A DNA stretch of 64,000 nt, from assembly GCA_026399025.1 (NCBI GenBank), contig JAPLRU010000049.1:62001-126000 (forward strand), written 5' to 3'. Shown piece by piece: positions 1-64,000 of the stretch (within the stretch, counting starts at the first letter, position 1; every line of letters begins with the position of its first letter). Below the pieces are notes generated by a model that saw only the letters and a list, made by a program, of their open reading frames with translations, made no database searches and was not told where the DNA came from. The translations under genes and the position numbers were made by a program. This DNA is from Methylobacter sp. Lineage in GTDB: Bacteria > Pseudomonadota > Gammaproteobacteria > Methylococcales > Methylomonadaceae.

Positions 1-2177
<2,177 letters not shown>

Positions 2178-2200
2178 ATTTTATAGGTCCGCTCAAACAA

Positions 2201-2222
2201 AACGCCCCGCATGCGGAGCGTT
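2201..2222 (-). terminator. Hairpin upstream of hisZ, possible terminator after hflC
   Basis: A GC-rich inverted repeat with about ten base pairs (aacgccccgc / gcggagcgtt) and almost no loop. On the minus strand it is followed by TTGTTTG. It lies 22 bp upstream of the hisZ start, downstream of hflC and the 2232-2465 repeat, so it may end or attenuate hflKC transcripts before hisZ. The tail is only moderately T-rich. Confidence 0.4.
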
Positions 2223-2231
2223 GATTATGGG

Positions 2232-2465
2232 TTCCCAAGTAAAACCTCACTGCCGTTAAATTAAGGGCGGACAGTCCCTTCTCCCTCCGGGAGAAGATTA
2301 GGATGAGGGGATCAAATAAGGCTTTTTTCCTTATTTTTATTCTCCTCACCCCAACCCTCTCCAGCAGGATGCCTACAGGGATGTAGGTAAGTAGAGCAAT
2401 GCAGGAGCAATTGCCGAGAGGGAGCTTTTTTCTTACTTAATAGCAGTGAGGTTAAAACCTGGGAA
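2232..2465. repeat. Non-coding repeat element with 34-nt imperfect terminal inverted repeats, carrying the family A core
   Basis: This fills the hisZ-hflC gap. The ends at 2232-2265 and 2432-2465 are imperfect inverted copies of each other (shared parts TTCCCA and ACCTCACTGC). Inside is the family A core: a hairpin of TCTCCCTC...GAGGGG / CTCACCCCAACCCTCTC arms and the motif GCAATGCAGGAGCAATTGCC at about 2398-2417. The same core recurs near 4893-4990, 15240-15490, 34545-34615, 37120-37325 and 49145-49290. No open frame of note is present. Mobility is inferred from the terminal repeats; no clear target duplication was seen. Confidence 0.7.
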
Positions 2466-2477
2466 TATTGTCTTTAA

Positions 2478-3332
2478 CTATTTCTGCTGTTTAAAGTATC
2501 TAAAGAAGTCGGAATCGGGATCAAGCACCATCATGCTTGAACTCGAAAAAGTCTTTTTATAGGCATTCAAACTGCGATAGAACGTGAAGAATTCAGTGTC
2601 TTCGCCATAGGCTTTCGCATAAATTTCAGCCGATTTCGCATCGCCTTCACCGCGCAGCATTTCCGCGTCACGGAATGCGTTTGCGATAGTAACGACCCGT
2701 TGCCGGTCGGCATCGGCGCGAATTCTTTCCGCCGCTTCGGCACCTTGCGAACGAAACTCGCGGGCGACCCGCTCACGTTCCGCTTCCATTCTACGGAATA
2801 CGGAACTGCTGACTTCCTCAGGCAAATCAATGCGCATTACTTGAACATCGACAATTTCCATACCCAAATCCGCCGCAAGAGGCTTGGCGTTTTTAATCAA
2901 TACGTCACGAATAACCTGACGATCCGTTGACAGCAATTGCTTGATATTACGCTTGCCGAATTCGCCGCGAAAAGCGTCTTTAACAATTTGATCCAAACGT
3001 AAATTAGCTTGATCGATATCGCCGGCCACAACCGTATAAAACGTGGTGACGTCGCCGATACGCCATTTAACGAAAGAGTCGACAATAACGTTCTTCTTTT
3101 CCGCGGTCAAAAACCGCTCAGGCTTGGCGTCCATGGTTTGAATGCGTTTATCGAACTTTTTGACATTGTTGATCAACGGCCATTTAAAATGCAATCCGGG
3201 CTCGTAATCGTTCTTTACAATCTCACCCAAACGAAACTTAATGGCTTTTTCCGTTTCAGCGACAGTAAACAAACACATCATGCCGATAACCAACAAAGCC
3301 CCAAAACCGACCAATATTTTATTCTGTGTCAT
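2478..3332 (-). CDS. hflC: HflC, SPFH-domain membrane protease modulator
   Basis: HflC forms with HflK a large inner-membrane SPFH complex facing the periplasm that surrounds and restrains the FtsH protease. The 284-residue protein begins MTQNKILVGFGALLVIGMM, a single N-terminal membrane anchor (residues about 5-22). The SPFH/Band 7 domain follows (TEKAIKFRLGEIVKNDYEPGLHF onward), then a charged helical region (VSSSVFRRMEAERERVAREF). The length matches the family. Its ATG shares one base with the hflK stop (TAATG arrangement), so translation is probably coupled. Confidence 0.96.
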   Translation of the reverse strand: MTQNKILVGFGALLVIGMMCLFTVAETEKAIKFRLGEIVKNDYEPGLHFKWPLINNVKKFDKRIQTMDAKPERFLTAEKKNVIVDSFVKWRIGDVTTFYTVVAGDIDQANLRLDQIVKDAFRGEFGKRNIKQLLSTDRQVIRDVLIKNAKPLAADLGMEIVDVQVMRIDLPEEVSSSVFRRMEAERERVAREFRSQGAEAAERIRADADRQRVVTIANAFRDAEMLRGEGDAKSAEIYAKAYGEDTEFFTFYRSLNAYKKTFSSSSMMVLDPDSDFFRYFKQQK

Positions 3333-4537
3333 TAGCGTCCCCTTGCGTCACGACCGCGAGTTGAATTGCGCCCGGCGGAGGGTTGTCGTGCTGCTTCAAC
3401 CGCTGTCTGGGCAGGTTGCTCCGCTGTGTTCTGAGGAACATTAGGTTGTTGAATCGAAGGCTGATTCTGGATCATTTTATCCAACGGTAAATAAAGCATA
3501 TTATTGCTGCCTTTAACATCGACCATCACCGTATTGGTTTCACCCAACACCGATTCCATCGCTTCGATGTAAAGACGTTTTCTGGTCACATCCGGCGCCT
3601 TGGTATATTCCGCCAACAACTTGGAAAAACGGCTGGATTCACCTTCCGCCTGAGCAATCACCTGTTCTTTATAGCCCTCGGCTTCCTGCATTTTTCTGGC
3701 TGCGGCGCCGCGAGCTTTCGGAACAACGTCATTGGAATAAGCTTCCGCCTCATTAATCAAGCGCTGCTCATCTTCACGCGCCTTAATAGCGTCTTCAAAA
3801 GCGTTTTGCACTTGTTCAGGCGGTTGCGCATCCTGAAGATTGACACTGGTAATCTGGATGCCGGATTTGTAACTATCCATGACCTCCTGAATTTCTTTTT
3901 TGATCTGAGCCACGATTTCACTACGGCCCTCGGTCAACACAAAATCCATTTCGCTGCTGCCGATGACTCCGCGTTGCGTACTTTCGGTAACCTGTTTCAA
4001 AGTAGCCGCAGGATTGACGATATTGAAGATAAATTCCTTGGCATCTTTAACCTGATACTGAACCGCCAAACGGATATCGACAATATTTTCATCTTTAGTC
4101 AGCATTAACGCTTCTTTCGGCACCGAGCCCAGCGTCTGTTCGTTGCCGCCGCTACGATAACCGACTTCGATATAACGTTGTTGTTTAACATCGACCACAT
4201 CAACCCGTTCAATAGGCGTCGGCAAATGCCAGTTCAAACCCGATTGGGTGGTTGCAACATACTTACCGAAACGGGTTTCAACACCCTGCGTCCCTTCGTT
4301 AATAATGTAAAAACCGCTTAATCCCCATAATGCTGCCGCGCCTATGGCTAAAAAACCAAGACTTTTCCAGGGAGGAGTATGGGAAGAACCGCCATCTTCT
4401 TGTCCTCCGCCGCCAAAAAAACCGCTTAACTTTTCTTGCAATGAACGTATTGCCTCATCCAGATCAGGTGGACCTTTTTGGTCGCCACGACCGCTCCAGG
4501 GGTCTTTCTTATCGCCGCCAGGCTCATTCCAGGACAT
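3332..4537 (-). CDS. hflK: HflK, SPFH-domain membrane protease modulator
   Basis: HflK is the partner of HflC in the FtsH-associated complex. The 401-residue protein starts MSWNEPGGDKKDPW, the usual Gly/Asp-rich cytoplasmic N-terminus. A single membrane segment lies at about residues 58-78 (SLGFLAIGAAALWGLSGFYI), and the SPFH domain runs from about 80 to 330. The C-terminus is Gln/Pro-rich and disordered (QNQPSIQQPNVPQNTAEQP). It is the first gene of hflK-hflC. The promoter should lie in 4538-4853, but I did not identify convincing boxes. In many gammaproteobacteria hflX and hfq precede it; here a DUF5132 gene on the other strand does. Confidence 0.96.
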   Translation of the reverse strand: MSWNEPGGDKKDPWSGRGDQKGPPDLDEAIRSLQEKLSGFFGGGGQEDGGSSHTPPWKSLGFLAIGAAALWGLSGFYIINEGTQGVETRFGKYVATTQSGLNWHLPTPIERVDVVDVKQQRYIEVGYRSGGNEQTLGSVPKEALMLTKDENIVDIRLAVQYQVKDAKEFIFNIVNPAATLKQVTESTQRGVIGSSEMDFVLTEGRSEIVAQIKKEIQEVMDSYKSGIQITSVNLQDAQPPEQVQNAFEDAIKAREDEQRLINEAEAYSNDVVPKARGAAARKMQEAEGYKEQVIAQAEGESSRFSKLLAEYTKAPDVTRKRLYIEAMESVLGETNTVMVDVKGSNNMLYLPLDKMIQNQPSIQQPNVPQNTAEQPAQTAVEAARQPSAGRNSTRGRDARGR

Positions 4538-4853
4538 AATTTTACTCCATAGAGGTTAGTTAAATTCTCACGCATCCCGCAGGATGATTTCAACTTTCAG
4601 CAAGAGGCACATTCCTTAAGCTTACCGATTCATGCCCGGTATTCTATCGTAATTATCTATAAAAGGCGAAAGGCACAAGGCTAAAGCTTTAAAACAGATT
4701 GTTTTTTGGGAACGTCTGATTAGCTACGGGTATAACTACTTATTGACAGAAACAGCCGCATATAACAATGTGAACCCAAAATAAAACAAGGCGACAGGAC
4801 AAGGCTTCCAACTCGATTTTGGCGGTAACTAAATAGTACGATCATTCTCACTA
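4538..4853. other. Intergenic region between hflK and a repeat element
   Basis: No gene is seen. It must contain the hflK promoter on the minus strand. At 4664-4686 there is the string AGGCGAAAGGCACAAGGC, and a diverged relative (AAGGCGACAGGACAAGGC) follows at about 4788. Both resemble the inverted repeats that flank the four-helix-bundle cassette at 19977-20371, so this may be an empty or decayed site of the same family. Confidence 0.4.
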
Positions 4854-5002
4854 AGGAACGTGCATGAAATAACTTGAGCATTTGATTCTCCTCACCCCCT
4901 GCCCTCTCGGCAATTGCTCCTGCATTGCCCTACCTCCTGCATCCGTGCAGTCGTCCAGCAGGAGAGGGAGCCAGTTGCCGAGGTTATTTCATGCGCATTC
5001 CT
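4854..5002. repeat. Non-coding repeat element with 21-nt imperfect inverted ends, family A core inside
   Basis: The ends at 4854-4874 and 4982-5002 match as inverted copies of AGGAAYGYGCATGAAATAAC. Between them is the family A core in the opposite orientation to most copies (GGCAATTGCTCCTGCATTGC at about 4909-4928). These terminal sequences differ from those of the 2232-2465 and 15214-15519 elements, so the core is carried by more than one outer structure. It ends just upstream of the ribosome-binding site of the next gene. Confidence 0.65.
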
Positions 5003-5027
5003 AAGCACTTTCGGAGGAAAACCGGAC

Positions 5028-5342
5028 ATGATTAAACCAGATGATTTCACTAAAAGCGGCACGCCTTTAGGCATCGCCATTGGCATCGGCGTTACTGTTT
5101 TGGCCACTGCCGTTATACCGATATTACCGGCTCTCGCTAAAGCCGCCCGCCCTACTTTCCGTGCGGCCATTAAATCGGGAATACTGCTTGCGGAAAAGGG
5201 ACGCGAACTGATGGCCGAAACCAATGAACAACTGGAAGATATTTTTGCCGAGGCCAAGGACGAGCTGCTCAGGGAAAGCGGAATCGATCAGGCCGACGCT
5301 ACGGAGTACAGTGAAGCTTCAACTCAGCGGAAAGATATATGA
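5028..5342 (+). CDS. DUF5132 family small membrane-associated protein
   Basis: A 104-residue protein whose start is set by GGAGG at 5013-5017, ten bases before the ATG. A longer frame upstream reads through the repeat element and is unlikely to be used. One hydrophobic segment is visible (residues about 12-36, GIAIGIGVTVLATAVIPILP), followed by a basic/helical part and an acidic C-terminus. It resembles DUF5132 proteins, which often neighbour heavy-metal-associated (HMA_2-like) proteins and metal P-type ATPases. Here it overlaps the next gene by ATGA, so the two are translationally coupled. No transporter gene is nearby. The function is not known; a role in metal handling is inference from context. 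Confidence 0.7.
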   Translation: MIKPDDFTKSGTPLGIAIGIGVTVLATAVIPILPALAKAARPTFRAAIKSGILLAEKGRELMAETNEQLEDIFAEAKDELLRESGIDQADATEYSEASTQRKDI

Positions 5343-5839
5343 GTGCTAACAAAAGCCATCCTTCCGCATACGTTAAGCATCAATTGCCGGGACGCGTGAG
5401 ACTGAAAATTCCGCAAAAAAAAGGCGACGTCGGTTATTTCGACCGTATTGCAAAATTATTCGCCAATTGCCCCGGCATCACGCAACTACAGCTTAACCCG
5501 GCCGCGGCAAGCGTTTTGATTTGCCATACGGCGGAAACTCAACTTGGCAATATCACCGATTTCGCCCAAGCAAACGCTCTGTTTACGGTCGCCGAACCAC
5601 CGGAGGAGAGTGCGGCGAAGCCCCAATTGCCGATAGCAACGCTGACTTCGGTAAGGTTGGGACGCCTTGACGAATCGCTGATGGATTTCAGTCAAGGCCG
5701 GCTTGATGGGCGCTCTTTAGTCTTGCTGGCCTTGATCGGCTTGGCCGCTCATCAGATCATTCAAGGCAAGGTCATGGCCCCTGCAACCACTCTGCTTTGG
5801 TATGCACTTGAGTTATTGAGGGAAGAAAGCTTAATTTAA
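5339..5839 (+). CDS. HMA_2-like domain protein paired with DUF5132
   Basis: The 166-residue protein begins MSANKSHPSAYVKHQLPGRV. Residues about 12-75 (HQLPGRVRLKIPQKKGDVGYF ... GITQLQLNPAAASVLICH) have the beta-alpha-beta pattern of HMA_2-type domains. These resemble heavy-metal-associated domains but lack the CxxC metal site, and no such pair is visible here. Residues about 125-165 contain a hydrophobic stretch (RSLVLLALIGLAAHQIIQG). It overlaps the DUF5132 gene by four bases. The pair may form a small membrane complex. Its substrate is unknown. Confidence 0.65.
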   Translation: MSANKSHPSAYVKHQLPGRVRLKIPQKKGDVGYFDRIAKLFANCPGITQLQLNPAAASVLICHTAETQLGNITDFAQANALFTVAEPPEESAAKPQLPIATLTSVRLGRLDESLMDFSQGRLDGRSLVLLALIGLAAHQIIQGKVMAPATTLLWYALELLREESLI

Positions 5840-5920
5840 CCGCTGGAACCGGGAACATTGCATCAGTCAGGCGAGCATCGCCGCTGAATTAACAGCGCAA
5901 ATACCTGCCTTGAGTGACGG

Positions 5921-8200
5921 CTATTTTGTCAGCGTAAAGCCAGCCGTTTCTTGGCCGACCATCACTTTAAAATCCCCCGGCTCCACGATCCGTTTAAGAT
6001 CGATGCCGATAAACGACAAATCATCCGGTGTTAAGGTAAAGCTTAAGTTTTCGCTTTGGCCCGGATTCAACTCGACTTTTTTAAACGCTTTCAGCTGTTT
6101 ATTGGGCCGGGTTACCGATGCCGCTACATCATTAATATAAAGCAACACGGATTCTTTGCCTGTCAAGGTGCCGGTGTTTTTAACGTTCACGCTGACCTTG
6201 ATATTGTTGCCGATGTTGATCTTGTCCTTTTCAACTTTCAAACCGCTGGTTTCGAAAGTGCTATAGCTCAAACCATGACCGAACGGATACAGCGGATTGT
6301 AGGCATTCGGGTCGAACGCTTCCATCGGCCTGTAATCGTAAGGCGTAATGCCGTTGGTGTTGCGCGGATAGGAAATGGGCAGCTTGCCGTTGGGGTTATA
6401 ATCGCCATACAAAATATCGGCAACGGCCTCGCCTCCTTCCATACCCGGCAAAAAGCCTAAAACAACGCCGCCTACCCGTTCTGCAATCGAGGTGATAATC
6501 CGCGGGCGGCCGCCGAAGGTCAGCAAAACGACCGGTTTTCCGGTTGCAATCGCGGCATTGGCAAGATCGACTTGAGCTTGATCGAGGTTTAACGATTCGA
6601 TATTGCCCGACGTTTCGGTATAAGGATGTTCGCCCAGACTGAGCAGAATAAGGTCGTGGTTTTTGGCTTCATCGACCACTTTTTGAATATCGATGGGCGC
6701 ATCAAACGAATCGCCGCCCACATAAGTCACTTTGCCTGAGGCCTTTTTCCGGATAGCGGCCAAGACCGTCAGTTTGTCCTTGGGATATAAATCTTCCGCC
6801 GCACCTTGCCAAGTAATGGTCCAGCCGCCGTTTAGTACGCTCAACAAATTCGCGGTAGGCCCGGTCACCAGAATATTGGCGTCTTTTTTTAACGGCAGGA
6901 TGTTGTGCTCGTTTTTGGCAAGCACAATAGACTCCCGCGCGGCTTGGCGGCTGGTTTCTATCGCTTCCGCCGTAGCAAAGTTGCCTTCCACCGCCAACAG
7001 CGGTTTAGGCTCAAACAATCCGGTCCGATATTTGACTGTCAATATTCGGGAGACCGCTTCGTTGATTCGAGCTAACGGCACTTCGCCGGATTTAACCAAC
7101 TCAATCAATAAATCGTAAAAACTAAAATCAAACGGCACCATGCTCATATCGACACCGGCCATCACCGCGATTTTTACCGCTTCTTTTGCCGACGCAGCCA
7201 TTTTGTCGCGGGTGTAAAGGCGCTTGATGTCTTCCCAATCGGACACGGTAAAACCTTTAAAACCCAGTTCGCCGCGTAAAATCGTCGTCAGGTAGTGATA
7301 GTTGGCGTGTCCGGGAATGCCGTCCACTTCGGCTGAATTAACCATCACGGTAGGCGATCCTGCTTTCACCCCCGCTTCAAACGTCGGTAAAAAATATTCG
7401 CGCAACATTCTTTCGCCTATCCAGGCCGGTGTCCGGTCTTTGCCGTTAAGAGGATAGCTGTAACCGACATAATGTTTTAAACAAGTCGGCGCTTTATCGG
7501 CCGCGGAAAAATCATCGCCTTGATGGCCTTTAATATAAGACGTGCCCATGACCGTCGCCAAATGCACGTCTTCGCCGAACGTTTCCCACAAACGCGGCCA
7601 CAGCGGTTGACGGCCGATGTCCATGACCGGCGAGAAGTTCCATTGCAGGCCGGAAGCGCGCACTTCCCTGGCGGTAATTTCGCCTTCCTTAAAAGACAGT
7701 TCCGAATTGAAGGTCGCAGCCATGTTAATGGCTTGCGGAAACAGTACCGAATTTTGCGTATAAGTCGCGCCATGAATCGCATCGATTCCGTAAATAAGCG
7801 GAATTTTCAAGCGCGTTTTGGCCGCCGCATCCTGAATAGTGCGCGTTATGTTTCGCCAGACCTGAACGGATTGGGCTTTGTTATCCGGTGTAGAAGGGGT
7901 ATTAAGAATGGAACCGACATGATGGTTGAGCACAGCGTCTTCCAGTTTGACGGGATCGATTTGATCCTCGGCATTTTGCGCATTGAGCATGGCGATGACC
8001 GAAAAATCAACCTGCATCATCTGCCCTACTTTTTCTTCAAGCGTCATTTGAGCCAGCAGGTGTTTGACTTTATTTTCTATTGCTTTATTGGTTTCTTGGG
8101 CATTCACAGAACGCCCCGCCATCATGGATAGGACGATAATTAAAATGATAGGTTTGGTTTGCAACTTGAGACTCTTCGGTAGTTGTTTAAGATTCGGCAT
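5921..8200 (-). CDS. bglX: Periplasmic glycoside hydrolase family 3 beta-glucosidase
   Basis: A 759-residue GH3 enzyme releasing terminal beta-D-glucosyl residues from oligosaccharides. An N-terminal hydrophobic segment (KPIILIIVLSMMAGRSVNAQ, about residues 17-36) looks like a signal peptide. The GH3 N-domain follows with the conserved KHYVGY and the nucleophile segment GFTVSDWEDI (Asp321). The C-domain covers about 400-620, and a fibronectin type III-like domain ends the protein (VSVNVKNTGTLTGKESVLLY). Length and order match BglX. No strong Shine-Dalgarno is visible before the ATG. It may recycle the organism's own glycans or storage glucans, but the sequence alone does not say. Confidence 0.93.
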   Translation of the reverse strand: MPNLKQLPKSLKLQTKPIILIIVLSMMAGRSVNAQETNKAIENKVKHLLAQMTLEEKVGQMMQVDFSVIAMLNAQNAEDQIDPVKLEDAVLNHHVGSILNTPSTPDNKAQSVQVWRNITRTIQDAAAKTRLKIPLIYGIDAIHGATYTQNSVLFPQAINMAATFNSELSFKEGEITAREVRASGLQWNFSPVMDIGRQPLWPRLWETFGEDVHLATVMGTSYIKGHQGDDFSAADKAPTCLKHYVGYSYPLNGKDRTPAWIGERMLREYFLPTFEAGVKAGSPTVMVNSAEVDGIPGHANYHYLTTILRGELGFKGFTVSDWEDIKRLYTRDKMAASAKEAVKIAVMAGVDMSMVPFDFSFYDLLIELVKSGEVPLARINEAVSRILTVKYRTGLFEPKPLLAVEGNFATAEAIETSRQAARESIVLAKNEHNILPLKKDANILVTGPTANLLSVLNGGWTITWQGAAEDLYPKDKLTVLAAIRKKASGKVTYVGGDSFDAPIDIQKVVDEAKNHDLILLSLGEHPYTETSGNIESLNLDQAQVDLANAAIATGKPVVLLTFGGRPRIITSIAERVGGVVLGFLPGMEGGEAVADILYGDYNPNGKLPISYPRNTNGITPYDYRPMEAFDPNAYNPLYPFGHGLSYSTFETSGLKVEKDKINIGNNIKVSVNVKNTGTLTGKESVLLYINDVAASVTRPNKQLKAFKKVELNPGQSENLSFTLTPDDLSFIGIDLKRIVEPGDFKVMVGQETAGFTLTK

Positions 8201-8244
8201 ACAGTAGGGTGTGCAGCGTGGTTTAATGACTTAACAGTTAAAAT

Positions 8245-9006
8245 TCAATAAGGTTTGACCGGAGCCATATTATCCTTATCAAGGTCCTCGTCAATATCCC
8301 ATAAGTTCGATCCTTCCGGCAGATTGCCGTCGTGAATCAGATACTCACGTTGTTGAAGATAGGCGCTTTTGAAAAAACTATAACGGTCTATCGCCGCTTC
8401 CGTCGCGATTTTTTCATTAGTCAAATTGTCCGCACGCAAGTCAACCGCATTCAAGCCGAATAAGCCGCCGCTGATAACGCCACTATCAAGATAACTGATA
8501 GGATTCATCGCCGCATCGCCGATCATTCCTCCGACGCCTCGGGGAGAACTTGGCCCGAAAAACGGCAGCACCAAATAAGGCCCGGAAGGCATGCCCCAAA
8601 CGCCCAGGGTTTGCTCGAAATCTTCATTATGCTTAGGCAAATCGAGCTGCTCCGCGACATCGACAAAACCGGCGACTCCGACCGTCGTATTAACGATAAA
8701 GCGCGCTCCATCCCGGCCGGTTTGCGCGAGTTTAAACTGCAACAGATCATTCAGGGTGACGCCGATGTCATTAATGTTACTAAAAAAATTAGTCACACCA
8801 TGATCGACAAAGGCCGGCGTTACCCATTGATAGCCCTTGGCAATGGGTTTCATCAGGTAATCATCAAGACGATCATTGAACGATTGCACACTTCTGTTCC
8901 AGCCTTCAAACGGATCAAGGGGATCTTTCGGGACAGTCGCGCAAGCGGCCAATAGCCCTAATAAAACAACATATCCGGACTGAATGGCTAATTTTCTCAA
9001 GTACAT
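8245..9006 (-). CDS. mlaA: MlaA (VacJ) outer-membrane lipoprotein
   Basis: MlaA removes mislocalised phospholipids from the outer leaflet of the outer membrane and passes them to MlaC. The chosen ATG (9004-9006) is preceded by GGAG six bases upstream; a GTG four codons earlier overlaps that site. The signal peptide ends in the lipobox LLAAC. The family body follows (DPFEGWNRSVQSFNDRLDDY, NFFSNINDIGVTLNDLLQ, TLGVWGMPSGPYLVLPFFGP). The 253 residues match the family. The other Mla genes are not in the window. It is transcribed divergently from RNase T with 111 bp between starts. Confidence 0.94.
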   Translation of the reverse strand: MYLRKLAIQSGYVVLLGLLAACATVPKDPLDPFEGWNRSVQSFNDRLDDYLMKPIAKGYQWVTPAFVDHGVTNFFSNINDIGVTLNDLLQFKLAQTGRDGARFIVNTTVGVAGFVDVAEQLDLPKHNEDFEQTLGVWGMPSGPYLVLPFFGPSSPRGVGGMIGDAAMNPISYLDSGVISGGLFGLNAVDLRADNLTNEKIATEAAIDRYSFFKSAYLQQREYLIHDGNLPEGSNLWDIDEDLDKDNMAPVKPY

Positions 9007-9117
9007 GACATTCTCCACAACGCTATTATTTTCATGATAGGCGGATTTTCGCGTAACATATCATACCTAGCCGCATTTATTCCTCATCATTTCAGTACTC
9101 TTGGCATAGCTCAAAAA

Positions 9118-9741
9118 ATGGATACACCTGTAATTCCGCTAGACAAACGTTTCCGGGGCTTTCTTCCTGTCATCGTCGACATAGAAACAGCCGGGTTTAA
9201 TCCCAAAAAAAATGCGTTACTGGAAATTGCCGCGGTTATTGTTGAATTCGACGGTAACCGCAACCTGGAAATTACTGAGCGTTATACAACGCACGTCATT
9301 CCCTTTAAAAATTCGGAGTTGGATGAAGCCGCGCTCAAGTTTAATAAAATCGATCCGCATCACCCTTTTCGCATGGCTATTGATGAGAAAGATGCGCTCA
9401 ATATGCTGTTTAAACCGATTAAAGAAGCCGTCAAGCGTAACAATTGCACCCGAGCTATTCTAGTCGGCCACAACCCTGCTTTCGATATCGGCTTTTTAAA
9501 TGCGGCTATTCAAAGAACTCAAATAAAACGCAGTCCTTTTCATCCGTTCAGTACTTTCGATACCGCGACATTGGGCGGATTAGTCTATCAACAGACCGTA
9601 TTGGCGAAAATGGCTCAAGCCGCGGGATTGGAATGGGATAATGACAAAGCGCATTCGGCGCTTTATGACGCCGAAAAAACGGCGGAATTGTTTTGCCGAA
9701 TAGTCAACCGCTGGAAGCACTTGGAATCAAGCGACAGTTGA
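9118..9741 (+). CDS. rnt: Ribonuclease T
   Basis: RNase T is a DEDD 3'-5' exonuclease that trims tRNA and other stable RNA 3' ends. From the ATG at 9118 the protein has 207 residues (family about 215). Exo I is VIVDIETAGFNPKKN (DxE), Exo II contains GHNPAFDIGFLN, and Exo III is HSALYDAEKTAELF, giving the complete DEDDh set. An upstream in-frame extension (from 9034) is unrelated to the family and is rejected. Transcription converges with the glutaredoxin gene, separated by a hairpin. Confidence 0.93.
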   Translation: MDTPVIPLDKRFRGFLPVIVDIETAGFNPKKNALLEIAAVIVEFDGNRNLEITERYTTHVIPFKNSELDEAALKFNKIDPHHPFRMAIDEKDALNMLFKPIKEAVKRNNCTRAILVGHNPAFDIGFLNAAIQRTQIKRSPFHPFSTFDTATLGGLVYQQTVLAKMAQAAGLEWDNDKAHSALYDAEKTAELFCRIVNRWKHLESSDS

Positions 9742-9745
9742 CCGT

Positions 9746-9784
9746 AAAAAACAGCGCACGAATGACAGCCCGCGTCATTCGTGC
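9746..9784 (-). terminator. Terminator of the glutaredoxin gene
   Basis: The stem GCACGAATGAC / GTCATTCGTGC (9756-9766 with 9774-9784) has a 7-nt loop. The run of A at 9746-9751 gives a T tail for minus-strand transcripts, so it suits the glutaredoxin gene. It could also slow transcription arriving from rnt. Confidence 0.75.
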
Positions 9785-9792
9785 ATGAATCA

Positions 9793-10119
9793 TTATTCTG
9801 CTGCGACAGCGTCAACCGCTGCCAGCATTTTTACCAACTCGCCTTTTTGGTACAAATCGATCACGATATCGCAACCGCCGATTAATTCGCCGCCAATATA
9901 AAGCTGCGGATAAGTCGGCCAATTCGAATATTCTTTGAGCGCTTCGCGAAGCTCAGGGTCCTCAAAAATATTAACATGTTGGTATTTGGCCAGGCAGGCT
10001 TCTAATATTTGCACAGTCTGGCCGGAAAAGCCGCATTGAGGAAAATCCGGTGACCCTTTCATATATAAAACCACTTGGTTATTTTCAAGCTGGTCTTTAA
10101 TTCTTTCTATAACATTCAT
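9793..10119 (-). CDS. grxD: Monothiol CGFS glutaredoxin (Grx4 family)
   Basis: The 108-residue protein has the CGFS active site within MKGSPDFPQCGFSGQTV, followed by the WPTYPQLYIGGELIGGCDI glutathione-binding segment. CGFS glutaredoxins bind a [2Fe-2S] cluster bridged with glutathione, often with BolA proteins, and deliver clusters or sense iron. The ATG at 10117-10119 is chosen because GAGGTGA lies just upstream of it; a GTG three codons earlier falls inside that site. It has its own terminator and appears to be monocistronic. Confidence 0.95.
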   Translation of the reverse strand: MNVIERIKDQLENNQVVLYMKGSPDFPQCGFSGQTVQILEACLAKYQHVNIFEDPELREALKEYSNWPTYPQLYIGGELIGGCDIVIDLYQKGELVKMLAAVDAVAAE

Positions 10120-10325
10120 AACAATCACCTCATTAATAAAAACCTACTGATTTTATCAACTTTATATCCGCCAAAAAAGAAATTCTTATTAATCGGCTGG
10201 GGTTTCTTAAAAAAGCGCTTTACGGCCTTGGCCAAATGCATCATAAAGTTCGGCGATAATCGTAGTTATTCATAGCAATGCAGGATTCATCATGAAAACA
10301 AGCGCCATCGAAGCATGTACATTCT

Positions 10326-10805
10326 ATGTTTAGCTTAAGCCTTCAGTTCGTATTGGGCTTAATGTATGCGAATGCCGGCGAGTGGCTGATGCATAAATAC
10401 ATTCTGCACGGATTGGGAAAAAACCGGCATAGTTTCTGGGCTTATCATTGGCATGAGCATCACGCGGTTTGCTTTAAAAACGCGATGCTCGATCCGGGTT
10501 ATCAGTCCTTGAAATTGACGGACTGGAACACTCAGACCAAGGAGTTGGCGGTATTGGCCGGCATTGTGGCTTTGCATGTACCGCTGTTTATCTTATTCCC
10601 CTTCTTCACCGCTACGGTGTATGCATCCTTGCTGCTTTATTATTACAAGCACCGCAAGGCTCACCTTGATCGGGATTGGGCTAAACGGCATTTACGCTGG
10701 CATTATGAGCATCATCTCGGCAACTCCGACGCTAACTGGTGCGTTACTTGGCCTTGGTTCGATTACCTGATGGGGACTCGCATTAAAAGCAAGGCCTTTG
10801 AATAA
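10326..10805 (+). CDS. Histidine-box membrane protein of the fatty acid hydroxylase / sterol desaturase type
   Basis: The 159-residue protein has two or three membrane segments (about residues 1-17, 77-105) and several His clusters: EWLMHKYILHG, HWHEHH, KHRKAHLDRD and HLRWHYEHHLG. Such boxes bind a di-iron centre in integral membrane hydroxylases and desaturases. The protein is shorter than typical sterol desaturases (about 250-300 residues) but matches the compact hydroxylase-like proteins seen in proteobacteria. The substrate cannot be told. It stands alone between convergent and divergent neighbours, and the start lacks a strong ribosome site. Confidence 0.65.
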   Translation: MFSLSLQFVLGLMYANAGEWLMHKYILHGLGKNRHSFWAYHWHEHHAVCFKNAMLDPGYQSLKLTDWNTQTKELAVLAGIVALHVPLFILFPFFTATVYASLLLYYYKHRKAHLDRDWAKRHLRWHYEHHLGNSDANWCVTWPWFDYLMGTRIKSKAFE

Positions 10806-10889
10806 AGGTTTATCTTCCCGAGTCGAATGAGCGTTTCTTTAAAAATGACTCCATCAGCAACTAAAAGCCGGCTGTAAACAGAGCCTGGC

Positions 10890-11243
10890 TTATTTAGAGC
10901 GCTTAGAGGTATTGAACACATAAGACGCAACCACACCGCGTTTATCGAATTTAATCACCAAATCTTCAGTACTGCCGTCATTAAACAAACTGTAATAGTA
11001 ATTGCCGTAAGTCCATGTCTTCATGCCGTTATCAAGCCCCGTTCTCCAAGGGTTTCCAAACGTGGTGTAAATATCATTCTGAGTGGTCTCTCCTATCTTG
11101 ATAGTCGACACCTGACCGGCCGGGAACTCATGGCCAATCGTGGCGCATCCCGATGTCACTAGAAACATCATCATTACCCCGCCGCTTAAAATCTTGCCTA
11201 ACAACTTGGCGACGCTTGTTGGAGCCAAAAAACCGATTTTCAT
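10890..11243 (-). CDS. SmpA/OmlA (BamE-like) family lipoprotein
   Basis: A 117-residue protein with a long N-terminal segment ending in the lipobox LVTSGC. The mature part (VSTIKIGETTQNDIYTTFG ... GMKTWTYGNYYYSLFNDG) has the alpha-alpha-beta pattern of the SmpA/OmlA family, in which a TxxDVxxxFG-like turn precedes a beta sheet. Members of this group include BamE, but this one is probably a paralogue because BamE is normally encoded near fur or recN. It begins 2 bp after the stop of the CBS-GGDEF-EAL gene, so both are co-transcribed. A link to c-di-GMP signalling is possible but unproven. Confidence 0.7.
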   Translation of the reverse strand: MKIGFLAPTSVAKLLGKILSGGVMMMFLVTSGCATIGHEFPAGQVSTIKIGETTQNDIYTTFGNPWRTGLDNGMKTWTYGNYYYSLFNDGSTEDLVIKFDKRGVVASYVFNTSKRSK

Positions 11244-11245
11244 TT

Positions 11246-13786
11246 TTATCCACCGTTTATTTTAAATTCCGCCTTTTTCAACCATTGTTCGAAAAACAGG
11301 TCGTCAGGCAGGGGTTTACTGAAATAATAGCCCTGATAGCAAAGGCAGCCGTTTTGTTTTAAAAACTCCAGTTCCGTTTTTAGTTCCACACCTTCAGCGA
11401 CAACATCCAGATTCATGCGTTGGGCTATCGCAATAATAGTTCCCACAAAAATGGCGTCGTCTTTATTTTTAGTAATATCTTCAACAAAGGATTTATCGAT
11501 TTTTAACTGATCCACCGGCAAATGTTTCAGATAACTCAATGACGAATAGCCGGTGCCGAAATCATCGATGGAAAAGGTGTAGCCCAGTTTTTTCAACTGT
11601 TTGATTTTATCGATCGCCGCATCAACATCGCTCATCAACAAACCTTCAGTGAATTCCAGCATGATTCTTGACGGGCTTATTTGGTATTGCTTAACAAGCT
11701 TGGCAAGTATAGCGATAAAATCATCATGATAGAACTGCCTTGGACTGATATTAACCGCCAAATGCGGCAAATACAGCTGCTGCCTGTCCCACTGCCTTAG
11801 ATGAATAAACGCCTGCTCCAGCACCCAAGCACCGACCGTCTGGATCAAGCCGCATTCTTCGGCAATGGGAATAAACTTATCCGGCGCAATAAAGCCCTTG
11901 TGCGGATGATTCCAGCGAATAAGCGCTTCCGCTCCGACCAAATTACCGTAATAATCAACCTGCGGCTGATAATACAAAGACAGCTGGTTTTCATCCAAAG
12001 CCTGACGCAGCTCTTTTTCGATCAGCATTCGTTCCATCACCGCTTCCTGCATGCTGTGCTGAAAAAATTGCAACCTGTTGCGACCGCTTTCCTTGGCGCG
12101 AGCCATTGCGGTGTCGGCCTGCTTAAGCAATTCGTCCGGCAGGCCGGCGTTGTTCGAGAACATGGCGATGCCGATGCTGGAAGAAAGATATAATTTATGA
12201 CTTGTGACCGGATAAACCCGGCAAATAGCGTGTTGCAGCTTTTCCGCAACATGTCTCGCTTCATTGCAGGCCGATTCTATATGACCGCTGAGTTCGGTCA
12301 AAATAACCACAAACTCGTCGCTACTGATACGAGCGACCATATCGCCTTCCCGGACGCACAGTTTCAAGCGATAGGCGACTTCCACCAAAACGCTGTCTCC
12401 GACCGAATGACCGAGGGTTTCATTAATATTTTTAAAATGATCGAGATCGATAAAAAACAGCGCTCCGCTCTTTCCCGACCTTCGGGTAATCGCCAATTCC
12501 TGAGCCAAGCGATCATTTAACAAGCGCCGATTAGGCAATTCAGTTAAGGGATCGTAAAAAGCCAAGCGCTTAATTTCTTCTTCGCCGTTTTTTAACTGGC
12601 TAATATCGCTGAAAATAGCCGCGTAATGACTGATCTGATTGGTTTCATCATCGCGGATTTCGGTAATAGTCAGCAGTTCGGGATACACTTCGCCGTTTTT
12701 GCGCCGATTCCAGATTTCACCCTGCCAAAAACCTTGTTTGTTGATTTTGCTCCACATGGCATCGTAAAACTTTTTATCATGCCGTCCCGAACTGATAATC
12801 GCCGGAGTTTTACCGATCACTTCCTCTTCCGTGTAACCGGTAATTTTGGTGAAAGCGGCATTGCAGGTCTGAATGACCACATATTTATCGGTAGTGATAA
12901 CGCCTTCCTGGGTATTATCGATAATTTTTTTAGCCAAACAAAGGCTCTTTAACGAAGCTTTTAACAAGGCGTCCCGATGTTCCAAGGATTCTTTAAGCTC
13001 TTCAACATAAGTGCTGCGAAATCCGGCCAATATGTCCGTCAGATTGATAATGCCGATCAAATTGTTTTTATGATCGACCACGCCGAGGTGCCGAAAACCG
13101 TTGTTGAGCATCATTTTTTTGGCTTGATAAAGGCTTTCGTGCTCATTAACGGTAACCAGATCCTTGCTGGCATAATCCGCCACCATCGGATTCAGCACCA
13201 CCGAAGCCAGCGCTTTGACCACATCCCGCTCGGTCAGAATGCCGATGGATTCATCGGGAAATTCAACTCTTATCGCATCCGAATACGAAGAATGCATCAG
13301 TTTGCTCGCTTGAGCCATGGTTTGACTGGATTGAATCAGCGGCGGAGTCGGTTTTAATACGCTGCCCGCTGTTTTGAGCACCAGGAAAAATTCAAAATTG
13401 TGTTTTTTGATCACATCCGTTTGCGAAACAATGCCTTTTTGTGTGCCCTGATCATCGATTACCAGATAATGGCGCACCCCGTCTTTTTTAAATTTAAGCG
13501 AGACCTCCTCCAAGCTCATATTTTCATTAACACACAGAACCGGACTGCTCATGCCTTCAGAGATAGGCATGGAACGCGCATCGGCCGATAAAAAATCGAA
13601 TTTCAAGACGTCCCTTTCGGTCCAGATGCCGATAATTTCATCGGCTACCGTAATCAACATCGCGCTGCAATTTCGCTCCGCCATCTGGATTGCGGCATTA
13701 TGCATGGTCTCATTAGGTAAGCAGGTCAACAAAGTGGTTTGAGTAATATCTTTTATCGAAATGGCATTGAAATCAAAATTGCTCAT
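11246..13786 (-). CDS. CBS-PAS-GGDEF-EAL protein, probable c-di-GMP phosphodiesterase
   Basis: The ATG at 13784-13786 is chosen because AGAGAGGA lies just upstream; 846 residues follow. Two pairs of CBS domains (about residues 15-270) are followed by a PAS domain with PAC (about 285-405, ending in YAAIFSDISQLKNGEEE). The GGDEF domain covers about 415-580 and the EAL domain 590-840. The GGDEF signature reads ARISSDEFVVIL, so the two glycines are serines and cyclase activity is doubtful. The EAL domain keeps EALIRWNHP, the DDFGTGYSSL loop and a later VAEGVE, so it is likely an active phosphodiesterase. CBS domains usually bind adenine nucleotides. The lipoprotein gene follows after 2 bp. Confidence 0.88.
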   Translation of the reverse strand: MSNFDFNAISIKDITQTTLLTCLPNETMHNAAIQMAERNCSAMLITVADEIIGIWTERDVLKFDFLSADARSMPISEGMSSPVLCVNENMSLEEVSLKFKKDGVRHYLVIDDQGTQKGIVSQTDVIKKHNFEFFLVLKTAGSVLKPTPPLIQSSQTMAQASKLMHSSYSDAIRVEFPDESIGILTERDVVKALASVVLNPMVADYASKDLVTVNEHESLYQAKKMMLNNGFRHLGVVDHKNNLIGIINLTDILAGFRSTYVEELKESLEHRDALLKASLKSLCLAKKIIDNTQEGVITTDKYVVIQTCNAAFTKITGYTEEEVIGKTPAIISSGRHDKKFYDAMWSKINKQGFWQGEIWNRRKNGEVYPELLTITEIRDDETNQISHYAAIFSDISQLKNGEEEIKRLAFYDPLTELPNRRLLNDRLAQELAITRRSGKSGALFFIDLDHFKNINETLGHSVGDSVLVEVAYRLKLCVREGDMVARISSDEFVVILTELSGHIESACNEARHVAEKLQHAICRVYPVTSHKLYLSSSIGIAMFSNNAGLPDELLKQADTAMARAKESGRNRLQFFQHSMQEAVMERMLIEKELRQALDENQLSLYYQPQVDYYGNLVGAEALIRWNHPHKGFIAPDKFIPIAEECGLIQTVGAWVLEQAFIHLRQWDRQQLYLPHLAVNISPRQFYHDDFIAILAKLVKQYQISPSRIMLEFTEGLLMSDVDAAIDKIKQLKKLGYTFSIDDFGTGYSSLSYLKHLPVDQLKIDKSFVEDITKNKDDAIFVGTIIAIAQRMNLDVVAEGVELKTELEFLKQNGCLCYQGYYFSKPLPDDLFFEQWLKKAEFKINGG

Positions 13787-14013
13787 GAATCCTCTCTGTA
13801 TATGCATTAGCCGGTGAATAATAGCATCAAGATGAGCTTAACTAAAATTTACCCTGACTCAAGCGGAGTAAAGCGCTCAACCCTTTCAAATTCCGCTTCA
13901 ACGAGCCGCCCACGCATCGAAACGCCAACCGGCAATGCAACACCTTTCACCTTGCTCCTCTATCTGCATCCGGCATAAAATAGCTTCTTTCTTATTATTT
14001 TTGGGGTTATGCA

Positions 14014-14565
14014 ATGTCAGACACAATTTGGTTCCGAACCGGCGAAGCGACCGTATTTTCCAGCGACGGGCAAGGCACAGACGCGATGCCTGAAATATTG
14101 ATAGGCAGCGTAAAAGGACCGGCAGGCACCGCGTTTGCCAACCTGATGGGGCAAACCGCAGGACATACCCGCATGTTCGCCATTCGAGCCTGCAATCAGC
14201 AAGTGAAGCCTGCGACCATCATGGTTCCCAAAGTCACCATCAAATCGACGGATTACGTCAATTTGTTCGGCGGTCCGGTGCAGTCGGCAGTAGCGGATGC
14301 GGTTCTGGACAGCGTTATCGACGGCGTTATTCCGGCCGATCAAGCCAACGAGCTGTGCATTATTGCGATGCTGTGGATTGCACCCGAATGCGCCGCTAAC
14401 CCCGATTTGGATCGCAAAGATTTATACCGCACCAATTACGAAGCCATGAAGCTGGCTATTTCCCGCGCCATGACCAATTCACCGAGCATTGAAGAACTCA
14501 TCGCCAACCGGCATAAAATTGTCCACGAAATGTACGATCCCGAAACCGGCGAATCGCAGTGGTAG
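14014..14565 (+). CDS. Formaldehyde-activating enzyme homologue (Fae-like paralogue)
   Basis: Fae condenses formaldehyde with tetrahydromethanopterin in methylotrophs. This 183-residue protein aligns along the whole family: GEATVFSSDGQG near the N-terminus, GPAGTAFANLMGQ, KPATIMVPKVTIKS, then GPVQSAVADAVLDSVIDGVIPADQANEL. The position that is histidine in characterised Fae (His17, in EVAHIDLIIG) appears to be Met25 here (TDAMPEILIG). It also carries a C-terminal extension not seen in canonical Fae. I therefore call it a paralogue, perhaps one that binds the pterin or formaldehyde without normal catalysis. No other pterin-pathway genes are adjacent. Confidence 0.85.
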   Translation: MSDTIWFRTGEATVFSSDGQGTDAMPEILIGSVKGPAGTAFANLMGQTAGHTRMFAIRACNQQVKPATIMVPKVTIKSTDYVNLFGGPVQSAVADAVLDSVIDGVIPADQANELCIIAMLWIAPECAANPDLDRKDLYRTNYEAMKLAISRAMTNSPSIEELIANRHKIVHEMYDPETGESQW

Positions 14566-14596
14566 CAGAAAACCGGCCTTGAACTGCTAATTAAGT

Positions 14597-14622
14597 CAAG
14601 CGGAGAAAATATCTTCCGCTTG
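14597..14622 (+). terminator. Hairpin after the Fae-like gene
   Basis: The stem CAAGCGGA / TCCGCTTG lies 31 bp after the stop codon. No T tail follows, so it is only a weak terminator candidate or a transcript-stabilising hairpin. Confidence 0.3.
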
Positions 14623-14705
14623 GCGCTACCCTGGGTTAGCTAGGCCGATTACGTAACCCCGTTACACCCTTCACGCATTTTCTTGAGTACAAAAAGATCT
14701 TGACC

Positions 14706-15218
14706 ATGAGTTTATTAATCAAATACCTGGCGCTATGCTGGTTCATCAATAACCCCGCCGACTTAGTTCCCCCCAAGTCATTTATGTGGAAAACAGTGGT
14801 GTTCTACCTGATTTCGGGGTGCATTGTCGAAGGCCTGATTGCCGATCCTGCCGATGGTTCGTTGGAAGTTTTTCTGCGCACCATCATGGCGTTTTCTTCG
14901 ATCGCCACGTTATTGCTGATTACCAAAAAATGGCGGTATTTCAATCAACTGTTCACGGCTATTTTTGTTTGTGAAAACTTTATCATGACGCTGGCGATTG
15001 CCGCCGAAGCCCTGGATTTTATAATGGTCATGAATAAAGAAGAATACCGGGAAGAAGTATCCATCGGTCTGGCTGTGTTATTGGTGGGCTGGTATTTGGC
15101 GATAGTCAGTTATATTTTTCGACAGCTTCTTTCGTACAAAATGAGCACCAGCATAATCTTAGCGTTTGGCTATTTTGTGCTGACTTACGGCCTGCCGATG
15201 CTGGTTATGGATATATAG
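14706..15218 (+). CDS. Conserved-looking membrane protein, function unknown
   Basis: A 170-residue hydrophobic protein with four to five predicted membrane segments (about residues 2-14, 26-45, 52-72, 80-105, 120-142 and 148-165). I do not recognise a family. The ATG at 14706 is preferred over a TTG two codons earlier. The stop codon TAG at 15216-15218 lies inside the first bases of the repeat element that starts at 15214, so the C-terminus may have been redefined by its insertion. It follows the Fae-like gene on the same strand with a 140-bp gap. Confidence 0.6.
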   Translation: MSLLIKYLALCWFINNPADLVPPKSFMWKTVVFYLISGCIVEGLIADPADGSLEVFLRTIMAFSSIATLLLITKKWRYFNQLFTAIFVCENFIMTLAIAAEALDFIMVMNKEEYREEVSIGLAVLLVGWYLAIVSYIFRQLLSYKMSTSIILAFGYFVLTYGLPMLVMDI

Positions 15219-15519
15219 AGTCCGCAGCCAATATAGAGACATTTGCTCCTTCTCCCTCAGGGATGCCTGCACGGATGCAGGTAGTAGAGCAATGCAGGAG
15301 CAATTGCCGAGAAGGCTGGGATGAGGGGAATATAAATAGCATTTTCCTTATTTTAAATTCCCCTCGGCAACTGCTCCCTGCGTTGCTCTACCTCCTGCAT
15401 CCATGCAGTCGTCACCCAACCCTCTCCCGCTGGACGACTGCAAGGATGCAGGAGGTAGGGCAATGCAGGAGCAATTGCCGAGAGGGCTTTACGTCGCTTT
15501 ATCAACTGAGGTATCTATA
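15214..15519. repeat. Long family A repeat element with TATAGAG...TCTATA ends
   Basis: This element starts TATAGAGTCCGCAGCC, continues AATATAGAGAC, and ends GTCGCTTTATCAACTGAG followed by GTATCTATA. The same outer parts are seen at 34509-34643 and 37096-37355. The interior holds two or three copies of the GGATGCAGGAGGTAGGGCAA / GCAGGAGCAATTGCC core, arranged partly as inverted copies around an AT-rich centre. Short frames inside repeat the same peptide from copy to copy simply because the DNA is repeated. Confidence 0.75.
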
Positions 15520-15538
15520 TAACCCCTAAAGGTCTCTA

Positions 15539-15587
15539 TTCACCACGAAGGACACGCGGTTTTGCTTTGGTTTTTCTTCGTGGTGAA
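15539..15587 (-). repeat. TTCACCACGAAG hairpin repeat, possible terminator
   Basis: A perfect 12-bp stem TTCACCACGAAG / CTTCGTGGTGAA with a 25-nt loop. The same arms occur in the larger repeat at 31948-32033. It lies 6 bp beyond the stop codon of the coiled-coil gene and may act as its terminator, though there is no T tail on that strand. Confidence 0.5.
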
Positions 15588-15592
15588 GTCAT

Positions 15593-16900
15593 CTACATAG
15601 GAATTGAATTCTGATCCTGAACAGTAGCGGGACTCTCCACCTGTTTTTTCGCATCCTCTATCGCCAGTTGCAATTCCTGGCGTTGTTTTTCAAGCGCCAA
15701 TAATTCGATTTCCCGGCGAAGATACATATCGGATTCCTTGCTTTTGCTGTAGCTTTCTTTTTGCATACTCAAGCGCTGTTGTTCCCGGTGTTTTTGGTGT
15801 TCGACATCGGTATCGAATTCCAATTGCTTTTGACGCTGTTCAAAAGCGATTTGTTGAGCATGGCTTTTATCCTTAGCCTCTCGCCATCTCGCCTGCTGGC
15901 TTTCATAGTGGGCAATATCGGCTGCCAACTCTTTCTCTTTTAGCTTGGCTTGCTGCGCCAAAGCCTCCATATGAGTGCTTTGTTCGGCGATTCTGAGGCG
16001 CGCTTCATGTTTTTGCTGTTCCTGAAGCTCCGCCTCCTGGGATATTTCCTTCAGGCTGTTGTCGTGCCTGACTTGTTCGACATGGAGCCGTTTTTCGATT
16101 TCGAATTGCTCCAGCAACTGTTTTTCTTTTTCTTCAAGCAATAGTTTTTTATTCAAGGCCTGCTGGGCTTGTATTAAGCGCTCCAATTCGGCCTCGTGGT
16201 TTAGCTGATCCAGCTGTTTTTGTCTATGTTCCCGATTCTGCTGTTCCAGTTCTTGCTCCTGACGAAACAACTCCTCTCTTTTCGCATCGTTAAACTCAAA
16301 ACTTTTTTTAAGGAGGCAAAGATAAACGCGTTCCTGAGCCAACTGCACATCGGGGAAGTCTTTAAAAGCAGGCTTCAAGGAACAGAGCGTTTGCGACTGG
16401 ATATTTTGTAATACCAGCAGCTCTCCGACGGCAAAAGCAATTCTCTTTTCAATATCGCTTACGCCTTTTTGCACCCATGCGCCGTCCGCTAAGCTGAGTA
16501 ATTCTTTATCGATCAAGTTGATCAGCAAATCTTCATAGGCGGTTTTTATATGCTCATTAATGCCGGACAAGATATCCATATTGTTCAAGGCATATTTCAA
16601 TGTGGCTTGAAAGCGGATATTCAGCGCCACCTCTATCGTGCAAAAACCGTCGTAAAGTTCGAGTTGTTGAGTAATACGCCAGTTTTCAACCGGCAACGGA
16701 TAAACCCGGTGATAAAAGCGTTTAACAAAGCCTTCGGGGCGTAAAAACAAGCGCCAATAAGGCCCTATTTTGGTATGAACAAGCTGCCGGTCTACATCGA
16801 AAACAGGCTCCCAAACCTCGGAGGTAGCGAGATCATCGCCGGCTAAGGTGCCTTCAATAAACCATTTATCGATTTCGGTTCCGGGACTATTCATCTGCAT
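15593..16900 (-). CDS. Coiled-coil protein, second gene of an unrecognised pair
   Basis: A 435-residue protein from the ATG at 16898-16900 (another ATG at 16892-16894 is equally possible; a TTG lies further up). Residues about 1-200 look globular. From about 210 to the end it is almost entirely a charged, Gln/Glu-rich coiled coil (QEQELEQQNREHRQKQ, QQALNKKLLLEEKEKQ). No signal peptide or membrane segment is seen, so it should be cytoplasmic. It overlaps the upstream membrane-protein gene by about 14 bp, implying coupled expression. The family and function are unknown. A scaffold or filament role is a guess from the coiled coil. Confidence 0.6.
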   Translation of the reverse strand: MQMNSPGTEIDKWFIEGTLAGDDLATSEVWEPVFDVDRQLVHTKIGPYWRLFLRPEGFVKRFYHRVYPLPVENWRITQQLELYDGFCTIEVALNIRFQATLKYALNNMDILSGINEHIKTAYEDLLINLIDKELLSLADGAWVQKGVSDIEKRIAFAVGELLVLQNIQSQTLCSLKPAFKDFPDVQLAQERVYLCLLKKSFEFNDAKREELFRQEQELEQQNREHRQKQLDQLNHEAELERLIQAQQALNKKLLLEEKEKQLLEQFEIEKRLHVEQVRHDNSLKEISQEAELQEQQKHEARLRIAEQSTHMEALAQQAKLKEKELAADIAHYESQQARWREAKDKSHAQQIAFEQRQKQLEFDTDVEHQKHREQQRLSMQKESYSKSKESDMYLRREIELLALEKQRQELQLAIEDAKKQVESPATVQDQNSIPM

Positions 16901-18152
16901 GGGCTTGCCTGACAAGGTTGGATTCGGCTCTTAATTTATTGATCTTATCGCCCATTTTCTCGGCAATCAACGGATAAAGATTGGGCGCGAATTCTACCGT
17001 TTTATCATCGACTTTTCTTAAAAAACCTCGGCTTAACAGTAAGCCTACGGCAAACATTCTGGACCAATCGGAGTAACGCTTTGCCCGCTCTATTTCGGTT
17101 TTTTCGATGTTCATTTCAAGTTCGTCGTTTTTATTGATCCGAAACTCGGTAAATTGTCTTAAGCATTCGAAAACCAGTTCCTCTTCTTTGGCGGTCAATG
17201 GACCGGGAGCCGTAAATTCAAGACGGTAGGACAACAAAACAGTGAAAAAGTCGGCCATTGCCGCGCAAGCAAAAGCGAATAACGAGAAATTCGAATCCGA
17301 CCACATGGAGAATGAGGGTTGGATATCCGCGGTAAATTGTTTGTAAGTCATCAATAACGGTGCTTCCGGCAAAGATTGGCCGATATTGCCGGATAGTAGG
17401 TTGATCTTTAGTTGTACATTCTGGAAGTTATCCAGCATACCGGAATAGGCGCTTTCAATATTCGTCGCGATATCCAGCGCATTGATGCTGACTAACAGTT
17501 TTTGAATATCTTTATCCAATTCGGAAAAATCATGTTCGAATTTAGCCTGCCGCTCTTTCTTCTCCAGATAAATCTTGTTGTAATGTTTCCAAAAAGGACC
17601 TTCGCCGATTTGCTTCTTGTAGCCTTCGGCAATCTGTGCATGGGTGCCGAAATAGGCCTGCTGTACATCAAGCATTGCTTTTTCCAGTTCGGCGCGCTGT
17701 TGCTTTAAAACCTCGGCTTTGATGATCGAGACTTGATCGGTATAAGTTTTTACATCCGACCTGACTTTATTTAAGCGATTGATGTGCAAATTATCGTGTT
17801 GGGAAATCTCATAAAACTTGAAGTAAGAGAAAGAAATCGAAGCGCTTACCGCAACCGCTAGAGAGCAGACCACCGAAAAATAACGTATCCGGTTAGCGCG
17901 CCAATGAATACCGGCGAGTTCCAGCGAGCTAATAACAATAATGGATTGAATCGCAACGGTAATAATCAGTGCAATCCAGGAAGTAATGAAATGGGATAAT
18001 CCGTAGTAGGTAGTGAATCCTGTACAGAGGCTTAACATTAATACAATAGGGATTGTCCATATCCTTAATAAGCCGACAAATAAAGTTTGGATACTATTGA
18101 TCAAATAGCCCACGCCGGAAGCTCTTATTTTTGAGAATTCGGAATTTTTCAT
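16887..18152 (-). CDS. Membrane protein with a periplasmic/cytoplasmic coiled-coil insert, first gene of the pair
   Basis: A 421-residue protein with three clustered membrane segments near the N-terminus (about residues 33-50, 57-78, 92-112). A long helical region follows (about 120-260, RLNKVRSDVKTYTDQVSIIK ... HDFSELDKDIQKLLVSINAL). Another membrane segment lies at about 288-308, and then a soluble C-terminal part (FECLRQFTEFRINKNDELEM). It overlaps the coiled-coil gene downstream. I do not recognise the family. The pair is bounded by a 48-bp palindrome upstream and a hairpin downstream, giving it the look of a self-contained two-gene unit. Confidence 0.6.
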   Translation of the reverse strand: MKNSEFSKIRASGVGYLINSIQTLFVGLLRIWTIPIVLMLSLCTGFTTYYGLSHFITSWIALIITVAIQSIIVISSLELAGIHWRANRIRYFSVVCSLAVAVSASISFSYFKFYEISQHDNLHINRLNKVRSDVKTYTDQVSIIKAEVLKQQRAELEKAMLDVQQAYFGTHAQIAEGYKKQIGEGPFWKHYNKIYLEKKERQAKFEHDFSELDKDIQKLLVSINALDIATNIESAYSGMLDNFQNVQLKINLLSGNIGQSLPEAPLLMTYKQFTADIQPSFSMWSDSNFSLFAFACAAMADFFTVLLSYRLEFTAPGPLTAKEEELVFECLRQFTEFRINKNDELEMNIEKTEIERAKRYSDWSRMFAVGLLLSRGFLRKVDDKTVEFAPNLYPLIAEKMGDKINKLRAESNLVRQAHADE

Positions 18153-18238
18153 TTTAATGTCATGGTGTTCGGACTTGGGTGTCGGGTTGGAAAATTCACT
18201 GCGCTATGTTGAAACGACTCTGTTGCGTTAAATACAAG

Positions 18239-18286
18239 AGAACGCGGATACCCAAAGTAGGCGCCTACTTTGGGTATCCGCGTTCT
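18239..18286. terminator. Perfect 48-bp palindrome between cysN and the membrane-protein gene
   Basis: AGAACGCGGATACCCAAAGT and its exact reverse complement meet with no loop, giving 24 pairs. On the plus strand ATTTTTATCTTTTT follows, a good terminator tail, but neighbouring genes run on the minus strand. For cysN transcripts the stem is still a likely stop or processing point, although the minus-strand tail is weak. It could also be a protein-binding palindrome. Confidence 0.55.
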
Positions 18287-18319
18287 ATTTTTATCTTTTT
18301 AGCGCTTAAATAGCCGATG

Positions 18320-19945
18320 CTAATAGATGACTTTTTGCTCTTTCAAAGCCGCATAAATATCATCAATCGCCTGGGCATCGGTATCGAACCCCTTATCCGC
18401 CAAATCCGCGCTGCAATTAACGCATAAACAAATCAGTCCGGCGTTTTTAATTGCGACGATTAACTCTGGATTTTGCGTTTCTAAAACAGTCGATGCATGA
18501 CCGTTATCGAATAATTTCCGTTCCAATTGATAAGCGATTTCTTTGCTGTTCGATCCCGCCAAAGCAATTGCCGTAGCGATTTGGCTGAAACGCGCCGCGC
18601 GCTCTTCGGGGCTAACCGGTTGCAGGCTTCCCTCATCGGTACTGCCGGTAATCATGCCGGCGCCGACCGTGCCGTTTGTCAGGCGGTCTATGATGATAAA
18701 TGCGCCGGTGCCTTTATGGCTAAGATAGGGATCGAAAACTACCGGCGCATTGACTGAGACCGTGCAAGCGCCGATCTCATTCAAGTGCAATTCGGTCGCA
18801 TCGTGATGCTCCAGGGTATTGACATCGATGCGGTGATGAATCATCGCAATAGAACCCGACACACTACGCGTCGCCAGCTTGATCGTGTATTGACGGCCCG
18901 GCGCCAGTGCGTTTTCAGCCATCCAGACGATGGTCGCTTTGAATTTGTCGGCAACGGTTGCGGATGTTTGTTCGTTGCCGATAATCATATCGCCGCGGCT
19001 AATATCGATCTCGTCTTCCAGCGTTAAGGTGACCGCCATCGGTGAAAAAGCCTGCTCCAAGTCGCGGTCATAAGTCACAATAGACTTGATTTTGCTGCTT
19101 TTACCGGAAGGCAGTGCGGTAATCAGGTCGCCTTTTTTGAAAATGCCGGAAGCGACCGTGCCGCAAAAACCGCGAAAATCCAGGTTGGGGCGGTTAACGT
19201 ACTGAACCGGAAAACGGGCGTCGCTGAAATTGCGGTCATTGGCAATTTCAATGCTGTTCAGCGCTTCCATTAACGGCAATCCGGTAAACCAGGGCATATG
19301 CTCGCTGGGATTAACCACATTATCGCCGTCCAGAGCCGACATCGGGATAAACGTAATATCCTGTAAAGCCAACGACGCGGTGAAGCTTAAATAATCCTGC
19401 TTGATTTTGTTAAACGTGGCTTCGCTGTAATCGACCAAATCCATCTTATTGACCGCGACGATAATATGATGAATGCCCAGCAGCGAAGCAATAAAGCTAT
19501 GCCGTTTGGTTTGGGTTTGTACGCCGTAACGGGCGTCGATCAAGATAATCGCCAAGTCGCAGGTTGAAGCGCCGGTCGCCATGTTGCGGGTGTATTGTTC
19601 GTGTCCCGGCGTATCGGCAATAATGAATTTGCGCGTGGCGGTAGAAAAATAACGATAGGCCACGTCGATAGTAATGCCTTGTTCCCGCTCGGCTTGCAGA
19701 CCGTCAACCAGTAAAGCCAAGTCTATTTTACCTGCGCCGGTAGTGCCGGATTTGACGCTGTCGGCTTGAACAGCGGCCAATTGATCTTCATAGATCATTT
19801 TGGAATCGTGCAGCAAGCGGCCTATGAGTGTACTTTTGCCGTCGTCGACATTGCCGCAGGTTAAAAAGCGCAATAATTCCTTGCGTTCGTGTTGCGCTAA
19901 ATACGCGTCTATATCGGTACTGATTAAATCGGATTGGTGGGACAT
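18320..19945 (-). CDS. cysN: Sulfate adenylyltransferase subunit 1, with a degenerate APS-kinase-like tail
   Basis: CysN is the GTPase that drives CysD to make adenosine 5'-phosphosulfate from ATP and sulfate. The 541-residue protein has an EF-Tu-like GTPase domain: P-loop [15 protein letters not shown], switch region [25 protein letters not shown] and NKMDL, followed by beta-barrel domains to about residue 460. The last 80 residues are extra compared with stand-alone CysN (about 475). They read like the start of APS kinase ([19 protein letters not shown]), but the kinase P-loop is replaced by ALAGSNSKE and most of the kinase is missing. A complete cysC lies at 36473-37081. cysD is upstream, separated by the four-helix cassette. 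Confidence 0.94.
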
Positions 19946-19976
19946 GAGGTTTCCAAAAATAAAAATTAAATGAGTT

Positions 19977-20371
19977 AGGCGAAAGGCTCAGGGCAAAAGG
20001 CGAAAGCTAGGTTGACCGCGATTTGATTAGGGCGGACAGCATTTTTGAAATGTGTTCCGCTTCGTTTTTCCATGACATGCCCGTTTCTTTTGAAATGTAG
20101 CCAATTTCGATACCTATGTAGATTTGGGTGCGTAATTCACCGGAGGAGCCTTTTGCGTAATAAAAAAATTTATTGGAATCTTTATCGCTGCCCCTTTCAA
20201 AACCTTCCGCTATGTTGCTGGGTATAGACAAGCAAGAGCGTGTTATCTGATCTTTAAAGCCATAATCTTTACAAGTAGCCAAGCCTTTGTAAATATCAAC
20301 ACAAAGTCGTGATGAGCGTCGCCAAACATCCAGATTTTCAAATCGCGGCATCTTTTGCCCTTAGCCTTTCG
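19977..20371. mobile_element. Inverted-repeat-bounded cassette carrying a four-helix-bundle gene
   Basis: The string GCGAAAGGCTCAGGGCAAAAG near 19979-19999 is matched by an inverted copy (CTTTTGCCCTTAGCCTTTCG, 20352-20371). Only the four-helix-bundle gene lies between them, and the cassette splits cysD from cysN. Insertion of a small cassette into the operon is the simplest reading; no target duplication was identified. Confidence 0.5.
20007..20351 (-). CDS. Four-helix-bundle protein (S23 / TIGR02436 family)
   Basis: A 114-residue protein starting MPRFENLDVWRRSSRLCVDI with the family hallmarks: LDVW near the N-terminus, LSIPSNIAEGFERGSDKD in the middle and SSGELRTQIYIG after it. Proteins of this family were first noticed inside 23S rRNA intervening sequences and also occur as scattered cassettes. 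They form homopentamers, and their function is not established. Here the gene lies between cysD and cysN on the same strand and is flanked by inverted repeats, so it is probably an inserted unit rather than a sulfate-activation component. Confidence 0.85.
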   Translation of the reverse strand: MPRFENLDVWRRSSRLCVDIYKGLATCKDYGFKDQITRSCLSIPSNIAEGFERGSDKDSNKFFYYAKGSSGELRTQIYIGIEIGYISKETGMSWKNEAEHISKMLSALIKSRST

Positions 20372-20385
20372 TCTTTCGCCTGCTC

Positions 20386-21294
20386 TTAAAAATACCCTTC
20401 GCGTTTCTTTTGCTCCATCGAACCGGATTGGTCATGGTCTATCAATCGCCCTTGCCGTTCTGAGGTCGTCGTCAACAGCATTTCCTGAATAATTTCCGGC
20501 AACGTAGTAGCCGTCGATTCAACCGCACCGGTTAGCGGATAACAACCTAAAGTACGGAAACGCACCATTTTCATTTCGACTTTTTCATCGGGGCCGATCG
20601 GCATACGCTCATCGTCAACCATGATCAACATGCCGTCGCGTTCAACCACCGGCCGCTCTTTGGCGAAATACAACGGTACGATAGGAATATTTTCCAGATG
20701 AATGTATTGCCAAATGTCCAGCTCGGTCCAGTTGGATAAGGGAAATACCCGAATGCTTTCGCCTTTGTCTATTTTGCCGTTGTAGATATTCCATAACTCG
20801 GGACGCTGATTTTTAGGGTCCCAGCGATGATTCTTGTCACGGAATGAATAAACCCGCTCCTTAGCGCGCGATTTTTCCTCATCGCGACGCGCGCCGCCGA
20901 AAGCTGCGTCAAATTGGTATTTATCCAAAGCTTGTTTGAGACCGTCGGTTTTCATCACGTCGGTGTGTTTTTTACTGCCGTGGGTGAAAGGTCCGATGCC
21001 TTGATCGACGCCGTCCTGATTGATATGAATCAGCAATTCAAGCCCCAGTTGCTTGACCATTTGGTCGCGAAACTCAATCATTTCCCTGAACTTCCAGGTG
21101 GTGTCCACATGCAGCAACGGAAAAGGCGGTTTGCCGGGATAAAAAGCTTTCATGGTCAAATGCAACATTACGGCAGAATCCTTGCCGACGGAATACAACA
21201 TCACCGGACGTTCAAATTCGGCTGCAACTTCGCGAATAATATGAATACTTTCAGCTTCCAGCTGTTTAAGGTGGGTCAGTTTATAATCAGTCAT
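20386..21294 (-). CDS. cysD: Sulfate adenylyltransferase subunit 2
   Basis: CysD is the catalytic adenylyltransferase subunit that makes APS with CysN. From the ATG at 21292-21294 it has 302 residues, the same length as the E. coli protein. The start [20 protein letters not shown], the PP-loop motif [14 protein letters not shown], then [16 protein letters not shown] and the C-terminal [13 protein letters not shown] are all typical. A longer upstream frame has no family similarity. The gene should head an operon with cysN, now interrupted by the four-helix cassette. APS feeds assimilation and, through CysC, PAPS-dependent sulfation. Confidence 0.96.
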
Positions 21295-21560
21295 TAAAAG
21301 TCCGTCAGGTTGGGAAATCACGCTATGTTTATCGAATGCGCACAATAAGAAGCCGGTCATTTTAATTTGAACGGGCTTTTAATGCCAGATTTGCGTGGAA
21401 TTTATTGATTGTTGAGAAATTAAAAACGTACCCGGACGATTAAAAACCTATCGGGGCTTACCGCTTAGAGTGCCGAAACAAGCAACAGGAGCACGATAGT
21501 TTTTTCGAATCTTTTGAGCTTTTCGCCGGGCCTATTTTTTACCGGTCACCTAATCGGCTC

Positions 21561-22949
21561 TCAAGCCGCGTCAAACTCATCATTTACGTCATCATGCTTA
21601 AGATGATGTTTTTCATCGACGGCCTTGATCGCCAGATTACAAAAGAAACCGACCAGTAATAAACCGGCCATAATCTGCATAGTCATGTTATAGGCATCGG
21701 CTTTAGCTACGCCCTGTGCAATCTGGCTTTCTCTCAAATAATTAACCAGCACCGGCCCGGCGACGCCTGCCGTAGCCCAAGCCGTCAACAAGCGGCCATG
21801 AATGGCGCCGACGTATTGAGTGCCGAAAATGTCGGCCAGATAAGCCGGTATGGTTGAAAAACCGCCGCCGTACATACTCATAATCACCGCGTAGCAGCCC
21901 ATAAACAGCAATACGTTATTCATTTTACCGGTATAAGGCACAATCGAATACAGTACGCAACCCAACATGAAAAAAGTAAAATACACGTTTTTCCTGCCCA
22001 GATAATCGGACAGCGTGGACCAGAAAAAACGTCCGCCCATATTAAAAAAACTGAGCATACCGACGAACGCGGCGGCTTTTTCCGGCGTAATCTGATCCTT
22101 AAACATCTCTTGGCTCATCGCCGAAGCCTGCCCCAATACGCCGATCCCGGCCGTCACATTCAGGCATAACACCAGCCACAACAAATAAAACTGGGGAGTT
22201 TTAAGCACCTGTTCGACATGCACATGATTGTCCGTTATCAACTTGCTTTTACGCATGTCCGGCTGAAAATCAGCCGGTAGCCAGCCCTCTTCCGGCAAGC
22301 GAATACTGAAAGCGCCGATCATCATAAAAACCAGATAAACGCAGCCCATAGTCACGAAAGTTTCGCTAACGCCGACCGAGGTCGGCGACGAAAAATGCTT
22401 CATTAAAAACACACTCAAGGGCGCGCCTATCATTGCGCCGCCGCCAAAGCCCATGATTGCCAAGCCGGTCGCCATGCCGCGCCGATCCGGGAACCATTTA
22501 ATCAGGGTCGAAACCGGCGAAACATAACCTAAACCCAGACCGATACCGCCCAAAACACCGTAACCCAAATAAAGCAGCCAAATTTCATGCAGTTCGACGC
22601 CGACCGCTGCAATAAAAAAGCCGCAACTAAAGCACAGCGCCGAACAAAACATAGTGACGCGCGGTCCGACTTGCTCTAGCCATTTTCCGGCAAAGGCGGC
22701 CGATAAGCCTAAAAATACGATAGCCAAACTGAATATCCAGCCCAAGGTGGTTAGCTTCCAATCTTCCGGCAGCGCTTGTGTGACGCCCAGGACCTTGGTC
22801 AACGGCAGATTAAACACGCTGAAAGCATACACTTGGCCGATGCATAAATGCACCGCCAACGCGGCCGGAGCCACCAACCAGCGGTTAAAACCCGGCTTGG
22901 CGACAATTCTGTCTTTCGATAAAAAGGATGAGGCTAACCATGTGGACAT
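21561..22949 (-). CDS. OFA-family major facilitator (oxalate/formate antiporter-like)
   Basis: A 462-residue transporter with about 12 membrane segments. The ATG at 22947-22949 is preceded by AGGAACAAAG, so the TTG ten codons upstream is not needed. The N-terminal part (HLCIGQVYAFSVFNLPLTKV), the loop WFPDRRGMATGLAIMGFGGG and the GRFFWSTLSDYLGRKN motif after the sixth segment are typical of the OFA group. Known members exchange oxalate and formate, while many are annotated for other monocarboxylates. Formate would make sense in a methylotroph, but the substrate is not shown by sequence. The gene is divergent from the DUF4160 gene. Confidence 0.85.
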   Translation of the reverse strand: MSTWLASSFLSKDRIVAKPGFNRWLVAPAALAVHLCIGQVYAFSVFNLPLTKVLGVTQALPEDWKLTTLGWIFSLAIVFLGLSAAFAGKWLEQVGPRVTMFCSALCFSCGFFIAAVGVELHEIWLLYLGYGVLGGIGLGLGYVSPVSTLIKWFPDRRGMATGLAIMGFGGGAMIGAPLSVFLMKHFSSPTSVGVSETFVTMGCVYLVFMMIGAFSIRLPEEGWLPADFQPDMRKSKLITDNHVHVEQVLKTPQFYLLWLVLCLNVTAGIGVLGQASAMSQEMFKDQITPEKAAAFVGMLSFFNMGGRFFWSTLSDYLGRKNVYFTFFMLGCVLYSIVPYTGKMNNVLLFMGCYAVIMSMYGGGFSTIPAYLADIFGTQYVGAIHGRLLTAWATAGVAGPVLVNYLRESQIAQGVAKADAYNMTMQIMAGLLLVGFFCNLAIKAVDEKHHLKHDDVNDEFDAA

Positions 22950-23113
22950 AAGGCTTTGTTCCTGTTGTTTAATAAGCAATAGCTGAGACTGATCATTATA
23001 AAATAACAGAACATGGATGACACTGTTTGGGCGGGATTAAAGAGAGAGTGCCGAAGCGTGAAGCAATAAAAATTTGTTATTCTCACTTGGTCCAAATTTA
23101 CCGAGTACTCTTT

Positions 23114-23380
23114 ATGCCTACCATTAGCATGTTTGACGGCATCGTCATTTGTTTTTATTTCTATGATGAGCGATACGAACTGCCCCATATCCATGCAAAA
23201 TACCAAGGGCAGGAAGCTTCATTTTCTATCACTGATGGCGAAATATTAAGCGGGGCCATTCCTATGGCAAAAACTAGATTGGTTCAGGCATGGATTGAAA
23301 TTCACCGCGAATCCTTGCTTGCGGACTGGGATCTGGCCGTTAATGGCCAAGCCCCGTTTCCTATTGATCCTTTACGTTAG
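23114..23380 (+). CDS. DUF4160 protein
   Basis: An 88-residue protein: MPTISMFDGIVICFYFYDER, then the strongly conserved HxxPHIH-like segment (LPHIHAKYQGQEASFSI) and WIEIHRESLLADWDLAVNG. These are DUF4160 hallmarks. Start at 23114; the frame extends upstream but without homology. The stop is 8 bp before the next start. DUF4160 is often adjacent to DUF2442, and the pair is suspected of being a toxin-antitoxin-like unit in some genomes. No experiment is known to me. Confidence 0.85.
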   Translation: MPTISMFDGIVICFYFYDERYELPHIHAKYQGQEASFSITDGEILSGAIPMAKTRLVQAWIEIHRESLLADWDLAVNGQAPFPIDPLR

Positions 23381-23388
23381 GCGTAGTC

Positions 23389-23628
23389 ATGGAAACAGTT
23401 ATTCGTGTAATACCTCGCGAAGATTATTCTCTGGAACTCTGGTTCAATACAGGAGATCACCGCTTGTTTGATGCCCGCCCCTACCTGAATCGCGGCGTAT
23501 TTACGCGCTTGCAGGACATAGACTTATTTAAACAAGCGTTTGTGGCATTGGATACCGTGTGTTGGCCGGGCGACTTGGATATTGCGCCGGAAACTCTTTA
23601 TGATAGATCGGTTTCTTTGATCGACTAG
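23389..23628 (+). CDS. DUF2442 protein
   Basis: A 79-residue protein METVIRVIPREDYSLELWFN with the DUF2442 pattern: a short beta-rich N-terminus (LELWFNTGDHRLFDARPYL), then FKQAFVALDTVCWPGDLDIAPETLYDRS. It follows the DUF4160 gene after 8 bp and is surely co-expressed with it. The domain has also been seen fused to HTH regulators elsewhere, consistent with an antitoxin-like or regulatory role, but this is inference. Confidence 0.85.
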   Translation: METVIRVIPREDYSLELWFNTGDHRLFDARPYLNRGVFTRLQDIDLFKQAFVALDTVCWPGDLDIAPETLYDRSVSLID

Positions 23629-23699
23629 CAAAAAACCGGCTTGGTCGCTCTACTCATCATTAAAACCAATATTTAAATTCGGCAGATGTTCTTTTAGGC

Positions 23700-23965
23700 T
23701 TGTTACTTGTTGGCTTGGGTATCGCTGAATCAAGGCAACGCAAATTTATTAAGCCCGCTAAAGCTTGCACAGCCCTTTCCAAAGCGGTCATTAAGGGACT
23801 CTACACCTTCACGGTCGGCTTTATCCGTTACCATTGTTCCTCGCCTATTGTCGTACATGCGCATCAAGTAAACTGTTACCACTTCCAGATACCCGGCCTG
23901 TGGCTAGCAGTTATCGGGGCGGGTTTCCACCCACTAGAATTTGCTACATTGCCCAGCCGCAACCA
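23700..23965 (-). mobile_element. Possible remnant of a group II intron 5' region, no intron protein left
   Basis: On the minus strand this region reads TTGCGGCTGGGCAATGTAGC, then a GTGGGTGGAAACCCGCC hairpin, then CCGGGTATCTGGAAGTGGTA and a long structured tail. From memory this resembles domain I of bacterial group II introns. No reverse-transcriptase frame follows in this direction, so it would be a decayed fragment. The plus-strand frame here (99 codons from TTG) has no recognisable product. An Rfam search against group II intron models would decide. Confidence 0.35.
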
Positions 23966-24120
23966 AGGCCTGACCCTAATTTCTCGATATTTAAGATGAT
24001 GATATGATACGTTAGATATTAAGGCATGCCACAACGCACCAGAACTAACTCGCAATGAACGATCTATTACTACCCCATTCAAGCATAAATTATGATGCAG
24101 CATCGTATAAGGGAAAACAC

Positions 24121-26874
24121 ATGATTCATCAACCAATAGCCGAGCAAGTCATCGTTTTTTTTGCTAGTCACTTTGAACGTATTTTTAGCGATCCTTTTCG
24201 CTCAGCTATCTCTGATTTACTGAGACGCAGAGCCGTATTGCGCCAAGTGGATGAATCAGCCGATGCGGCTTCGCAATCACTTACTCGCTTACTGATTAAC
24301 GAACAACTGAGCAACACCGAAGCCTCCCACTTGCTGCAAGGATTGGAACCGTCGATTGCTGCGTTAAATTTAGAGCGCATTGCTAATCCCAATATCAGCC
24401 CGGAAGCCTTAGTTGTTGAATTGCTCAAAGACCATCCGCCCTCCATTCAACTCACTGAAATCCAGCAAGTCCTGCTTCGCGTTGCCTTACATAGCGTCGT
24501 CCAAGTGATGACCTTAGTCGGGCCGGTAATGGCTGAATGGCAAAAGCTTAATTTCTCGGACAGTTTTGAGCCGCCTAAGAAAATCGTAGACAGATTAAAC
24601 CGCATCAGCGAGCAAATAAATACCCAAGGCCAACCTAATCCGGCTAAAGATGAGCGTTATGAACTCAATTACCGAGATTATTTGATGCAGCGTTTTTACC
24701 GTGTGGAGGCTGGTACGGTGAAGATGACGACTAATTTGAACGTAGATTTACGTGAGTTGTTTGTGATGCCTAAAGTGCTGTTGCGTAACAGCAAAGAAGA
24801 AGCATCCTCTGACTCGACTGAATTGATGGATCTCAATCTGGCGCGGCAACGTTTCGATGATAACCGGTTTAGCCCAGGAAGCTTAAAGCATGAAAAACCG
24901 GCTGTCGGCATCAGTGCACTGGAACAAATTAAACAAGCCGAGCGCACTGTTTTGGTGGGCGCACCGGGTAGCGGCAAATCTACATTTTTGGAATGGCTGC
25001 AAATCCAGCTTGCCATGGGCGATGAAGAGCTGCCGATGAATGGGCAGCAAGCGATACCGTTGTTGCTGCGTATCCGCCAACTGGATGTCCAAAATTTACC
25101 GGAGGGTATTGAGTTGATCGCCAAAGCCACAGCCAGTGACGATAGGGCTAAGCTGATGCCGCACGATTGGATAGACCGGCAAATGGCTGCCGGTCGGGTG
25201 ATTTTCATGCTGGATGGTTTGGATGAAACCCATCCAGAGCTACGCGATGCCTTTGTTTTGCCTTGGCTACAGCGTTTATGTGAGCGTTATCCTGATTGCC
25301 GTTTTTTGGTGTCGTCCAGGCCTTCCGGCTATCCCAGTGGCACGTTAAGCGCCTTAGATTTTAAAGAATGCGATCTGCTTGATTTTGCCGAAGATGAAAT
25401 CGCCGAATACACCCGCCATTGGTGTACGGCGGTGCGTTTGGCCCGCAATGAGCCGACTGAAGAGGCGCGAGAGGAAGGTCAAAAAGATGGGGCTCAAATT
25501 GTCGAAGGTTTCAGGGAAAACACCTATATCTGCGATTTAGCCAGAAACCCTTTGATGTTATCGGCCATCTGTCTAGTCAACTATTTTGAAGGCGGTAAGT
25601 TACCCGAAGATCGTGCCTTGCTTTATCGCTTGTGCGTGGAAGGCCTGCTGCATCATTGGGATCATAGACGCGGCATCCACTCAGAATTCGGTTTAGAGGA
25701 AAAGCTGCGCGCCTGCCGGGAGCTGGCTCTGGCGATGCAAATGGATGATAAGGCCGAATATGAACTTGAGCGGGTTCGGGCGGTATTTGCCAAGGCCTTG
25801 GCAGATGGAGAACGGGCTGACAATTTGCTGGAACATATCCGCTACCGCGCCGGTCTCTTGGTAGAGCGAAGGCCCGAGGTATTTGCCTTCGCCCATCTTA
25901 CTTTCCAAGAATATTTGGCGGCTCAAGCGATACACGAAGGCAATCATCTAGGCTTGAATGCCGAACACTTAGTAAAAGGCCATAAAGATCCGCGCTGGCA
26001 AGAAGTGATTGCGCTTTTTTGCGGCTTAAGCACGGATGTTGCAGCGTTGACAATTATCCGTAGCTTGATGGCGCAACCGAATAGCCTTGCTATCGGATCA
26101 GTATTGGCCGAAGCTTATCGGGCTGCAAAAGGACGAATCGGCAAAAATAAAGAATTTCGGACTAGCGTTATTGAACGGATTGCGCTTGCGCCTATTAATA
26201 GAGAAAGTATTGGCCTTTCCATTTTTCCTGAAGATGAAGTATCACCGATAGCCAACCTTTGTCTTGGAAAAACAGATACCCTTGCTAACCCCTGCGGAGC
26301 CTACTTTTGGCTAGACGATCATAAGGATAAATTCGATTTTGCTATGCAATTTGATAAGCTCAAACGATGGCAACAATTTGATCCAAATCCCTTAGCTGAA
26401 ATTGTTTACTTATTACATAAACTCGTTTCATATACCGATCTTTTAAACTTTTCAGGTTTTCAGGAAATCTATTTATCTCCAGGTCCTAGCTTTCCATCCG
26501 TAAAATATGCTTGCCAAGCAGAAATTGCCTTGATTGGAATTTCTGATAGAAAACAAAATGCTGAGTTGGAATTACAGATAAAAGTCATGCTGACGATATT
26601 TCGCGTCTTGCGTCAATTCGCTCAGCCACTTTCTGTTTTCGTATTGATGGGTCTTCATGATTTATCACGACTTCCTTTATGGGAAAAACCATTACCTAAT
26701 GGACTTAAACCTTTTGCGGATGAACTTGCCGTACATGCAAGAAAACTTTTACAAAGATTCCCATCTGATAGGTATAAAGAGACAAAAGACAGATTCATCG
26801 CTTGGATAGAACAACTAGAAAAACCAACAAGCCAAAAGAAACTCAAAACCAAACAAAAAAGGAACCGCCGATGA
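24121..26874 (+). CDS. NACHT-domain STAND ATPase, putative sensor of a protease-linked conflict system
   Basis: A 917-residue protein. The ATG at 24121 is chosen because AAGGG lies seven bases upstream; an earlier ATG at 24055 has no such site. Residues about 1-240 are a helical N-terminal region. The NACHT module has Walker A GAPGSGKS at 280-287 and Walker B FMLDGLDE at about 362-369, followed by FLVSSRPSGYPS (sensor). A helical part ends in PEVFAFAHLTFQEYLAAQAI, usual for NACHT proteins. The last 250 residues are unrecognised and may sense the trigger. There are no membrane segments. The stop overlaps the protease start (ATGA). NACHT ATPases in bacteria act in anti-phage defence; that role here is inferred. 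Confidence 0.88.
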   Translation: MIHQPIAEQVIVFFASHFERIFSDPFRSAISDLLRRRAVLRQVDESADAASQSLTRLLINEQLSNTEASHLLQGLEPSIAALNLERIANPNISPEALVVELLKDHPPSIQLTEIQQVLLRVALHSVVQVMTLVGPVMAEWQKLNFSDSFEPPKKIVDRLNRISEQINTQGQPNPAKDERYELNYRDYLMQRFYRVEAGTVKMTTNLNVDLRELFVMPKVLLRNSKEEASSDSTELMDLNLARQRFDDNRFSPGSLKHEKPAVGISALEQIKQAERTVLVGAPGSGKSTFLEWLQIQLAMGDEELPMNGQQAIPLLLRIRQLDVQNLPEGIELIAKATASDDRAKLMPHDWIDRQMAAGRVIFMLDGLDETHPELRDAFVLPWLQRLCERYPDCRFLVSSRPSGYPSGTLSALDFKECDLLDFAEDEIAEYTRHWCTAVRLARNEPTEEAREEGQKDGAQIVEGFRENTYICDLARNPLMLSAICLVNYFEGGKLPEDRALLYRLCVEGLLHHWDHRRGIHSEFGLEEKLRACRELALAMQMDDKAEYELERVRAVFAKALADGERADNLLEHIRYRAGLLVERRPEVFAFAHLTFQEYLAAQAIHEGNHLGLNAEHLVKGHKDPRWQEVIALFCGLSTDVAALTIIRSLMAQPNSLAIGSVLAEAYRAAKGRIGKNKEFRTSVIERIALAPINRESIGLSIFPEDEVSPIANLCLGKTDTLANPCGAYFWLDDHKDKFDFAMQFDKLKRWQQFDPNPLAEIVYLLHKLVSYTDLLNFSGFQEIYLSPGPSFPSVKYACQAEIALIGISDRKQNAELELQIKVMLTIFRVLRQFAQPLSVFVLMGLHDLSRLPLWEKPLPNGLKPFADELAVHARKLLQRFPSDRYKETKDRFIAWIEQLEKPTSQKKLKTKQKRNRR

Positions 26875-28247
26875 GCCCGTCCACCCAGGAAAAAATATCC
26901 CCAGCCTTCGAGTCATTTCTAGCTGAAAGCGGTAATAACGATAAGCGGGATGCCATTGTTATTTACCGTTCAGCCAGCAATGACTTGCCACCTTTACGGG
27001 GTCGATTGAAAAGCCTAAAGGAAAAACTGGCTGATATTGCGGCTAGAGCTAACGCTCAATCCACAGCACATCAACAAGTACAAGCGCAATTATTTGAAAC
27101 CTATGAACGGGAAAGTCTTAGGCGCATGCCAAAATCTAAGCCGCAACATTTAGCGATGACCGGCATAGGCTCGGCGGCTTTTCCTGCTGCGAAGATGGAG
27201 GTGACGCGAGCTACCTTGCCTGCCTTGGCCAAACAACAGGATGTCGTCGCAATATTGCCCAATCAGAGGGTGTCTTTGATCGGCCCCAAGGAAATCAATT
27301 ATCAAGACTTGGCAAGCAGCGAAGCCAAGTCCGGTTATACCTGGGGACTGCAAGAATTAGGTGTCCCCGAATTATGGGCAACAACGCGCGGCGCCCAGAT
27401 CAATGTAGCGGTGCTGGATACAGGCGTATACGGCGAACATCCGGCCTTGAAAGGGCGGGTGAAAGATTTTGTGATGGTCGATCCTTTGGGTAGGCGCATC
27501 GAAACGAACATAAGCTTTGATGCGGGCCGTCATGGCACCCATGTTTGCGGCACTATCGCAGGCGGTAAAACAGCTAATGGCGTGTCTATTGGTGTAGCTC
27601 CAGAGGCTCAATTGTTAGTGGGTGCGGTTTTAGTAGGTGATGCCACTTTAATGACGATATTCGAAGGCCTTTCCTGGGCAATTGAAAAAGGCGCAGACAT
27701 CGTCAATATATCGTTGGGATTTCAATATTACGAACCTCAATTCGCATTGATCTTCGATATGCTGATTGAGCAATACGGCATCTTGCCCGTGGCCGCCATC
27801 GGTAATGAAAACCATGGCAGTACCAGTTCTCCTGGCAATGTCCGCAATGCATTTTCGGTAGGCGCCTTGGAAAAACTATCACCTAAACGCTTTGAAATTG
27901 CCTCTTTCAGCAGCGGTGCCAGTCTATTTTTTCCGGGCGAAGCGCCAATTCATAAACCTGATATAGTAGCTCCGGGCGTTCAGGTGTATTCCTGCATTCC
28001 GCCGGAAAAAAGATCGGGAGGCGATTTTGACTACACTTATATGGATGGAACCTCGATGGCTACGCCTCACATTGCGGGTGTTGTCGCTCTATTAATGTCG
28101 GCTTACCCGGATGTTGAACCTGAGCGTATAATCGAAGTGTTAAAAGAAACCGCTCGCCACCCGCAAGGCACGGCAAAACGCCCTGATAACCGTTGGGGAT
28201 ATGGCTTGATTCAGCCCTTAGAAGCGATGAAAGCCTTAGCATCATGA
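26871..28247 (+). CDS. Cytoplasmic subtilisin-like (S8) serine protease coupled to the NACHT ATPase
   Basis: A 458-residue protease with an apparently complete catalytic triad: Asp183 in AVLDTGVYGEH, His221 in GRHGTHVCGTIAGG and Ser395 in DGTSMATPHIAGV. The oxyanion Asn lies in AAIGNENHGST. Residues 1-150 form a propeptide-like region (SPAFESFLAESGNNDKRDAI ... VVAILPNQRVSLI). No signal peptide is present, so it should act in the cytoplasm. The ATG overlaps the NACHT stop by four bases, with AAGGA upstream. The likely role is an effector released or activated by the NACHT protein, degrading host or foreign proteins. The next gene resembles this propeptide. Confidence 0.9.
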   Translation: MSPSTQEKISPAFESFLAESGNNDKRDAIVIYRSASNDLPPLRGRLKSLKEKLADIAARANAQSTAHQQVQAQLFETYERESLRRMPKSKPQHLAMTGIGSAAFPAAKMEVTRATLPALAKQQDVVAILPNQRVSLIGPKEINYQDLASSEAKSGYTWGLQELGVPELWATTRGAQINVAVLDTGVYGEHPALKGRVKDFVMVDPLGRRIETNISFDAGRHGTHVCGTIAGGKTANGVSIGVAPEAQLLVGAVLVGDATLMTIFEGLSWAIEKGADIVNISLGFQYYEPQFALIFDMLIEQYGILPVAAIGNENHGSTSSPGNVRNAFSVGALEKLSPKRFEIASFSSGASLFFPGEAPIHKPDIVAPGVQVYSCIPPEKRSGGDFDYTYMDGTSMATPHIAGVVALLMSAYPDVEPERIIEVLKETARHPQGTAKRPDNRWGYGLIQPLEAMKALAS

Positions 28248-28254
28248 GGCTTAA

Positions 28255-28605
28255 ATGATGAAGATTAGTCCTGAATTTGAACAGCATCTTGCTATTCGCG
28301 ACCCCGGAAGCACGGTTCAAGCCGTGTTGTTAATCTCAGCGCCTTCAAGAAAATCGCCTTCATCCCGGCAAGATCGAATTGCTAAACGGGGCGAAATGAG
28401 AGACAGGCTTCAAGCTGCGGCTGAATTGGCATTATTTGAAATCGATCAAGTATTGGCTCGTTTCGGTGGGCGTCGCTTGGCGGATAGCGTAGATGCTCTA
28501 GGGAGCTTACCGGTTGAAACAACTCCGGCGGGTATCAGAGCCTTAGCAAATAACTCGGGAGTGCAAGCGATTTTAGAGAATCAAAAGGTTTCGCCAATGC
28601 ATTAA
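28255..28605 (+). CDS. Stand-alone propeptide-like protein, possible inhibitor of the neighbouring S8 protease
   Basis: A 116-residue protein that resembles the N-terminal propeptide region of the upstream protease: SPEFEQHLA against SPAFESFLA, then a VQAVLLISAPS strand against DAIVIYRSAS. The end, IRALANNSGVQAILENQKVS, matches LPALAKQQDVVAILPNQRVS. No catalytic domain follows. It starts 7 bp after the protease stop, so the three genes form one operon. Subtilisin propeptides are intramolecular chaperones and tight inhibitors, so a free copy could act as an immunity protein. That role is inference. Confidence 0.7.
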   Translation: MMKISPEFEQHLAIRDPGSTVQAVLLISAPSRKSPSSRQDRIAKRGEMRDRLQAAAELALFEIDQVLARFGGRRLADSVDALGSLPVETTPAGIRALANNSGVQAILENQKVSPMH

Positions 28606-28686
28606 CGCATTCAAGAGCCGTAGGGTAGATCCGCCATACGTTGATTGACTGTTTACTGTCGCGAAACCGTCCTAGGCAACTCGCAA

Positions 28687-28820
28687 TAAATAAACCACAC
28701 GATGAATCAATCAAAAATGGAACGCAGATGACGCTGATAGTTATGATTAACGCAGATTTTTCATGGATTATCCGTGTTTATCATAATCATCTGCGTTCCA
28801 TTGTATTTGTGGTTTATTTA
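28687..28820. repeat. Nested inverted-repeat element (134 bp)
   Basis: Outer arms TAAATAAACCACA (28687-28699) and TGTGGTTTATTTA (28808-28820) are perfect. Inner arms AATGGAACGCAGATGA (28716-28731) and TCATCTGCGTTCCATT (28787-28802) are also perfect. The centre contains the AACGCAGATTTTTCATGGAT type of string common in dispersed repeats. It lies just beyond the NACHT-protease operon and has no coding potential. Confidence 0.7.
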
Positions 28821-28856
28821 TCCTACAAGCGACCCAATTTAACTCGATAAAATGAG

Positions 28857-28913
28857 TCAAGGGGCCAGAGTTATTATTGATCTTTAAAAATCCCAATGTC
28901 TCTGACCCCTTGA
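28857..28913. terminator. Inverted repeat between two converging operons, likely bidirectional terminator or REP-like unit
   Basis: The arms TCAAGGGGCCAGAG (28857-28870) and CTCTGACCCCTTGA (28900-28913) pair with one mismatch across a 29-nt AT-rich loop. It separates the propeptide-like gene (plus) from the YjfJ-like gene (minus). The GGGGTCAGAG-type motif also resembles REP elements mobilised by RAYT transposases, none of which is seen here. Confidence 0.45.
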
Positions 28914-28925
28914 TTTTGCGACTGA

Positions 28926-29660
28926 TTAGACTTTACTTCTCAACGCCGCCATTCTGTCCTGAATGGACAAGCCGGCAGGACTATTGCCGCTGACAGCCGC
29001 CATGGCCGCTTTAATATCGGCATCTTCGTCAATGGACGTCGGTTGCAATAAACGCGCTTTGCGATTAGCGGCATCGGCTTCGGCTTTGGATTGTTCAGCC
29101 AACTTGTTCATATGATCCAACGCGGAACTTAAGCCGGTGGTGCTTTTAGAAAGCCCGGCCGCCATGGCAGCAGCATCGGCAATCTCCTTCGCGCGTTCTT
29201 TTTGGAACTCGGCTCTTTGCATGTCCTTTTTAGCTTTTTCAACGGTATGCCGGGCGCTTTTTAGTTTTTCGGCATATTGCTTAACCAAGCCATCCAATTG
29301 ATCCATATCTTGTCTGGCGTCGTCGGCTTCTTGTTTTTCACGCTCAATATCGGGCAACATCTCTTCCAGCGCCGATATCAGTTGATTCAATGCCGCTGTT
29401 TTTCCGGGATCGGCCTGCAAATAGTCGGCCGCGGCGAGTCTTTGGTTATAAAGAGCCAAAATTGTTTCGGCTTCTTTGTTTTCCTTATCCCAGACTTGCT
29501 TGGCTTTTGAAAACGCCACATTCAGATTGTCGAACTTCTCTTCGATTTCACCGATGGCGGCTTCGGTTGCACCCTCCGGATCAAACCTGACAATCGCTTC
29601 GCTTAAGGCACTCGCCAGACTTTTTGCTTTTTCAATGCCGTAATTCTTAAAAAATGACAT
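28926..29660 (-). CDS. YjfJ-like coiled-coil protein (PspA/IM30-like)
   Basis: A 244-residue, almost wholly helical and charged protein: a PspA/IM30-like long coiled coil (about residues 35-200) with an unstructured C-terminus (DIKAAMAAVSGNSPAGLSIQ). In E. coli, YjfJ (PspA family) precedes YjfK (DUF2491). Here the order on the minus strand is TAXI-like protein, YjfK-like, then this gene, 34 bp after the YjfK-like stop. PspA-type proteins bind membranes from the cytoplasmic side. The assignment rests mainly on the neighbour and fold pattern. Confidence 0.6.
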   Translation of the reverse strand: MSFFKNYGIEKAKSLASALSEAIVRFDPEGATEAAIGEIEEKFDNLNVAFSKAKQVWDKENKEAETILALYNQRLAAADYLQADPGKTAALNQLISALEEMLPDIEREKQEADDARQDMDQLDGLVKQYAEKLKSARHTVEKAKKDMQRAEFQKERAKEIADAAAMAAGLSKSTTGLSSALDHMNKLAEQSKAEADAANRKARLLQPTSIDEDADIKAAMAAVSGNSPAGLSIQDRMAALRSKV

Positions 29661-29694
29661 GTAATATTTCCTTTGTTTTTTGTGTGATAAAACT

Positions 29695-30309
29695 TTAATT
29701 GCCTAAAATAGTGATCGTCGACGGATGCACATTAAAGCCGATATAAAAAGACACGGCGGCCTGCTCGCGACTCTCGATAAGCTCGGCAGTCACTTTAAGC
29801 CGCTCGGTAAAATCAAACGGCTGGATTTTTCGTTCAAACAGCATGACCTGATTAGCGCAATCAAAACTGTCCTCAGCGGTTTTGATGTGCTCACTGATCT
29901 GACATAAATCAATCGTTTTAGCGCTACCGCCGAATGCGCGGCTATAGTGAATGTCATCCAAGCCCATGTCCGTCGACGCCATTTCTTGCAGAATGTCTGC
30001 CCATTCCTGTTCACTCGGCGTCAAGGTCAATACGTTTTGATAAAGAGCCGCTTGTTTAATGTCGTGCTCAACCGCCTCAAGTTCAATCAAATAAGAGTTG
30101 CCGTTGTTTTCGGCATACACATTAAAAATGTCCCTTGTTCCGGCATCATCCTCCACCGTACCGAGCGCCTGAATAAAAAATAACCCCTCGGGCCTGACAA
30201 AGCTCGGATGCAAATCGATATGCGCCACGTCAATTAAATTAACGGCAATATCGCTATCCAACTCAAGCTTGAGGTGTTTCTTTTGGGGGGGCGTTTTTCG
30301 TCCGAACAT
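29695..30309 (-). CDS. DUF2491 (YjfK family) protein
   Basis: A 204-residue protein: MFGRKTPPQKKHLKLELDSD, then VRPEGLFFIQALGTVEDDAG and SYLIELEAVEHDIKQAALYQ, which resemble YjfK/DUF2491. No signal or membrane segment is seen. Its start overlaps the stop of the TAXI-like gene by one base (TAATG). In enterobacteria yjfK lies in the yjfIJKLM-yjfC set, whose role is unclear. Only two of those partners are recognisable here. Confidence 0.65.
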   Translation of the reverse strand: MFGRKTPPQKKHLKLELDSDIAVNLIDVAHIDLHPSFVRPEGLFFIQALGTVEDDAGTRDIFNVYAENNGNSYLIELEAVEHDIKQAALYQNVLTLTPSEQEWADILQEMASTDMGLDDIHYSRAFGGSAKTIDLCQISEHIKTAEDSFDCANQVMLFERKIQPFDFTERLKVTAELIESREQAAVSFYIGFNVHPSTITILGN

Positions 30310-31811
30310 TATTGTTTTACCGCTTGTTTAAGTTGATTTTCAATATCCGCCAGTTTCAGCGCCATTTTGGCGGCCAATTCGGCATGGCTTGCTTTCCAAG
30401 CGCTGCTCATCACGAAGGTTGCCGGAGCAACCACGGTTTGAATATAACCGTCCGAGAAAAAATGGTCTTCAATGCTACGCTTGTAATCGCTTGAGGATAA
30501 CGTTCTCGCTTGGTACACGCCGTCTTTAAGCAAGCGCTCATCCTTGATAGCTATTAACTTAAGGTCTTTTCGGTCAATCAGCCGGTCCAGCGAGGAGGCG
30601 TGAGGCGCCGCCATATAAAACAGGCAGGATTGCGTTTGCACGGCTTTTAAAATGGCATCTTCATAGTTAACCGCGTCTTTGGCGATGATGTTGCCATAGT
30701 CGGGATTAAAGCCGACCAAACGATCCCACGTCATTCTCGATCCTGAGCCTTTGGGAATCCATACCGATTGCCCATTAAGGTCGTCAATCGATTTGCCTTT
30801 AGCTTTTATGCTGCATGCCAAATGGCCCGCTTCAAGAAAAGGCTTGAAAACGATCTCTAATTTATCTTTATCAAAAACCGCATCGCCTTGAATAAAGCCC
30901 GCGTCGCAATTGCCTGCCGCTATTTTTGCCAGAATATCCGGCGTACCTTTAGTAATCACCGGGTTCAGGTTTACCCAGTCAACCACGGCGGGCAGCATAT
31001 AGGTTTGAGCGATTTTATAATACGGCCCGGCCTCCGAGCCTACGCAAACATTAAAATCCGGCTGGCTTGATTTAAGCGCCGCTTCGGATAATACGGCCGC
31101 CGCCGGAACCCCATCTGGCAACCAATCCGGATTAGGCTGCGCATTGCCTTTGGCTTGTTTTGCCGCATCGATCTTATCCAACTGAGACTTCAATTCGGCA
31201 TTATTACGAGCAAGACGGTCGGCTTCGGCCCGCCATTTTAAATAATCCTCGTCATGCTGATGATTAAAGGCGTATTCCCCTGCCGATGCCGAATTATTAA
31301 GCAAGCTGTACAAAAACATCCCGGACAACATGCCGAAAGAATTACTGCCGCCATTAACAACGACCGGAGGATGTGATTGATAATAACGGTTGCGTGAGTC
31401 CCAGGTGTCATGATCACGTTCAGCCTGCCTGAACATACCGTTATTAGAATAACGGTTTCGGTAACTCTTGATGTCCGCCTCGGGAAAATAGGACGGTTTT
31501 TTTGTCGGCATCACGTCCTGGAAGAACTTGAAAGATTTTTTGGTGGATTGCCTGGCGTGCTGTTGCTCAATAGTGGAGTTATAAGTTTTCCCGAACTTAG
31601 GGCTAACCATGCTGCCGCCGGTTTTGAATGAATTGGTCTTATTGTTCGACTTGGTGCTTGAGCTAGAGCTGAATTTTACAGACGGTCTTGATGTCGAACT
31701 TTTTGATGAACTTGAATAATTAGCGGCCTGAGCGCTTGTTGATGTTAAAGCCATTGCCATAATCAGGGCAGCGGCCGGGTTGATTATTTTGGATAGTGAG
31801 CGGCTGTTCAT
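30309..31811 (-). CDS. Secreted protein with a TAXI-type (TRAP-associated) solute-binding domain
   Basis: A 500-residue protein. A signal peptide is evident (AAALIMAMALTSTSAQAANY). A Ser/Lys-rich low-complexity stretch (about 30-75), a Tyr/Arg-rich part and a short coiled coil (WRAEADRLARNNAELKSQ) follow. From about residue 255 on (FNVCVGSEAGPYYKIAQTYM ... ITKGTPDILAKIAAGNCDAG) it matches TAXI-family periplasmic binding proteins. The usual TRAP permease genes are absent, so it may sense rather than transport. It is first in the operon with the YjfK- and YjfJ-like genes. The ligand is unknown. Confidence 0.7.
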   Translation of the reverse strand: MNSRSLSKIINPAAALIMAMALTSTSAQAANYSSSSKSSTSRPSVKFSSSSSTKSNNKTNSFKTGGSMVSPKFGKTYNSTIEQQHARQSTKKSFKFFQDVMPTKKPSYFPEADIKSYRNRYSNNGMFRQAERDHDTWDSRNRYYQSHPPVVVNGGSNSFGMLSGMFLYSLLNNSASAGEYAFNHQHDEDYLKWRAEADRLARNNAELKSQLDKIDAAKQAKGNAQPNPDWLPDGVPAAAVLSEAALKSSQPDFNVCVGSEAGPYYKIAQTYMLPAVVDWVNLNPVITKGTPDILAKIAAGNCDAGFIQGDAVFDKDKLEIVFKPFLEAGHLACSIKAKGKSIDDLNGQSVWIPKGSGSRMTWDRLVGFNPDYGNIIAKDAVNYEDAILKAVQTQSCLFYMAAPHASSLDRLIDRKDLKLIAIKDERLLKDGVYQARTLSSSDYKRSIEDHFFSDGYIQTVVAPATFVMSSAWKASHAELAAKMALKLADIENQLKQAVKQ

Positions 31812-31909
31812 TTAACGCAATTCCCCGCATAGTAAATTGGTATCAATAAGAAAGTAATAAGGCAATTCGCCATAAATACCCCACAACCCGAATAGTTCCC
31901 ATGCTCCGG

Positions 31910-32072
31910 AGACTGTGAAAGTATTATCAAAATGAGTTTAAAAACCTATTCACCACGAAGGCACGAAGATCGCGAAGGAAAATAATAACTCAATATATGA
32001 AAACTTCGTGTCCTTCGTGCCTTCGTGGTGAATGCTTTTGCTTTTGTTCTAAAACGAATACTTTCACAGTCT
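31910..32072. repeat. Nested inverted-repeat element with TTCACCACGAAGG arms
   Basis: The outer arms AGACTGTGAAAGTATT (31910-31925) and AATACTTTCACAGTCT (32057-32072) are a perfect 16-bp inverted repeat. The inner arms ATTCACCACGAAGGCACGAA (from 31948) and their perfect inverted copy (to 32033) form a 21-bp stem. Total length 163 bp, no coding potential. The inner arm also occurs in a shorter form at 15539-15587. It lies upstream of the TAXI-like gene and downstream of rsfS. Confidence 0.75.
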
Positions 32073-32158
32073 ACGAAGCGCAGGAATAATATCGAAATCA
32101 GCCAATCCGGCCTCATTCGTGTTCCATTTATCTAACTAGCGCATCCAACAAGACAAGC

Positions 32159-32518
32159 CTAGCCCAACGCGGCTTTCTGCTCGCCTTCTTTAGAACCTTC
32201 AACCGACCATAGTTTCTCAAGTTGATAAAAGTCGCGCGCCTGAGCATTCATCGCATGGACAATGACATCTCCCAAGTCCAGCAACACCCAGTCCGAACCC
32301 AGGCCGCCTTCCGTACCCAAAGGCCTAATGCCGTTTTCCTTGAGCTTTTCCGATACATAATCGCACAAGGACTTTAGGTGACGATCCGAGGTGCCGGTCA
32401 CTACCACCATATAATCGGTAAAACTGGTCTTGCCCCGAACATCGAGAATCGTTATCTGTTGCCCTTTACGTTCATCCAAAACTTCCTGGACAATTTTCAA
32501 TATCTGTTCTGCTTGCAT
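32159..32518 (-). CDS. rsfS: Ribosome silencing factor
   Basis: RsfS (formerly YbeB) binds ribosomal protein uL14 and blocks subunit joining during starvation. The 119-residue protein has the family core: ITILDVRGKTSFTDYMVVVT, SDRHLKSLCDYVSEKLKENG and the SDWVLLDLGDVIVHAMNAQ segment. It follows nadD after 24 bp, the standard proA-nadD-rsfS order. A short C-terminal tail (EGSKEGEQKAALG) extends beyond the core. Confidence 0.95.
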   Translation of the reverse strand: MQAEQILKIVQEVLDERKGQQITILDVRGKTSFTDYMVVVTGTSDRHLKSLCDYVSEKLKENGIRPLGTEGGLGSDWVLLDLGDVIVHAMNAQARDFYQLEKLWSVEGSKEGEQKAALG

Positions 32519-32542
32519 TCAAATTCCTAGTTAATAATGAGA

Positions 32543-33181
32543 TTAATCTATCTCGTAAAGCTGATGTTGCTTGATGTATTCTATGACAGCATCGGGTAAT
32601 AAAAAACCCGGATTTTGTTTTGTTGCGATTAGCTTCCTAATCGCGGTTGCCGAAATATCCAATTGAGTGACCTGCTGGAAGCATAATTTTCCTGCGTCGG
32701 CTTGTGCCAGATCCGTGCTGTCGTTAGTTAGTCTGGCTTTAAAAAAATCATCGAGTTGCGGTGTTTCAAAGCCCGGCCGGGTCATCACCACAATATGCGC
32801 ATAATCAAATAAACGCCGCCATTGATGCCAAGCGGTTAAATAGCTAAACGCGTCGGTGCCGATAAACAGCAGCAACGATTCAGCGGGAAACTCCCGGCGT
32901 AGGGATTTTAGCGTGTCGACCATATAAGAAGGGGCTTGAGGAGACAACTTGTGCCGGTCCAATTCGCGGGTATCGATTTTCAGACCCGACTGGTTTTTTA
33001 TCGACAACTCCAGCATCTGTAACCGCATCTCGGCGGGTGCCGCGGGTTGATCGCGATGCGGCGGATTGGCGCAGGGAATCAAGCGGACTTCGTCCAGCCC
33101 GAAGATGTCCTTGACTTCGAGCGCCGAACGTAAATGTCCGTAGTGAACAGGATCAAAAGTACCGCCGAAAATACCGATCAT
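32543..33181 (-). CDS. nadD: Nicotinate-nucleotide adenylyltransferase
   Basis: NadD makes deamido-NAD from nicotinate mononucleotide and ATP. The 212-residue protein begins MIGIFGGTFDPVHYGHLRSA, with the GxFDPxHxGH nucleotide-binding motif. The late segment DISATAIRKLIATKQNPGFL is the ISSTxIR motif. Its ATG directly abuts the proA stop (TAA ATG), so it is translated from the same mRNA. Confidence 0.96.
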   Translation of the reverse strand: MIGIFGGTFDPVHYGHLRSALEVKDIFGLDEVRLIPCANPPHRDQPAAPAEMRLQMLELSIKNQSGLKIDTRELDRHKLSPQAPSYMVDTLKSLRREFPAESLLLFIGTDAFSYLTAWHQWRRLFDYAHIVVMTRPGFETPQLDDFFKARLTNDSTDLAQADAGKLCFQQVTQLDISATAIRKLIATKQNPGFLLPDAVIEYIKQHQLYEID

Positions 33182-34438
33182 TTATTGCCTGATATGACCG
33201 TCACCCAGAACGATAAATTTTAACGAGGTCAAACCCTTTAAGCCCACCGGGCCGCGCGCATGAAGCTTGTCGGTGCTGATGCCGATTTCAGCGCCCAACC
33301 TGTATTCAAAGCCGTCGGCAAAGCGCGTCGATGCGTTGACCATCACCGAACTGGAATCGACTTCGCGCAAAAAACGGCGGGCTAAGGTGTAGTCTTCGGT
33401 CACAATCGCTTCGGTGTGCCCTGAACTGTGTCGATGAATATGTTCCATCGCTTGATCGATGCCGTCGACAACCCGGATCGACAAAATCGGCGCCAGATAT
33501 TCGGTATCCCAGTCTTCCTCAGTCGCTCTGACGCAGCCGGGAATCAAAGAACAAGCCTTCAAACAACCGCGTAATTCAACGCCTTTTTGGCTGTATTGTT
33601 CCGCCAGCAGCGGCAATACTTTAGCGGCAATATTTTCGGCAACCAGCAAGGTTTCCATCGCATTGCACACGCCGTAACGATGGGTTTTGGCGTTGACCGC
33701 AATCTTGACCGCTTTATCAATATCGGCTTTATCGTCGATATAAACATGACAGATGCCATCCAGATGCTTGATCACAGGAATCGTTGCATCCCTGGAAATA
33801 CGTTCGATCAAGCTTTTGCCGCCGCGCGGGACAATCACATCGACGTATTCACTCATCGTGATCAATTCGCCCACCGCCGCCCTATCCGCGGTCGCCACGA
33901 TTTGCACCGCGTCGACCGGCAAAGCCGCCGCTTTCAAACCTTCAGAAATACACGCAGCAATGGCCTGATTGGAATGAATAGCTTCCGAGCCGCCTCTTAA
34001 AATACAGGCATTACCGGATTTAAGACATAAGGCCGCCGCATCAACCGTCACATTGGGACGGGATTCGTAAATAATGCCGATCACGCCCAAAGGCACGCGC
34101 ATTTGCCCCACCTGTATACCGCTGGGCCGATAACTTAAATCGCTGATTTCGCCGACCGGATCGGGTAACGCGGCAACTTGTTTTAAACCTTCAATCATCG
34201 CCTGAATACCGGCCGGCTTTAGCTCCAGTCTGTCCAGCGACGCCGCATCCATGCCATTAGTTCTGCCGGCAACCAAATCCTTGCCGTTTTCCGTAATCAA
34301 CAGCTGACGGCTGTTTTCAATAGCTTCGGCGATTTTTAATAAAGCCCGATTTTTTTTGCCCGACTCGGTACGGCTTATTTCCCGCCCGGCTGTTCTGGCC
34401 TGCCGACCGATCGTTTGCATGTATGCTTTAATATCCAT
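33182..34438 (-). CDS. proA: Glutamate-5-semialdehyde dehydrogenase
   Basis: ProA reduces gamma-glutamyl phosphate to glutamate-5-semialdehyde with NADPH in proline synthesis. The 418-residue protein shows the family landmarks: [33 protein letters not shown], and the catalytic cysteine segment [34 protein letters not shown] closes the protein. It heads the proA-nadD-rsfS operon; the family A element at 34509-34643 lies just upstream. Confidence 0.96.
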
Positions 34439-34508
34439 TAGGGTCTCATTAACTGGATGAATGTTAGGCGCGATTATAGCGTTGAATACGGTTTTCCGCC
34501 TATGTCTA

Positions 34509-34643
34509 TATAGTGTCCGTAACTAATATAGAGACATGCGTTCCTTCTCCCGCTGGACGACTTGCAAGGATGCAGGAGGTAAGGCAATGCAGGAGCAATT
34601 GCCGAGAGGGCTTTACGTCGCTTTATCAACTGAAGTATCTATA
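34509..34643. repeat. Short family A repeat element with TATAG...CTATA ends
   Basis: This copy has the outer parts of the 15214 and 37096 elements (TAATATAGAGAC at the left, GGGCTTTACGTCGCTTTATC at the right) but only one copy of the central core, with no large internal hairpin. It sits about 70 bp upstream of proA and may affect its transcription. Confidence 0.7.
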
Positions 34644-34679
34644 TCTTTTAAAGCCTAAAACAAAGGCTAAATCCGAAGC

Positions 34680-34708
34680 AAAAAAAAGGGCGGAAAATCC
34701 CGCCCTTT
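34680..34708 (-). terminator. Rho-independent terminator of the SmbP-like gene
   Basis: The stem AAAGGGCGG / CCGCCCTTT (34685-34693 with 34700-34708) has a six-base loop. The A-run at 34680-34687 becomes a long T tail on the minus strand. It lies 18 bp beyond the smbP stop. Confidence 0.85.
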
Positions 34709-34725
34709 GTTAAAAAACCGCAAAA

Positions 34726-35061
34726 CTATTTATTACCGGCCTTAATGTGTTCTACAGCGGCTTCGGCGTGTTTAGTCGCCACATCGGCATGGCCTAAATT
34801 ACCATGATCAATGGCTTCTTGCAGCTCTTTGCCGGCCTCGTCTAAATGATTTTTTTGCGCGCCATGAGTCACTATAGCGCCTGCCAGCGCATGTTCCATT
34901 GCCGCCTTGGAGTGTTCGACCAAGGCCGGCGCACGACCTGCTTTACCCTCAGTTACTGCGGCATTGGCGTGTTTTAGCGCTTCGGCCGCATGTTCTTCGG
35001 CAAAAACCGAAGTACTTAAAAATAATAATAAGCCTGCACATGTCAGTGATAATTTTCTCAT
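34726..35061 (-). CDS. smbP: SmbP-like periplasmic small metal-binding protein
   Basis: A 111-residue protein with a clear signal peptide (LSLTCAGLLLFLSTSVFA, cleaved before EEHA). The mature part is made of helical repeats with regularly spaced His, as in HAAEALKHANAAVTEGKAG and HAEAAVEHIKAG. This matches SmbP of Nitrosomonas europaea, which binds copper and other divalent metals. In a methanotroph it would fit copper storage or protection. It is monocistronic with its own terminator. Confidence 0.8.
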   Translation of the reverse strand: MRKLSLTCAGLLLFLSTSVFAEEHAAEALKHANAAVTEGKAGRAPALVEHSKAAMEHALAGAIVTHGAQKNHLDEAGKELQEAIDHGNLGHADVATKHAEAAVEHIKAGNK

Positions 35062-35517
35062 GATTCTATCCTCATTATTTAAAGTGTGGGTTTGATGGAG
35101 GGTAATTGCGCTAAAAAGAAAGCCAACGACAAAAGCTATCGAAGATCCGCTTTTTTAATTTTTTGCCCAGCCAGTTCAACCTGAAAATTGGTTTTATGTT
35201 TAACGCAACTACAGGATAGAGGAGGCGATTTATTTAAACAATTGGTAAAAATACGTATCCCCATGAAGTAAAACGAGTCCGAAAACCAAGGCCATATATA
35301 GGATTTATTAAAGGAAAAGCGGGCTTTTGACAGGCCTATTCAAGCCTTATTTTTTTATTATCGGTTAATCTTTTTAGTTGTATAGTGACGCGTCTATCTG
35401 AACAATGCGGAGGCTTCCGATAGCTGCCGAACAGATAGCTTGATGTTGATAATGATATAACTCTCCCGGCTAACCGGCCTAACTCAGCAACATTAAATCT
35501 TACCTACGAGGTGAACC
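35062..35517. other. Intergenic region between smbP and the cytochrome c4 gene
   Basis: No gene is recognised. It should carry the divergent promoters of smbP and the cytochrome gene. A CTATCTG / CAGATAG inverted repeat near 35393-35439 could form a leader hairpin in the cytochrome transcript. GAGGTGAACC just before 35518 is the ribosome site of the cytochrome gene. Confidence 0.4.
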
Positions 35518-36087
35518 ATGAACTTACGACTACCCGCAGTGATCATATCCTCTTTCCTGAGCACTTTTTTAGCATGGCCGGTTTCGGCAGCCGATCCAGC
35601 CGCCGGAGAGCAAAAAGCAAGCAGCTGTGTTAGCTGTCATGGCCAAAACGGCAATAGCGCCAACGCACAATGGCCCAATCTGGCCGCGCAACAGCCAGCT
35701 TACCTGTCCAATCAACTTAAAGCGTTTAAGGCCGGCGACCGTGTCAATGCGATGATGCAGCACATGGCCGCCAACCTGAGTAACGAAGACATCGACAACC
35801 TTGCCGCTTATTTTTCCAGCCAAAAACCGGCTAAAACAGGCGCCGGCGATCCGGCCTTGGTAAAAGCGGGTGAAGCCAAAGCCGCTATGTGTTCGGGCTG
35901 CCACGGCGCCGCTGCCGGAGGTAACGGTCAATTTCCAAGACTCGCGGGGCAACATCCCGAATACTTGGCGCAGCAATTAAAAGCGTTCAAGGAAGGTTCG
36001 CGTAAAAGCGGACCGATGCAAGCCATTGCCGGCAATCTGTCCGAAGACGATGTTAAAGCGTTAGCGGCTTATTTTGGCTCGTTGTAG
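35518..36087 (+). CDS. Diheme cytochrome c4 family protein
   Basis: A 189-residue periplasmic protein with a signal peptide (IISSFLSTFLAWPVSAAD) and two similar heme domains. The first heme site is CVSCH (Cys37, Cys40, His41) and the second CSGCH (Cys125, Cys128, His129). Candidate axial Met residues occur in AMMQHMAANLSNED and GPMQAIAGNLSEDD. Cytochromes c4 shuttle electrons to terminal oxidases. A good GAGGTG ribosome site precedes the ATG, and a hairpin follows the stop. Confidence 0.9.
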   Translation: MNLRLPAVIISSFLSTFLAWPVSAADPAAGEQKASSCVSCHGQNGNSANAQWPNLAAQQPAYLSNQLKAFKAGDRVNAMMQHMAANLSNEDIDNLAAYFSSQKPAKTGAGDPALVKAGEAKAAMCSGCHGAAAGGNGQFPRLAGQHPEYLAQQLKAFKEGSRKSGPMQAIAGNLSEDDVKALAAYFGSL

Positions 36088-36098
36088 CCGTGAATAGC

Positions 36099-36123
36099 AT
36101 GGGCGCGGCTTATCCGCGCCCAT
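36099..36123 (+). terminator. Strong hairpin after the cytochrome c4 gene
   Basis: The arms ATGGGCGCGG / CCGCGCCCAT form a ten-pair GC-rich stem with a five-base loop, 11 bp after the stop. No T tail follows, so it may stabilise the mRNA rather than end it. Confidence 0.45.
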
Positions 36124-36472
36124 ACCCGAGACTTTGCTGTAAAGACCGCTTGAAGCGCCTGCTGTTGATGTTCGTTGATCCGCTTCTTGGTTTTCCCGCT
36201 TCCTTTAACAGCTTAATCTGGTATCTTTGTCCCCGGTTTAGCAGCTTGTAGCGACTCATGCACGGCCCGGTCTTGGTTTGTATCAACAAAAGCTGAAAAT
36301 CATAGCCGCCAGTCTTCCTCAGGTTCCGGTCATTAACGCTTACGATGTCGCTTCATTCGCTTTCGTGTCTTCGCAGTGAATAAAAACCGTCTAATCGTCC
36401 GTTAGCCCGCCTGTGGCTTATGAGATAAGCTAAACACCTGAATAACTAAATTGTTTTTTGGATCGTCACTTT
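36124..36472. other. Intergenic region before cysC
   Basis: No gene is supported. The only notable string is CTTACGATGTCGCTTCATTCGCTTTCGTGTCTTCGC-like sequence near 36340-36377, which vaguely recalls the CTTCGTG repeats but is not a clear copy. The cysC promoter is expected here. Confidence 0.3.
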
Positions 36473-37081
36473 ATGAAAAAAAGTTCAAATACCATCTGGC
36501 ATGAAGCCACCGTTACCCGCGCCCGCCGCGAACAATTAAACGGCCATCGCTCGGCGGTACTGTGGTTTACCGGACTTTCCGGAGTCGGTAAGTCGACGCT
36601 GGCCCATGCCGTGGAAGAAAACCTATACCTGCTCGGCTGCCGTACCTTTGTGCTTGACGGCGACAATATCCGCCACGGCTTATGCGCCGATCTGGGATTT
36701 TCCCTTGACGATCGGACCGAAAACATTCGCCGCATCGCCGAAGCCGCCAAACTGATGGTCGAATCGGGCGTCATCGCGCTGACCGCCTTTATCTCGCCTT
36801 TTCGTCAAGACCGGGAACGCGCGCGCAGCTTGTTTCCGCACGGCGATTTTATCGAGATTTTCTGCGATGCGCCGCTGGAAGTCTGCGAACAACGCGACGT
36901 CAAAGGACTTTACCGGCGCGCGCGGGCCGGTGAAGTGAAAGAATTTACCGGCATCTCCTCGCCTTACGAGCCGCCGTTAAATCCGGAACTCAGAATAGAC
37001 ACCGGCAACCTGCCGCTGGAGAAATGCGTGGAACAAGTGCTTGCGCTTTTGCAGGAACGCGGCATTGTGACCGGCAAATAA
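36473..37081 (+). CDS. cysC: Adenylylsulfate kinase
   Basis: CysC phosphorylates APS to PAPS, the sulfate donor for assimilation and for sulfotransferases. The 202-residue protein from the ATG at 36473 (an upstream TTG is not needed) has the P-loop [20 protein letters not shown], then [18 protein letters not shown] and the [17 protein letters not shown] segment. [20 protein letters not shown] completes the family set. It is separate from cysDN, unlike many genomes. It may supply PAPS to the sulfotransferases at 58-61 kb. Confidence 0.95.
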
Positions 37082-37095
37082 TCGCGCACAACTGA

Positions 37096-37355
37096 TATAG
37101 AGTCCGTAGCTAATATAGCGACATTTGCTCCTTCTCCCTCAGGGACGACTCCATGGATGGAGGAGGTAGAGCAACGCATGGAGCAATTGCCGAGAAGGTT
37201 GGGATGAGGGGATATAAATAAGCAGTTTTCCTTATTTTAGATCCCCCTCACCCAACCCTCTCCCGCTGGACGACTGCAAGGATGCAGGAGGTAGGGCAAT
37301 GCAGGAGCAATTGCCGAGAGGGCTTTACGTCGCTTTATCAACTAAGGTATCTATA
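37096..37355. repeat. Long family A repeat element with TATAGAG...TCTATA ends
   Basis: It begins TATAGAGTCCGTAGC and ends TATCTATA, like the 15214 copy. Inside, GGTTGGGATGAGGGGAT pairs with the later ATCCCCCTCACCCAACC across an AT-rich loop, and two GGAGCAATTGCC cores are present. It lies between cysC and the glycosyltransferase gene. Confidence 0.75.
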
Positions 37356-37424
37356 ACTCCGCACCGCTAAACCTGCTTTTGCCCCCGGTAGCTGACGCCC
37401 CCCGATAAATCACTTAAATAACTT

Positions 37425-40238
37425 ATGAAACATCCTGACCTAAGCACGGCTATCGACTTAGCCCGTAGCGGCAACACCTCGCCTCTTACTATCTGTATCG
37501 TTACCCCCGACCTGCTGGGCCCGGTGCGCAATGGCGGCATCGGCACGGCGAATAGCTTTTTGGCCTATGAACTGGCTGAGGCCGGTCATTCGGTATCGAT
37601 TCTGTTCAGCCAATGCCAAACCTCGGCGCATAGCTCGGAACCCTGGTCCGAGCTCTATCGTCAACGCGGAATCACCGTGACCGTGGCCGAAGAATGGGCC
37701 GATAAACGGGTTCGGGTCAGGTTTTTTCCCAACCACCCTGCGCTGGCGATGGCCTATACGGTGCATAATTGGTTGGCGGAGCACGACTTCGATCTGGTCA
37801 TTTTGACGGAATGGCAAGGCCACGGTTTCTATGCTTTACAAGCCAAGCGCGGCGGATTGCGCTTCAAAAAAACCGTTTTCATCACCCAGATTCATAGTCC
37901 CAGCCTCTGGCATGCCACCCATAACGCCGACTTGCCGACGAATCCGCTGCATTCGCTGACTTATTTCATGGAACGCAAATCCGTGGAATTAACCGATGCC
38001 GTCATCAGCCCCAGCGCATATATGCTCGATTGGGTGCGGCGTCACGGTTTCAATCCGCCGGCTTTGTCATTCGTACAAGCGAATTTACTGAAGGTACACG
38101 CGCAACAAACGCAGAGCACGGAGCGCATCGTAACGGCAGACGAATTTGTGTTTTTCGGCCGACTGGAATACCGCAAGGGTTTGGTGCAGTTTTGCGATGC
38201 ACTCGACAGGCTGGCGGGGCTGGGAGCAAAGCCGAACGCAGTCACCTTTTTAGGCAAGTTTTCGCGCATAGGCTCGGAGCATTCCGCCCTGTATCTGGCC
38301 CGGCGCGCGAAAAACTGGGGTTTTCCGATCAACATTCTATCGCGCCTGGACCAAGCGGAAGCCTTGGCTTATTTAGCGATGCCGGGACGGGTCGCGGTCA
38401 TGCCCTCGGTAGCCGACAACTCGCCTTATACCGTCTACGAATGTCTGCTGCTGGGCATTCCGTTTTTGGCGCGGGATGTGGGCGGCGTTGCCGAACTGAT
38501 TGCCGCCGAAGATCAAGCCGCGTGCCTGTTTAATGATAATCCGAACCTGTTGGCGGGCAAACTGGCAAAGCTATTGACCGAAGGCGCGTTAAGGCCGCGG
38601 CCGGCGTTCGATCCTGAAGACAACCGCAAAGCCTGGCGCGAAGGCTTGCCCGCCTTGGTCGATCATCTTTGTCCCGCAAAATCGCCGAAAAAAACCGGAA
38701 AACGCGCGGCGGCTATGCCCTCGGTATCGGTTTGCCTGACGCATTACGACCGTCCGAAACTGCTGCGTCAGGCCGTGGATTCGTTGCTGGAACAGGATTA
38801 CCCGAATCTTGAAGTCATCCTGGTCGACGACGGCAGTCCGGGCAAAGCCGCCGCCAAGACCCTGCAAGCGCTGGAGCCGGAATTTGCCCGTCGCGGCTGG
38901 AAAATCCTGCGTTTAGACAACGGCTATCTGGGCAAAGCGCGCAACACGGCGGTCCGCGCGGCACAAGGCGAATTTTTAGTGTTCATGGATGACGATAACG
39001 TCGCCCGCCCCGCCATGGTCAGCCGTTTTGTAAAGGCCGCATTGTCGTCCGGCGCCGACTTAGTGACTACCGTGTTCGAGGTCTTTTCCGGCGACAAAAA
39101 GCCAAAGGCCAAAACGCCTGTTGTGGAGTGTTTTTTGCCGCTTGGCGATATTGTCTCATTCTCGATCGTGACCAATGCCATCGGCGACGCCAATTCCCTG
39201 ATCCGGCGTTCGCTTTTCGAGAAACTGGGCGGTTTTTCCGAGGACTATGGCTTGGGCCACGAGGATTTCGAGTTATATCTGCGCGCTGTCCTGAGCGGCG
39301 CTAAAGTCAACGTGGTGCCGGAACCTTTGTTCTGGTATCGCCGCAACGGCGAGTCGATGTTAAGCGCCACTCACGCGACCGCCAACCGGATGCGGAGTTT
39401 CCGGCCGTTTCTCGATAACTTGCCGGCGCCCTTGGCTGAATTGGCCGTGTTGGCCTGTGGCTTGGCCGCCGAGCAAATAGAGCAGCAGCCGCTACCGGAG
39501 TTTGAATTATTGCCGATGGATAGGCAACGCTTGGCGGTTGGCGACCCGGACGCGCCGGAAACGGTTACAGCGGTGTCCAATGCGCTCAGATTAACAGGCG
39601 ATGAAGCTATCGCCCAAGCGCTTCTGGATAATTTGTCGCAGCCACATGCGGAGCCGGTTGAGCGGATGCAAGCGGCTTCTTCGGGAACGTTGACGACATC
39701 GATCATATCGGCAGCCCGGCAAGGCGAGCTAAAAAAACTACGCAAGTTGCTTAGCGGACTGGGCAAATCGCCTTCTGGAAAAGAAGCGGTCGCCGGCGCC
39801 TGCTTTACCGCCTTGGCGGCAACCGAAGGGCTCGCTGTCAGCGCCGATATTATCGAATTACTGGCCCAGCGCTTGGCCCGCGCCCTGCCTGATAATGTTG
39901 AAGCGCTGTTGACAGCGTCCAAATACTTGTTAACAACGGCTTACCCGTCGGCAGGCTTGGAGCACCTATGCACTGCGGTGGTACTGGCCGACGCCAACTA
40001 TCTCCAGTTACGCCCGGATGTCGCCTCCGCCGTGGAGCGCAAGCAATTTACTTACGGTCTTGAGCACTATCTTCATCATGGCCGGGCGGAAGGCATCCCA
40101 TGGCCGGGAAGCCGAAGCTTTACAGCCCTGTGGCCGCACCTGGCTCAAGTTATTACTGCGGGCGGCCTGCCTGATCTCGGCAAAAAAAACCAAACTCTGC
40201 TGGTGCTGGTGCTTAAGGCGTTTAAACCCTTGGCTTGA
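37425..40238 (+). CDS. GT4-GT2 fusion glycosyltransferase
   Basis: A 937-residue protein with two glycosyltransferase domains. Residues about 18-420 are GT4-like (GGIGTANSFLAYELAEAGHS, then FFGRLEYRKGLVQFCDAL and YTVYECLLLGIPFLARDVGG, the E-rich donor site). Residues about 428-680 are GT2-like (PSVSVCLTHYDRPKLLRQAV, VDDGSPG, VFMDDDNVARPAM with its DDD, then GGFSEDYGLGHEDFELYLRA). The rest is helical and unrecognised. It probably builds a cell-surface glycan. cysC is upstream beyond a repeat. Acceptors and sugars are unknown. Confidence 0.85.
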   Translation: MKHPDLSTAIDLARSGNTSPLTICIVTPDLLGPVRNGGIGTANSFLAYELAEAGHSVSILFSQCQTSAHSSEPWSELYRQRGITVTVAEEWADKRVRVRFFPNHPALAMAYTVHNWLAEHDFDLVILTEWQGHGFYALQAKRGGLRFKKTVFITQIHSPSLWHATHNADLPTNPLHSLTYFMERKSVELTDAVISPSAYMLDWVRRHGFNPPALSFVQANLLKVHAQQTQSTERIVTADEFVFFGRLEYRKGLVQFCDALDRLAGLGAKPNAVTFLGKFSRIGSEHSALYLARRAKNWGFPINILSRLDQAEALAYLAMPGRVAVMPSVADNSPYTVYECLLLGIPFLARDVGGVAELIAAEDQAACLFNDNPNLLAGKLAKLLTEGALRPRPAFDPEDNRKAWREGLPALVDHLCPAKSPKKTGKRAAAMPSVSVCLTHYDRPKLLRQAVDSLLEQDYPNLEVILVDDGSPGKAAAKTLQALEPEFARRGWKILRLDNGYLGKARNTAVRAAQGEFLVFMDDDNVARPAMVSRFVKAALSSGADLVTTVFEVFSGDKKPKAKTPVVECFLPLGDIVSFSIVTNAIGDANSLIRRSLFEKLGGFSEDYGLGHEDFELYLRAVLSGAKVNVVPEPLFWYRRNGESMLSATHATANRMRSFRPFLDNLPAPLAELAVLACGLAAEQIEQQPLPEFELLPMDRQRLAVGDPDAPETVTAVSNALRLTGDEAIAQALLDNLSQPHAEPVERMQAASSGTLTTSIISAARQGELKKLRKLLSGLGKSPSGKEAVAGACFTALAATEGLAVSADIIELLAQRLARALPDNVEALLTASKYLLTTAYPSAGLEHLCTAVVLADANYLQLRPDVASAVERKQFTYGLEHYLHHGRAEGIPWPGSRSFTALWPHLAQVITAGGLPDLGKKNQTLLVLVLKAFKPLA

Positions 40239-40280
40239 TATAAGCGTCAGCGGCATCCGCCGCATATTGGGCCTACGCAC

Positions 40281-40362
40281 TGTTACATCAAGTTAGAACG
40301 CAGTGAACCGCATCACTCTCGGACGACGCGAACGGTGCGGTTCGTTGCTCACCGCACTCTAC
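40281..40362. repeat. Family B repeat (GAACGCAGTGAACCGCATCA ... GGTGCGGTTCGTTGCTCACC)
   Basis: It begins TGTTACATCAAGT and contains the string GAACGCAGTGAACCGCATCA and a GTGCGGTTCG arm. Close copies, with the same left flank in one case, occur at 41645-41738 and 44284-44364. Partial copies lie at about 43407-43440 and 44465-44506. The arms AACGCAGTGAACCGCA and TGCGGTTCGTT form an imperfect hairpin. Confidence 0.7.
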
Positions 40363-40436
40363 CCCCAGTTAGTTTGAAGCCATGCACAAGGTGAGCTTTT
40401 TCGCATGGATTAACGGTGAATAACGGTCATGTAAGT

Positions 40437-40526
40437 ATTCACCTCCCCCTTTGAAAAAGGGGGATCGAGGGGGATTTATTTAGAATAATCTCCCCTAACC
40501 CCTCTTTTTCAAAGAGGGGGACTGAA
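40437..40526. repeat. Large hairpin repeat (CCCCCTTTGAAAAAGGGGG type)
   Basis: The left arm CTCCCCCTTTGAAAAAGGGG followed by GATCGAGGGGGATTT pairs with the right arm AATCTCCCCTAACCCCTC and TTTTTCAAAGAGGGGGA. This is a common dispersed repeat form in proteobacteria. Only one copy is seen in this window. Confidence 0.65.
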
Positions 40527-40922
40527 TAATTACACGGCCATCAAAAACAGCCTTTAACCGCAATACCTAACAAACCGCTGTCGGTTCGGCCGTTTCCGGC
40601 GCATACTGGGTCCCGATCCGGAAGTATCGAACAGCGCTTTCACATTGGGCGCATCTCCCGGAAGATTGGATCGTTTGATACGCGCTATAAAAGCTTTAAT
40701 TCCCTATAACGCGTAACCCCGTCCCCTTATTTCTCAAAAAATCATTTGGCATTAAAGACTACTTGGAGCTTTGGTAATGTAAGGCATTCAGCTCAATAGC
40801 GGATTCACCCGATATCGGTAATCGCGCTTATTGATCAAAGAAATAAACTTCCTATCTTATAGATACTCGTACCACACCAACCGATTTTTTAAGGTTATTT
40901 AAATCAAAATAGGAAAGTGAAC

Positions 40923-41309
40923 ATGAAAAGAATAAAACTGTCAGTCATATTATTGGCTTTATCCGCATTTACCGGCGCTGTTTATGCAGATATTACCCTG
41001 CAAGCCAAACAAGAAGTCGAAGGCACCTGGAAACTGCAATCCACCAAAAACTCTTTAACCGATAAAGAAGCCATCCCAAGGGAAGATACCTGGGTCTTTA
41101 AAGACGGTAAAGCCACAATCTTACATATTCCGCGCGACGGCAAATTCTACGATCAACCGCCGGTCAACTACGAAATAGAAGACGGCAAATTAAAAATCGC
41201 TCTAGTCGGTAACAGCCGGTTTGACATATTTTCTTTAGTGGAAAAAGACGACAAGAGCATGACCCTGAAAGGAAAATTCGGCGGCTATTATTACTTTGTA
41301 AAAAAGTAG
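40923..41309 (+). CDS. Small secreted lipocalin-like protein, function unknown
   Basis: A 128-residue protein with a signal peptide (IKLSVILLALSAFTGAVYAD). The mature part (EVEGTWKLQSTKNSLTDKEA ... FDIFSLVEKDDKSMTLKGKF) has a beta-rich pattern with a GxW motif, resembling small lipocalin-like domains. The ATG at 40923 follows AGGA with normal spacing; a GTG two codons earlier is possible. The lysine-rich microprotein gene follows 100 bp later. The ligand is unknown. Confidence 0.65.
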   Translation: MKRIKLSVILLALSAFTGAVYADITLQAKQEVEGTWKLQSTKNSLTDKEAIPREDTWVFKDGKATILHIPRDGKFYDQPPVNYEIEDGKLKIALVGNSRFDIFSLVEKDDKSMTLKGKFGGYYYFVKK

Positions 41310-41409
41310 CCTTAACGGATGTAAGTCGATAGGGTGCGCAAAGATAACAACCGCACCTTACGCTTGGGAATGTTCAGAAAGTCCCCATCAATTATTTGGA
41401 GAAAGCACC

Positions 41410-41514
41410 ATGAGCAAAGAACAAAAAAGCAATAAAGAAAACAAGAAAAAACCGGCTTTGAGTCCGAAAGAAAAGAAAGCTGTGAAAAAGTCCAAGAAAG
41501 AGGCTAAAGCTTAA
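41410..41514 (+). CDS. 34-residue lysine-rich small protein
   Basis: An ATG with TTGGAG nine bases upstream opens a 34-codon frame starting MSKEQKSNKENKKKPALSPK and ending KSKKEAKA with a TAA stop. Almost half of the residues are lysine and there is no hydrophobic segment. The good ribosome site and the strongly biased composition suggest a real gene, perhaps a nucleic-acid-binding or ribosome-associated peptide. That is a guess. Confidence 0.6.
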   Translation: MSKEQKSNKENKKKPALSPKEKKAVKKSKKEAKA

Positions 41515-41644
41515 TAAAATTAACCGGAATTTAATATCACCCAAGGGCTTCCAATCTGGAGATTGGGAACCCTGATGAGTTCCAGCATCCAAAATCGAAT
41601 GGCTAAATTCAAGTCGATCAAGTTAGCGTAACCCAATCTACGGT

Positions 41645-41738
41645 ACTGTTACATCAAGTAGGATGTGGTGAACGCAGTGAACCGCATCAATCTCGGACGA
41701 GACGCGAACGGTGCGGTTCGTTCCTCACCGCACCCTAC
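41645..41738. repeat. Family B repeat
   Basis: This near-complete copy shares the left flank ACTGTTACATCAAGT with the 40281 copy, then GGATGTGGTGAACGCAGTGA, CGAACGGTGCGGTTCGTTCC and TCACCGCACCCTACGGCC. The shared flank shows that the repeat unit extends beyond the core hairpin. Confidence 0.7.
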
Positions 41739-41798
41739 GGCCCTACCGTAGAAAGTTGATCCAGTATTTTAGGGGATTGAGTTCATAATGAGGATTGC

Positions 41799-41836
41799 TG
41801 ATAAGGGGCGCGATGCGTCCCCTACCCGGCTTTTTG
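41799..41836. repeat. GATAAGGGGCGCGATGCG hairpin repeat
   Basis: The string GATAAGGGGCGCGATGCG followed by TCCCC forms a short GC stem. A second copy lies at about 42449-42467 (GATAAGGGGCGCGATGCGCC). This copy is 3 bp beyond the toxin stop codon and could act as a terminator of the toxin-antitoxin pair. Confidence 0.5.
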
Positions 41837-41838
41837 TG

Positions 41839-42099
41839 TTAAGTGAGTAATTTATCGTACTCTGCATGACTACCAATCCAAAACCACTGCACACCTTCAT
41901 CAACAGGAACGCCAAGTGCGCGATAACCCAAGCTAACGCGAACGCTACGAAAGGCTCCATTTTTAACGGGTTTGAATTGTAACGAGGGATGATTCGGATT
42001 TTGTTTGAGCAGTTCATAGCTGTCACGCGCTTGCTGCTGGATATTAGTCGGCAAAGCATCGAAATATTGCCAGAACTTTGAAGAGGTAAAATGCCTCAA
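41839..42099 (-). CDS. RelE/ParE-like toxin of a type II pair
   Basis: An 86-residue basic protein: MRHFTSSKFWQYFDALPTNI, QQARDSYELLKQNPNHPSLQ, then FRSVRVSLGYRALGVPVDEG and WIGSHAEYDKLL. This is the pattern of RelE/ParE-superfamily toxins, in which a C-terminal G(S/T)HxEYDKLL motif is common. The start overlaps the antitoxin stop by four bases. RelE members cleave ribosome-bound mRNA and ParE members poison gyrase; which applies is not clear. Confidence 0.8.
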   Translation of the reverse strand: MRHFTSSKFWQYFDALPTNIQQQARDSYELLKQNPNHPSLQFKPVKNGAFRSVRVSLGYRALGVPVDEGVQWFWIGSHAEYDKLLT

Positions 42100-42296
42100 A
42101 GCTCACGCGCCGCGCCATTGTGATATTCAGCCAGAGCTTCAGCAGCTAGGGCATCAAGCTTTCCTGCATCCGCGTCTACTTCAATCTGTGCATCCCAGAC
42201 AGCTTCATCGAACTGAGCAAACCACCGGCGAAACTCGGCCAACTCGTGTGCAGGTAACTGCTGTACCGCCTGTTCAATAGCTTGGATAGAAGTCAT
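42096..42296 (-). CDS. Antitoxin partner of the RelE/ParE-like toxin
   Basis: A 66-residue acidic protein: MTSIQAIEQAVQQLPAHELA, EFRRWFAQFDEAVWDAQIEV, then DADAGKLDALAAEALAEY. It resembles addiction-module antitoxins that lie upstream of RelE-like toxins, with an N-terminal helix pair and a toxin-binding C-terminal helix. A canonical DNA-binding motif is not obvious. Overlap with the toxin gene indicates coupled expression. Confidence 0.75.
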   Translation of the reverse strand: MTSIQAIEQAVQQLPAHELAEFRRWFAQFDEAVWDAQIEVDADAGKLDALAAEALAEYHNGAAREL

Positions 42297-42516
42297 AAAT
42301 CACTCCAAAATGTTTTCGTTAAAATATTACAGGACCGCATCAATCTGGAAACACTAACGCTGCGTTTTGTTCCTTACCGCGTTATTCTAAAGCATTCCAA
42401 CGAACAATCTATTCGGTATCAAGATTCCCAGTAAAGTTGAATATCGATAAGGGGCGCGATGCGCCCCCGGCTCACCGCGCCCTACGACCCTTAAAGCCGT
42501 TGTCCAACATTAAATA

Positions 42517-43335
42517 TCAAAACTTCTCGGCAACCGCATAAAGCACATTGGCCTGTACCTCTTGTATCCGGGCATTTGAGATGAATGAATGATTCGCTTG
42601 GCGAACATACTCGACCATTTCCGGCTCCATTTGCTCGATAGTGCCGCGATAGCCCGAACCGAGCAGCGTCGTCCACCAATCTTCCGGCGATGCTACCGGA
42701 TGAGTTGCTTGCTCGGCAACGATCAACGGATCGAGCACACCGCCTTCATTTAAGATAGCACTGAGAGTGGACGGTTCGGATATGCGATCCCATGGGTTGA
42801 AGCCTTTATAAAGTTCAGGTTTAACATCGCGGACCGCATTCCAAAATACCGCGTTGGCCGGTTCGAAAAAATCCCGCCCCCATGTAGTAATCGCAAGTTT
42901 TCCGCCGGGACGCAACACGCGCCATAGCTCATTAATAGCGGCCGGAATATCCGATACGAAAAATATGCCGAACACGCAAACCACCGCATCGAAACCGGCG
43001 TCCGCATAGCCGGTATCAAGCATATCGCCAAGCCGAAACTCAACGTTATTTAAGCCTTGGTTTTGTGCTTTGGTGCGGGCAAGGTTAAGCAACTTTTCTG
43101 CAACATCGATTCCAATCACATGGCCATTATGTCCGACTTGCTCAGCCGCAGGTAATGCCGAAGCTCCACTGCCGCAGCATACATCAAGTACCGATGCGCC
43201 CGGTTTCAGGTCGAGACGGTTAATCGTGTTACGGCCGAACCGGTCCCAAAAGGTATTCGCCGGATGGTCGAACAAGTCGGAAGCGGCGTTATAAGCCGCA
43301 GCGGCTTTAGTCTGTGCTGTATGCAAATCGGTCAT
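42517..43335 (-). CDS. Class I SAM-dependent methyltransferase
   Basis: A 272-residue cytoplasmic protein with the Rossmann methyltransferase motifs: VLDVCCGSGASALPAAEQVG (motif I), IGIDVAEKLLNLARTKAQNQ, then VEFRLGDMLDTGYADAGFDA and LWRVLRPGGKLAITTWG. It belongs to the type 11 / UbiE-like group. The substrate is unknown. It is flanked by repeats and by toxin-antitoxin remnants. Confidence 0.85.
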   Translation of the reverse strand: MTDLHTAQTKAAAAYNAASDLFDHPANTFWDRFGRNTINRLDLKPGASVLDVCCGSGASALPAAEQVGHNGHVIGIDVAEKLLNLARTKAQNQGLNNVEFRLGDMLDTGYADAGFDAVVCVFGIFFVSDIPAAINELWRVLRPGGKLAITTWGRDFFEPANAVFWNAVRDVKPELYKGFNPWDRISEPSTLSAILNEGGVLDPLIVAEQATHPVASPEDWWTTLLGSGYRGTIEQMEPEMVEYVRQANHSFISNARIQEVQANVLYAVAEKF

Positions 43336-43421
43336 AAATTTCTCTATTGCTTAACAATTCAATCCTTGTTTAATTTACCGCATAAGTACTTGAATATAAG
43401 AGGGCGACCGAACGGTGCGGT

Positions 43422-43625
43422 TCATTCCTCACCGCACCCTTTTTTATAATCGTAAGTTTCATCAAAATCAAAACTCCCGAATGCATCAAGTACCGCCTTG
43501 CGTTTGCATTTTTCAATATAAGCGTGCAAAGCGCTATTTAAAGTTTCTTTCTTAGTCTGATGAAGGCCTAAGCGCTGGGCTTCATTTAATAATTCCGGGT
43601 CGCATAAAGCTGTCATTTTTGTCAC
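43422..43625 (-). CDS. Orphan VapB-like antitoxin (DUF2191-like), C-terminus supplied by a repeat
   Basis: A 67-residue protein MTKMTALCDPELLNEAQRLG followed by HQTKKETLNSALHAYIEKCK, which resembles VapB antitoxins of the DUF2191 type (ribbon-helix-helix-like start, then a helix). No VapC toxin follows. The last five residues, GCGEE, and the stop codon are encoded by a partial family B repeat at about 43407-43440. The gene was probably cut and re-terminated there, so it may be a relic. Confidence 0.6.
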   Translation of the reverse strand: MTKMTALCDPELLNEAQRLGLHQTKKETLNSALHAYIEKCKRKAVLDAFGSFDFDETYDYKKGCGEE

Positions 43626-43659
43626 CTTTATTCTCTACTAAAATTGCCATAGGTCGGCC

Positions 43660-44019
43660 TTACGCCAAATCATCCAAATCAAGCCCTAACGCCATGGCTA
43701 TTTTTTTAAGCGCTGCGGCGCTGCCGATGCGCTTACTGCCTTCCATTTGCGCAATGCTTGCTTGCGCCATACCGCATCGTTCCGCTAATTCGGCTTGCGT
43801 CATTTGCCGATACTCACGCCAGACTTTAATTTTATTTTCGCCATCAATCAGGCGATACGCTACCTCACTGGGAACTAACTCATCATCATCCAATTTTGAT
43901 CTTTCATAGGCTGCAACATCTTCCAGTAGCTCAGCTTTCTCCAGCAAATCGTTATAAATGTCGATTGGCACAACCGCATACTGGCGTTGGCCGTTACTCT
44001 CGATAAATTGTACGGTCAT
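43660..44019 (-). CDS. HTH (XRE family) regulator, antitoxin-like
   Basis: A 119-residue protein. Residues about 1-50 (MTVQFIESNGQRQYAVVPID, YNDLLEKAELLEDVAAYERS) resemble a Phd-like region, and residues about 65-119 form an XRE helix-turn-helix (VWREYRQMTQAELAERCGMA, ASIAQMEGSKRIGSAAALKK). Proteins of this build usually partner RelE/HigB toxins, but none is next to it. Repeats fill the upstream side. Confidence 0.8.
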   Translation of the reverse strand: MTVQFIESNGQRQYAVVPIDIYNDLLEKAELLEDVAAYERSKLDDDELVPSEVAYRLIDGENKIKVWREYRQMTQAELAERCGMAQASIAQMEGSKRIGSAAALKKIAMALGLDLDDLA

Positions 44020-44056
44020 TGGTAAATTCCTCCTCTACTACCGATATGACAGCCGG

Positions 44057-44506
44057 ACGGGGTTTCAAACCCCGTCCCGCTTGGAGTATTTTCCACCAAA
44101 AGCCGATTTCCTTTTCGTTCAGCCAAGTTTACGGTGAAAAACCATGTGGCTCCGGGCGTATAAATGCGACGGTAATTAGTCATTGTTCATCGTCAAAGTC
44201 GAGGGATTATTTACGCAAATGATGCGGTTCGTACCTCACCGCATCCTACAAATATTCTCGTTAAAGCATTATAGGACAAGGCCGTAGGATGTGGTGAACG
44301 CAGTGAACCGCATCAATCTCGGACGACGTGAATGTGGTGCGGTTCGTTCCTCACCGCACCCTACGGCCCTCCGTCCGAAACGTAAGGCGGCGGTTAATAC
44401 ACTCGCTTAGCTCAAACATCCCAGAAACGTTAGGGACGGGGTTGCAAACCCCGTCCCGCTTGGGATGTGGTGCGGTTCGTTCCTCACCGCACCCTACGGC
44501 CCTAAA
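44057..44506. repeat. Cluster of dispersed repeats (families B and GACGGGGTTTCAAACCCCGTC)
   Basis: This region contains GACGGGGTTTCAAACCCCGTC near 44057, a variant GACGGGGTTGCAAACCCCGTC near 44434, a full family B copy at 44284-44364, and half copies at 44221-44250 and 44465-44506. No gene is supported. Confidence 0.7.
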
Positions 44507-44517
44507 GATTAAACATA

Positions 44518-44880
44518 TCATCCAACATTCAGGTCGTTTTCAAACTTTATAATCCAACCCAGTAATTTATTCCGAGACCAGCGATTATATAAACATATGT
44601 ATGCAGGAAATGCTGTATCTATAATTCCAAAAATTATCTTGTAACCATCAGCAACATCAACTGATAAGCAATACCCCAACAATAAGGCATTTATTGCCAG
44701 ATATGAGTTATAAAATAAAACTATCGTCCCCCTAGCACGAGTAAGTTTAAAAGCTGGATTTGGCTTAATTCCAATTTTTTTAACAAACGCAATTACAGCT
44801 AATGATAAAACGAGACCTTGAAGGAGCCAAAAAAGAAAGTCATCAGAAACTATGTAGAGCAAAAAGCCTTTCATGATCAC
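44518..44880 (-). CDS. Small membrane protein, function unknown
   Basis: A 120-residue protein with three or four membrane segments (about residues 1-35, 50-75, 78-98). It starts MIMKGFLLYIVSDDFLFWLL and includes the polar piece KPNPAFKLTRARGTIVLFYN. I do not recognise a family. Its composition is more AT-rich than the neighbouring genes. It is bordered by a repeat cluster and hrpA. Confidence 0.45.
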   Translation of the reverse strand: MIMKGFLLYIVSDDFLFWLLQGLVLSLAVIAFVKKIGIKPNPAFKLTRARGTIVLFYNSYLAINALLLGYCLSVDVADGYKIIFGIIDTAFPAYICLYNRWSRNKLLGWIIKFENDLNVG

Positions 44881-45074
44881 ACCTATTAAAAATTATTGTC
44901 ACACCCTTTTAAACAGGTGATCTGTCAAGCCGTAGTCAACGAAAAAAGCCCGGTAGGGTATGTTGCACGTATCTTAAGGTTAACCGTATCATACCACTAC
45001 CTTGAAAATCCGCTTTGCCATGCAAAAAATCACTATCGTCCACTATGCGGTACGTGCAACGCCCCTAACTCGCA

Positions 45075-48000
45075 TCACCCTCTCTCATCCCAAGCCTTAT
45101 CCATCCGCTTTACCGAAACCGGATAAGCCGTTTTAAGCTGCTGGGCAAACAACGAAACCCTGAACTCCTCCAGCATCCACCTAAACGGGTCTTGTTCCGG
45201 GATAACCTTGTCTTTTTTGGCTTGCTTCTCCACATCCTTCCAAAACCGCGTCGCATAACGGTTGGCTTCCTGGACTTTTTGCAAAGTGTTATCGCGTTTA
45301 TCCAGCCGGTATTGCACAGCCTTCAAATAACGCGGGATGGCTTTAAGCTGCTGATAAGGCGTGTTGCGAATAAACCCGGCGTAAATCATCAAATCCAACT
45401 GTTCGTTAATGTCTTTCTCCAGCGGGTCATTCGCATTCAGGCGGTTCAATTGCGTTTTGATAGCGCCATACAACTCCATGACTTCCAGAGCGATTTTCCC
45501 GGCTTCATTGGCGGCGCCGATTAACCCCGCTTTATTTTGCTGCAAGGTTTGCTCAAAAGCCTGCTGGGTGCGGATGGTTCGGCCTTCGACAAACACGCCG
45601 TACAGGACTAAATGCAGCATGTCGTCTTTATACGATGCGCTCGCGTCTGCATTGATAATCGGATGTTTCGGCAAGCGGTTATAGGTCAATTCCGCGGCCG
45701 CCGACTTCGGCATATTTTTGCTTACATAAGTGCATTCCTTGCGCAATTGCAGCTGAAACAAGCGCATTAATCCGGCCTGATGCTGGTGCGCCGCTTTTTG
45801 CTCGGTGTCGAAAATACGCACGCCGACCGCATCGCCTTCATCGATAATCGCGGGGTAGCCGACAAAGGCTTGTCCCTTCTGGATAAACTGGTAGGTCTCC
45901 GGCAAATCGTCGAAGGCCCAACCGATACAGCCGGTGTAATTGAGTTCGTCGGCCGCAATTTGGTCGAAGCTGTCTCCGGCTTTGGTGGTGTGCTTGAGCT
46001 GCAATTTTTTCAGGTCGCGACCGTAATCCAGCAGTTGGCCTTGATCGTCGACCACCCGGAAATTCATCCTCAAATGATCGGTCAAGGTCTCGGTATTCCA
46101 GGCATTGAGCGGAATCGCCTCGCCGGTCAGCTTTCTTAAGCGGTTGCCCAGCCATTCCGGCAACGCGCCTTTAAAATCCGGCTCGATTTCAAGACAGTGT
46201 TTGACGGTTTCCGGCACCGGCACAAAATGTTTCCTGATGTTCTTGGGCAGGGCTTTAATCAGCGCGATGCATTTTTCTTCGAGCAAGCCCGGCACCAGCC
46301 AATCGAACGCCGTTTGCGAGACTTGGTTTAATTGATGCACCGGGATAATCGCGGTCACGCCGTCCTCATTATGGCCCGGCTCGAAGCGGTATTGCAGCGG
46401 AATGGTCAGGTTGCCGATTTTCTTGCTGTCCGGAAAATCCCATTCGTTGACATAGTCTTCCTCGTGCTCGCGCGTTAAATCCTCTTTGGTTAAAAACAGG
46501 ATCTTCGGATTGGCGCGTTCGGCTGTTTTTCGCCAAGTATCCAAGGTAACGCCGCTGACCACCTCGGGCGGCAGTTTGCTGTCGTAGAACTCATAAAGCC
46601 ATTGCTCGTCTTCGACCAAATCGACCCGGCGGCCTTTATGCTGGATCATGCCCACTTCTTCAAGCAGTTTCTGGTTGGCGACATAAAACGGTGCGTTGCT
46701 GTGGTAATCATGATCGACCAGCGCCGAGCGGATAAAAATCTCTCGGGCGGCTTTGGCATCGACATGATCATAAGGAATCTTACGCCCGGCTTGCAGTGTC
46801 AAGCCGTGCAATAGAGTGCGCGAAGACACCATGCAACGCGCGCCTTTCTTTTCCCAATGCGGGTCGTAATAGTTGTGTTTGAGCAGATGTTCGGCACATT
46901 GCTCTATCCATTCCGGCTCGATCCGGGCGACATTGCGCGCGTAAACCTTGCTGGTTTCGACCTGCTCCGCGGCCATGATCCATTTGGGTTTTAGTTTATG
47001 CAGACCTGAGCCGGGGAAGATAAAAAATTTCAAACCGCGCGCGCCGAGGTATTCGTATTGCTCATGGCGAAAACCGATATTGGACAACAAGCCCGGCAAC
47101 AGCGCGCGGTGGATTTTTTCATAACCCGGCTCATCGGTGTTCGGGTGCATTTTTAAATCGCCTTTAACCACCTGCATGATTTGCGCGTGAATATCGAACC
47201 ACTCGCGCATCCGCATATAAGACAGGAAATTATCGCTGCAATATTTGCGCAACTTGCTGTTGGACAAGTGTTTTTTCTTGTCCTCGTAGGTATTCCAAAC
47301 ATTTAAAATAGTTAAAAAATCGGACTCGGGATGACGAAACGCCGCGTGTTTCTGGTCGGCCTGCGCCATTTTATCGGCCGGTTTTTCGCGCGGGTCTTGC
47401 ACACTTAATGCGGAAACGATAATCGCGACTTCGGTTAAACAATGCTCATGCGCGGCGGCGATCAACATCCGGGCCAGCTTGGGATCGGTCGGGAATTTGG
47501 CTAACTGTTTGCCCACTTCGGTCAACTTGCCGGATTTATCCAGCGCATTGACTTCGTGCAACACGGTTTTACCATCCCGAATCATCTTGTCTTCGGGCGG
47601 CTCGATAAACGGGAAGTCTTCAATGTCGCCGAGATTCAACGAGATCATCTGCAAAATAACCGCAGATAAATTGGTGCGCATGATTTCCGGTTCGGTAAAT
47701 TCCGGCCGGGCTAAATAATCATTGTGCGAATACAGCCGGATGCAAATACCCTCAGCGACACGACCGCAGCGCCCTGCCCTTTGATTGGCGGAAGATTGCG
47801 AGATGCGCTCAATCGGCAAACGCTGGATTTTACTACGATGGCTGTAACGGCTGATCCGCGCATGGCCGGTATCGATCACGCAACGAATTCCGGGAACGGT
47901 TAACGAGGTTTCCGCAACGTTGGTCGCCAGCACGATGCGCAGCTTGCCGCCTTTGGGTTTGAACACCCGCTCCTGCTCGCTGACGCTGAGTTTGGAGTAC

Positions 48001-48959
48001 AGCGGCAGGATTTCATATTGGGTCGGGTGGTGTTTTTTTAGCGAATCGGTGGTTTCCCGTATTTCCCGCTCGCCGCTCAGAAAAATCAATATGTCGCCAC
48101 GCAAATCCCGGTACAGCTCGTCAACCGCATCGAGTATCGCGTTTTGCAAATCGTCGGTGGTTTCGTCGGCTTCTTCATCGTCTTTTTGTTCAATAGGACG
48201 GTAACGCACGTCCACCGGATAAGTTCGGCCTGACACTTCAATAATCGGCGCTTTATTGAAATGATCGGAAAAGCGCTGCGTATCGATGGTGGCCGAGGTG
48301 ATGATCAGCTTTAGATCGGGCCGTTTCGGCAGCAGCCATTTCATGTAACCGATCAAAAAATCGATGTTCAAGCTACGCTCATGCGCCTCATCGATAATGA
48401 TGGTGTCGTATTGGTTTAAATAAGGATCGTTTTGCGACTCAGCCAGCAAAATACCGTCGGTCATCAGCTTAACCAATGAATCCGCATGGGTTTTATCGTT
48501 AAAACGGATTTTGTAACCGACCGATTTGCCGATCGTTTCGCCCAGTTCTTCGGCGATGCGGTCGGCGACGGTGCGCGCGGCAATCCGCCTAGGTTGGGTA
48601 TGACCGATAAACCCGGCCGCGCCGCGTCCTATCGACAGGCAAATCTTGGGCAACTGCGTGGTTTTACCGGAACCGGTTTCGCCGCAAACAATCACCACTT
48701 GGTTATCTTGTATCAGTTTGGCAATGTCGTCTTTTTTGCCGGTTACCGGTAAATCGGGGAATGTCAGCACCGGAATGCCGGCAAGGCGTTTGTTCCTGGC
48801 CGCAACCGAGCGTTCAATACGACCGGCCAGCGCATTCAATTCTTGCTCTGATTTTTTACTGCGGCAGCGGTCCAGCTGACGCTTTAATAGATGCCTGTCC
48901 TGGTTAAGACAATGCGCTAATTGATGGGTGAGTTGCTTAATAAGATCGGGGGTGGACAT
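45075..48959 (-). CDS. hrpA: ATP-dependent RNA helicase HrpA
   Basis: A 1294-residue DEAH-box helicase of the full-length HrpA type. Helicase domain 1 has VVIVCGETGSGKTTQLPKIC (motif I), DEAHERSLNIDFLI (motif II) and ITSATIDTQRFSDHF (motif III). Helicase domain 2 contains VLATNVAETSLTVPGIRCV and QRAGRCGRVAEGICIRLYS (motif VI). The helicase-associated and OB-fold domains follow, then a long C-terminal DUF3418-type region. HrpA resolves stalled or collided ribosomes in E. coli. It appears to be monocistronic. Confidence 0.96.
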   Translation of the reverse strand: MSTPDLIKQLTHQLAHCLNQDRHLLKRQLDRCRSKKSEQELNALAGRIERSVAARNKRLAGIPVLTFPDLPVTGKKDDIAKLIQDNQVVIVCGETGSGKTTQLPKICLSIGRGAAGFIGHTQPRRIAARTVADRIAEELGETIGKSVGYKIRFNDKTHADSLVKLMTDGILLAESQNDPYLNQYDTIIIDEAHERSLNIDFLIGYMKWLLPKRPDLKLIITSATIDTQRFSDHFNKAPIIEVSGRTYPVDVRYRPIEQKDDEEADETTDDLQNAILDAVDELYRDLRGDILIFLSGEREIRETTDSLKKHHPTQYEILPLYSKLSVSEQERVFKPKGGKLRIVLATNVAETSLTVPGIRCVIDTGHARISRYSHRSKIQRLPIERISQSSANQRAGRCGRVAEGICIRLYSHNDYLARPEFTEPEIMRTNLSAVILQMISLNLGDIEDFPFIEPPEDKMIRDGKTVLHEVNALDKSGKLTEVGKQLAKFPTDPKLARMLIAAAHEHCLTEVAIIVSALSVQDPREKPADKMAQADQKHAAFRHPESDFLTILNVWNTYEDKKKHLSNSKLRKYCSDNFLSYMRMREWFDIHAQIMQVVKGDLKMHPNTDEPGYEKIHRALLPGLLSNIGFRHEQYEYLGARGLKFFIFPGSGLHKLKPKWIMAAEQVETSKVYARNVARIEPEWIEQCAEHLLKHNYYDPHWEKKGARCMVSSRTLLHGLTLQAGRKIPYDHVDAKAAREIFIRSALVDHDYHSNAPFYVANQKLLEEVGMIQHKGRRVDLVEDEQWLYEFYDSKLPPEVVSGVTLDTWRKTAERANPKILFLTKEDLTREHEEDYVNEWDFPDSKKIGNLTIPLQYRFEPGHNEDGVTAIIPVHQLNQVSQTAFDWLVPGLLEEKCIALIKALPKNIRKHFVPVPETVKHCLEIEPDFKGALPEWLGNRLRKLTGEAIPLNAWNTETLTDHLRMNFRVVDDQGQLLDYGRDLKKLQLKHTTKAGDSFDQIAADELNYTGCIGWAFDDLPETYQFIQKGQAFVGYPAIIDEGDAVGVRIFDTEQKAAHQHQAGLMRLFQLQLRKECTYVSKNMPKSAAAELTYNRLPKHPIINADASASYKDDMLHLVLYGVFVEGRTIRTQQAFEQTLQQNKAGLIGAANEAGKIALEVMELYGAIKTQLNRLNANDPLEKDINEQLDLMIYAGFIRNTPYQQLKAIPRYLKAVQYRLDKRDNTLQKVQEANRYATRFWKDVEKQAKKDKVIPEQDPFRWMLEEFRVSLFAQQLKTAYPVSVKRMDKAWDERG

Positions 48960-49360
48960 CGAAAACAGCCGGATAAGATGACAATACCGTTAAGTTAAGT
49001 TCGTTCTCGGTAAGCTGTGAACGGCTTAAGCGCATTGGATAAAATCCGGCATTATACGTTAATTTATTTTTAACTTACCGATAGACTAAGGGATGATTGT
49101 TGATTAGACTTAAATTCGTAACTACTTAGCGTGACGTGTAAAAGCCCTCTCCAGCGGGACGACCCCATGGATGGGGGAGGTAGGGCAATGCAGGGAGCAG
49201 TTGCCGAGAGGGTTGGGTGAGGGGAATCAAAAAAGCCTATTTTAAATTCTCCTCACCCCGGCCCTCTCCATCAGGAGAGGGAGCCAAGCCGCACCAAAAT
49301 AAGAATTTTCTAGTTGCTGAGTAGTTACTTAAATTCGTCCATCTGATGTGAAGGTGCATC
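48960..49360. other. Intergenic region with a transposon-like repeat
   Basis: It contains the hrpA promoter side and the 49120-49326 element. No gene is seen. Confidence 0.5.
49120..49326. mobile_element. 207-bp MITE-like element with inverted ends and a 12-bp target duplication
   Basis: The ends AACTACTTAGC (49120-49130) and GCTGAGTAGTT (49316-49326) are inverted copies with one mismatch. Directly outside both lies the perfect 12-bp direct repeat ACTTAAATTCGT (49108-49119 and 49327-49338), the signature of a target-site duplication. The interior carries the family A core. No transposase is encoded, so it would move, if at all, with help in trans. Confidence 0.75.
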
Positions 49361-49924
49361 ATGATTTCTTCGCTATCCGGCACTAGATTCCCTACCCAGC
49401 AAGCTGATTATTCTCAGCGGCAGCCGCTTGCTCCAACAAATGATCCGGCTCAGGAAGCCCAAAAAGCCCCAGCGCCCAAGCCTGATGCCAACCAATCGAC
49501 AAGCGGCCAAAACAGCGGGGAACTGTCAGAGGCCGATTTAAAAGTCGTCCGCGAACTTAAACAAACAGATACCGAAGTCAGAGCCCATGAAGCGGCGCAT
49601 ATGGCGGCGGCCGGCGGCATTGCTACCGGCGGCGCAACTTTCGGTTATCAGCAAGGCCCCGACGGCGTTCGCTATGCCGTTAGCGGCGAGGTCAATATAG
49701 ATACCTCTCCGGTTTCAGGCGATCCGGCCGCAACCTTACGCAAAGCCGACACCATCAGAAGAGCCGCCTTGGCTCCGGCCGAACCCTCCGGCCCGGATAT
49801 GCGGGTTGCGGCAAGCGCAACGGCAATGGCCGCACGGGCGCAAGTTGAATTGCTACAGAAAAATCAGAACAGCCAAAATGGTTATAAAAACCATTTGGGA
49901 AGCCAAATCGACCTGTCCGCATAA
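49361..49924 (+). CDS. Putative metalloprotease-like protein (SprA-related / CJM1_0395 type)
   Basis: A 187-residue protein. Residues 1-60 are Gln/Pro-rich and low-complexity. The conserved part runs from about 65 (VRELKQTDTEVRAHEAAHMA) through GYQQGPDGVRYAVSGEVNID to ADTIRRAALAPAEPSGPDMR. HEAAH is of the HExxH kind found in metallopeptidases, and the family is annotated as putative metalloprotease. Activity is not proven. No signal peptide is seen. Confidence 0.75.
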   Translation: MISSLSGTRFPTQQADYSQRQPLAPTNDPAQEAQKAPAPKPDANQSTSGQNSGELSEADLKVVRELKQTDTEVRAHEAAHMAAAGGIATGGATFGYQQGPDGVRYAVSGEVNIDTSPVSGDPAATLRKADTIRRAALAPAEPSGPDMRVAASATAMAARAQVELLQKNQNSQNGYKNHLGSQIDLSA

Positions 49925-50048
49925 ACTTAAATCTCCGCCGACCTATTCGAAATAACGATGCGATACCGGCCGTGCAACCTGAAAATCAACAATCCTATAA
50001 AAATGGCGCCATCGACGTCCCAATCAGGATGTCGCTGACCTCGGCGCT

Positions 50049-50114
50049 TATAGAGTCTGGAATTAATATAGCGACGCATGGAACGATGTCGCTTTATTCA
50101 TTTCGGACCCTATA
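50049..50114. repeat. Very short relative of the TATAG...CTATA repeat
   Basis: A 66-bp copy: TATAGAGTCTGGAATTAATA at the left, then TAGCGACGCATGGAACG, GATGTCGCTTTATTC, and CCCTATA at the right. It keeps the outer parts (AATATAGCGAC and GTCGCTTTAT) but lacks the family A core, so it may be the minimal form into which the core was added. It lies 28 bp before rpiA. Confidence 0.6.
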
Positions 50115-50141
50115 ATTCTAGCTGACATTAAGGAGCAAACC

Positions 50142-50828
50142 ATGAATGATAAAGAACGTATTGCCCAACATGCCGCCCTGCAAGTCGCAGACGGGATGCT
50201 GGTTGGCCTGGGCACCGGCTCCACGGCAAATTGCTTTATTGAAGCGCTGGCCTGTCGTAGCCGTGAACAGGGACTTAAAGTAACCACGGTTTCCAGCTCG
50301 ACGGCGAGTGCGATTAAAGCGCAACAACTCGGCTTAACCGTGCTGGACTTCGAGCAGGTGAAGCATGTGGATATGTATGTCGATGGCGCTGATGAGGTAT
50401 CGCCGGAGTTAAACTTGCTGAAAGGCCAAGGCGCGGATTTGGTCCGCGAAAAACTGCTGGCAACCGCGAGTGAACAATTTTTAGTCTTGATTGAAGCGAA
50501 TAAGTTAGTTGAGCGTATCGGCGGGCGTTTTGCGATCCCCATTGAAGTCATGCCTTTTGCCTGGCAACTGGTCAAAAAGCAGTTGGAAGCAAACGGCGGG
50601 CTTGGCGATTTACGGCAAAATGCCAATCAAAACGGTTATGCGCTCAGCGCTTACGGCAGCTTGATATTGGATATGCGCTTTGATGAACGGATGGATGCCG
50701 GAACGCTCAACGACCTGTTAAACGGCATTCCCGGCATTGTTGAGCATGGCATTTTTTACCGCTTGGCGACGACGGTTTTGGTTGGGAAAGACGGCCAAGT
50801 ACAACAACGGCAAATCGGCAATCTGTAA
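50142..50828 (+). CDS. rpiA: Ribose-5-phosphate isomerase A
   Basis: RpiA interconverts ribose-5-phosphate and ribulose-5-phosphate in the pentose phosphate pathway and, in type I methanotrophs, the regeneration branch of the RuMP cycle. The 228-residue protein has the signatures VGLGTGSTANCFIEALACRS, VSSSTASAIKAQQLGL, then VDMYVDGADEVSPELNLLKG and KGQGADLVREKLLATAS. AAGGAG precedes the ATG. Confidence 0.97.
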   Translation: MNDKERIAQHAALQVADGMLVGLGTGSTANCFIEALACRSREQGLKVTTVSSSTASAIKAQQLGLTVLDFEQVKHVDMYVDGADEVSPELNLLKGQGADLVREKLLATASEQFLVLIEANKLVERIGGRFAIPIEVMPFAWQLVKKQLEANGGLGDLRQNANQNGYALSAYGSLILDMRFDERMDAGTLNDLLNGIPGIVEHGIFYRLATTVLVGKDGQVQQRQIGNL

Positions 50829-50850
50829 CGCCTCTTTTTGCAAAGAGGCG
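50829..50850 (+). terminator. Hairpin directly after rpiA
   Basis: A nine-pair stem CGCCTCTTT / AAAGAGGCG with a four-base loop, one base after the rpiA stop. There is no T tail on either strand. It separates converging genes. Confidence 0.5.
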
Positions 50851-50867
50851 TACATGTCGAATATTTC

Positions 50868-51917
50868 TTAGCCCTCGTCGGCAACTACCGCGGCTTTGCG
50901 CTTCAGGTCCTTATTAAGCCGTTGCAGGCGTTTAATCATTTCTTTTTTCAGCTGTTCGCGGCCTATCGAATGCCTTAAACCGCTGCCGATTCCGGTGACT
51001 TGATCGGTAGAGCTGCGGGTTGAATAAAACACCAATGTCCCGTCTTTATAAGGCAGTCCTCCGGCAACGATATGGCTGGAATTATAAGAGTGTCCGACAT
51101 AAAACTGCCGGGCCAAAATAATACCGCCCGCGTCGCCGGTGACCATAATCCGGTGATTAAGAATAGGAGTGGGCCGGTCCTCGACGTTGCGATTCGCCCA
51201 GGTAAACTGTTCGACCGAATTGGCCGGTAATGCGGCGGGATAATTAAGCCAGGCTTGTTGTAATTCCGGAAAGTAGCGCGCCCAGGCTTTGCTGTTGACG
51301 GCGTCGTTACGCAATTCCGCCGCAGGGTCGGCATTGCCGCTGCCGCGATGGTAAGCGGCAATGCCGGACAAGCCGCTTTTCCGGTAAGCCTGTAAGCGTT
51401 GCACTAGAAATTCCCGGTATTTTTGGTTGGCGGCTTTTAATAGCGTTTTGTCATCGGCATCCTCCAAGCTATCGTCCAGCTTTTTCACGCTATCGAACTC
51501 CGATTTCGACAAGTTGAATTCGCTGCCCGGCTCGGCCTCCAAAAACGCCTTGGCTTCGTCGAGCTGTTTATCGGTAAAGGCGAATTTTTTGAAGCTATTA
51601 ACGTCGGCGTTATTGCTCAGCGATCCGGAAGCGATGATATTGCTTTCGCTGGAGCCAAGATTGCCGCGTTTGATGTAATCGACAATTTTCGGCAAAGCGA
51701 CCGGCAAGATCATCGCAACGCCGATAGCAAGTTCTTTCTGGCTGGTTTCGCTGACGTCGTAAGCAACGATTTCGCCGCGCTCAAGTTGAGCGATTTGTGC
51801 CGCGCCGATACCGAAGTTTTGCAGGGCTTGTTGCGGACTGGGGGCGTCTTCGGCATGGCTAGATAAACAGAATAAAGCAGCCAGTATTAGAAGTGGGATT
51901 GAGCGTTTGTTGAGCAT
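50868..51917 (-). CDS. Secreted protein, function unknown
   Basis: A 349-residue protein with a signal peptide (SIPLLILAALFCLSSHAEDA). The mature part is helical then mixed: VAMILPVALPKIVDYIKRGN is a hydrophobic stretch, a middle part is rich in Asp, Lys and Glu (LDDSLEDADDKTLLKAANQK), and later parts include YHRGSGNADPAAELRN and a basic C-terminus (REQLKKEMIKRLQRLNKDLK). I do not recognise the family. It appears to be monocistronic. Confidence 0.65.
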   Translation of the reverse strand: MLNKRSIPLLILAALFCLSSHAEDAPSPQQALQNFGIGAAQIAQLERGEIVAYDVSETSQKELAIGVAMILPVALPKIVDYIKRGNLGSSESNIIASGSLSNNADVNSFKKFAFTDKQLDEAKAFLEAEPGSEFNLSKSEFDSVKKLDDSLEDADDKTLLKAANQKYREFLVQRLQAYRKSGLSGIAAYHRGSGNADPAAELRNDAVNSKAWARYFPELQQAWLNYPAALPANSVEQFTWANRNVEDRPTPILNHRIMVTGDAGGIILARQFYVGHSYNSSHIVAGGLPYKDGTLVFYSTRSSTDQVTGIGSGLRHSIGREQLKKEMIKRLQRLNKDLKRKAAVVADEG

Positions 51918-52552
51918 AAAGTTTCCTGTTTTATGAAAGGGTTAGGGTTTAATACTGTTGACTTCGATGTGATAAATGCTGGGTACGCGAGTTTTGTCCG
52001 CCCGTAGCAAAGCCGGACGGAGGCGCATCATTTAGCTAGCGACTCTTAAAGCTCAAACCGAACACTCAAATTCTTGAACGACACACGTTACGGTACCAAA
52101 GGAATGGTAAAAAGAGCAATCATAGGCCTAAATTTTCGGCAAATAATTATGCTCAATTACAAGCTGATAACATGACTGGAATAGTTGAAAAGTTTGGATT
52201 TGTTAATTGCTGACGATGAAAAGGATAGTTAGGGCTTTCAAAGTCGCTGTCGCAGTTAGTATGGCAAAATTTGATTGCCGCATTGATGGGGATTGGGAGT
52301 AGAACCAGATACAAGCTAGATAATTTGGAAAAACAGGAAGTATAAGCAAGCTTGAATTAGCAAAAGCTGGAAACCGATGCGGGTTACGGTTTTTTGTACC
52401 TGAAATTTAGGTAAGTGCTGCGGGTGTTTTTTCTATCGACTAAATATTTACAGTTGAACCTAAGCATTAAACAAATGCAGTTACAAACTGATTATATTTA
52501 TAATGAAAAGCGAACAATGAAATTATCAAACCTTGGTAAGTGCTTGATTTAC
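51918..52552. other. Long intergenic region before the tRNA cluster
   Basis: About 635 bp with no supported gene and AT-rich stretches. A small plus-strand frame here (52415-52633) runs into the tRNA-His sequence and is an artefact. TTGACTTCGATGTGATAAATG near 51958 looks loosely like a promoter start, but no gene follows on that strand. Confidence 0.35.
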
Positions 52553-52629
52553 TGGGGTGAACGACGGGGCTCGAACCCGCGACAACCGGAATCACAATCC
52601 GGGACTCTACCAACTGAGCTACGCTCACC
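52553..52629 (-). tRNA. tRNA-His (GTG)
   Basis: The minus strand starts with G-1 followed by GTGAGCGTAGCTCAGTTGG, has the anticodon loop GGATTGTGATTCC (GTG), and ends GTTCACCCCA with an encoded CCA. The extra G at -1 pairs with C73, the hallmark of tRNA-His. Last gene of the three-tRNA operon. Confidence 0.95.
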
Positions 52630-52652
52630 ATAATATGGGGATTTTTTACGAA

Positions 52653-52729
52653 TGGTGCGCTTGGCAGGACTCGAACCTGCGACCCCCGGCTTAGAAGGCC
52701 GGTGCTCTATCCGGTTGAGCTACAAGCGC
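52653..52729 (-). tRNA. tRNA-Arg (TCT)
   Basis: The minus strand reads GCGCTTGTAGCTCAACCGGA, then GGCCTTCTAAGCC with anticodon TCT, then GGTTCGAGTCC and an encoded CCA after GCGCA. Middle gene of the operon, 23 bp before tRNA-His. Confidence 0.95.
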
Positions 52730-52734
52730 TAAAT

Positions 52735-52811
52735 TGGTCGGGGTAGAGAGATTCGAACTCCCGACATCCTGCTCCCAAAGCAGGCGCGCTACCAAACTGC
52801 GCTATACCCCG
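52735..52811 (-). tRNA. tRNA-Pro (TGG)
   Basis: The minus strand reads CGGGGTATAGCGCAGTTTGG, then CTGCTTTGGGAGCAG with anticodon TGG, then AGTTCGAATCTCT and an encoded CCA. First gene of the operon, 5 bp before tRNA-Arg. Confidence 0.95.
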
Positions 52812-52866
52812 ACAATCTCCTTTTAATGGCTTGCTAAGCTTTCTAACCACTCTTGAAGAGCTACCT

Positions 52867-52895
52867 ATGATAACGATGCTTTCTCATATCGTCAA
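52867..52895 (-). promoter_or_regulatory. Sigma70-type promoter of the tRNA operon
   Basis: On the minus strand TTGACG (52890-52895) and TATCAT (52867-52872) are separated by exactly 17 bp. The start of transcription would be near 52860, about 50 bp before tRNA-Pro. An AT-rich tract lies just upstream of the -35 box, as in UP elements of stable RNA promoters. Confidence 0.75.
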
Positions 52896-53565
52896 CAATT
52901 TTTTTAATATTTATAGCAAATTATTACAGAGCCTACACATTCAGTGTCCTCTTAAGCTGCTTTGGGAAATCTGCCCAGCGATCATAAGTGAATGGTACCG
53001 ATGTGATTAGCTAACTTTTTGAGGATGAACCCGGCGGTACAGGACGCTTATGAGTATAACTCCACGGATGGAGGGGGGAGAGTCTCGTCTGAAACAGCGA
53101 TTGAGAGTAATGCATAAGACCATTTATGCTATGGAAAAAACCGTAACGCCGCCGACGCATCCGACCGGCGAATCATTGGCGTTAAAATCGACCTTTCCTG
53201 AATAGTGCCCACATGCCGGGCAATTACGGCTTTTTTGTGATATATTGTGTGCAACATTAAGCACGCGAGAGTATTTTGGAGATACATTCAAAAATAAAAT
53301 CTCACGAATCTTTTAATACCAAGGCTTGCAAAACAGCAGTGTATAGAGCCACAGCCATTGTTATCAACCCTATTAATAATACTCTTGCATAATCGATCCA
53401 TTGACAAGAGATCCCAACAAACACCAGCATTCCCAAGACGCCAACATTACTGCGATCAATTTCCCTCTTTTTTTGCGCGTTTTTTATTTCATCCCCCTAC
53501 ACATTTTTCACCCAGCTGTAAGGCGTTTGTCGCAGCTACCTTTTATTTGAGAGACTCTAATTAAT
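52896..53565. other. Intergenic region upstream of rhlE
   Basis: About 670 bp with no supported gene. AACTCCACGGATGGAGGGGG near 53060 is a fragment resembling family A core strings. TGCCCACATGCCGGGCA near 53207-53223, followed by ATTACGGCTTTTTTG, is a terminator-like hairpin without an upstream gene. The long stretch before rhlE may be a leader of its mRNA, as in some cold-regulated helicases, but that is speculation. Confidence 0.35.
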
Positions 53566-54825
53566 ATGCCATTTACCACCCTCGGTTTATCTGATCCTTT
53601 GTTACGCGCCATTGCCGATGCCGGCTATACCACACCGTCCCCGATCCAGTCCCAAGCCATTCCCGCCGTTTTAGGCGGTCATGATGTTTTGGCGGCCGCA
53701 CAGACCGGAACCGGTAAAACGGCAGGCTTCACCTTGCCCATCCTGCACCGCTTATCGCAAAAAGCTTACGGCAATAACCGGCCGGTTAGGGTATTGATAT
53801 TGACGCCAACCCGAGAGCTCGCGGCGCAAATAGGCGAATCGGTAAACAAATACGGAGCGCATCTGCATCCCCGGTTAAAATCCGAAGTGGTTTTCGGAGG
53901 GGTGAAAATTAACCCGCAGATGATGCGATTAAGAGGCGGCGTCGATATTTTAGTGGCCACGCCCGGACGCTTGCTGGATTTGGTCAATCAAAACGCGGTC
54001 AAGCTCGACCAAGTGGAAACCCTGATTCTTGACGAAGCCGACCGTATGCTGGACATGGGCTTTATCCGGGATATTCGCAAAATCATCGCTTTACTGCCGA
54101 GAAAACGCCAAAACCTGCTATTCTCGGCGACCTTCTCAGAAGATATACGTAAGCTCACCACAGGACTTTTGGTTAATCCGATCAAAATCGAAGTCGCTCC
54201 GCGCAATACCGCAGCGGAACTGGTCGAGCAAGTCGCTTATCTGGTGAACAAAGCCAACAAAACCGAACTGCTTTGCCACTTGATCAAAGAAAATAACTGG
54301 CAACAAGTTTTAGTGTTCACCACCACCAAACACGGCGCCAACCGACTGACCGAAAAACTCAACAAAGTCGATATTAAAGCCGCCGCCATACACGGCAATA
54401 AAAGCCAAGGCGCCAGAACCAGTGCTTTGGCGGGCTTTAAAGCCGGTGAAATCAGAGTGCTGGTAGCGACCGATGTAGCGGCGCGCGGCATTGATATTAA
54501 TCTGTTGCCGCATGTGGTCAATTTTGAATTGCCCCGAGCGCCGGAAGATTATGTGCATAGAATCGGCCGGACCGGACGGGCGGGCGAGGAAGGCCAAGCC
54601 ATCTCGTTAGTCTCCCATGATGAATACAGTTTCTTACGCTTGGTTGAAAAGTTGATCGGCAAGGAAGTTAAACGCGAGCAAATTACAGGCTTTGAGGCCT
54701 CCGCCGTCGCACCGTCGATGCCCCCGGAACCGCCACGCGGTCCACGCCCCAACAGAAATTCAAATCAAGCCCGTAAACCCGGTGCTAATCAGTCCGGAAA
54801 TAAGCCTAGAGCAAGAAGCGCATAA
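53566..54825 (+). CDS. rhlE: DEAD-box RNA helicase RhlE
   Basis: A 419-residue helicase: Q-motif at [16 protein letters not shown], motif [16 protein letters not shown], then [20 protein letters not shown] (motif II), [14 protein letters not shown] (motif III) and [15 protein letters not shown] (motif VI). A Pro/Arg/Asn-rich tail follows ([19 protein letters not shown]), as in RhlE. It remodels RNA in ribosome assembly and decay. A terminator follows. Confidence 0.95.
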
Positions 54826-54831
54826 AGGGCT

Positions 54832-54867
54832 AGGTGACGGGTATTGTATGTACCCGTCACCTTTCTT
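54832..54867 (+). terminator. Terminator of rhlE
   Basis: A perfect 12-pair stem AGGTGACGGGTA / TACCCGTCACCT with a seven-base loop, 7 bp after the stop, followed by TTCTTAT. A convincing intrinsic terminator. Confidence 0.8.
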
Positions 54868-55214
54868 ATACCAGTGAGCACATGGTTTTTTACAACGTTT
54901 ACTGGTGATCAGTGGTTCAGATAAAACGTGGCGCAAAGCAGTTCCATACAGCAAATTTGACTATAGCTCACGATCCCAACTATCATAAATTTTTGTCGTC
55001 TTACCGGGTGCAATGAAATGCCGGAAAAATGGATATGCCGACCCTTGCGATGGCAATGAGATTAATCCAAGAAAAATTAATTTAACAATTTTTATTCGTG
55101 GCTCTTATTAGGATAACTCTGTCCGACAGATAGGCCGGCTATGATTTTTTAATATAAAAAATTTTATCGACCTAAACTTAGGTTAATAAAATTAGCTATC
55201 TAAGGATATTAAAT
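54868..55214. other. AT-rich intergenic region before the collagen-like gene
   Basis: No gene is seen. The last 100 bp are very AT-rich (TTTAATATAAAAAATTTTAT near 55147), and AAGGATATTAAAT precedes the ATG at 55215, giving a weak ribosome site. The promoter of the collagen cassette should be here. Confidence 0.4.
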
Positions 55215-56054
55215 ATGTCTCACTTAAAAGACAATCTAATAAAAAACAACGAAAAATCTAAACCGGTTGTTAAGTTAAACAAGGAAAAAATTAGCAGCCA
55301 AAAAACAGGTCTGTCCGCTTTGTTGCTGGCCGGCGTCGTTAGTTATAGCACTATGCTTTCTGACGCCAACGCTGCTTCACCGGTCCCTAAAATTTCTTGG
55401 CAAGGGCGCCTGATACAAAATGGTGTTGCTGTTGAGGGTAGCCGCATGATGACGTTCACTTTGTACGATGAACAAAATACGGCTCTTTGGCATGAAGTGC
55501 AGCACGTTAAAATTACCAATGGTATCTATTCCGTGTTATTGGGGGCAGTTAACCAACTTAATTTACCATTCGATAAACCCTACTATTTAGGAGTTTCTAT
55601 CAATGGTAGTGCTATATTGAGTCCTCTTCAGCCATTGGTCTCTAGCCCTTATGCAATGATAGCCGGCTCGCTCGCGGACGGCGCCATCACTACAACAAAA
55701 AAAATTGGAATTGAATGTGAAAATAACCAAATTTTAAAAAAATCGGCTGATGGTTGGGTTTGCGCCAGTCTTCCACCCGCGATGCTTACCGGCACTGCCG
55801 ATCCAACAAATGACATAGGCCAAGATGGCGATTTCTATTACCAAAGCACCAGCCAAATGCTCATTGGCCCAAAATCTAACGGTGTCTGGCCGGCAGGCGT
55901 GAGTTTGCAAGGCCCTAGAGGCCCTAAAGGTGCTGTAGGCCCTACAGGCCCTACAGGTCCTAAGGGGGCTACAGGCGCGACAGGGGCTACAGGCGCGACA
56001 GGTCCTAAAGGCCCTAAAGGCGCTAAAGGTGCTACAGGCCCCACTGGGCCTTGA
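55215..56054 (+). CDS. Secreted collagen-like (Gly-X-Y) protein
   Basis: A 279-residue protein. A long N-terminal leader (basic, then [20 protein letters not shown]) looks like a signal sequence. Residues about 58-150 form a beta-rich domain ([40 protein letters not shown]) often seen ahead of collagen repeats in bacterial surface proteins. Residues 233-279 are 15 perfect Gly-X-Y triplets plus Gly-Pro ([20 protein letters not shown]), and the stop follows at once. Thr and Lys fill most Y positions, possible glycosylation sites. It heads the cassette with a sulfotransferase and a collagen-galactosyltransferase-like enzyme. Confidence 0.88.
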
Positions 56055-56155
56055 GTGCTTGCGTTAAAGTTCCGCAGCTAAAAACGTTGTGATAATTTGA
56101 TCTCGGCTTGGATTAAAGTAATCCAGTGCAAAATTGCCGGAATGAAGAGGCTAAC

Positions 56156-58072
56156 ATGAAAAACAACCTGTTCTCAGCAGGCTATCAAAGGGAGCGAATG
56201 ACCGCTTATGCCTTGCAAACTCCAACACAGGCAAGTATCTTAAAGCCTCTTTGCTCTGTACTATTTTCTGTTAGTTTCCTAATGGTTAATTCCAGCCAAG
56301 CTTTTGCTTTTTCCATAAAGAATCAAGTCGTTGCAGCCGGTGGCGGCAGCGCTAAATTGGGCTCGAGTATTTTGACTGCCACAATCGGCCAAGCAGCGGT
56401 GGGTACAATGTCCGGCGGGGGATATGAACTCACTGCGGGTTTCTGGCCTGAGGCATCGCCAACGGCAAGTAGTGTCAATAACAATGCGGACGGTAGTGGT
56501 CAAACTCCCGCCGCTACCCCGGAAGCGGTGGTTACTTATGAAAATGGCACAGGAAATACCAGCACAACCATCCTCGTAGATGGCCAACCTGTGACCGTGG
56601 TTAAAACCGGTTCCATGACCATTACCGCTACGGCTCCGAATCAGAACCTGCTTGCTACCACTAATCCAGGAAGTAACAGCCCTTCCCTCGTGATCACCGC
56701 AAACCAAGCCGGTACTCAAGCTAGCGCAAGCCTGAAAAATGGCCGGACGACCCTCACACTTCAAGGCGGCAGCACCATCACTGTCCAGCCCGGCGCCGAT
56801 ACCCAAAGCGTGGAATTTGTTCTGCCGTCGGCTACCGATAACACCTCGGCCCAAATCATACTCAAGGTCGGCGGCTATACCTTGTTTGTTGCAGCCCAAC
56901 CACCACAGACAACGCAAGTCCGATTCAGCCTCGATGCGGTCATCGTCAAGGGCGTCAGCATCCCTCTGCCCAGTCCTAAGCAGGGAACGCTCAGCGTCAA
57001 GAGCGACAACGCCTGTGTGCCGATGGTGGCCGTGAATCATACGCCGGTGTCCGCCAGTGCAGCTAACACCCAGCTCAATGCCCTTCGTCAGGATGACTTA
57101 ATAAGCGTGGGCTTGCTCCAAGGCGAAGCGCTGCCGGGTGGGTGCAGCAATGTTCGGAGCAGCAAAAATGCAGCCGTCAAAGTGCTCGTTGGCGAAACTG
57201 CTGAATTTTCATTACAGGGTGAATTGCAGCGGATTCGCTTGGGTTCTGTCGGGCGTAAAGCCGGTGTGGTCGGCGATATGCTCGCATTGCCTAACATAGC
57301 AGGCATGACCGTGGATCAGCCCGGCCCGATTCTAAAAGACATCAGCACCCGAACAGGACTGGATGTGGAAACTACGTTGCTCAACGGATTGGAGCAACAC
57401 GGCCTTAAGCTAAGCGACGGCGCAACGCCGTTCGGCAGCCTGTATCTGACGATGGCAGAGCAGAACTTCAATGTCGAGCCCGTGGGTGTGATTGAAGTAC
57501 GCCCAAACCAGACCGGCCAGGAACTGCGCGCGCCGGGTAATGGGGATTTTGAGTTAAACGAAGGTCCTCTGAGTTTCCGTGTCGCGCCCACACTTAGAGA
57601 TCCGGCTGCTTTTACGCAATTCATCCGCGCCTCTTTGCAAGGCAGTGTCAAACAACAGGCTGACGGCACTTACCTAGTGATGTCGGCAGGTAAAATATTT
57701 GCCGAACAGGCCGGATATGAACTGCGTTTGCAGCAAACCCCGACAGGTTTTGGCACGGGGGCCGATGGCTATGTCACTTGGACTGACGCCAGCGGACGGC
57801 AGCAGACGCTATATCCGGTGGCGGCCGATTTTACCACCTTGGCGGCTGGAGTGAAGCAACTAGACAGTAAGGCCCAGGTGCGCGGAAATGCTAATGGAAG
57901 CTTGTCGCTGACGCTCAACGGAGAGCATTTCAAGCTGTTGCCGGATTATGAGCTGGTGGACCTTACAGAAAGCCCGAAAAACAAGGTTTGGTGGACGGGT
58001 GATGGTGCTCGCTTATTTGTGTATTATCCCGGTCTGAATAAGGCTCAGGGTTTTACGGTACAGTCGCCATGA
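56156..58072 (+). CDS. Large secreted protein of unknown function in the collagen cassette
   Basis: A 638-residue protein from the ATG at 56156 (AAGAGG just upstream; an earlier start is out of the homologous part). The signal peptide is long (LCSVLFSVSFLMVNSSQAFA, about residues 33-52). Just after it, IKNQVVAAGGGSAKLGSSIL and GTMSGGGYELTAGFWPEA resemble the GG-Y-L-GFW pattern of many surface proteins. A Thr/Gln/Ser-rich beta region (about 110-280) follows, then repeats of FECR-like fold are possible but unproven. It lies 100 bp after the collagen gene. Confidence 0.6.
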   Translation: MKNNLFSAGYQRERMTAYALQTPTQASILKPLCSVLFSVSFLMVNSSQAFAFSIKNQVVAAGGGSAKLGSSILTATIGQAAVGTMSGGGYELTAGFWPEASPTASSVNNNADGSGQTPAATPEAVVTYENGTGNTSTTILVDGQPVTVVKTGSMTITATAPNQNLLATTNPGSNSPSLVITANQAGTQASASLKNGRTTLTLQGGSTITVQPGADTQSVEFVLPSATDNTSAQIILKVGGYTLFVAAQPPQTTQVRFSLDAVIVKGVSIPLPSPKQGTLSVKSDNACVPMVAVNHTPVSASAANTQLNALRQDDLISVGLLQGEALPGGCSNVRSSKNAAVKVLVGETAEFSLQGELQRIRLGSVGRKAGVVGDMLALPNIAGMTVDQPGPILKDISTRTGLDVETTLLNGLEQHGLKLSDGATPFGSLYLTMAEQNFNVEPVGVIEVRPNQTGQELRAPGNGDFELNEGPLSFRVAPTLRDPAAFTQFIRASLQGSVKQQADGTYLVMSAGKIFAEQAGYELRLQQTPTGFGTGADGYVTWTDASGRQQTLYPVAADFTTLAAGVKQLDSKAQVRGNANGSLSLTLNGEHFKLLPDYELVDLTESPKNKVWWTGDGARLFVYYPGLNKAQGFTVQSP

Positions 58073-58171
58073 ATCCGTTTTTAAAACATGGCCGGTCAAC
58101 ATTTCGGCTGTTTACCCATAGCAACCCTGTCGCAACGTGCTTAGATCGGCGATTGGACGAGAAAAAGACGT

Positions 58172-58807
58172 ATGGCGATTGTCTCATTCAAGCACCATTT
58201 TATTTTCATCAAAACCCGAAAAACGGCCGGTACTTCCATCGAAGCACATCTAGCAAGTCAATGCGCCGACGAAGATATTGTGACGCCGCTGTATCCTCCC
58301 GTTGCAGGACATACGCCTCGCAATTATCAGAGCGAAGCGGAGGGTTCATTTTTCTACAATCACATGCCGGCTACCCGTATCCGGGAGCTTTGTCCCGAGG
58401 CCTTCTCAAGATCATTCCGGTTCTGCTTCGAGCGACATCCGGTAGATAAGTGCCTCTCGCATTTCGCGATGCTGCGCAACTCCCCGTTGCACCGCCAAGC
58501 AAAGCATCCGGCCACATGGGACGCCTATTTGGAGCGGGAATGTTTTCCAGTCGATACCGCCTTGTATGCTGATGAGCAAGGCACTCTGCTGGTCGATAAA
58601 ATTTATCGGTATGAAGAACTTGCTTCCTGTTTGGCGGATATTTCGGCAAGAACGGGTATGCCCTACGCGCCATTGTCTGTGCAAGAAAAATCAGGGTTTC
58701 GCTATGGACTACCCTCGTTTTCAGAGGTTATGGCCAGTGTTGAGCAGAGACGGCTGATCTTTGACGCCTTCTCATCAACGTTACGTTTCATTGATTATCC
58801 GTCATAG
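58172..58807 (+). CDS. Sulfotransferase-family protein
   Basis: A 211-residue protein with the PAPS-binding elements of sulfotransferases: FIFIKTRKTAGTSIEAHLAS (5'-phosphosulfate loop, about residues 10-29) and a later FCFERHPVDKCLSHFAML (3'-phosphate site, RxPxxKxxS-like). It is short but complete for the small heparan/dermatan-type bacterial enzymes. It lies between the large secreted protein and the fusion enzyme. PAPS would come from CysDN and CysC. The acceptor is unknown, perhaps glycans on the collagen-like protein. Confidence 0.82.
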   Translation: MAIVSFKHHFIFIKTRKTAGTSIEAHLASQCADEDIVTPLYPPVAGHTPRNYQSEAEGSFFYNHMPATRIRELCPEAFSRSFRFCFERHPVDKCLSHFAMLRNSPLHRQAKHPATWDAYLERECFPVDTALYADEQGTLLVDKIYRYEELASCLADISARTGMPYAPLSVQEKSGFRYGLPSFSEVMASVEQRRLIFDAFSSTLRFIDYPS

Positions 58808-58860
58808 GCAAGCCCCACGATGACAACCTCGCTAGCCGGAATAGGGCCAGGAAGCCCTGC

Positions 58861-61800
58861 GTGAAAACCATCGGTCTGTGCATGATCGTGAAGAACGAGG
58901 CGGCGCTGATTGTGCGCTGTTTAAATAGCGTACGCAGTCTTGTCGACTATGTGCTGATCTCCGATACCGGCTCAACCGACGGAACGCAAGATACGATTCG
59001 CGGCTGGTTGATGGATACAGGCATACCGGGAGCGGTGTTTGACGATCCGTGGGTCGATTTTGCCCATAACCGTAATATCATTCTGCATAGGCTACAAGGT
59101 ATCCCCAACATCGATTATTCGATGATGATGGATGCCGATGATCTTATAGAATATGAAGAAAATTTTAATCCGGCGCAATTCAAAACCGATCTTACTGCGG
59201 ACCACTACTTTGTATCTATCCGACTAAGCGATGTTTACTATGCACGAACTTTACTGTGCAGCACCCGCCACCCCTACCGCTATCGTGGGGTTTTACATGA
59301 ATATATCGAAGTACCCAATGAGCGCCTAACACCCGGCTCCATCGAATCGATTAAGATTATGGCCGGCACCGAAGGCGCCAGGAGCCGCGACCCGGAAAAA
59401 TATCAGCGGGACGCCGAGGTATTGGAAACAGCTTTATCGCACGAAACCGATCCGTTCCTTCGAGCCCGTTATCAATTCTACTTGGCTCAGAGTTACCGTG
59501 ACTGCGGCGAATCCGAAAAAGCATTAAAACATTACTTGGCGCGCTCGGAGCTTGGCTTCTGGCGGGAAGAAATTTATATCGGCCTGTACCAAGCAGCGCG
59601 ACTAAAGGATCAACTGGCTTATCCCGAACAGCAAGTGATCGACACCTATCTTCGGGCTGCCGATACGCTGCCGACGCGGGCGGAAGCCTTGCACGGCGCG
59701 AGCCGTTTTTGCAGGTTGCATGAACGCTATGAGGAAGGCTACCGAATTGCCAAGCGTGGTTTGGAGCTTTCGATTCCCGAAGACGGCCTGTTTATCGAAC
59801 GCTGGATCTATGAACAGGGATTACTGGATGAGTACGCCGTCAATGCTTATTGGTCGGGACATCATCAGGACTGTCTGGATGCTTGCCTGAAGATTCTGGT
59901 GACAGGCAAGCTTTCGGAGGAGGACGCACAGCGGATCGCCACGAATGCCAAGTTCGCGAGCGATAGACTGTCATCGCAATCCCAAGCTTCGGCAACACCT
60001 AGCAAGCCGCTACAACCTATAGCGCAGTGGCAACGGGGAAAGGCTGTCCCGCGTGTGCTGGTCGCGATTCTTGCAAAACAAAAAGAGCGGGTGCTGCCTT
60101 TTTATCTGAGTTGTATTGATGCGCTCGACTACCCGAAGTCATCAATCGTTCTCTACGTTCGCACCAATAACAATACCGACCGAACTGAGCCGATTCTCAG
60201 CAGTTGGTTAAAGCGAGTCGGCCATGCTTACGCCCATGTGGAATACGAAACCGCCGATGCGCCCGAACCGGTAGAGCAGTTCGGCGTCCATGAATGGAAT
60301 GCGATGCGCTTTCGGGTGCTCGCAGGCATCCGGCAAGACAGTTTACAGGCGACGCTGCGGCACAATTGTGATTTTTACTTCGCGGCCGATGTCGATAATT
60401 TTCTAAAACCGCATACCTTATGGTCGCTGCTGGCAACGAATCTCCCTATCGTGGCGCCGCTGCTGCGCTATCAGGACATGCAGCAGATGTACTCGAACTA
60501 CCATGAGCAAATTGACGCTCAAGGCTACTTTGTGAAGAGCGAAGCCTATCATTGGCTCCTTTTTCAGCATGTCAAGGGTTTGATCGAAGTCCCGGTGGTG
60601 CATTGCACTTATATGATCCGTCGCGATGTAATTTCTCGGCTGCGCTATGCCGATGGCGGCGACCGTCACGAATATGTGATCTTTTCCGACAGCGCCCGCC
60701 GGGCTGGAGTGCCGCAATACCTTGATAATCGCGATATTTACGGCTACCTAAGCCTGGATGAACAGACCGCCCCTTCGATTGAGTTATTAGGCGAGTCTGT
60801 CGGCATTGCTTCCAGAAAAGCCGATTTCACTGCGCAGCGAGTCAAACGAGATCGTGATGCTATTGTCGCTCCCCCCGTTTTTCTTCACGCCAGTTGGCGG
60901 ACCTCGAGTACTTGGATCTGGTCGAAGTTTCGCCAGTTGCCTGAGACACTGGCTTTCTACGAGCCATTCTCAATGTTCCTGCATCACATGACGCGTCAAC
61001 AAGCCGCCTCGTTCGCCAGCACTAGCTGGGCTTCCGGGCATTCCGCGACAGACCCGTATTACCTGGAATATCTGCCGCTGATCCGGCAATCGGGCGGCAT
61101 GAAACGGTTTCATCCCTCGATACCCTATAAATGGTTTTTCCCGTCACAGGGGCTGCGTGGCGCTTTGAGAACAGATGAGAAACGATATGTTGAGTTCTTA
61201 CTGAAAGAAGCGCGGCAGAGGGGGCGTCAGCCAGTCTTGGGTTTTTGTCGCTCTCTTGCTCGCGTCTGGCCGCTGAAATCGGCATTTGGCGGCTGTCACA
61301 TCATGCTTTATCGGAATTTATGGCTGCATTGGGCGTCGTATGTATCGCTAAGAAAGCGCAAAGAAGAATTTTTTTATGAAACCGTGGCGTTACTGACCAA
61401 CCGGAGCGACGACCCCTTCATGAACTATCTATGCCGCCGCTATCTGCCGCGCAGCGAACGCTTCCGAAAAGAAGCGAATGTTGAGCGCTGGATCGGCACT
61501 AATGACGGCTATAACGCGCTGCTCTCGCTGCCGGAGCATGAAGCTTTCGGGTTATTTATGGGCTTGCATCTCTATCTTTATCTGCACGCTTGGCAGACGG
61601 TAGATTTGGTGCTGGATACAACCAAACTGGCCCGTGAGCAAAGCTATCGGACGCATATCGAACATGCGTTATGGCAACGCACCGGCCTTATCTTGAGTTT
61701 CGCCGACGCGCAAGAGGGACAAGCGGCATCGGCTATGACTGCTAACGGAATCGACTGGAGCGAGATAGTCGAACTGAGCAACGCCGCTGTCGACATGCTA

Positions 61801-61920
61801 TCGCCTATTGCCGATAGAGATAGGCTGCTACAGATAGCCCAAACGATGGTTGACGCCGCAAGGGAGGAAGCGGAAGTGTCGTCACAGCTACACCCCCACT
61901 ATTTAAGGAATGACTCATGA
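58861..61920 (+). CDS. Giant fusion: GT2 + TPR-like + collagen-galactosyltransferase-like + sulfotransferase-like
   Basis: A 1019-residue protein starting at GTG (58861). Residues 1-180 are a GT2 glycosyltransferase (GLCMIVKNEAALIVRCLNSV; DAD at 91-93). Residues about 185-375 are helical and TPR-like. Residues about 396-635 resemble the N-terminal domain of animal collagen galactosyltransferases (COLGALT): VLVAILAKQKERVLPFYLSC, DVDN at 510-513, IVAPLLRYQDMQQMYSNYHE, VPVVHCTYMIRR and IYGYLSLDE. Residues about 673-960 are sulfotransferase-like (FLHASWRTSSTWIWSKFRQL at 674-693). The assignment of the third domain is from pattern memory. Stop overlaps the next ATG. Confidence 0.8.
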   Translation: MKTIGLCMIVKNEAALIVRCLNSVRSLVDYVLISDTGSTDGTQDTIRGWLMDTGIPGAVFDDPWVDFAHNRNIILHRLQGIPNIDYSMMMDADDLIEYEENFNPAQFKTDLTADHYFVSIRLSDVYYARTLLCSTRHPYRYRGVLHEYIEVPNERLTPGSIESIKIMAGTEGARSRDPEKYQRDAEVLETALSHETDPFLRARYQFYLAQSYRDCGESEKALKHYLARSELGFWREEIYIGLYQAARLKDQLAYPEQQVIDTYLRAADTLPTRAEALHGASRFCRLHERYEEGYRIAKRGLELSIPEDGLFIERWIYEQGLLDEYAVNAYWSGHHQDCLDACLKILVTGKLSEEDAQRIATNAKFASDRLSSQSQASATPSKPLQPIAQWQRGKAVPRVLVAILAKQKERVLPFYLSCIDALDYPKSSIVLYVRTNNNTDRTEPILSSWLKRVGHAYAHVEYETADAPEPVEQFGVHEWNAMRFRVLAGIRQDSLQATLRHNCDFYFAADVDNFLKPHTLWSLLATNLPIVAPLLRYQDMQQMYSNYHEQIDAQGYFVKSEAYHWLLFQHVKGLIEVPVVHCTYMIRRDVISRLRYADGGDRHEYVIFSDSARRAGVPQYLDNRDIYGYLSLDEQTAPSIELLGESVGIASRKADFTAQRVKRDRDAIVAPPVFLHASWRTSSTWIWSKFRQLPETLAFYEPFSMFLHHMTRQQAASFASTSWASGHSATDPYYLEYLPLIRQSGGMKRFHPSIPYKWFFPSQGLRGALRTDEKRYVEFLLKEARQRGRQPVLGFCRSLARVWPLKSAFGGCHIMLYRNLWLHWASYVSLRKRKEEFFYETVALLTNRSDDPFMNYLCRRYLPRSERFRKEANVERWIGTNDGYNALLSLPEHEAFGLFMGLHLYLYLHAWQTVDLVLDTTKLAREQSYRTHIEHALWQRTGLILSFADAQEGQAASAMTANGIDWSEIVELSNAAVDMLSPIADRDRLLQIAQTMVDAAREEAEVSSQLHPHYLRNDS

Positions 61921-62216
61921 ATAAAAAAATTATGATCATGGCACTGGCGGTACTACTTCCATTTACCGCAATGGCTGTTGGAAACGAAACCGGACATCAT
62001 CAATCGCAGCATGGCGAAAAAATAAAACAATTGACCAAGGAACTTAGTTTATCTACCGATCAAAAATCCCGGCTGGAAACTATTTTCCAGCAACACCGCG
62101 AAAAATTAAAAGCACTGCGCGAGGAAAACCATAAACTGATAGAAGGCGTTCTTACCAACGAACAAATGGCGAAATACAACGCGTTGAGAAAGGAACGGCA
62201 TCCGAAAAGGCAGTAG
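61917..62216 (+). CDS. Spy/CpxP-like periplasmic small protein
   Basis: A 99-residue protein: a signal peptide (IMIMALAVLLPFTAMAVG), a His-rich start of the mature chain (NETGHHQSQHGEKIKQL) and a helical body with LSTDQKSRLETIFQQHREKL and LIEGVLTNEQMAKYNALRKE. LTxxQ-like motifs and helix content resemble Spy/CpxP-type chaperones or metal-sensing proteins. Its ATG overlaps the stop of the giant fusion enzyme (ATGA), so it is translated with it. It may protect secreted products during folding. Confidence 0.65.
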   Translation: MNKKIMIMALAVLLPFTAMAVGNETGHHQSQHGEKIKQLTKELSLSTDQKSRLETIFQQHREKLKALREENHKLIEGVLTNEQMAKYNALRKERHPKRQ

Positions 62217-62353
62217 AAACATCACCGGATAGCATTGCCCCAGATGGGGAGCGCCGCACCTCAATCCGCAGTGACTCATGATAACGGGATGACTAAACCC
62301 CCATTAAATCTGTAAAATAGCCGTTTTTTCATTGTCTAGCCTCTTAAAACATA

Positions 62354-64000
62354 ATGCGCACTACTCAATTCCCACTTAATACCGTTAAAGAAACCCCGGC
62401 TGACGCTGAAATAGCCAGCCATCAATTGATGATCCGCGCAGGCCTGATCCGCAAACTGGCCGCCGGTCTTTATAGCTGGCTGCCGTTGGGACTTCGAGTC
62501 ATGCGTAAGGTCGAAAAAATCACGCGCGAGGAAATGGAAAAAACCGGCGCGCTGGAAGTGTTGATGCCCGGCCTGCAACCCGCCGAATTGTGGCAGGAAA
62601 CCGGACGCTGGGAACAATACGGCCCGGAACTGGCACGATTAAAAGACCGTCATGACCGCGATTTTTGCCTGGGACCGACGCACGAAGAAATTATTACCGA
62701 TCTGGCGCGCAACGAGATCAAAAGCTACAAGCAGCTGCCTATCACTTATTATCAAATTCAATCCAAATTTCGCGATGAAATCCGTCCCCGTTTCGGCGTG
62801 ATGCGTTCGCGCGAATTCATCATGAAAGACGCTTATTCATTCCATTTGGACCACGAATCGTTGCAAGTCACTTACGAGGCGATGTATCAAGCTTATACCA
62901 ACATTTTTAACCACTTGGGCTTAAAGTTTCGTGCGGTTATCGCCGATTCCGGTTCGATCGGCGGCGCGGTATCGCATGAATTTCATGTCTTGGCCGATTC
63001 CGGCGAAGATGCGATTGCGTTCTCGACCGACAGCGAATATGCGGCCAATGTTGAAAAGGCCGAAGCAGTGATGCCGGTCGGCTCGCGCGCTTCGGCTACA
63101 AAAGCGCTGACGCTGATCGATACGCCGAATCAACACAGCATCGAAGAAGTCTCCGGTTTTTTAAATATTCCCGCCACGCAATGCCTGAAAACGTTGATTG
63201 TTAGAGGCGAGGAAGACACGCTGGTGGCACTGCTGCTGAGAGGAGACCATAATCTTAACGAAATCAAAGCCATTAAAATCGACGGCATCGCCTCCCCGCT
63301 CCAATTCGCCGGCGACGAAGAAGTTAAGAGTGCCTGTAACTGCAAACCCGGCTCTATCGGCCCGATTGGCTTAAACATCAAAATCATTGCCGACCGTAGC
63401 GTGACGTTAATGTCCGATTTCGTTTGCGGCGCCAACCAGGACGGCAAACATTATCAAGGCGTCAACTGGGAACGCGATTTGCCTGTTCCCGATCACGTTG
63501 CCGACCTGCGCATGGTGGTTGACGGCGATCCCAGCCCGGACGGCAAAGGCCGCATCACCTTAGCTCGCGGTATTGAAGTCGGTCATATCTTCCAGCTGGG
63601 CACCAAATACAGCGAAGCGATGAAAGCCGGCGTGATCAACGAAGGCGGCAAGAATCAAATCATGACCATGGGCTGTTACGGTATAGGCATTTCCCGCGTG
63701 GTCGCCGCCGCGATCGAACAAAATCATGACGACAAAGGCATCATCTGGCCGGTCAATCTGGCGCCGTTCCAGGTCGCGCTTTGCCCGATGAACATGCACA
63801 AGTCCGAACGCCTGAAAGCGGCTTCGGAACAGTTGTACCAGGACTTGCTGGCGGCCGGAATCGATGTGTTATTCGATGACAGAAAAGTCCGCGCCGGATT
63901 TATGTTTTCGGATATGGAACTGATCGGCATCCCGCACTGCATCGTGGTTGGCGACCGCGGCCTGGATTCCGGCACGGTGGAATACAAAGCCAGAACGGCT
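62354..64000 (+). CDS. proS: Prolyl-tRNA synthetase, C-terminal end outside the window
   Basis: ProS charges tRNA-Pro. The frame from the ATG at 62354 is open to the window edge (549 codons of about 570 in the bacterial-type enzyme). Motif 1 is near [20 protein letters not shown]. Motif 2 contains [20 protein letters not shown]. The editing (INS) domain covers about residues 225-405 and motif 3 ([20 protein letters not shown]) comes after. The anticodon-binding domain begins near [20 protein letters not shown]. Confidence 0.96.

Follow-up and report, generated by a model that had tools for sequence, protein, structure and literature searches.

A stretch of 64,000 nt from Methylobacter sp. (assembly GCA_026399025.1, contig JAPLRU010000049.1, positions 62,001 to 126,000 of the forward strand; hereafter the window) carries a block of five genes in which a collagen-like protein is encoded together with a three-part fusion enzyme whose middle module is a homologue of GalT-N, the N-terminal domain of the human collagen galactosyltransferase COLGALT1. 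Homologues of this module occur next to collagen genes, and in genomes that carry collagen genes, across several bacterial phyla, and the third module of the fusion is exchanged for others among its homologues. We consider it likely that the block acts as a transferable cassette for building O-glycans, which are probably sulfated, on threonine residues of a bacterial collagen. A cassette that makes and decorates a bacterial collagen had been proposed in a preliminary description of this DNA, and co-occurrence and COLGALT1 homology support that proposal, its sulfation half more weakly than the rest; glycosylation of the collagen by the fusion enzyme can be inferred with good support. Most of what is known about collagen glycosylation comes from animals, giant viruses and a small number of spore-forming bacteria. 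If the proposal is true, a homologue of the animal collagen galactosyltransferase domain that lies beside collagens in several bacterial phyla would provide testable enzymes for glycosylated, perhaps sulfated, recombinant collagens, and would raise the question of the former role of the dormant animal domain. The interchangeable third module would be a natural experiment on collagen decoration.

The ORF listing of the window has five ORFs at 55215-62216, all on the plus strand, separated by 101 bp (71 bp from a GTG start), 99 bp and 53 bp and by one 4-bp overlap, so that the one-strand arrangement described earlier is borne out. The features on which the argument draws are as follows.

18320-19945 and 20386-21360, minus strand: cysN and cysD, ATP sulfurylase (APS for PAPS)
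36458..37081, plus strand: cysC, APS kinase (PAPS supply), APS_kinase E 4.6e-66
54988..62226, plus strand: block shared with Candidatus Methylobacter oryzae at 85-90% DNA identity
55215..56054, plus strand: secreted collagen-like protein, 279 aa, from the ORF and PF01391, with secretion judged by the sequence of its N-terminus
55911..56051, plus strand: Gly-X-Y run, aa 233-279, at the extreme C-terminus of the 279-aa protein
56156..58072, plus strand: large secreted-looking protein, an ORF of 638 aa from ATG, or 648 aa from a GTG at 56126
58172..58807, plus strand: small sulfotransferase-like protein, 211 aa, with a Sulfotransfer_2 (PF03567) match below cut-off
58861..61920, plus strand: three-part fusion enzyme, 1019 aa, from the ORF, Pfam and structure prediction
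58861..60015, plus strand: module 1, GT2 with TPR-like helices, aa 1-385, from Pfam Glycos_transf_2 and GmaR/SunS similarity
60040..60762, plus strand: module 2, COLGALT1 GalT-N-like glycosyltransferase domain, aa 394-634, from sequence and predicted fold
60826..61920, plus strand: module 3, sulfotransferase-like domain, aa 656-1019, from its motifs and its relatives' weak profile matches
61917..62216, plus strand: small secreted-looking protein, weakly Spy/CpxP-like, 99 aa, an ORF overlapping the fusion stop codon

The identification of a secreted Gly-X-Y protein holds. Its short run, of about 15-16 triplets, passes the Pfam PF01391 cut-off (31.4 bits against 27.2). No other ORF of 60 aa or more in the window reaches 8 Gly-X-Y triplets, and the 5.23-Mb genome has no other PF01391 match (E up to 0.01). 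Threonine fills the Y position in 8 and lysine in 5 of the 15 triplets counted, and in every one of the 36 collagen ORFs tallied, among them the window's, threonine is the commonest Y residue. A lysine or hydroxylysine acceptor was considered and rejected: lysine in Y is almost absent from collagens neighbouring the same enzyme elsewhere, and threonine is therefore preferred as the acceptor.

Comparison of window positions 50000-64000 with the corresponding locus of Candidatus Methylobacter oryzae reveals that the block is kept while the surrounding genes differ, with the rhlE match on another contig. The large secreted-looking protein, which matched no family above cut-off in profile searches, has a copy 78% identical in that related block. 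The 99-aa protein had been called Spy-like; similarity to the CpxP family (PRK12750.1, E 1.1e-7) and to Pfam LTXXQ is present, but it is weak and falls under both profile cut-offs (32 of 148 bits and 17.7 of 24.3 bits, respectively). The block borders (54801-55020 against 62191-62380) share no exact stretch of 9-16 bases, direct or inverted, and hold no tRNA, the nearest lying at 52553-52811. A search for an empty site did not find proS in the short rhlE flanks of 13 relatives.

The fusion had been described as containing a glycosyltransferase, and its first part is indeed a GT2 enzyme by Pfam. Module 1 has the GT2 fold, a DXD-type motif (D91-A-D93, at 59131-59139) and a helical/TPR extension, which by predicted fold and sequence place it with SunS/GmaR-like enzymes (SunS: Z 22.3, rmsd 2.7, 271 aligned; GmaR: E 7.2e-9). 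SunS/ThuS and GmaR act on peptide cysteine and flagellin, respectively. They have the GT2 fold in common with module 1, which in the window is fused to a COLGALT1-like domain. The Clostridioides difficile SgtA/BclA3 pair is similar by description: the gene for SgtA, which attaches beta-O-GlcNAc to threonine of the BclA3 collagen repeat, lies directly upstream of bclA3, so that a glycosyltransferase gene likewise stands beside a collagen-like gene (PMC7157674). The passages of that report cited here do not describe SgtA as fused to a second glycosyltransferase or to a sulfotransferase, and its authors found no enzyme that extends the BclA3 glycan (PMC7157674).

Module 2 carries D510-V-D512 at 60388-60396 and matches human COLGALT1/GLT25D1 (PDB 9evj, 9u7j, 8zgc) over GalT-N in sequence (E 8e-30 and 1.3e-30) and in predicted fold (Foldseek E 5e-20; Z 32.1, rmsd 2.6, 265 aligned). 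COLGALT1 ranks first and LH3 next among predicted-fold matches, ahead of all other structures. The preliminary description did not mention this homology. Of the 48 positions at which 27 bacterial rows are invariant, 32 are identical in human COLGALT1, compared to 47 of 190 other aligned positions. LH3 (chain 269-492) and Mimivirus R699 (chain 328-457), the latter reported to glucosylate galactosylhydroxylysine (PMC9546862), each have one domain related to module 2; LH3 is also described as having a hydroxylase domain, and none was matched by Pfam in the window fusion. The window enzyme differs from COLGALT1 in that a GT2-TPR module precedes, and a sulfotransferase-like module follows, the GalT-N-like domain, and the partner collagens of the bacterial enzymes are threonine-rich. 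A GalT-C/GT25 domain with its EDD motif occurs in Mesorhizobium plasmid copies; the window fusion does not match GT25 in Pfam and is therefore not classed as a COLGALT.

Human GalT-N is reported to be catalytically inactive (PMC13382579), so module 2 could bind the collagen chain as a scaffold with no catalytic activity of its own, while GT2-TPR alone is catalytic. We regard this as unlikely. Bacterial forms also make up entire proteins by themselves, about 240-330 aa long, and they keep D510, D512 and N513 together with further invariant residues that human COLGALT1 has changed (e.g., R434, N436, N437, H477, E478 and N480); the first DXD motif of the human enzyme is reported to be essential for activity (PMC3244457).

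Two short peptide patterns recovered 43 loci with the COLGALT1-like domain, a sample of the family core that spans Pseudomonadota, Bacillota, Chlamydiota, a Dependentiae-type lineage and Actinomycetota and includes seven loci from Mesorhizobium. A collagen ORF lies within the fetched locus in 21 of the 43 and is absent from the examined stretch in the other 22; at most 3.9 were expected, an upper bound that is derived from Pfam matches per genome and ignores kinship, while the observed collagens follow the rule of at least 8 triplets. Pfam confirmed all ten of these 21 partners that were scanned, and shuffled loci gave no positives (0/215). Genome-wide, collagen occurs in 41 of the 43 enzyme genomes compared to 105 of 299 background genomes, the background being from the window's phylum only and 23 of the 43 enzyme genomes belonging to other phyla. 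The two genomes with no collagen match anywhere are those of L072, a fused form, and L082. Another fused locus, L068, has no collagen in the 3.2 kb visible upstream or downstream to 27 kb, and misses at the fused loci L058, L059 and L095 are limited by their contigs. Very short contigs do not explain the misses at L068 and L072.

The GT2-TPR module follows collagen in the same manner. Among 200 relatives, 58 of which bear collagen, collagen occurs in 15 of 16 genomes with GT2-TPR and in 43 of 184 others; four of 20 matching genomes were left out of this count, one a fragment without collagen (G034, with which the count becomes 15/17) and three with the third module only (G150, G175 and G188). 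No collagen run lies in the fetched flank at eight of these 16 GT2-TPR loci, some of which are on short contigs, and L036, with runs of 7 and 8, was scored among the loci that have a collagen run close by. Separately encoded GT2-TPR also adjoins collagen in L107 and L108.

These patterns bear on whether the glycosyltransferases instead serve a different target, making a surface polysaccharide or modifying some other protein such as the large secreted neighbour, with collagen only a frequent neighbour. Consistent with this, the non-fused domain lacks a collagen ORF in 17 of 25 loci, seven viral contigs carry it as a standalone domain with no collagen in the stretches examined, and relatives of module 3 occur in L037 and L041, which were judged from their sequences to be polysaccharide-like loci. 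We nevertheless consider it improbable in view of the genome co-occurrence, the adjacency far above expectation, the separate GT2-TPR genes beside collagen, and homology to COLGALT1 and LH3 in particular, both of which modify collagen. The co-occurrence check proposed in the preliminary description has thus been run in other genomes, and an enzyme common without a collagen partner is not what was found.

The preferred reading, in which the collagen itself is decorated, extends to sulfation with less force. The earlier calls of PAPS sulfotransferases are weaker than had been implied: the 211-aa protein reaches 20.4 bits against a Sulfotransfer_2 cut-off of 22, and module 3 matches no sulfotransferase family of Pfam at E up to 1 and has no sulfotransferase among its profile matches in the PDB. 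Module 3 does contain a putative PAPS loop, R680-T-S-S-T684 (60898-60912), and an R818...S826 motif (61312-61338), which we take to be the 5' and 3' phosphate binding motifs as commonly defined; R680, S683, T684, R818 and S826 are invariant in nine of nine aligned rows. Sulfotransfer_3 is matched weakly in four of these nine members (best 9.1e-5), and the scores shown for two members are below cut-off (23.2 and 12.8 of 27 bits). Module 3 was modelled poorly (pLDDT 42.1, from two sequences), also within the low-confidence full-length model. In L058, another proteobacterial MAG, the same two glycosyltransferase modules are followed by a Sulfotransfer_1 domain above cut-off (E 3.1e-8). Window module 3 has no BLAST similarity to it at 1e-4, so the two sulfotransferase fusions look independent. 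The cysDN genes and separate cysC previously reported in the window are all confirmed, although these are common housekeeping genes.

It is doubtful, but a serious alternative, that the collagen is glycosylated and its glycan remains unsulfated, with module 3 and the 211-aa protein either not working sulfotransferases or sulfating something else. The weak or missing profile matches and the poor model fit such an outcome, as do the ends of most fused homologues. Among 18 of these, seven from Mesorhizobium have a GT25-like end, L064 has a GT1-like end, seven end after module 2 (L063, L066 and L068-L072), and L095 is cut by the contig end. The invariant putative PAPS residues, the clear sulfotransferase at the same place in L058 and, with the reservation given, the PAPS supply genes argue the other way. 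Sulfation by the window cassette is probable, mainly on the strength of motifs, weak profile matches of relatives and the L058 fusion.

The scheme that we infer extends from the reactions and the sequence in which they run to the sugar, the residue that accepts it, sulfation, and modification before export. A small surface or secreted collagen would be made alongside a cytoplasmic enzyme dedicated to its decoration. Binding of the unfolded Gly-X-Y chain would fall to the GT2-TPR module, which would also place the first sugar on side-chain hydroxyls, most likely those of threonine at Y; module 2 may extend the glycan or also attach sugar; and the C-terminal module would cap it, in this lineage probably with sulfate from PAPS. 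A second sulfotransferase may be provided by the 211-aa protein. The decorated collagen would then be exported via its signal peptide.

Among 200 relatives' genomes, the whole fusion is confined to the present one and a single relative, G010, and among 301 genomes the middle domain likewise occurs in these two only. Phage records contain no relative of the middle domain, and the viral-contig scan found none of module 3. A tree of 48 middle domains and two human rows gives no direction of transfer because the human branches (7.2 and about 10) are far too long to place.

A broader proposal can be put forward tentatively, namely that bacteria widely possess a modular collagen-glycan synthase in which two collagen-directed glycosyltransferase modules are joined to an interchangeable third (GT25, GT1-like or sulfotransferase). 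Module 2 could then be the live form of a domain that is dormant in animal COLGALT1, Mesorhizobium could have a complete COLGALT1-like enzyme acting on Gly-X-Thr collagen, and Methylobacter could make sulfated collagen glycans. In Mesorhizobium, the same two-module core is followed by GT25, identified by Pfam in plasmid copies L052 and L053 and by eye from sequence in the seven genome copies. Residues 404-804 of the Mesorhizobium enzyme are colinear with COLGALT1 (chain 11-428, E 1.1e-41), aligning to GalT-N and then to part of GalT-C (GT25 part alone E 2.1e-5) with the FEDD motif retained, and the enzyme adjoins collagens of up to 582 triplets.

The five genes that the preliminary description placed at 55215-62216 were confirmed in position by an ORF listing and are co-directional (+ strand) and tightly packed. 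The collagen run scores above the Pfam cut-off in an ORF scan of the window, comprises about 15-16 Gly-X-Y triplets at the extreme protein end, and belongs to the only collagen-run ORF in the whole window. No other gene of the genome (5.23 Mb) gives a PF01391 match at E up to 0.01. The genome belongs to the genus of Candidatus Methylobacter oryzae KRF1. When window positions 50000-64000 are compared with a 19-kb stretch from Candidatus M. oryzae, DNA similarity spans 54988-62226 (85-90%), with none found outside that interval, and the gene left of the block has its best Candidatus M. oryzae match on a different contig. Among same-genus genomes searched, the fusion occurs only in one relative (G010). 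The five genes thus stay together although their surroundings differ between the two genomes, which supports a functional, moving unit that includes the two further secreted proteins. Minor features of the window include the following, the first two from scans that were overall at chance level.

54832-54862: terminator-like hairpin following the helicase gene that precedes the block
54957-54986: promoter-like site directly ahead of the conserved block
26955-28247: subtilisin-like serine protease; mycosin is the best profile, under its cut-off

Fusion residues 1-385 form a GT2 glycosyltransferase that ends in TPR-like helices; the closest solved sequences are GmaR and SunS (PDB sequence search), and SunS is also the closest single-domain fold to the predicted structure (Z 22.3, rmsd 2.7, 271 aligned). 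For residues 394-633 the top PDB match is human procollagen galactosyltransferase 1 (COLGALT1; E 8e-30), followed by LH3 (E 3.4e-12), also ahead of all others. The confident middle-domain model (blocks mostly above 85 pLDDT) agrees with the COLGALT1 fold (Foldseek E 5e-20; Z 32.1, rmsd 2.6, 265 aligned), and human COLGALT1 is identical at 32 of the 48 positions invariant across 27 bacterial rows, including the window's, compared with 47 of 190 other aligned positions. A D-x-D pair (D510/D512) is common to the bacterial domain and human COLGALT1. Mutagenesis is reported to show that the first human DXD motif (166-168) is essential (PMC3244457), and chain numbering suggests that this is the motif aligned to D510/D512. 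A 2026 perspective article numbers the motif of the human N-terminal domain otherwise and describes that domain as a catalytically inactive scaffold (PMC13382579). We think that the bacterial domain is active, because it keeps extra invariant residues that are altered in human COLGALT1 and because many of its forms are single-domain whole proteins.

Scanning genome contigs with the middle domain gave 43 loci (20 Pseudomonadota, 14 Bacillota, 8 Chlamydiota or Dependentiae-type and 1 Actinomycetota), in 18 of which it is fused behind a GT2-TPR module and in 25 unfused. Co-occurrence with collagen, proposed earlier as a check, was borne out: a collagen ORF of at least 8 triplets lies in 21 of 43 loci (13/18 fused, 8/25 unfused), where the density of collagens across the genomes predicts at most 3.9 (nominal P 1e-14, with no correction for kinship). 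That rule gave no positives among 215 shuffled loci, and all ten of the 21 partners that were scanned pass Pfam collagen. Five fused loci have no collagen ORF: L058, L059 and L095 are bounded by contig ends, L068 has no collagen in the 3.2 kb that separate it from the upstream contig end or downstream to 27 kb, and L072 has no collagen ORF within the 20.7 kb examined. Collagen is present in 41 of 43 middle-domain genomes (exceptions: those of L072 and L082) and in 19/20 when only Pseudomonadota are counted, against 105/299 background genomes, all drawn from the window's phylum, and 58/200 relatives. Within those 200 relatives, 15 of the 16 with a GT2-TPR module hold collagen, compared with 43 of the remaining 184; eight of the 16 have a collagen run in the fetched flank, counting L036 with its short runs. 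Separately encoded GT2-TPR proteins adjoin collagens in L107 and L108. The earlier proposal that the cassette makes and decorates a collagen thus stands, strengthened by COLGALT1 homology and the cross-phylum collagen association, and glycosylation of the collagen is likely. A literature search, thin in subscription journals, found no link of bacterial collagen-like proteins to COLGALT homologues or sulfotransferases.

The two-module core recurs with different ends. Mesorhizobium carries it in seven genome loci and four plasmid records, and the plasmid copy L052 is 53% identical to the window fusion over residues 1-634. A GT25 end follows the core by Pfam in plasmid copies L052 and L053; in genome copies it was judged from sequence appearance, L055 being shorter. 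The L053 enzyme aligns in order with human COLGALT1 (chain residues 11-428, E 1.1e-41), its GT25 part alone matching at E 2.1e-5 with the FEDD motif kept. The Mesorhizobium enzyme gene is divergent from the adjoining collagen gene; in the loci that show this collagen gene in full (L055, L057, L061 and L053), its longest run has between 41 and 582 triplets (99 in L053). The L055 ORF at 454-6975 (2173 aa) has the run of 582 triplets, with Thr at Y in 99%. Elsewhere, the end is Sulfotransfer_1 in L058 (E 3.1e-8, over cut-off) and GT1-like in L064 (under cut-off), seven fused homologues (L063, L066, L068-L072) stop after module 2, and the L095 fusion is truncated by a contig end. Three relatives have GT2-TPR without the middle domain, ending in an FkbM methyltransferase, Methyltransf_11 or a second GT2, near collagen-like genes:

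L023, 9101-11092: GT2-TPR fusion
L031, 3107-4831: GT2-TPR fusion
L036, 9099-11000: GT2-TPR fusion, near short collagen runs only

We read these arrangements as a shared, putatively collagen-directed core with an interchangeable last step.

In the window, residues 656-1019 have no sulfotransferase match of their own in Pfam or PDB, and structure prediction gave no usable fold. Relatives of this module were matched in 9 of 301 genomes within the same order, including the window's own and G010. In an alignment of nine rows, all have an R-x-x-S-T loop and an R-x7-S motif, such as occur in PAPS sulfotransferases, and four of nine members weakly match Sulfotransfer_3. The module is therefore called sulfotransferase-like, a putative assignment. 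The cysD, cysN and cysC genes noted earlier are present in the window; as ordinary genes they carry little weight for sulfation, which is a plausible modification of the collagen glycan, somewhat favoured.

Thr is the commonest Y residue in all 36 collagen ORFs counted, the window's among them. It occupies 95-100% of Y positions in ten alphaproteobacterial loci, but only 35-38% in L063 and L070 and 78% in L069. Lys occurs at Y in 5/15 triplets in the window and 3/21 in L054, and zero or one times per ORF outside Methylobacter. Thr at Y is reported as frequent in bacterial collagens generally (Gram-positives 48.3%, overall 31.6%; PMC8968730). The closest experiment described concerns SgtA, whose gene lies upstream of bclA3; in vitro this enzyme adds GlcNAc to collagen-repeat Thr (PMC7157674). 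The acceptor is probably Thr.

Other features accompany the enzyme. The standalone enzymes of L074 and L075 have a signal-like N-terminus, and L074 holds six consecutive collagen-like ORFs. Seven viral contigs (L045-L051) encode the COLGALT1-N-like glycosyltransferase as a protein of its own (281 aa, ~41% identical); the viral stretches examined contain no collagen gene. Genes near the enzyme that may perhaps export the collagen, and a Hint-domain protein, are:

L053, 1145-4869: annotated type I secretion genes (HlyD, peptidase-domain ABC transporter)
L071, 3017-5221: ORFs resembling type I secretion genes, named by reading of sequence
L095, 74-3725: ORFs resembling type I secretion genes, likewise named
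L069, 1-1077: Hint domain on a collagen-like protein of a Caulobacterales MAG

Four alphaproteobacterial groups (L055-L057, L059-L061, L065, L066, L071 and L095) also have in common a secreted-looking protein of ~260-340 aa encoded near the enzyme; its L071 copy has no Pfam match.
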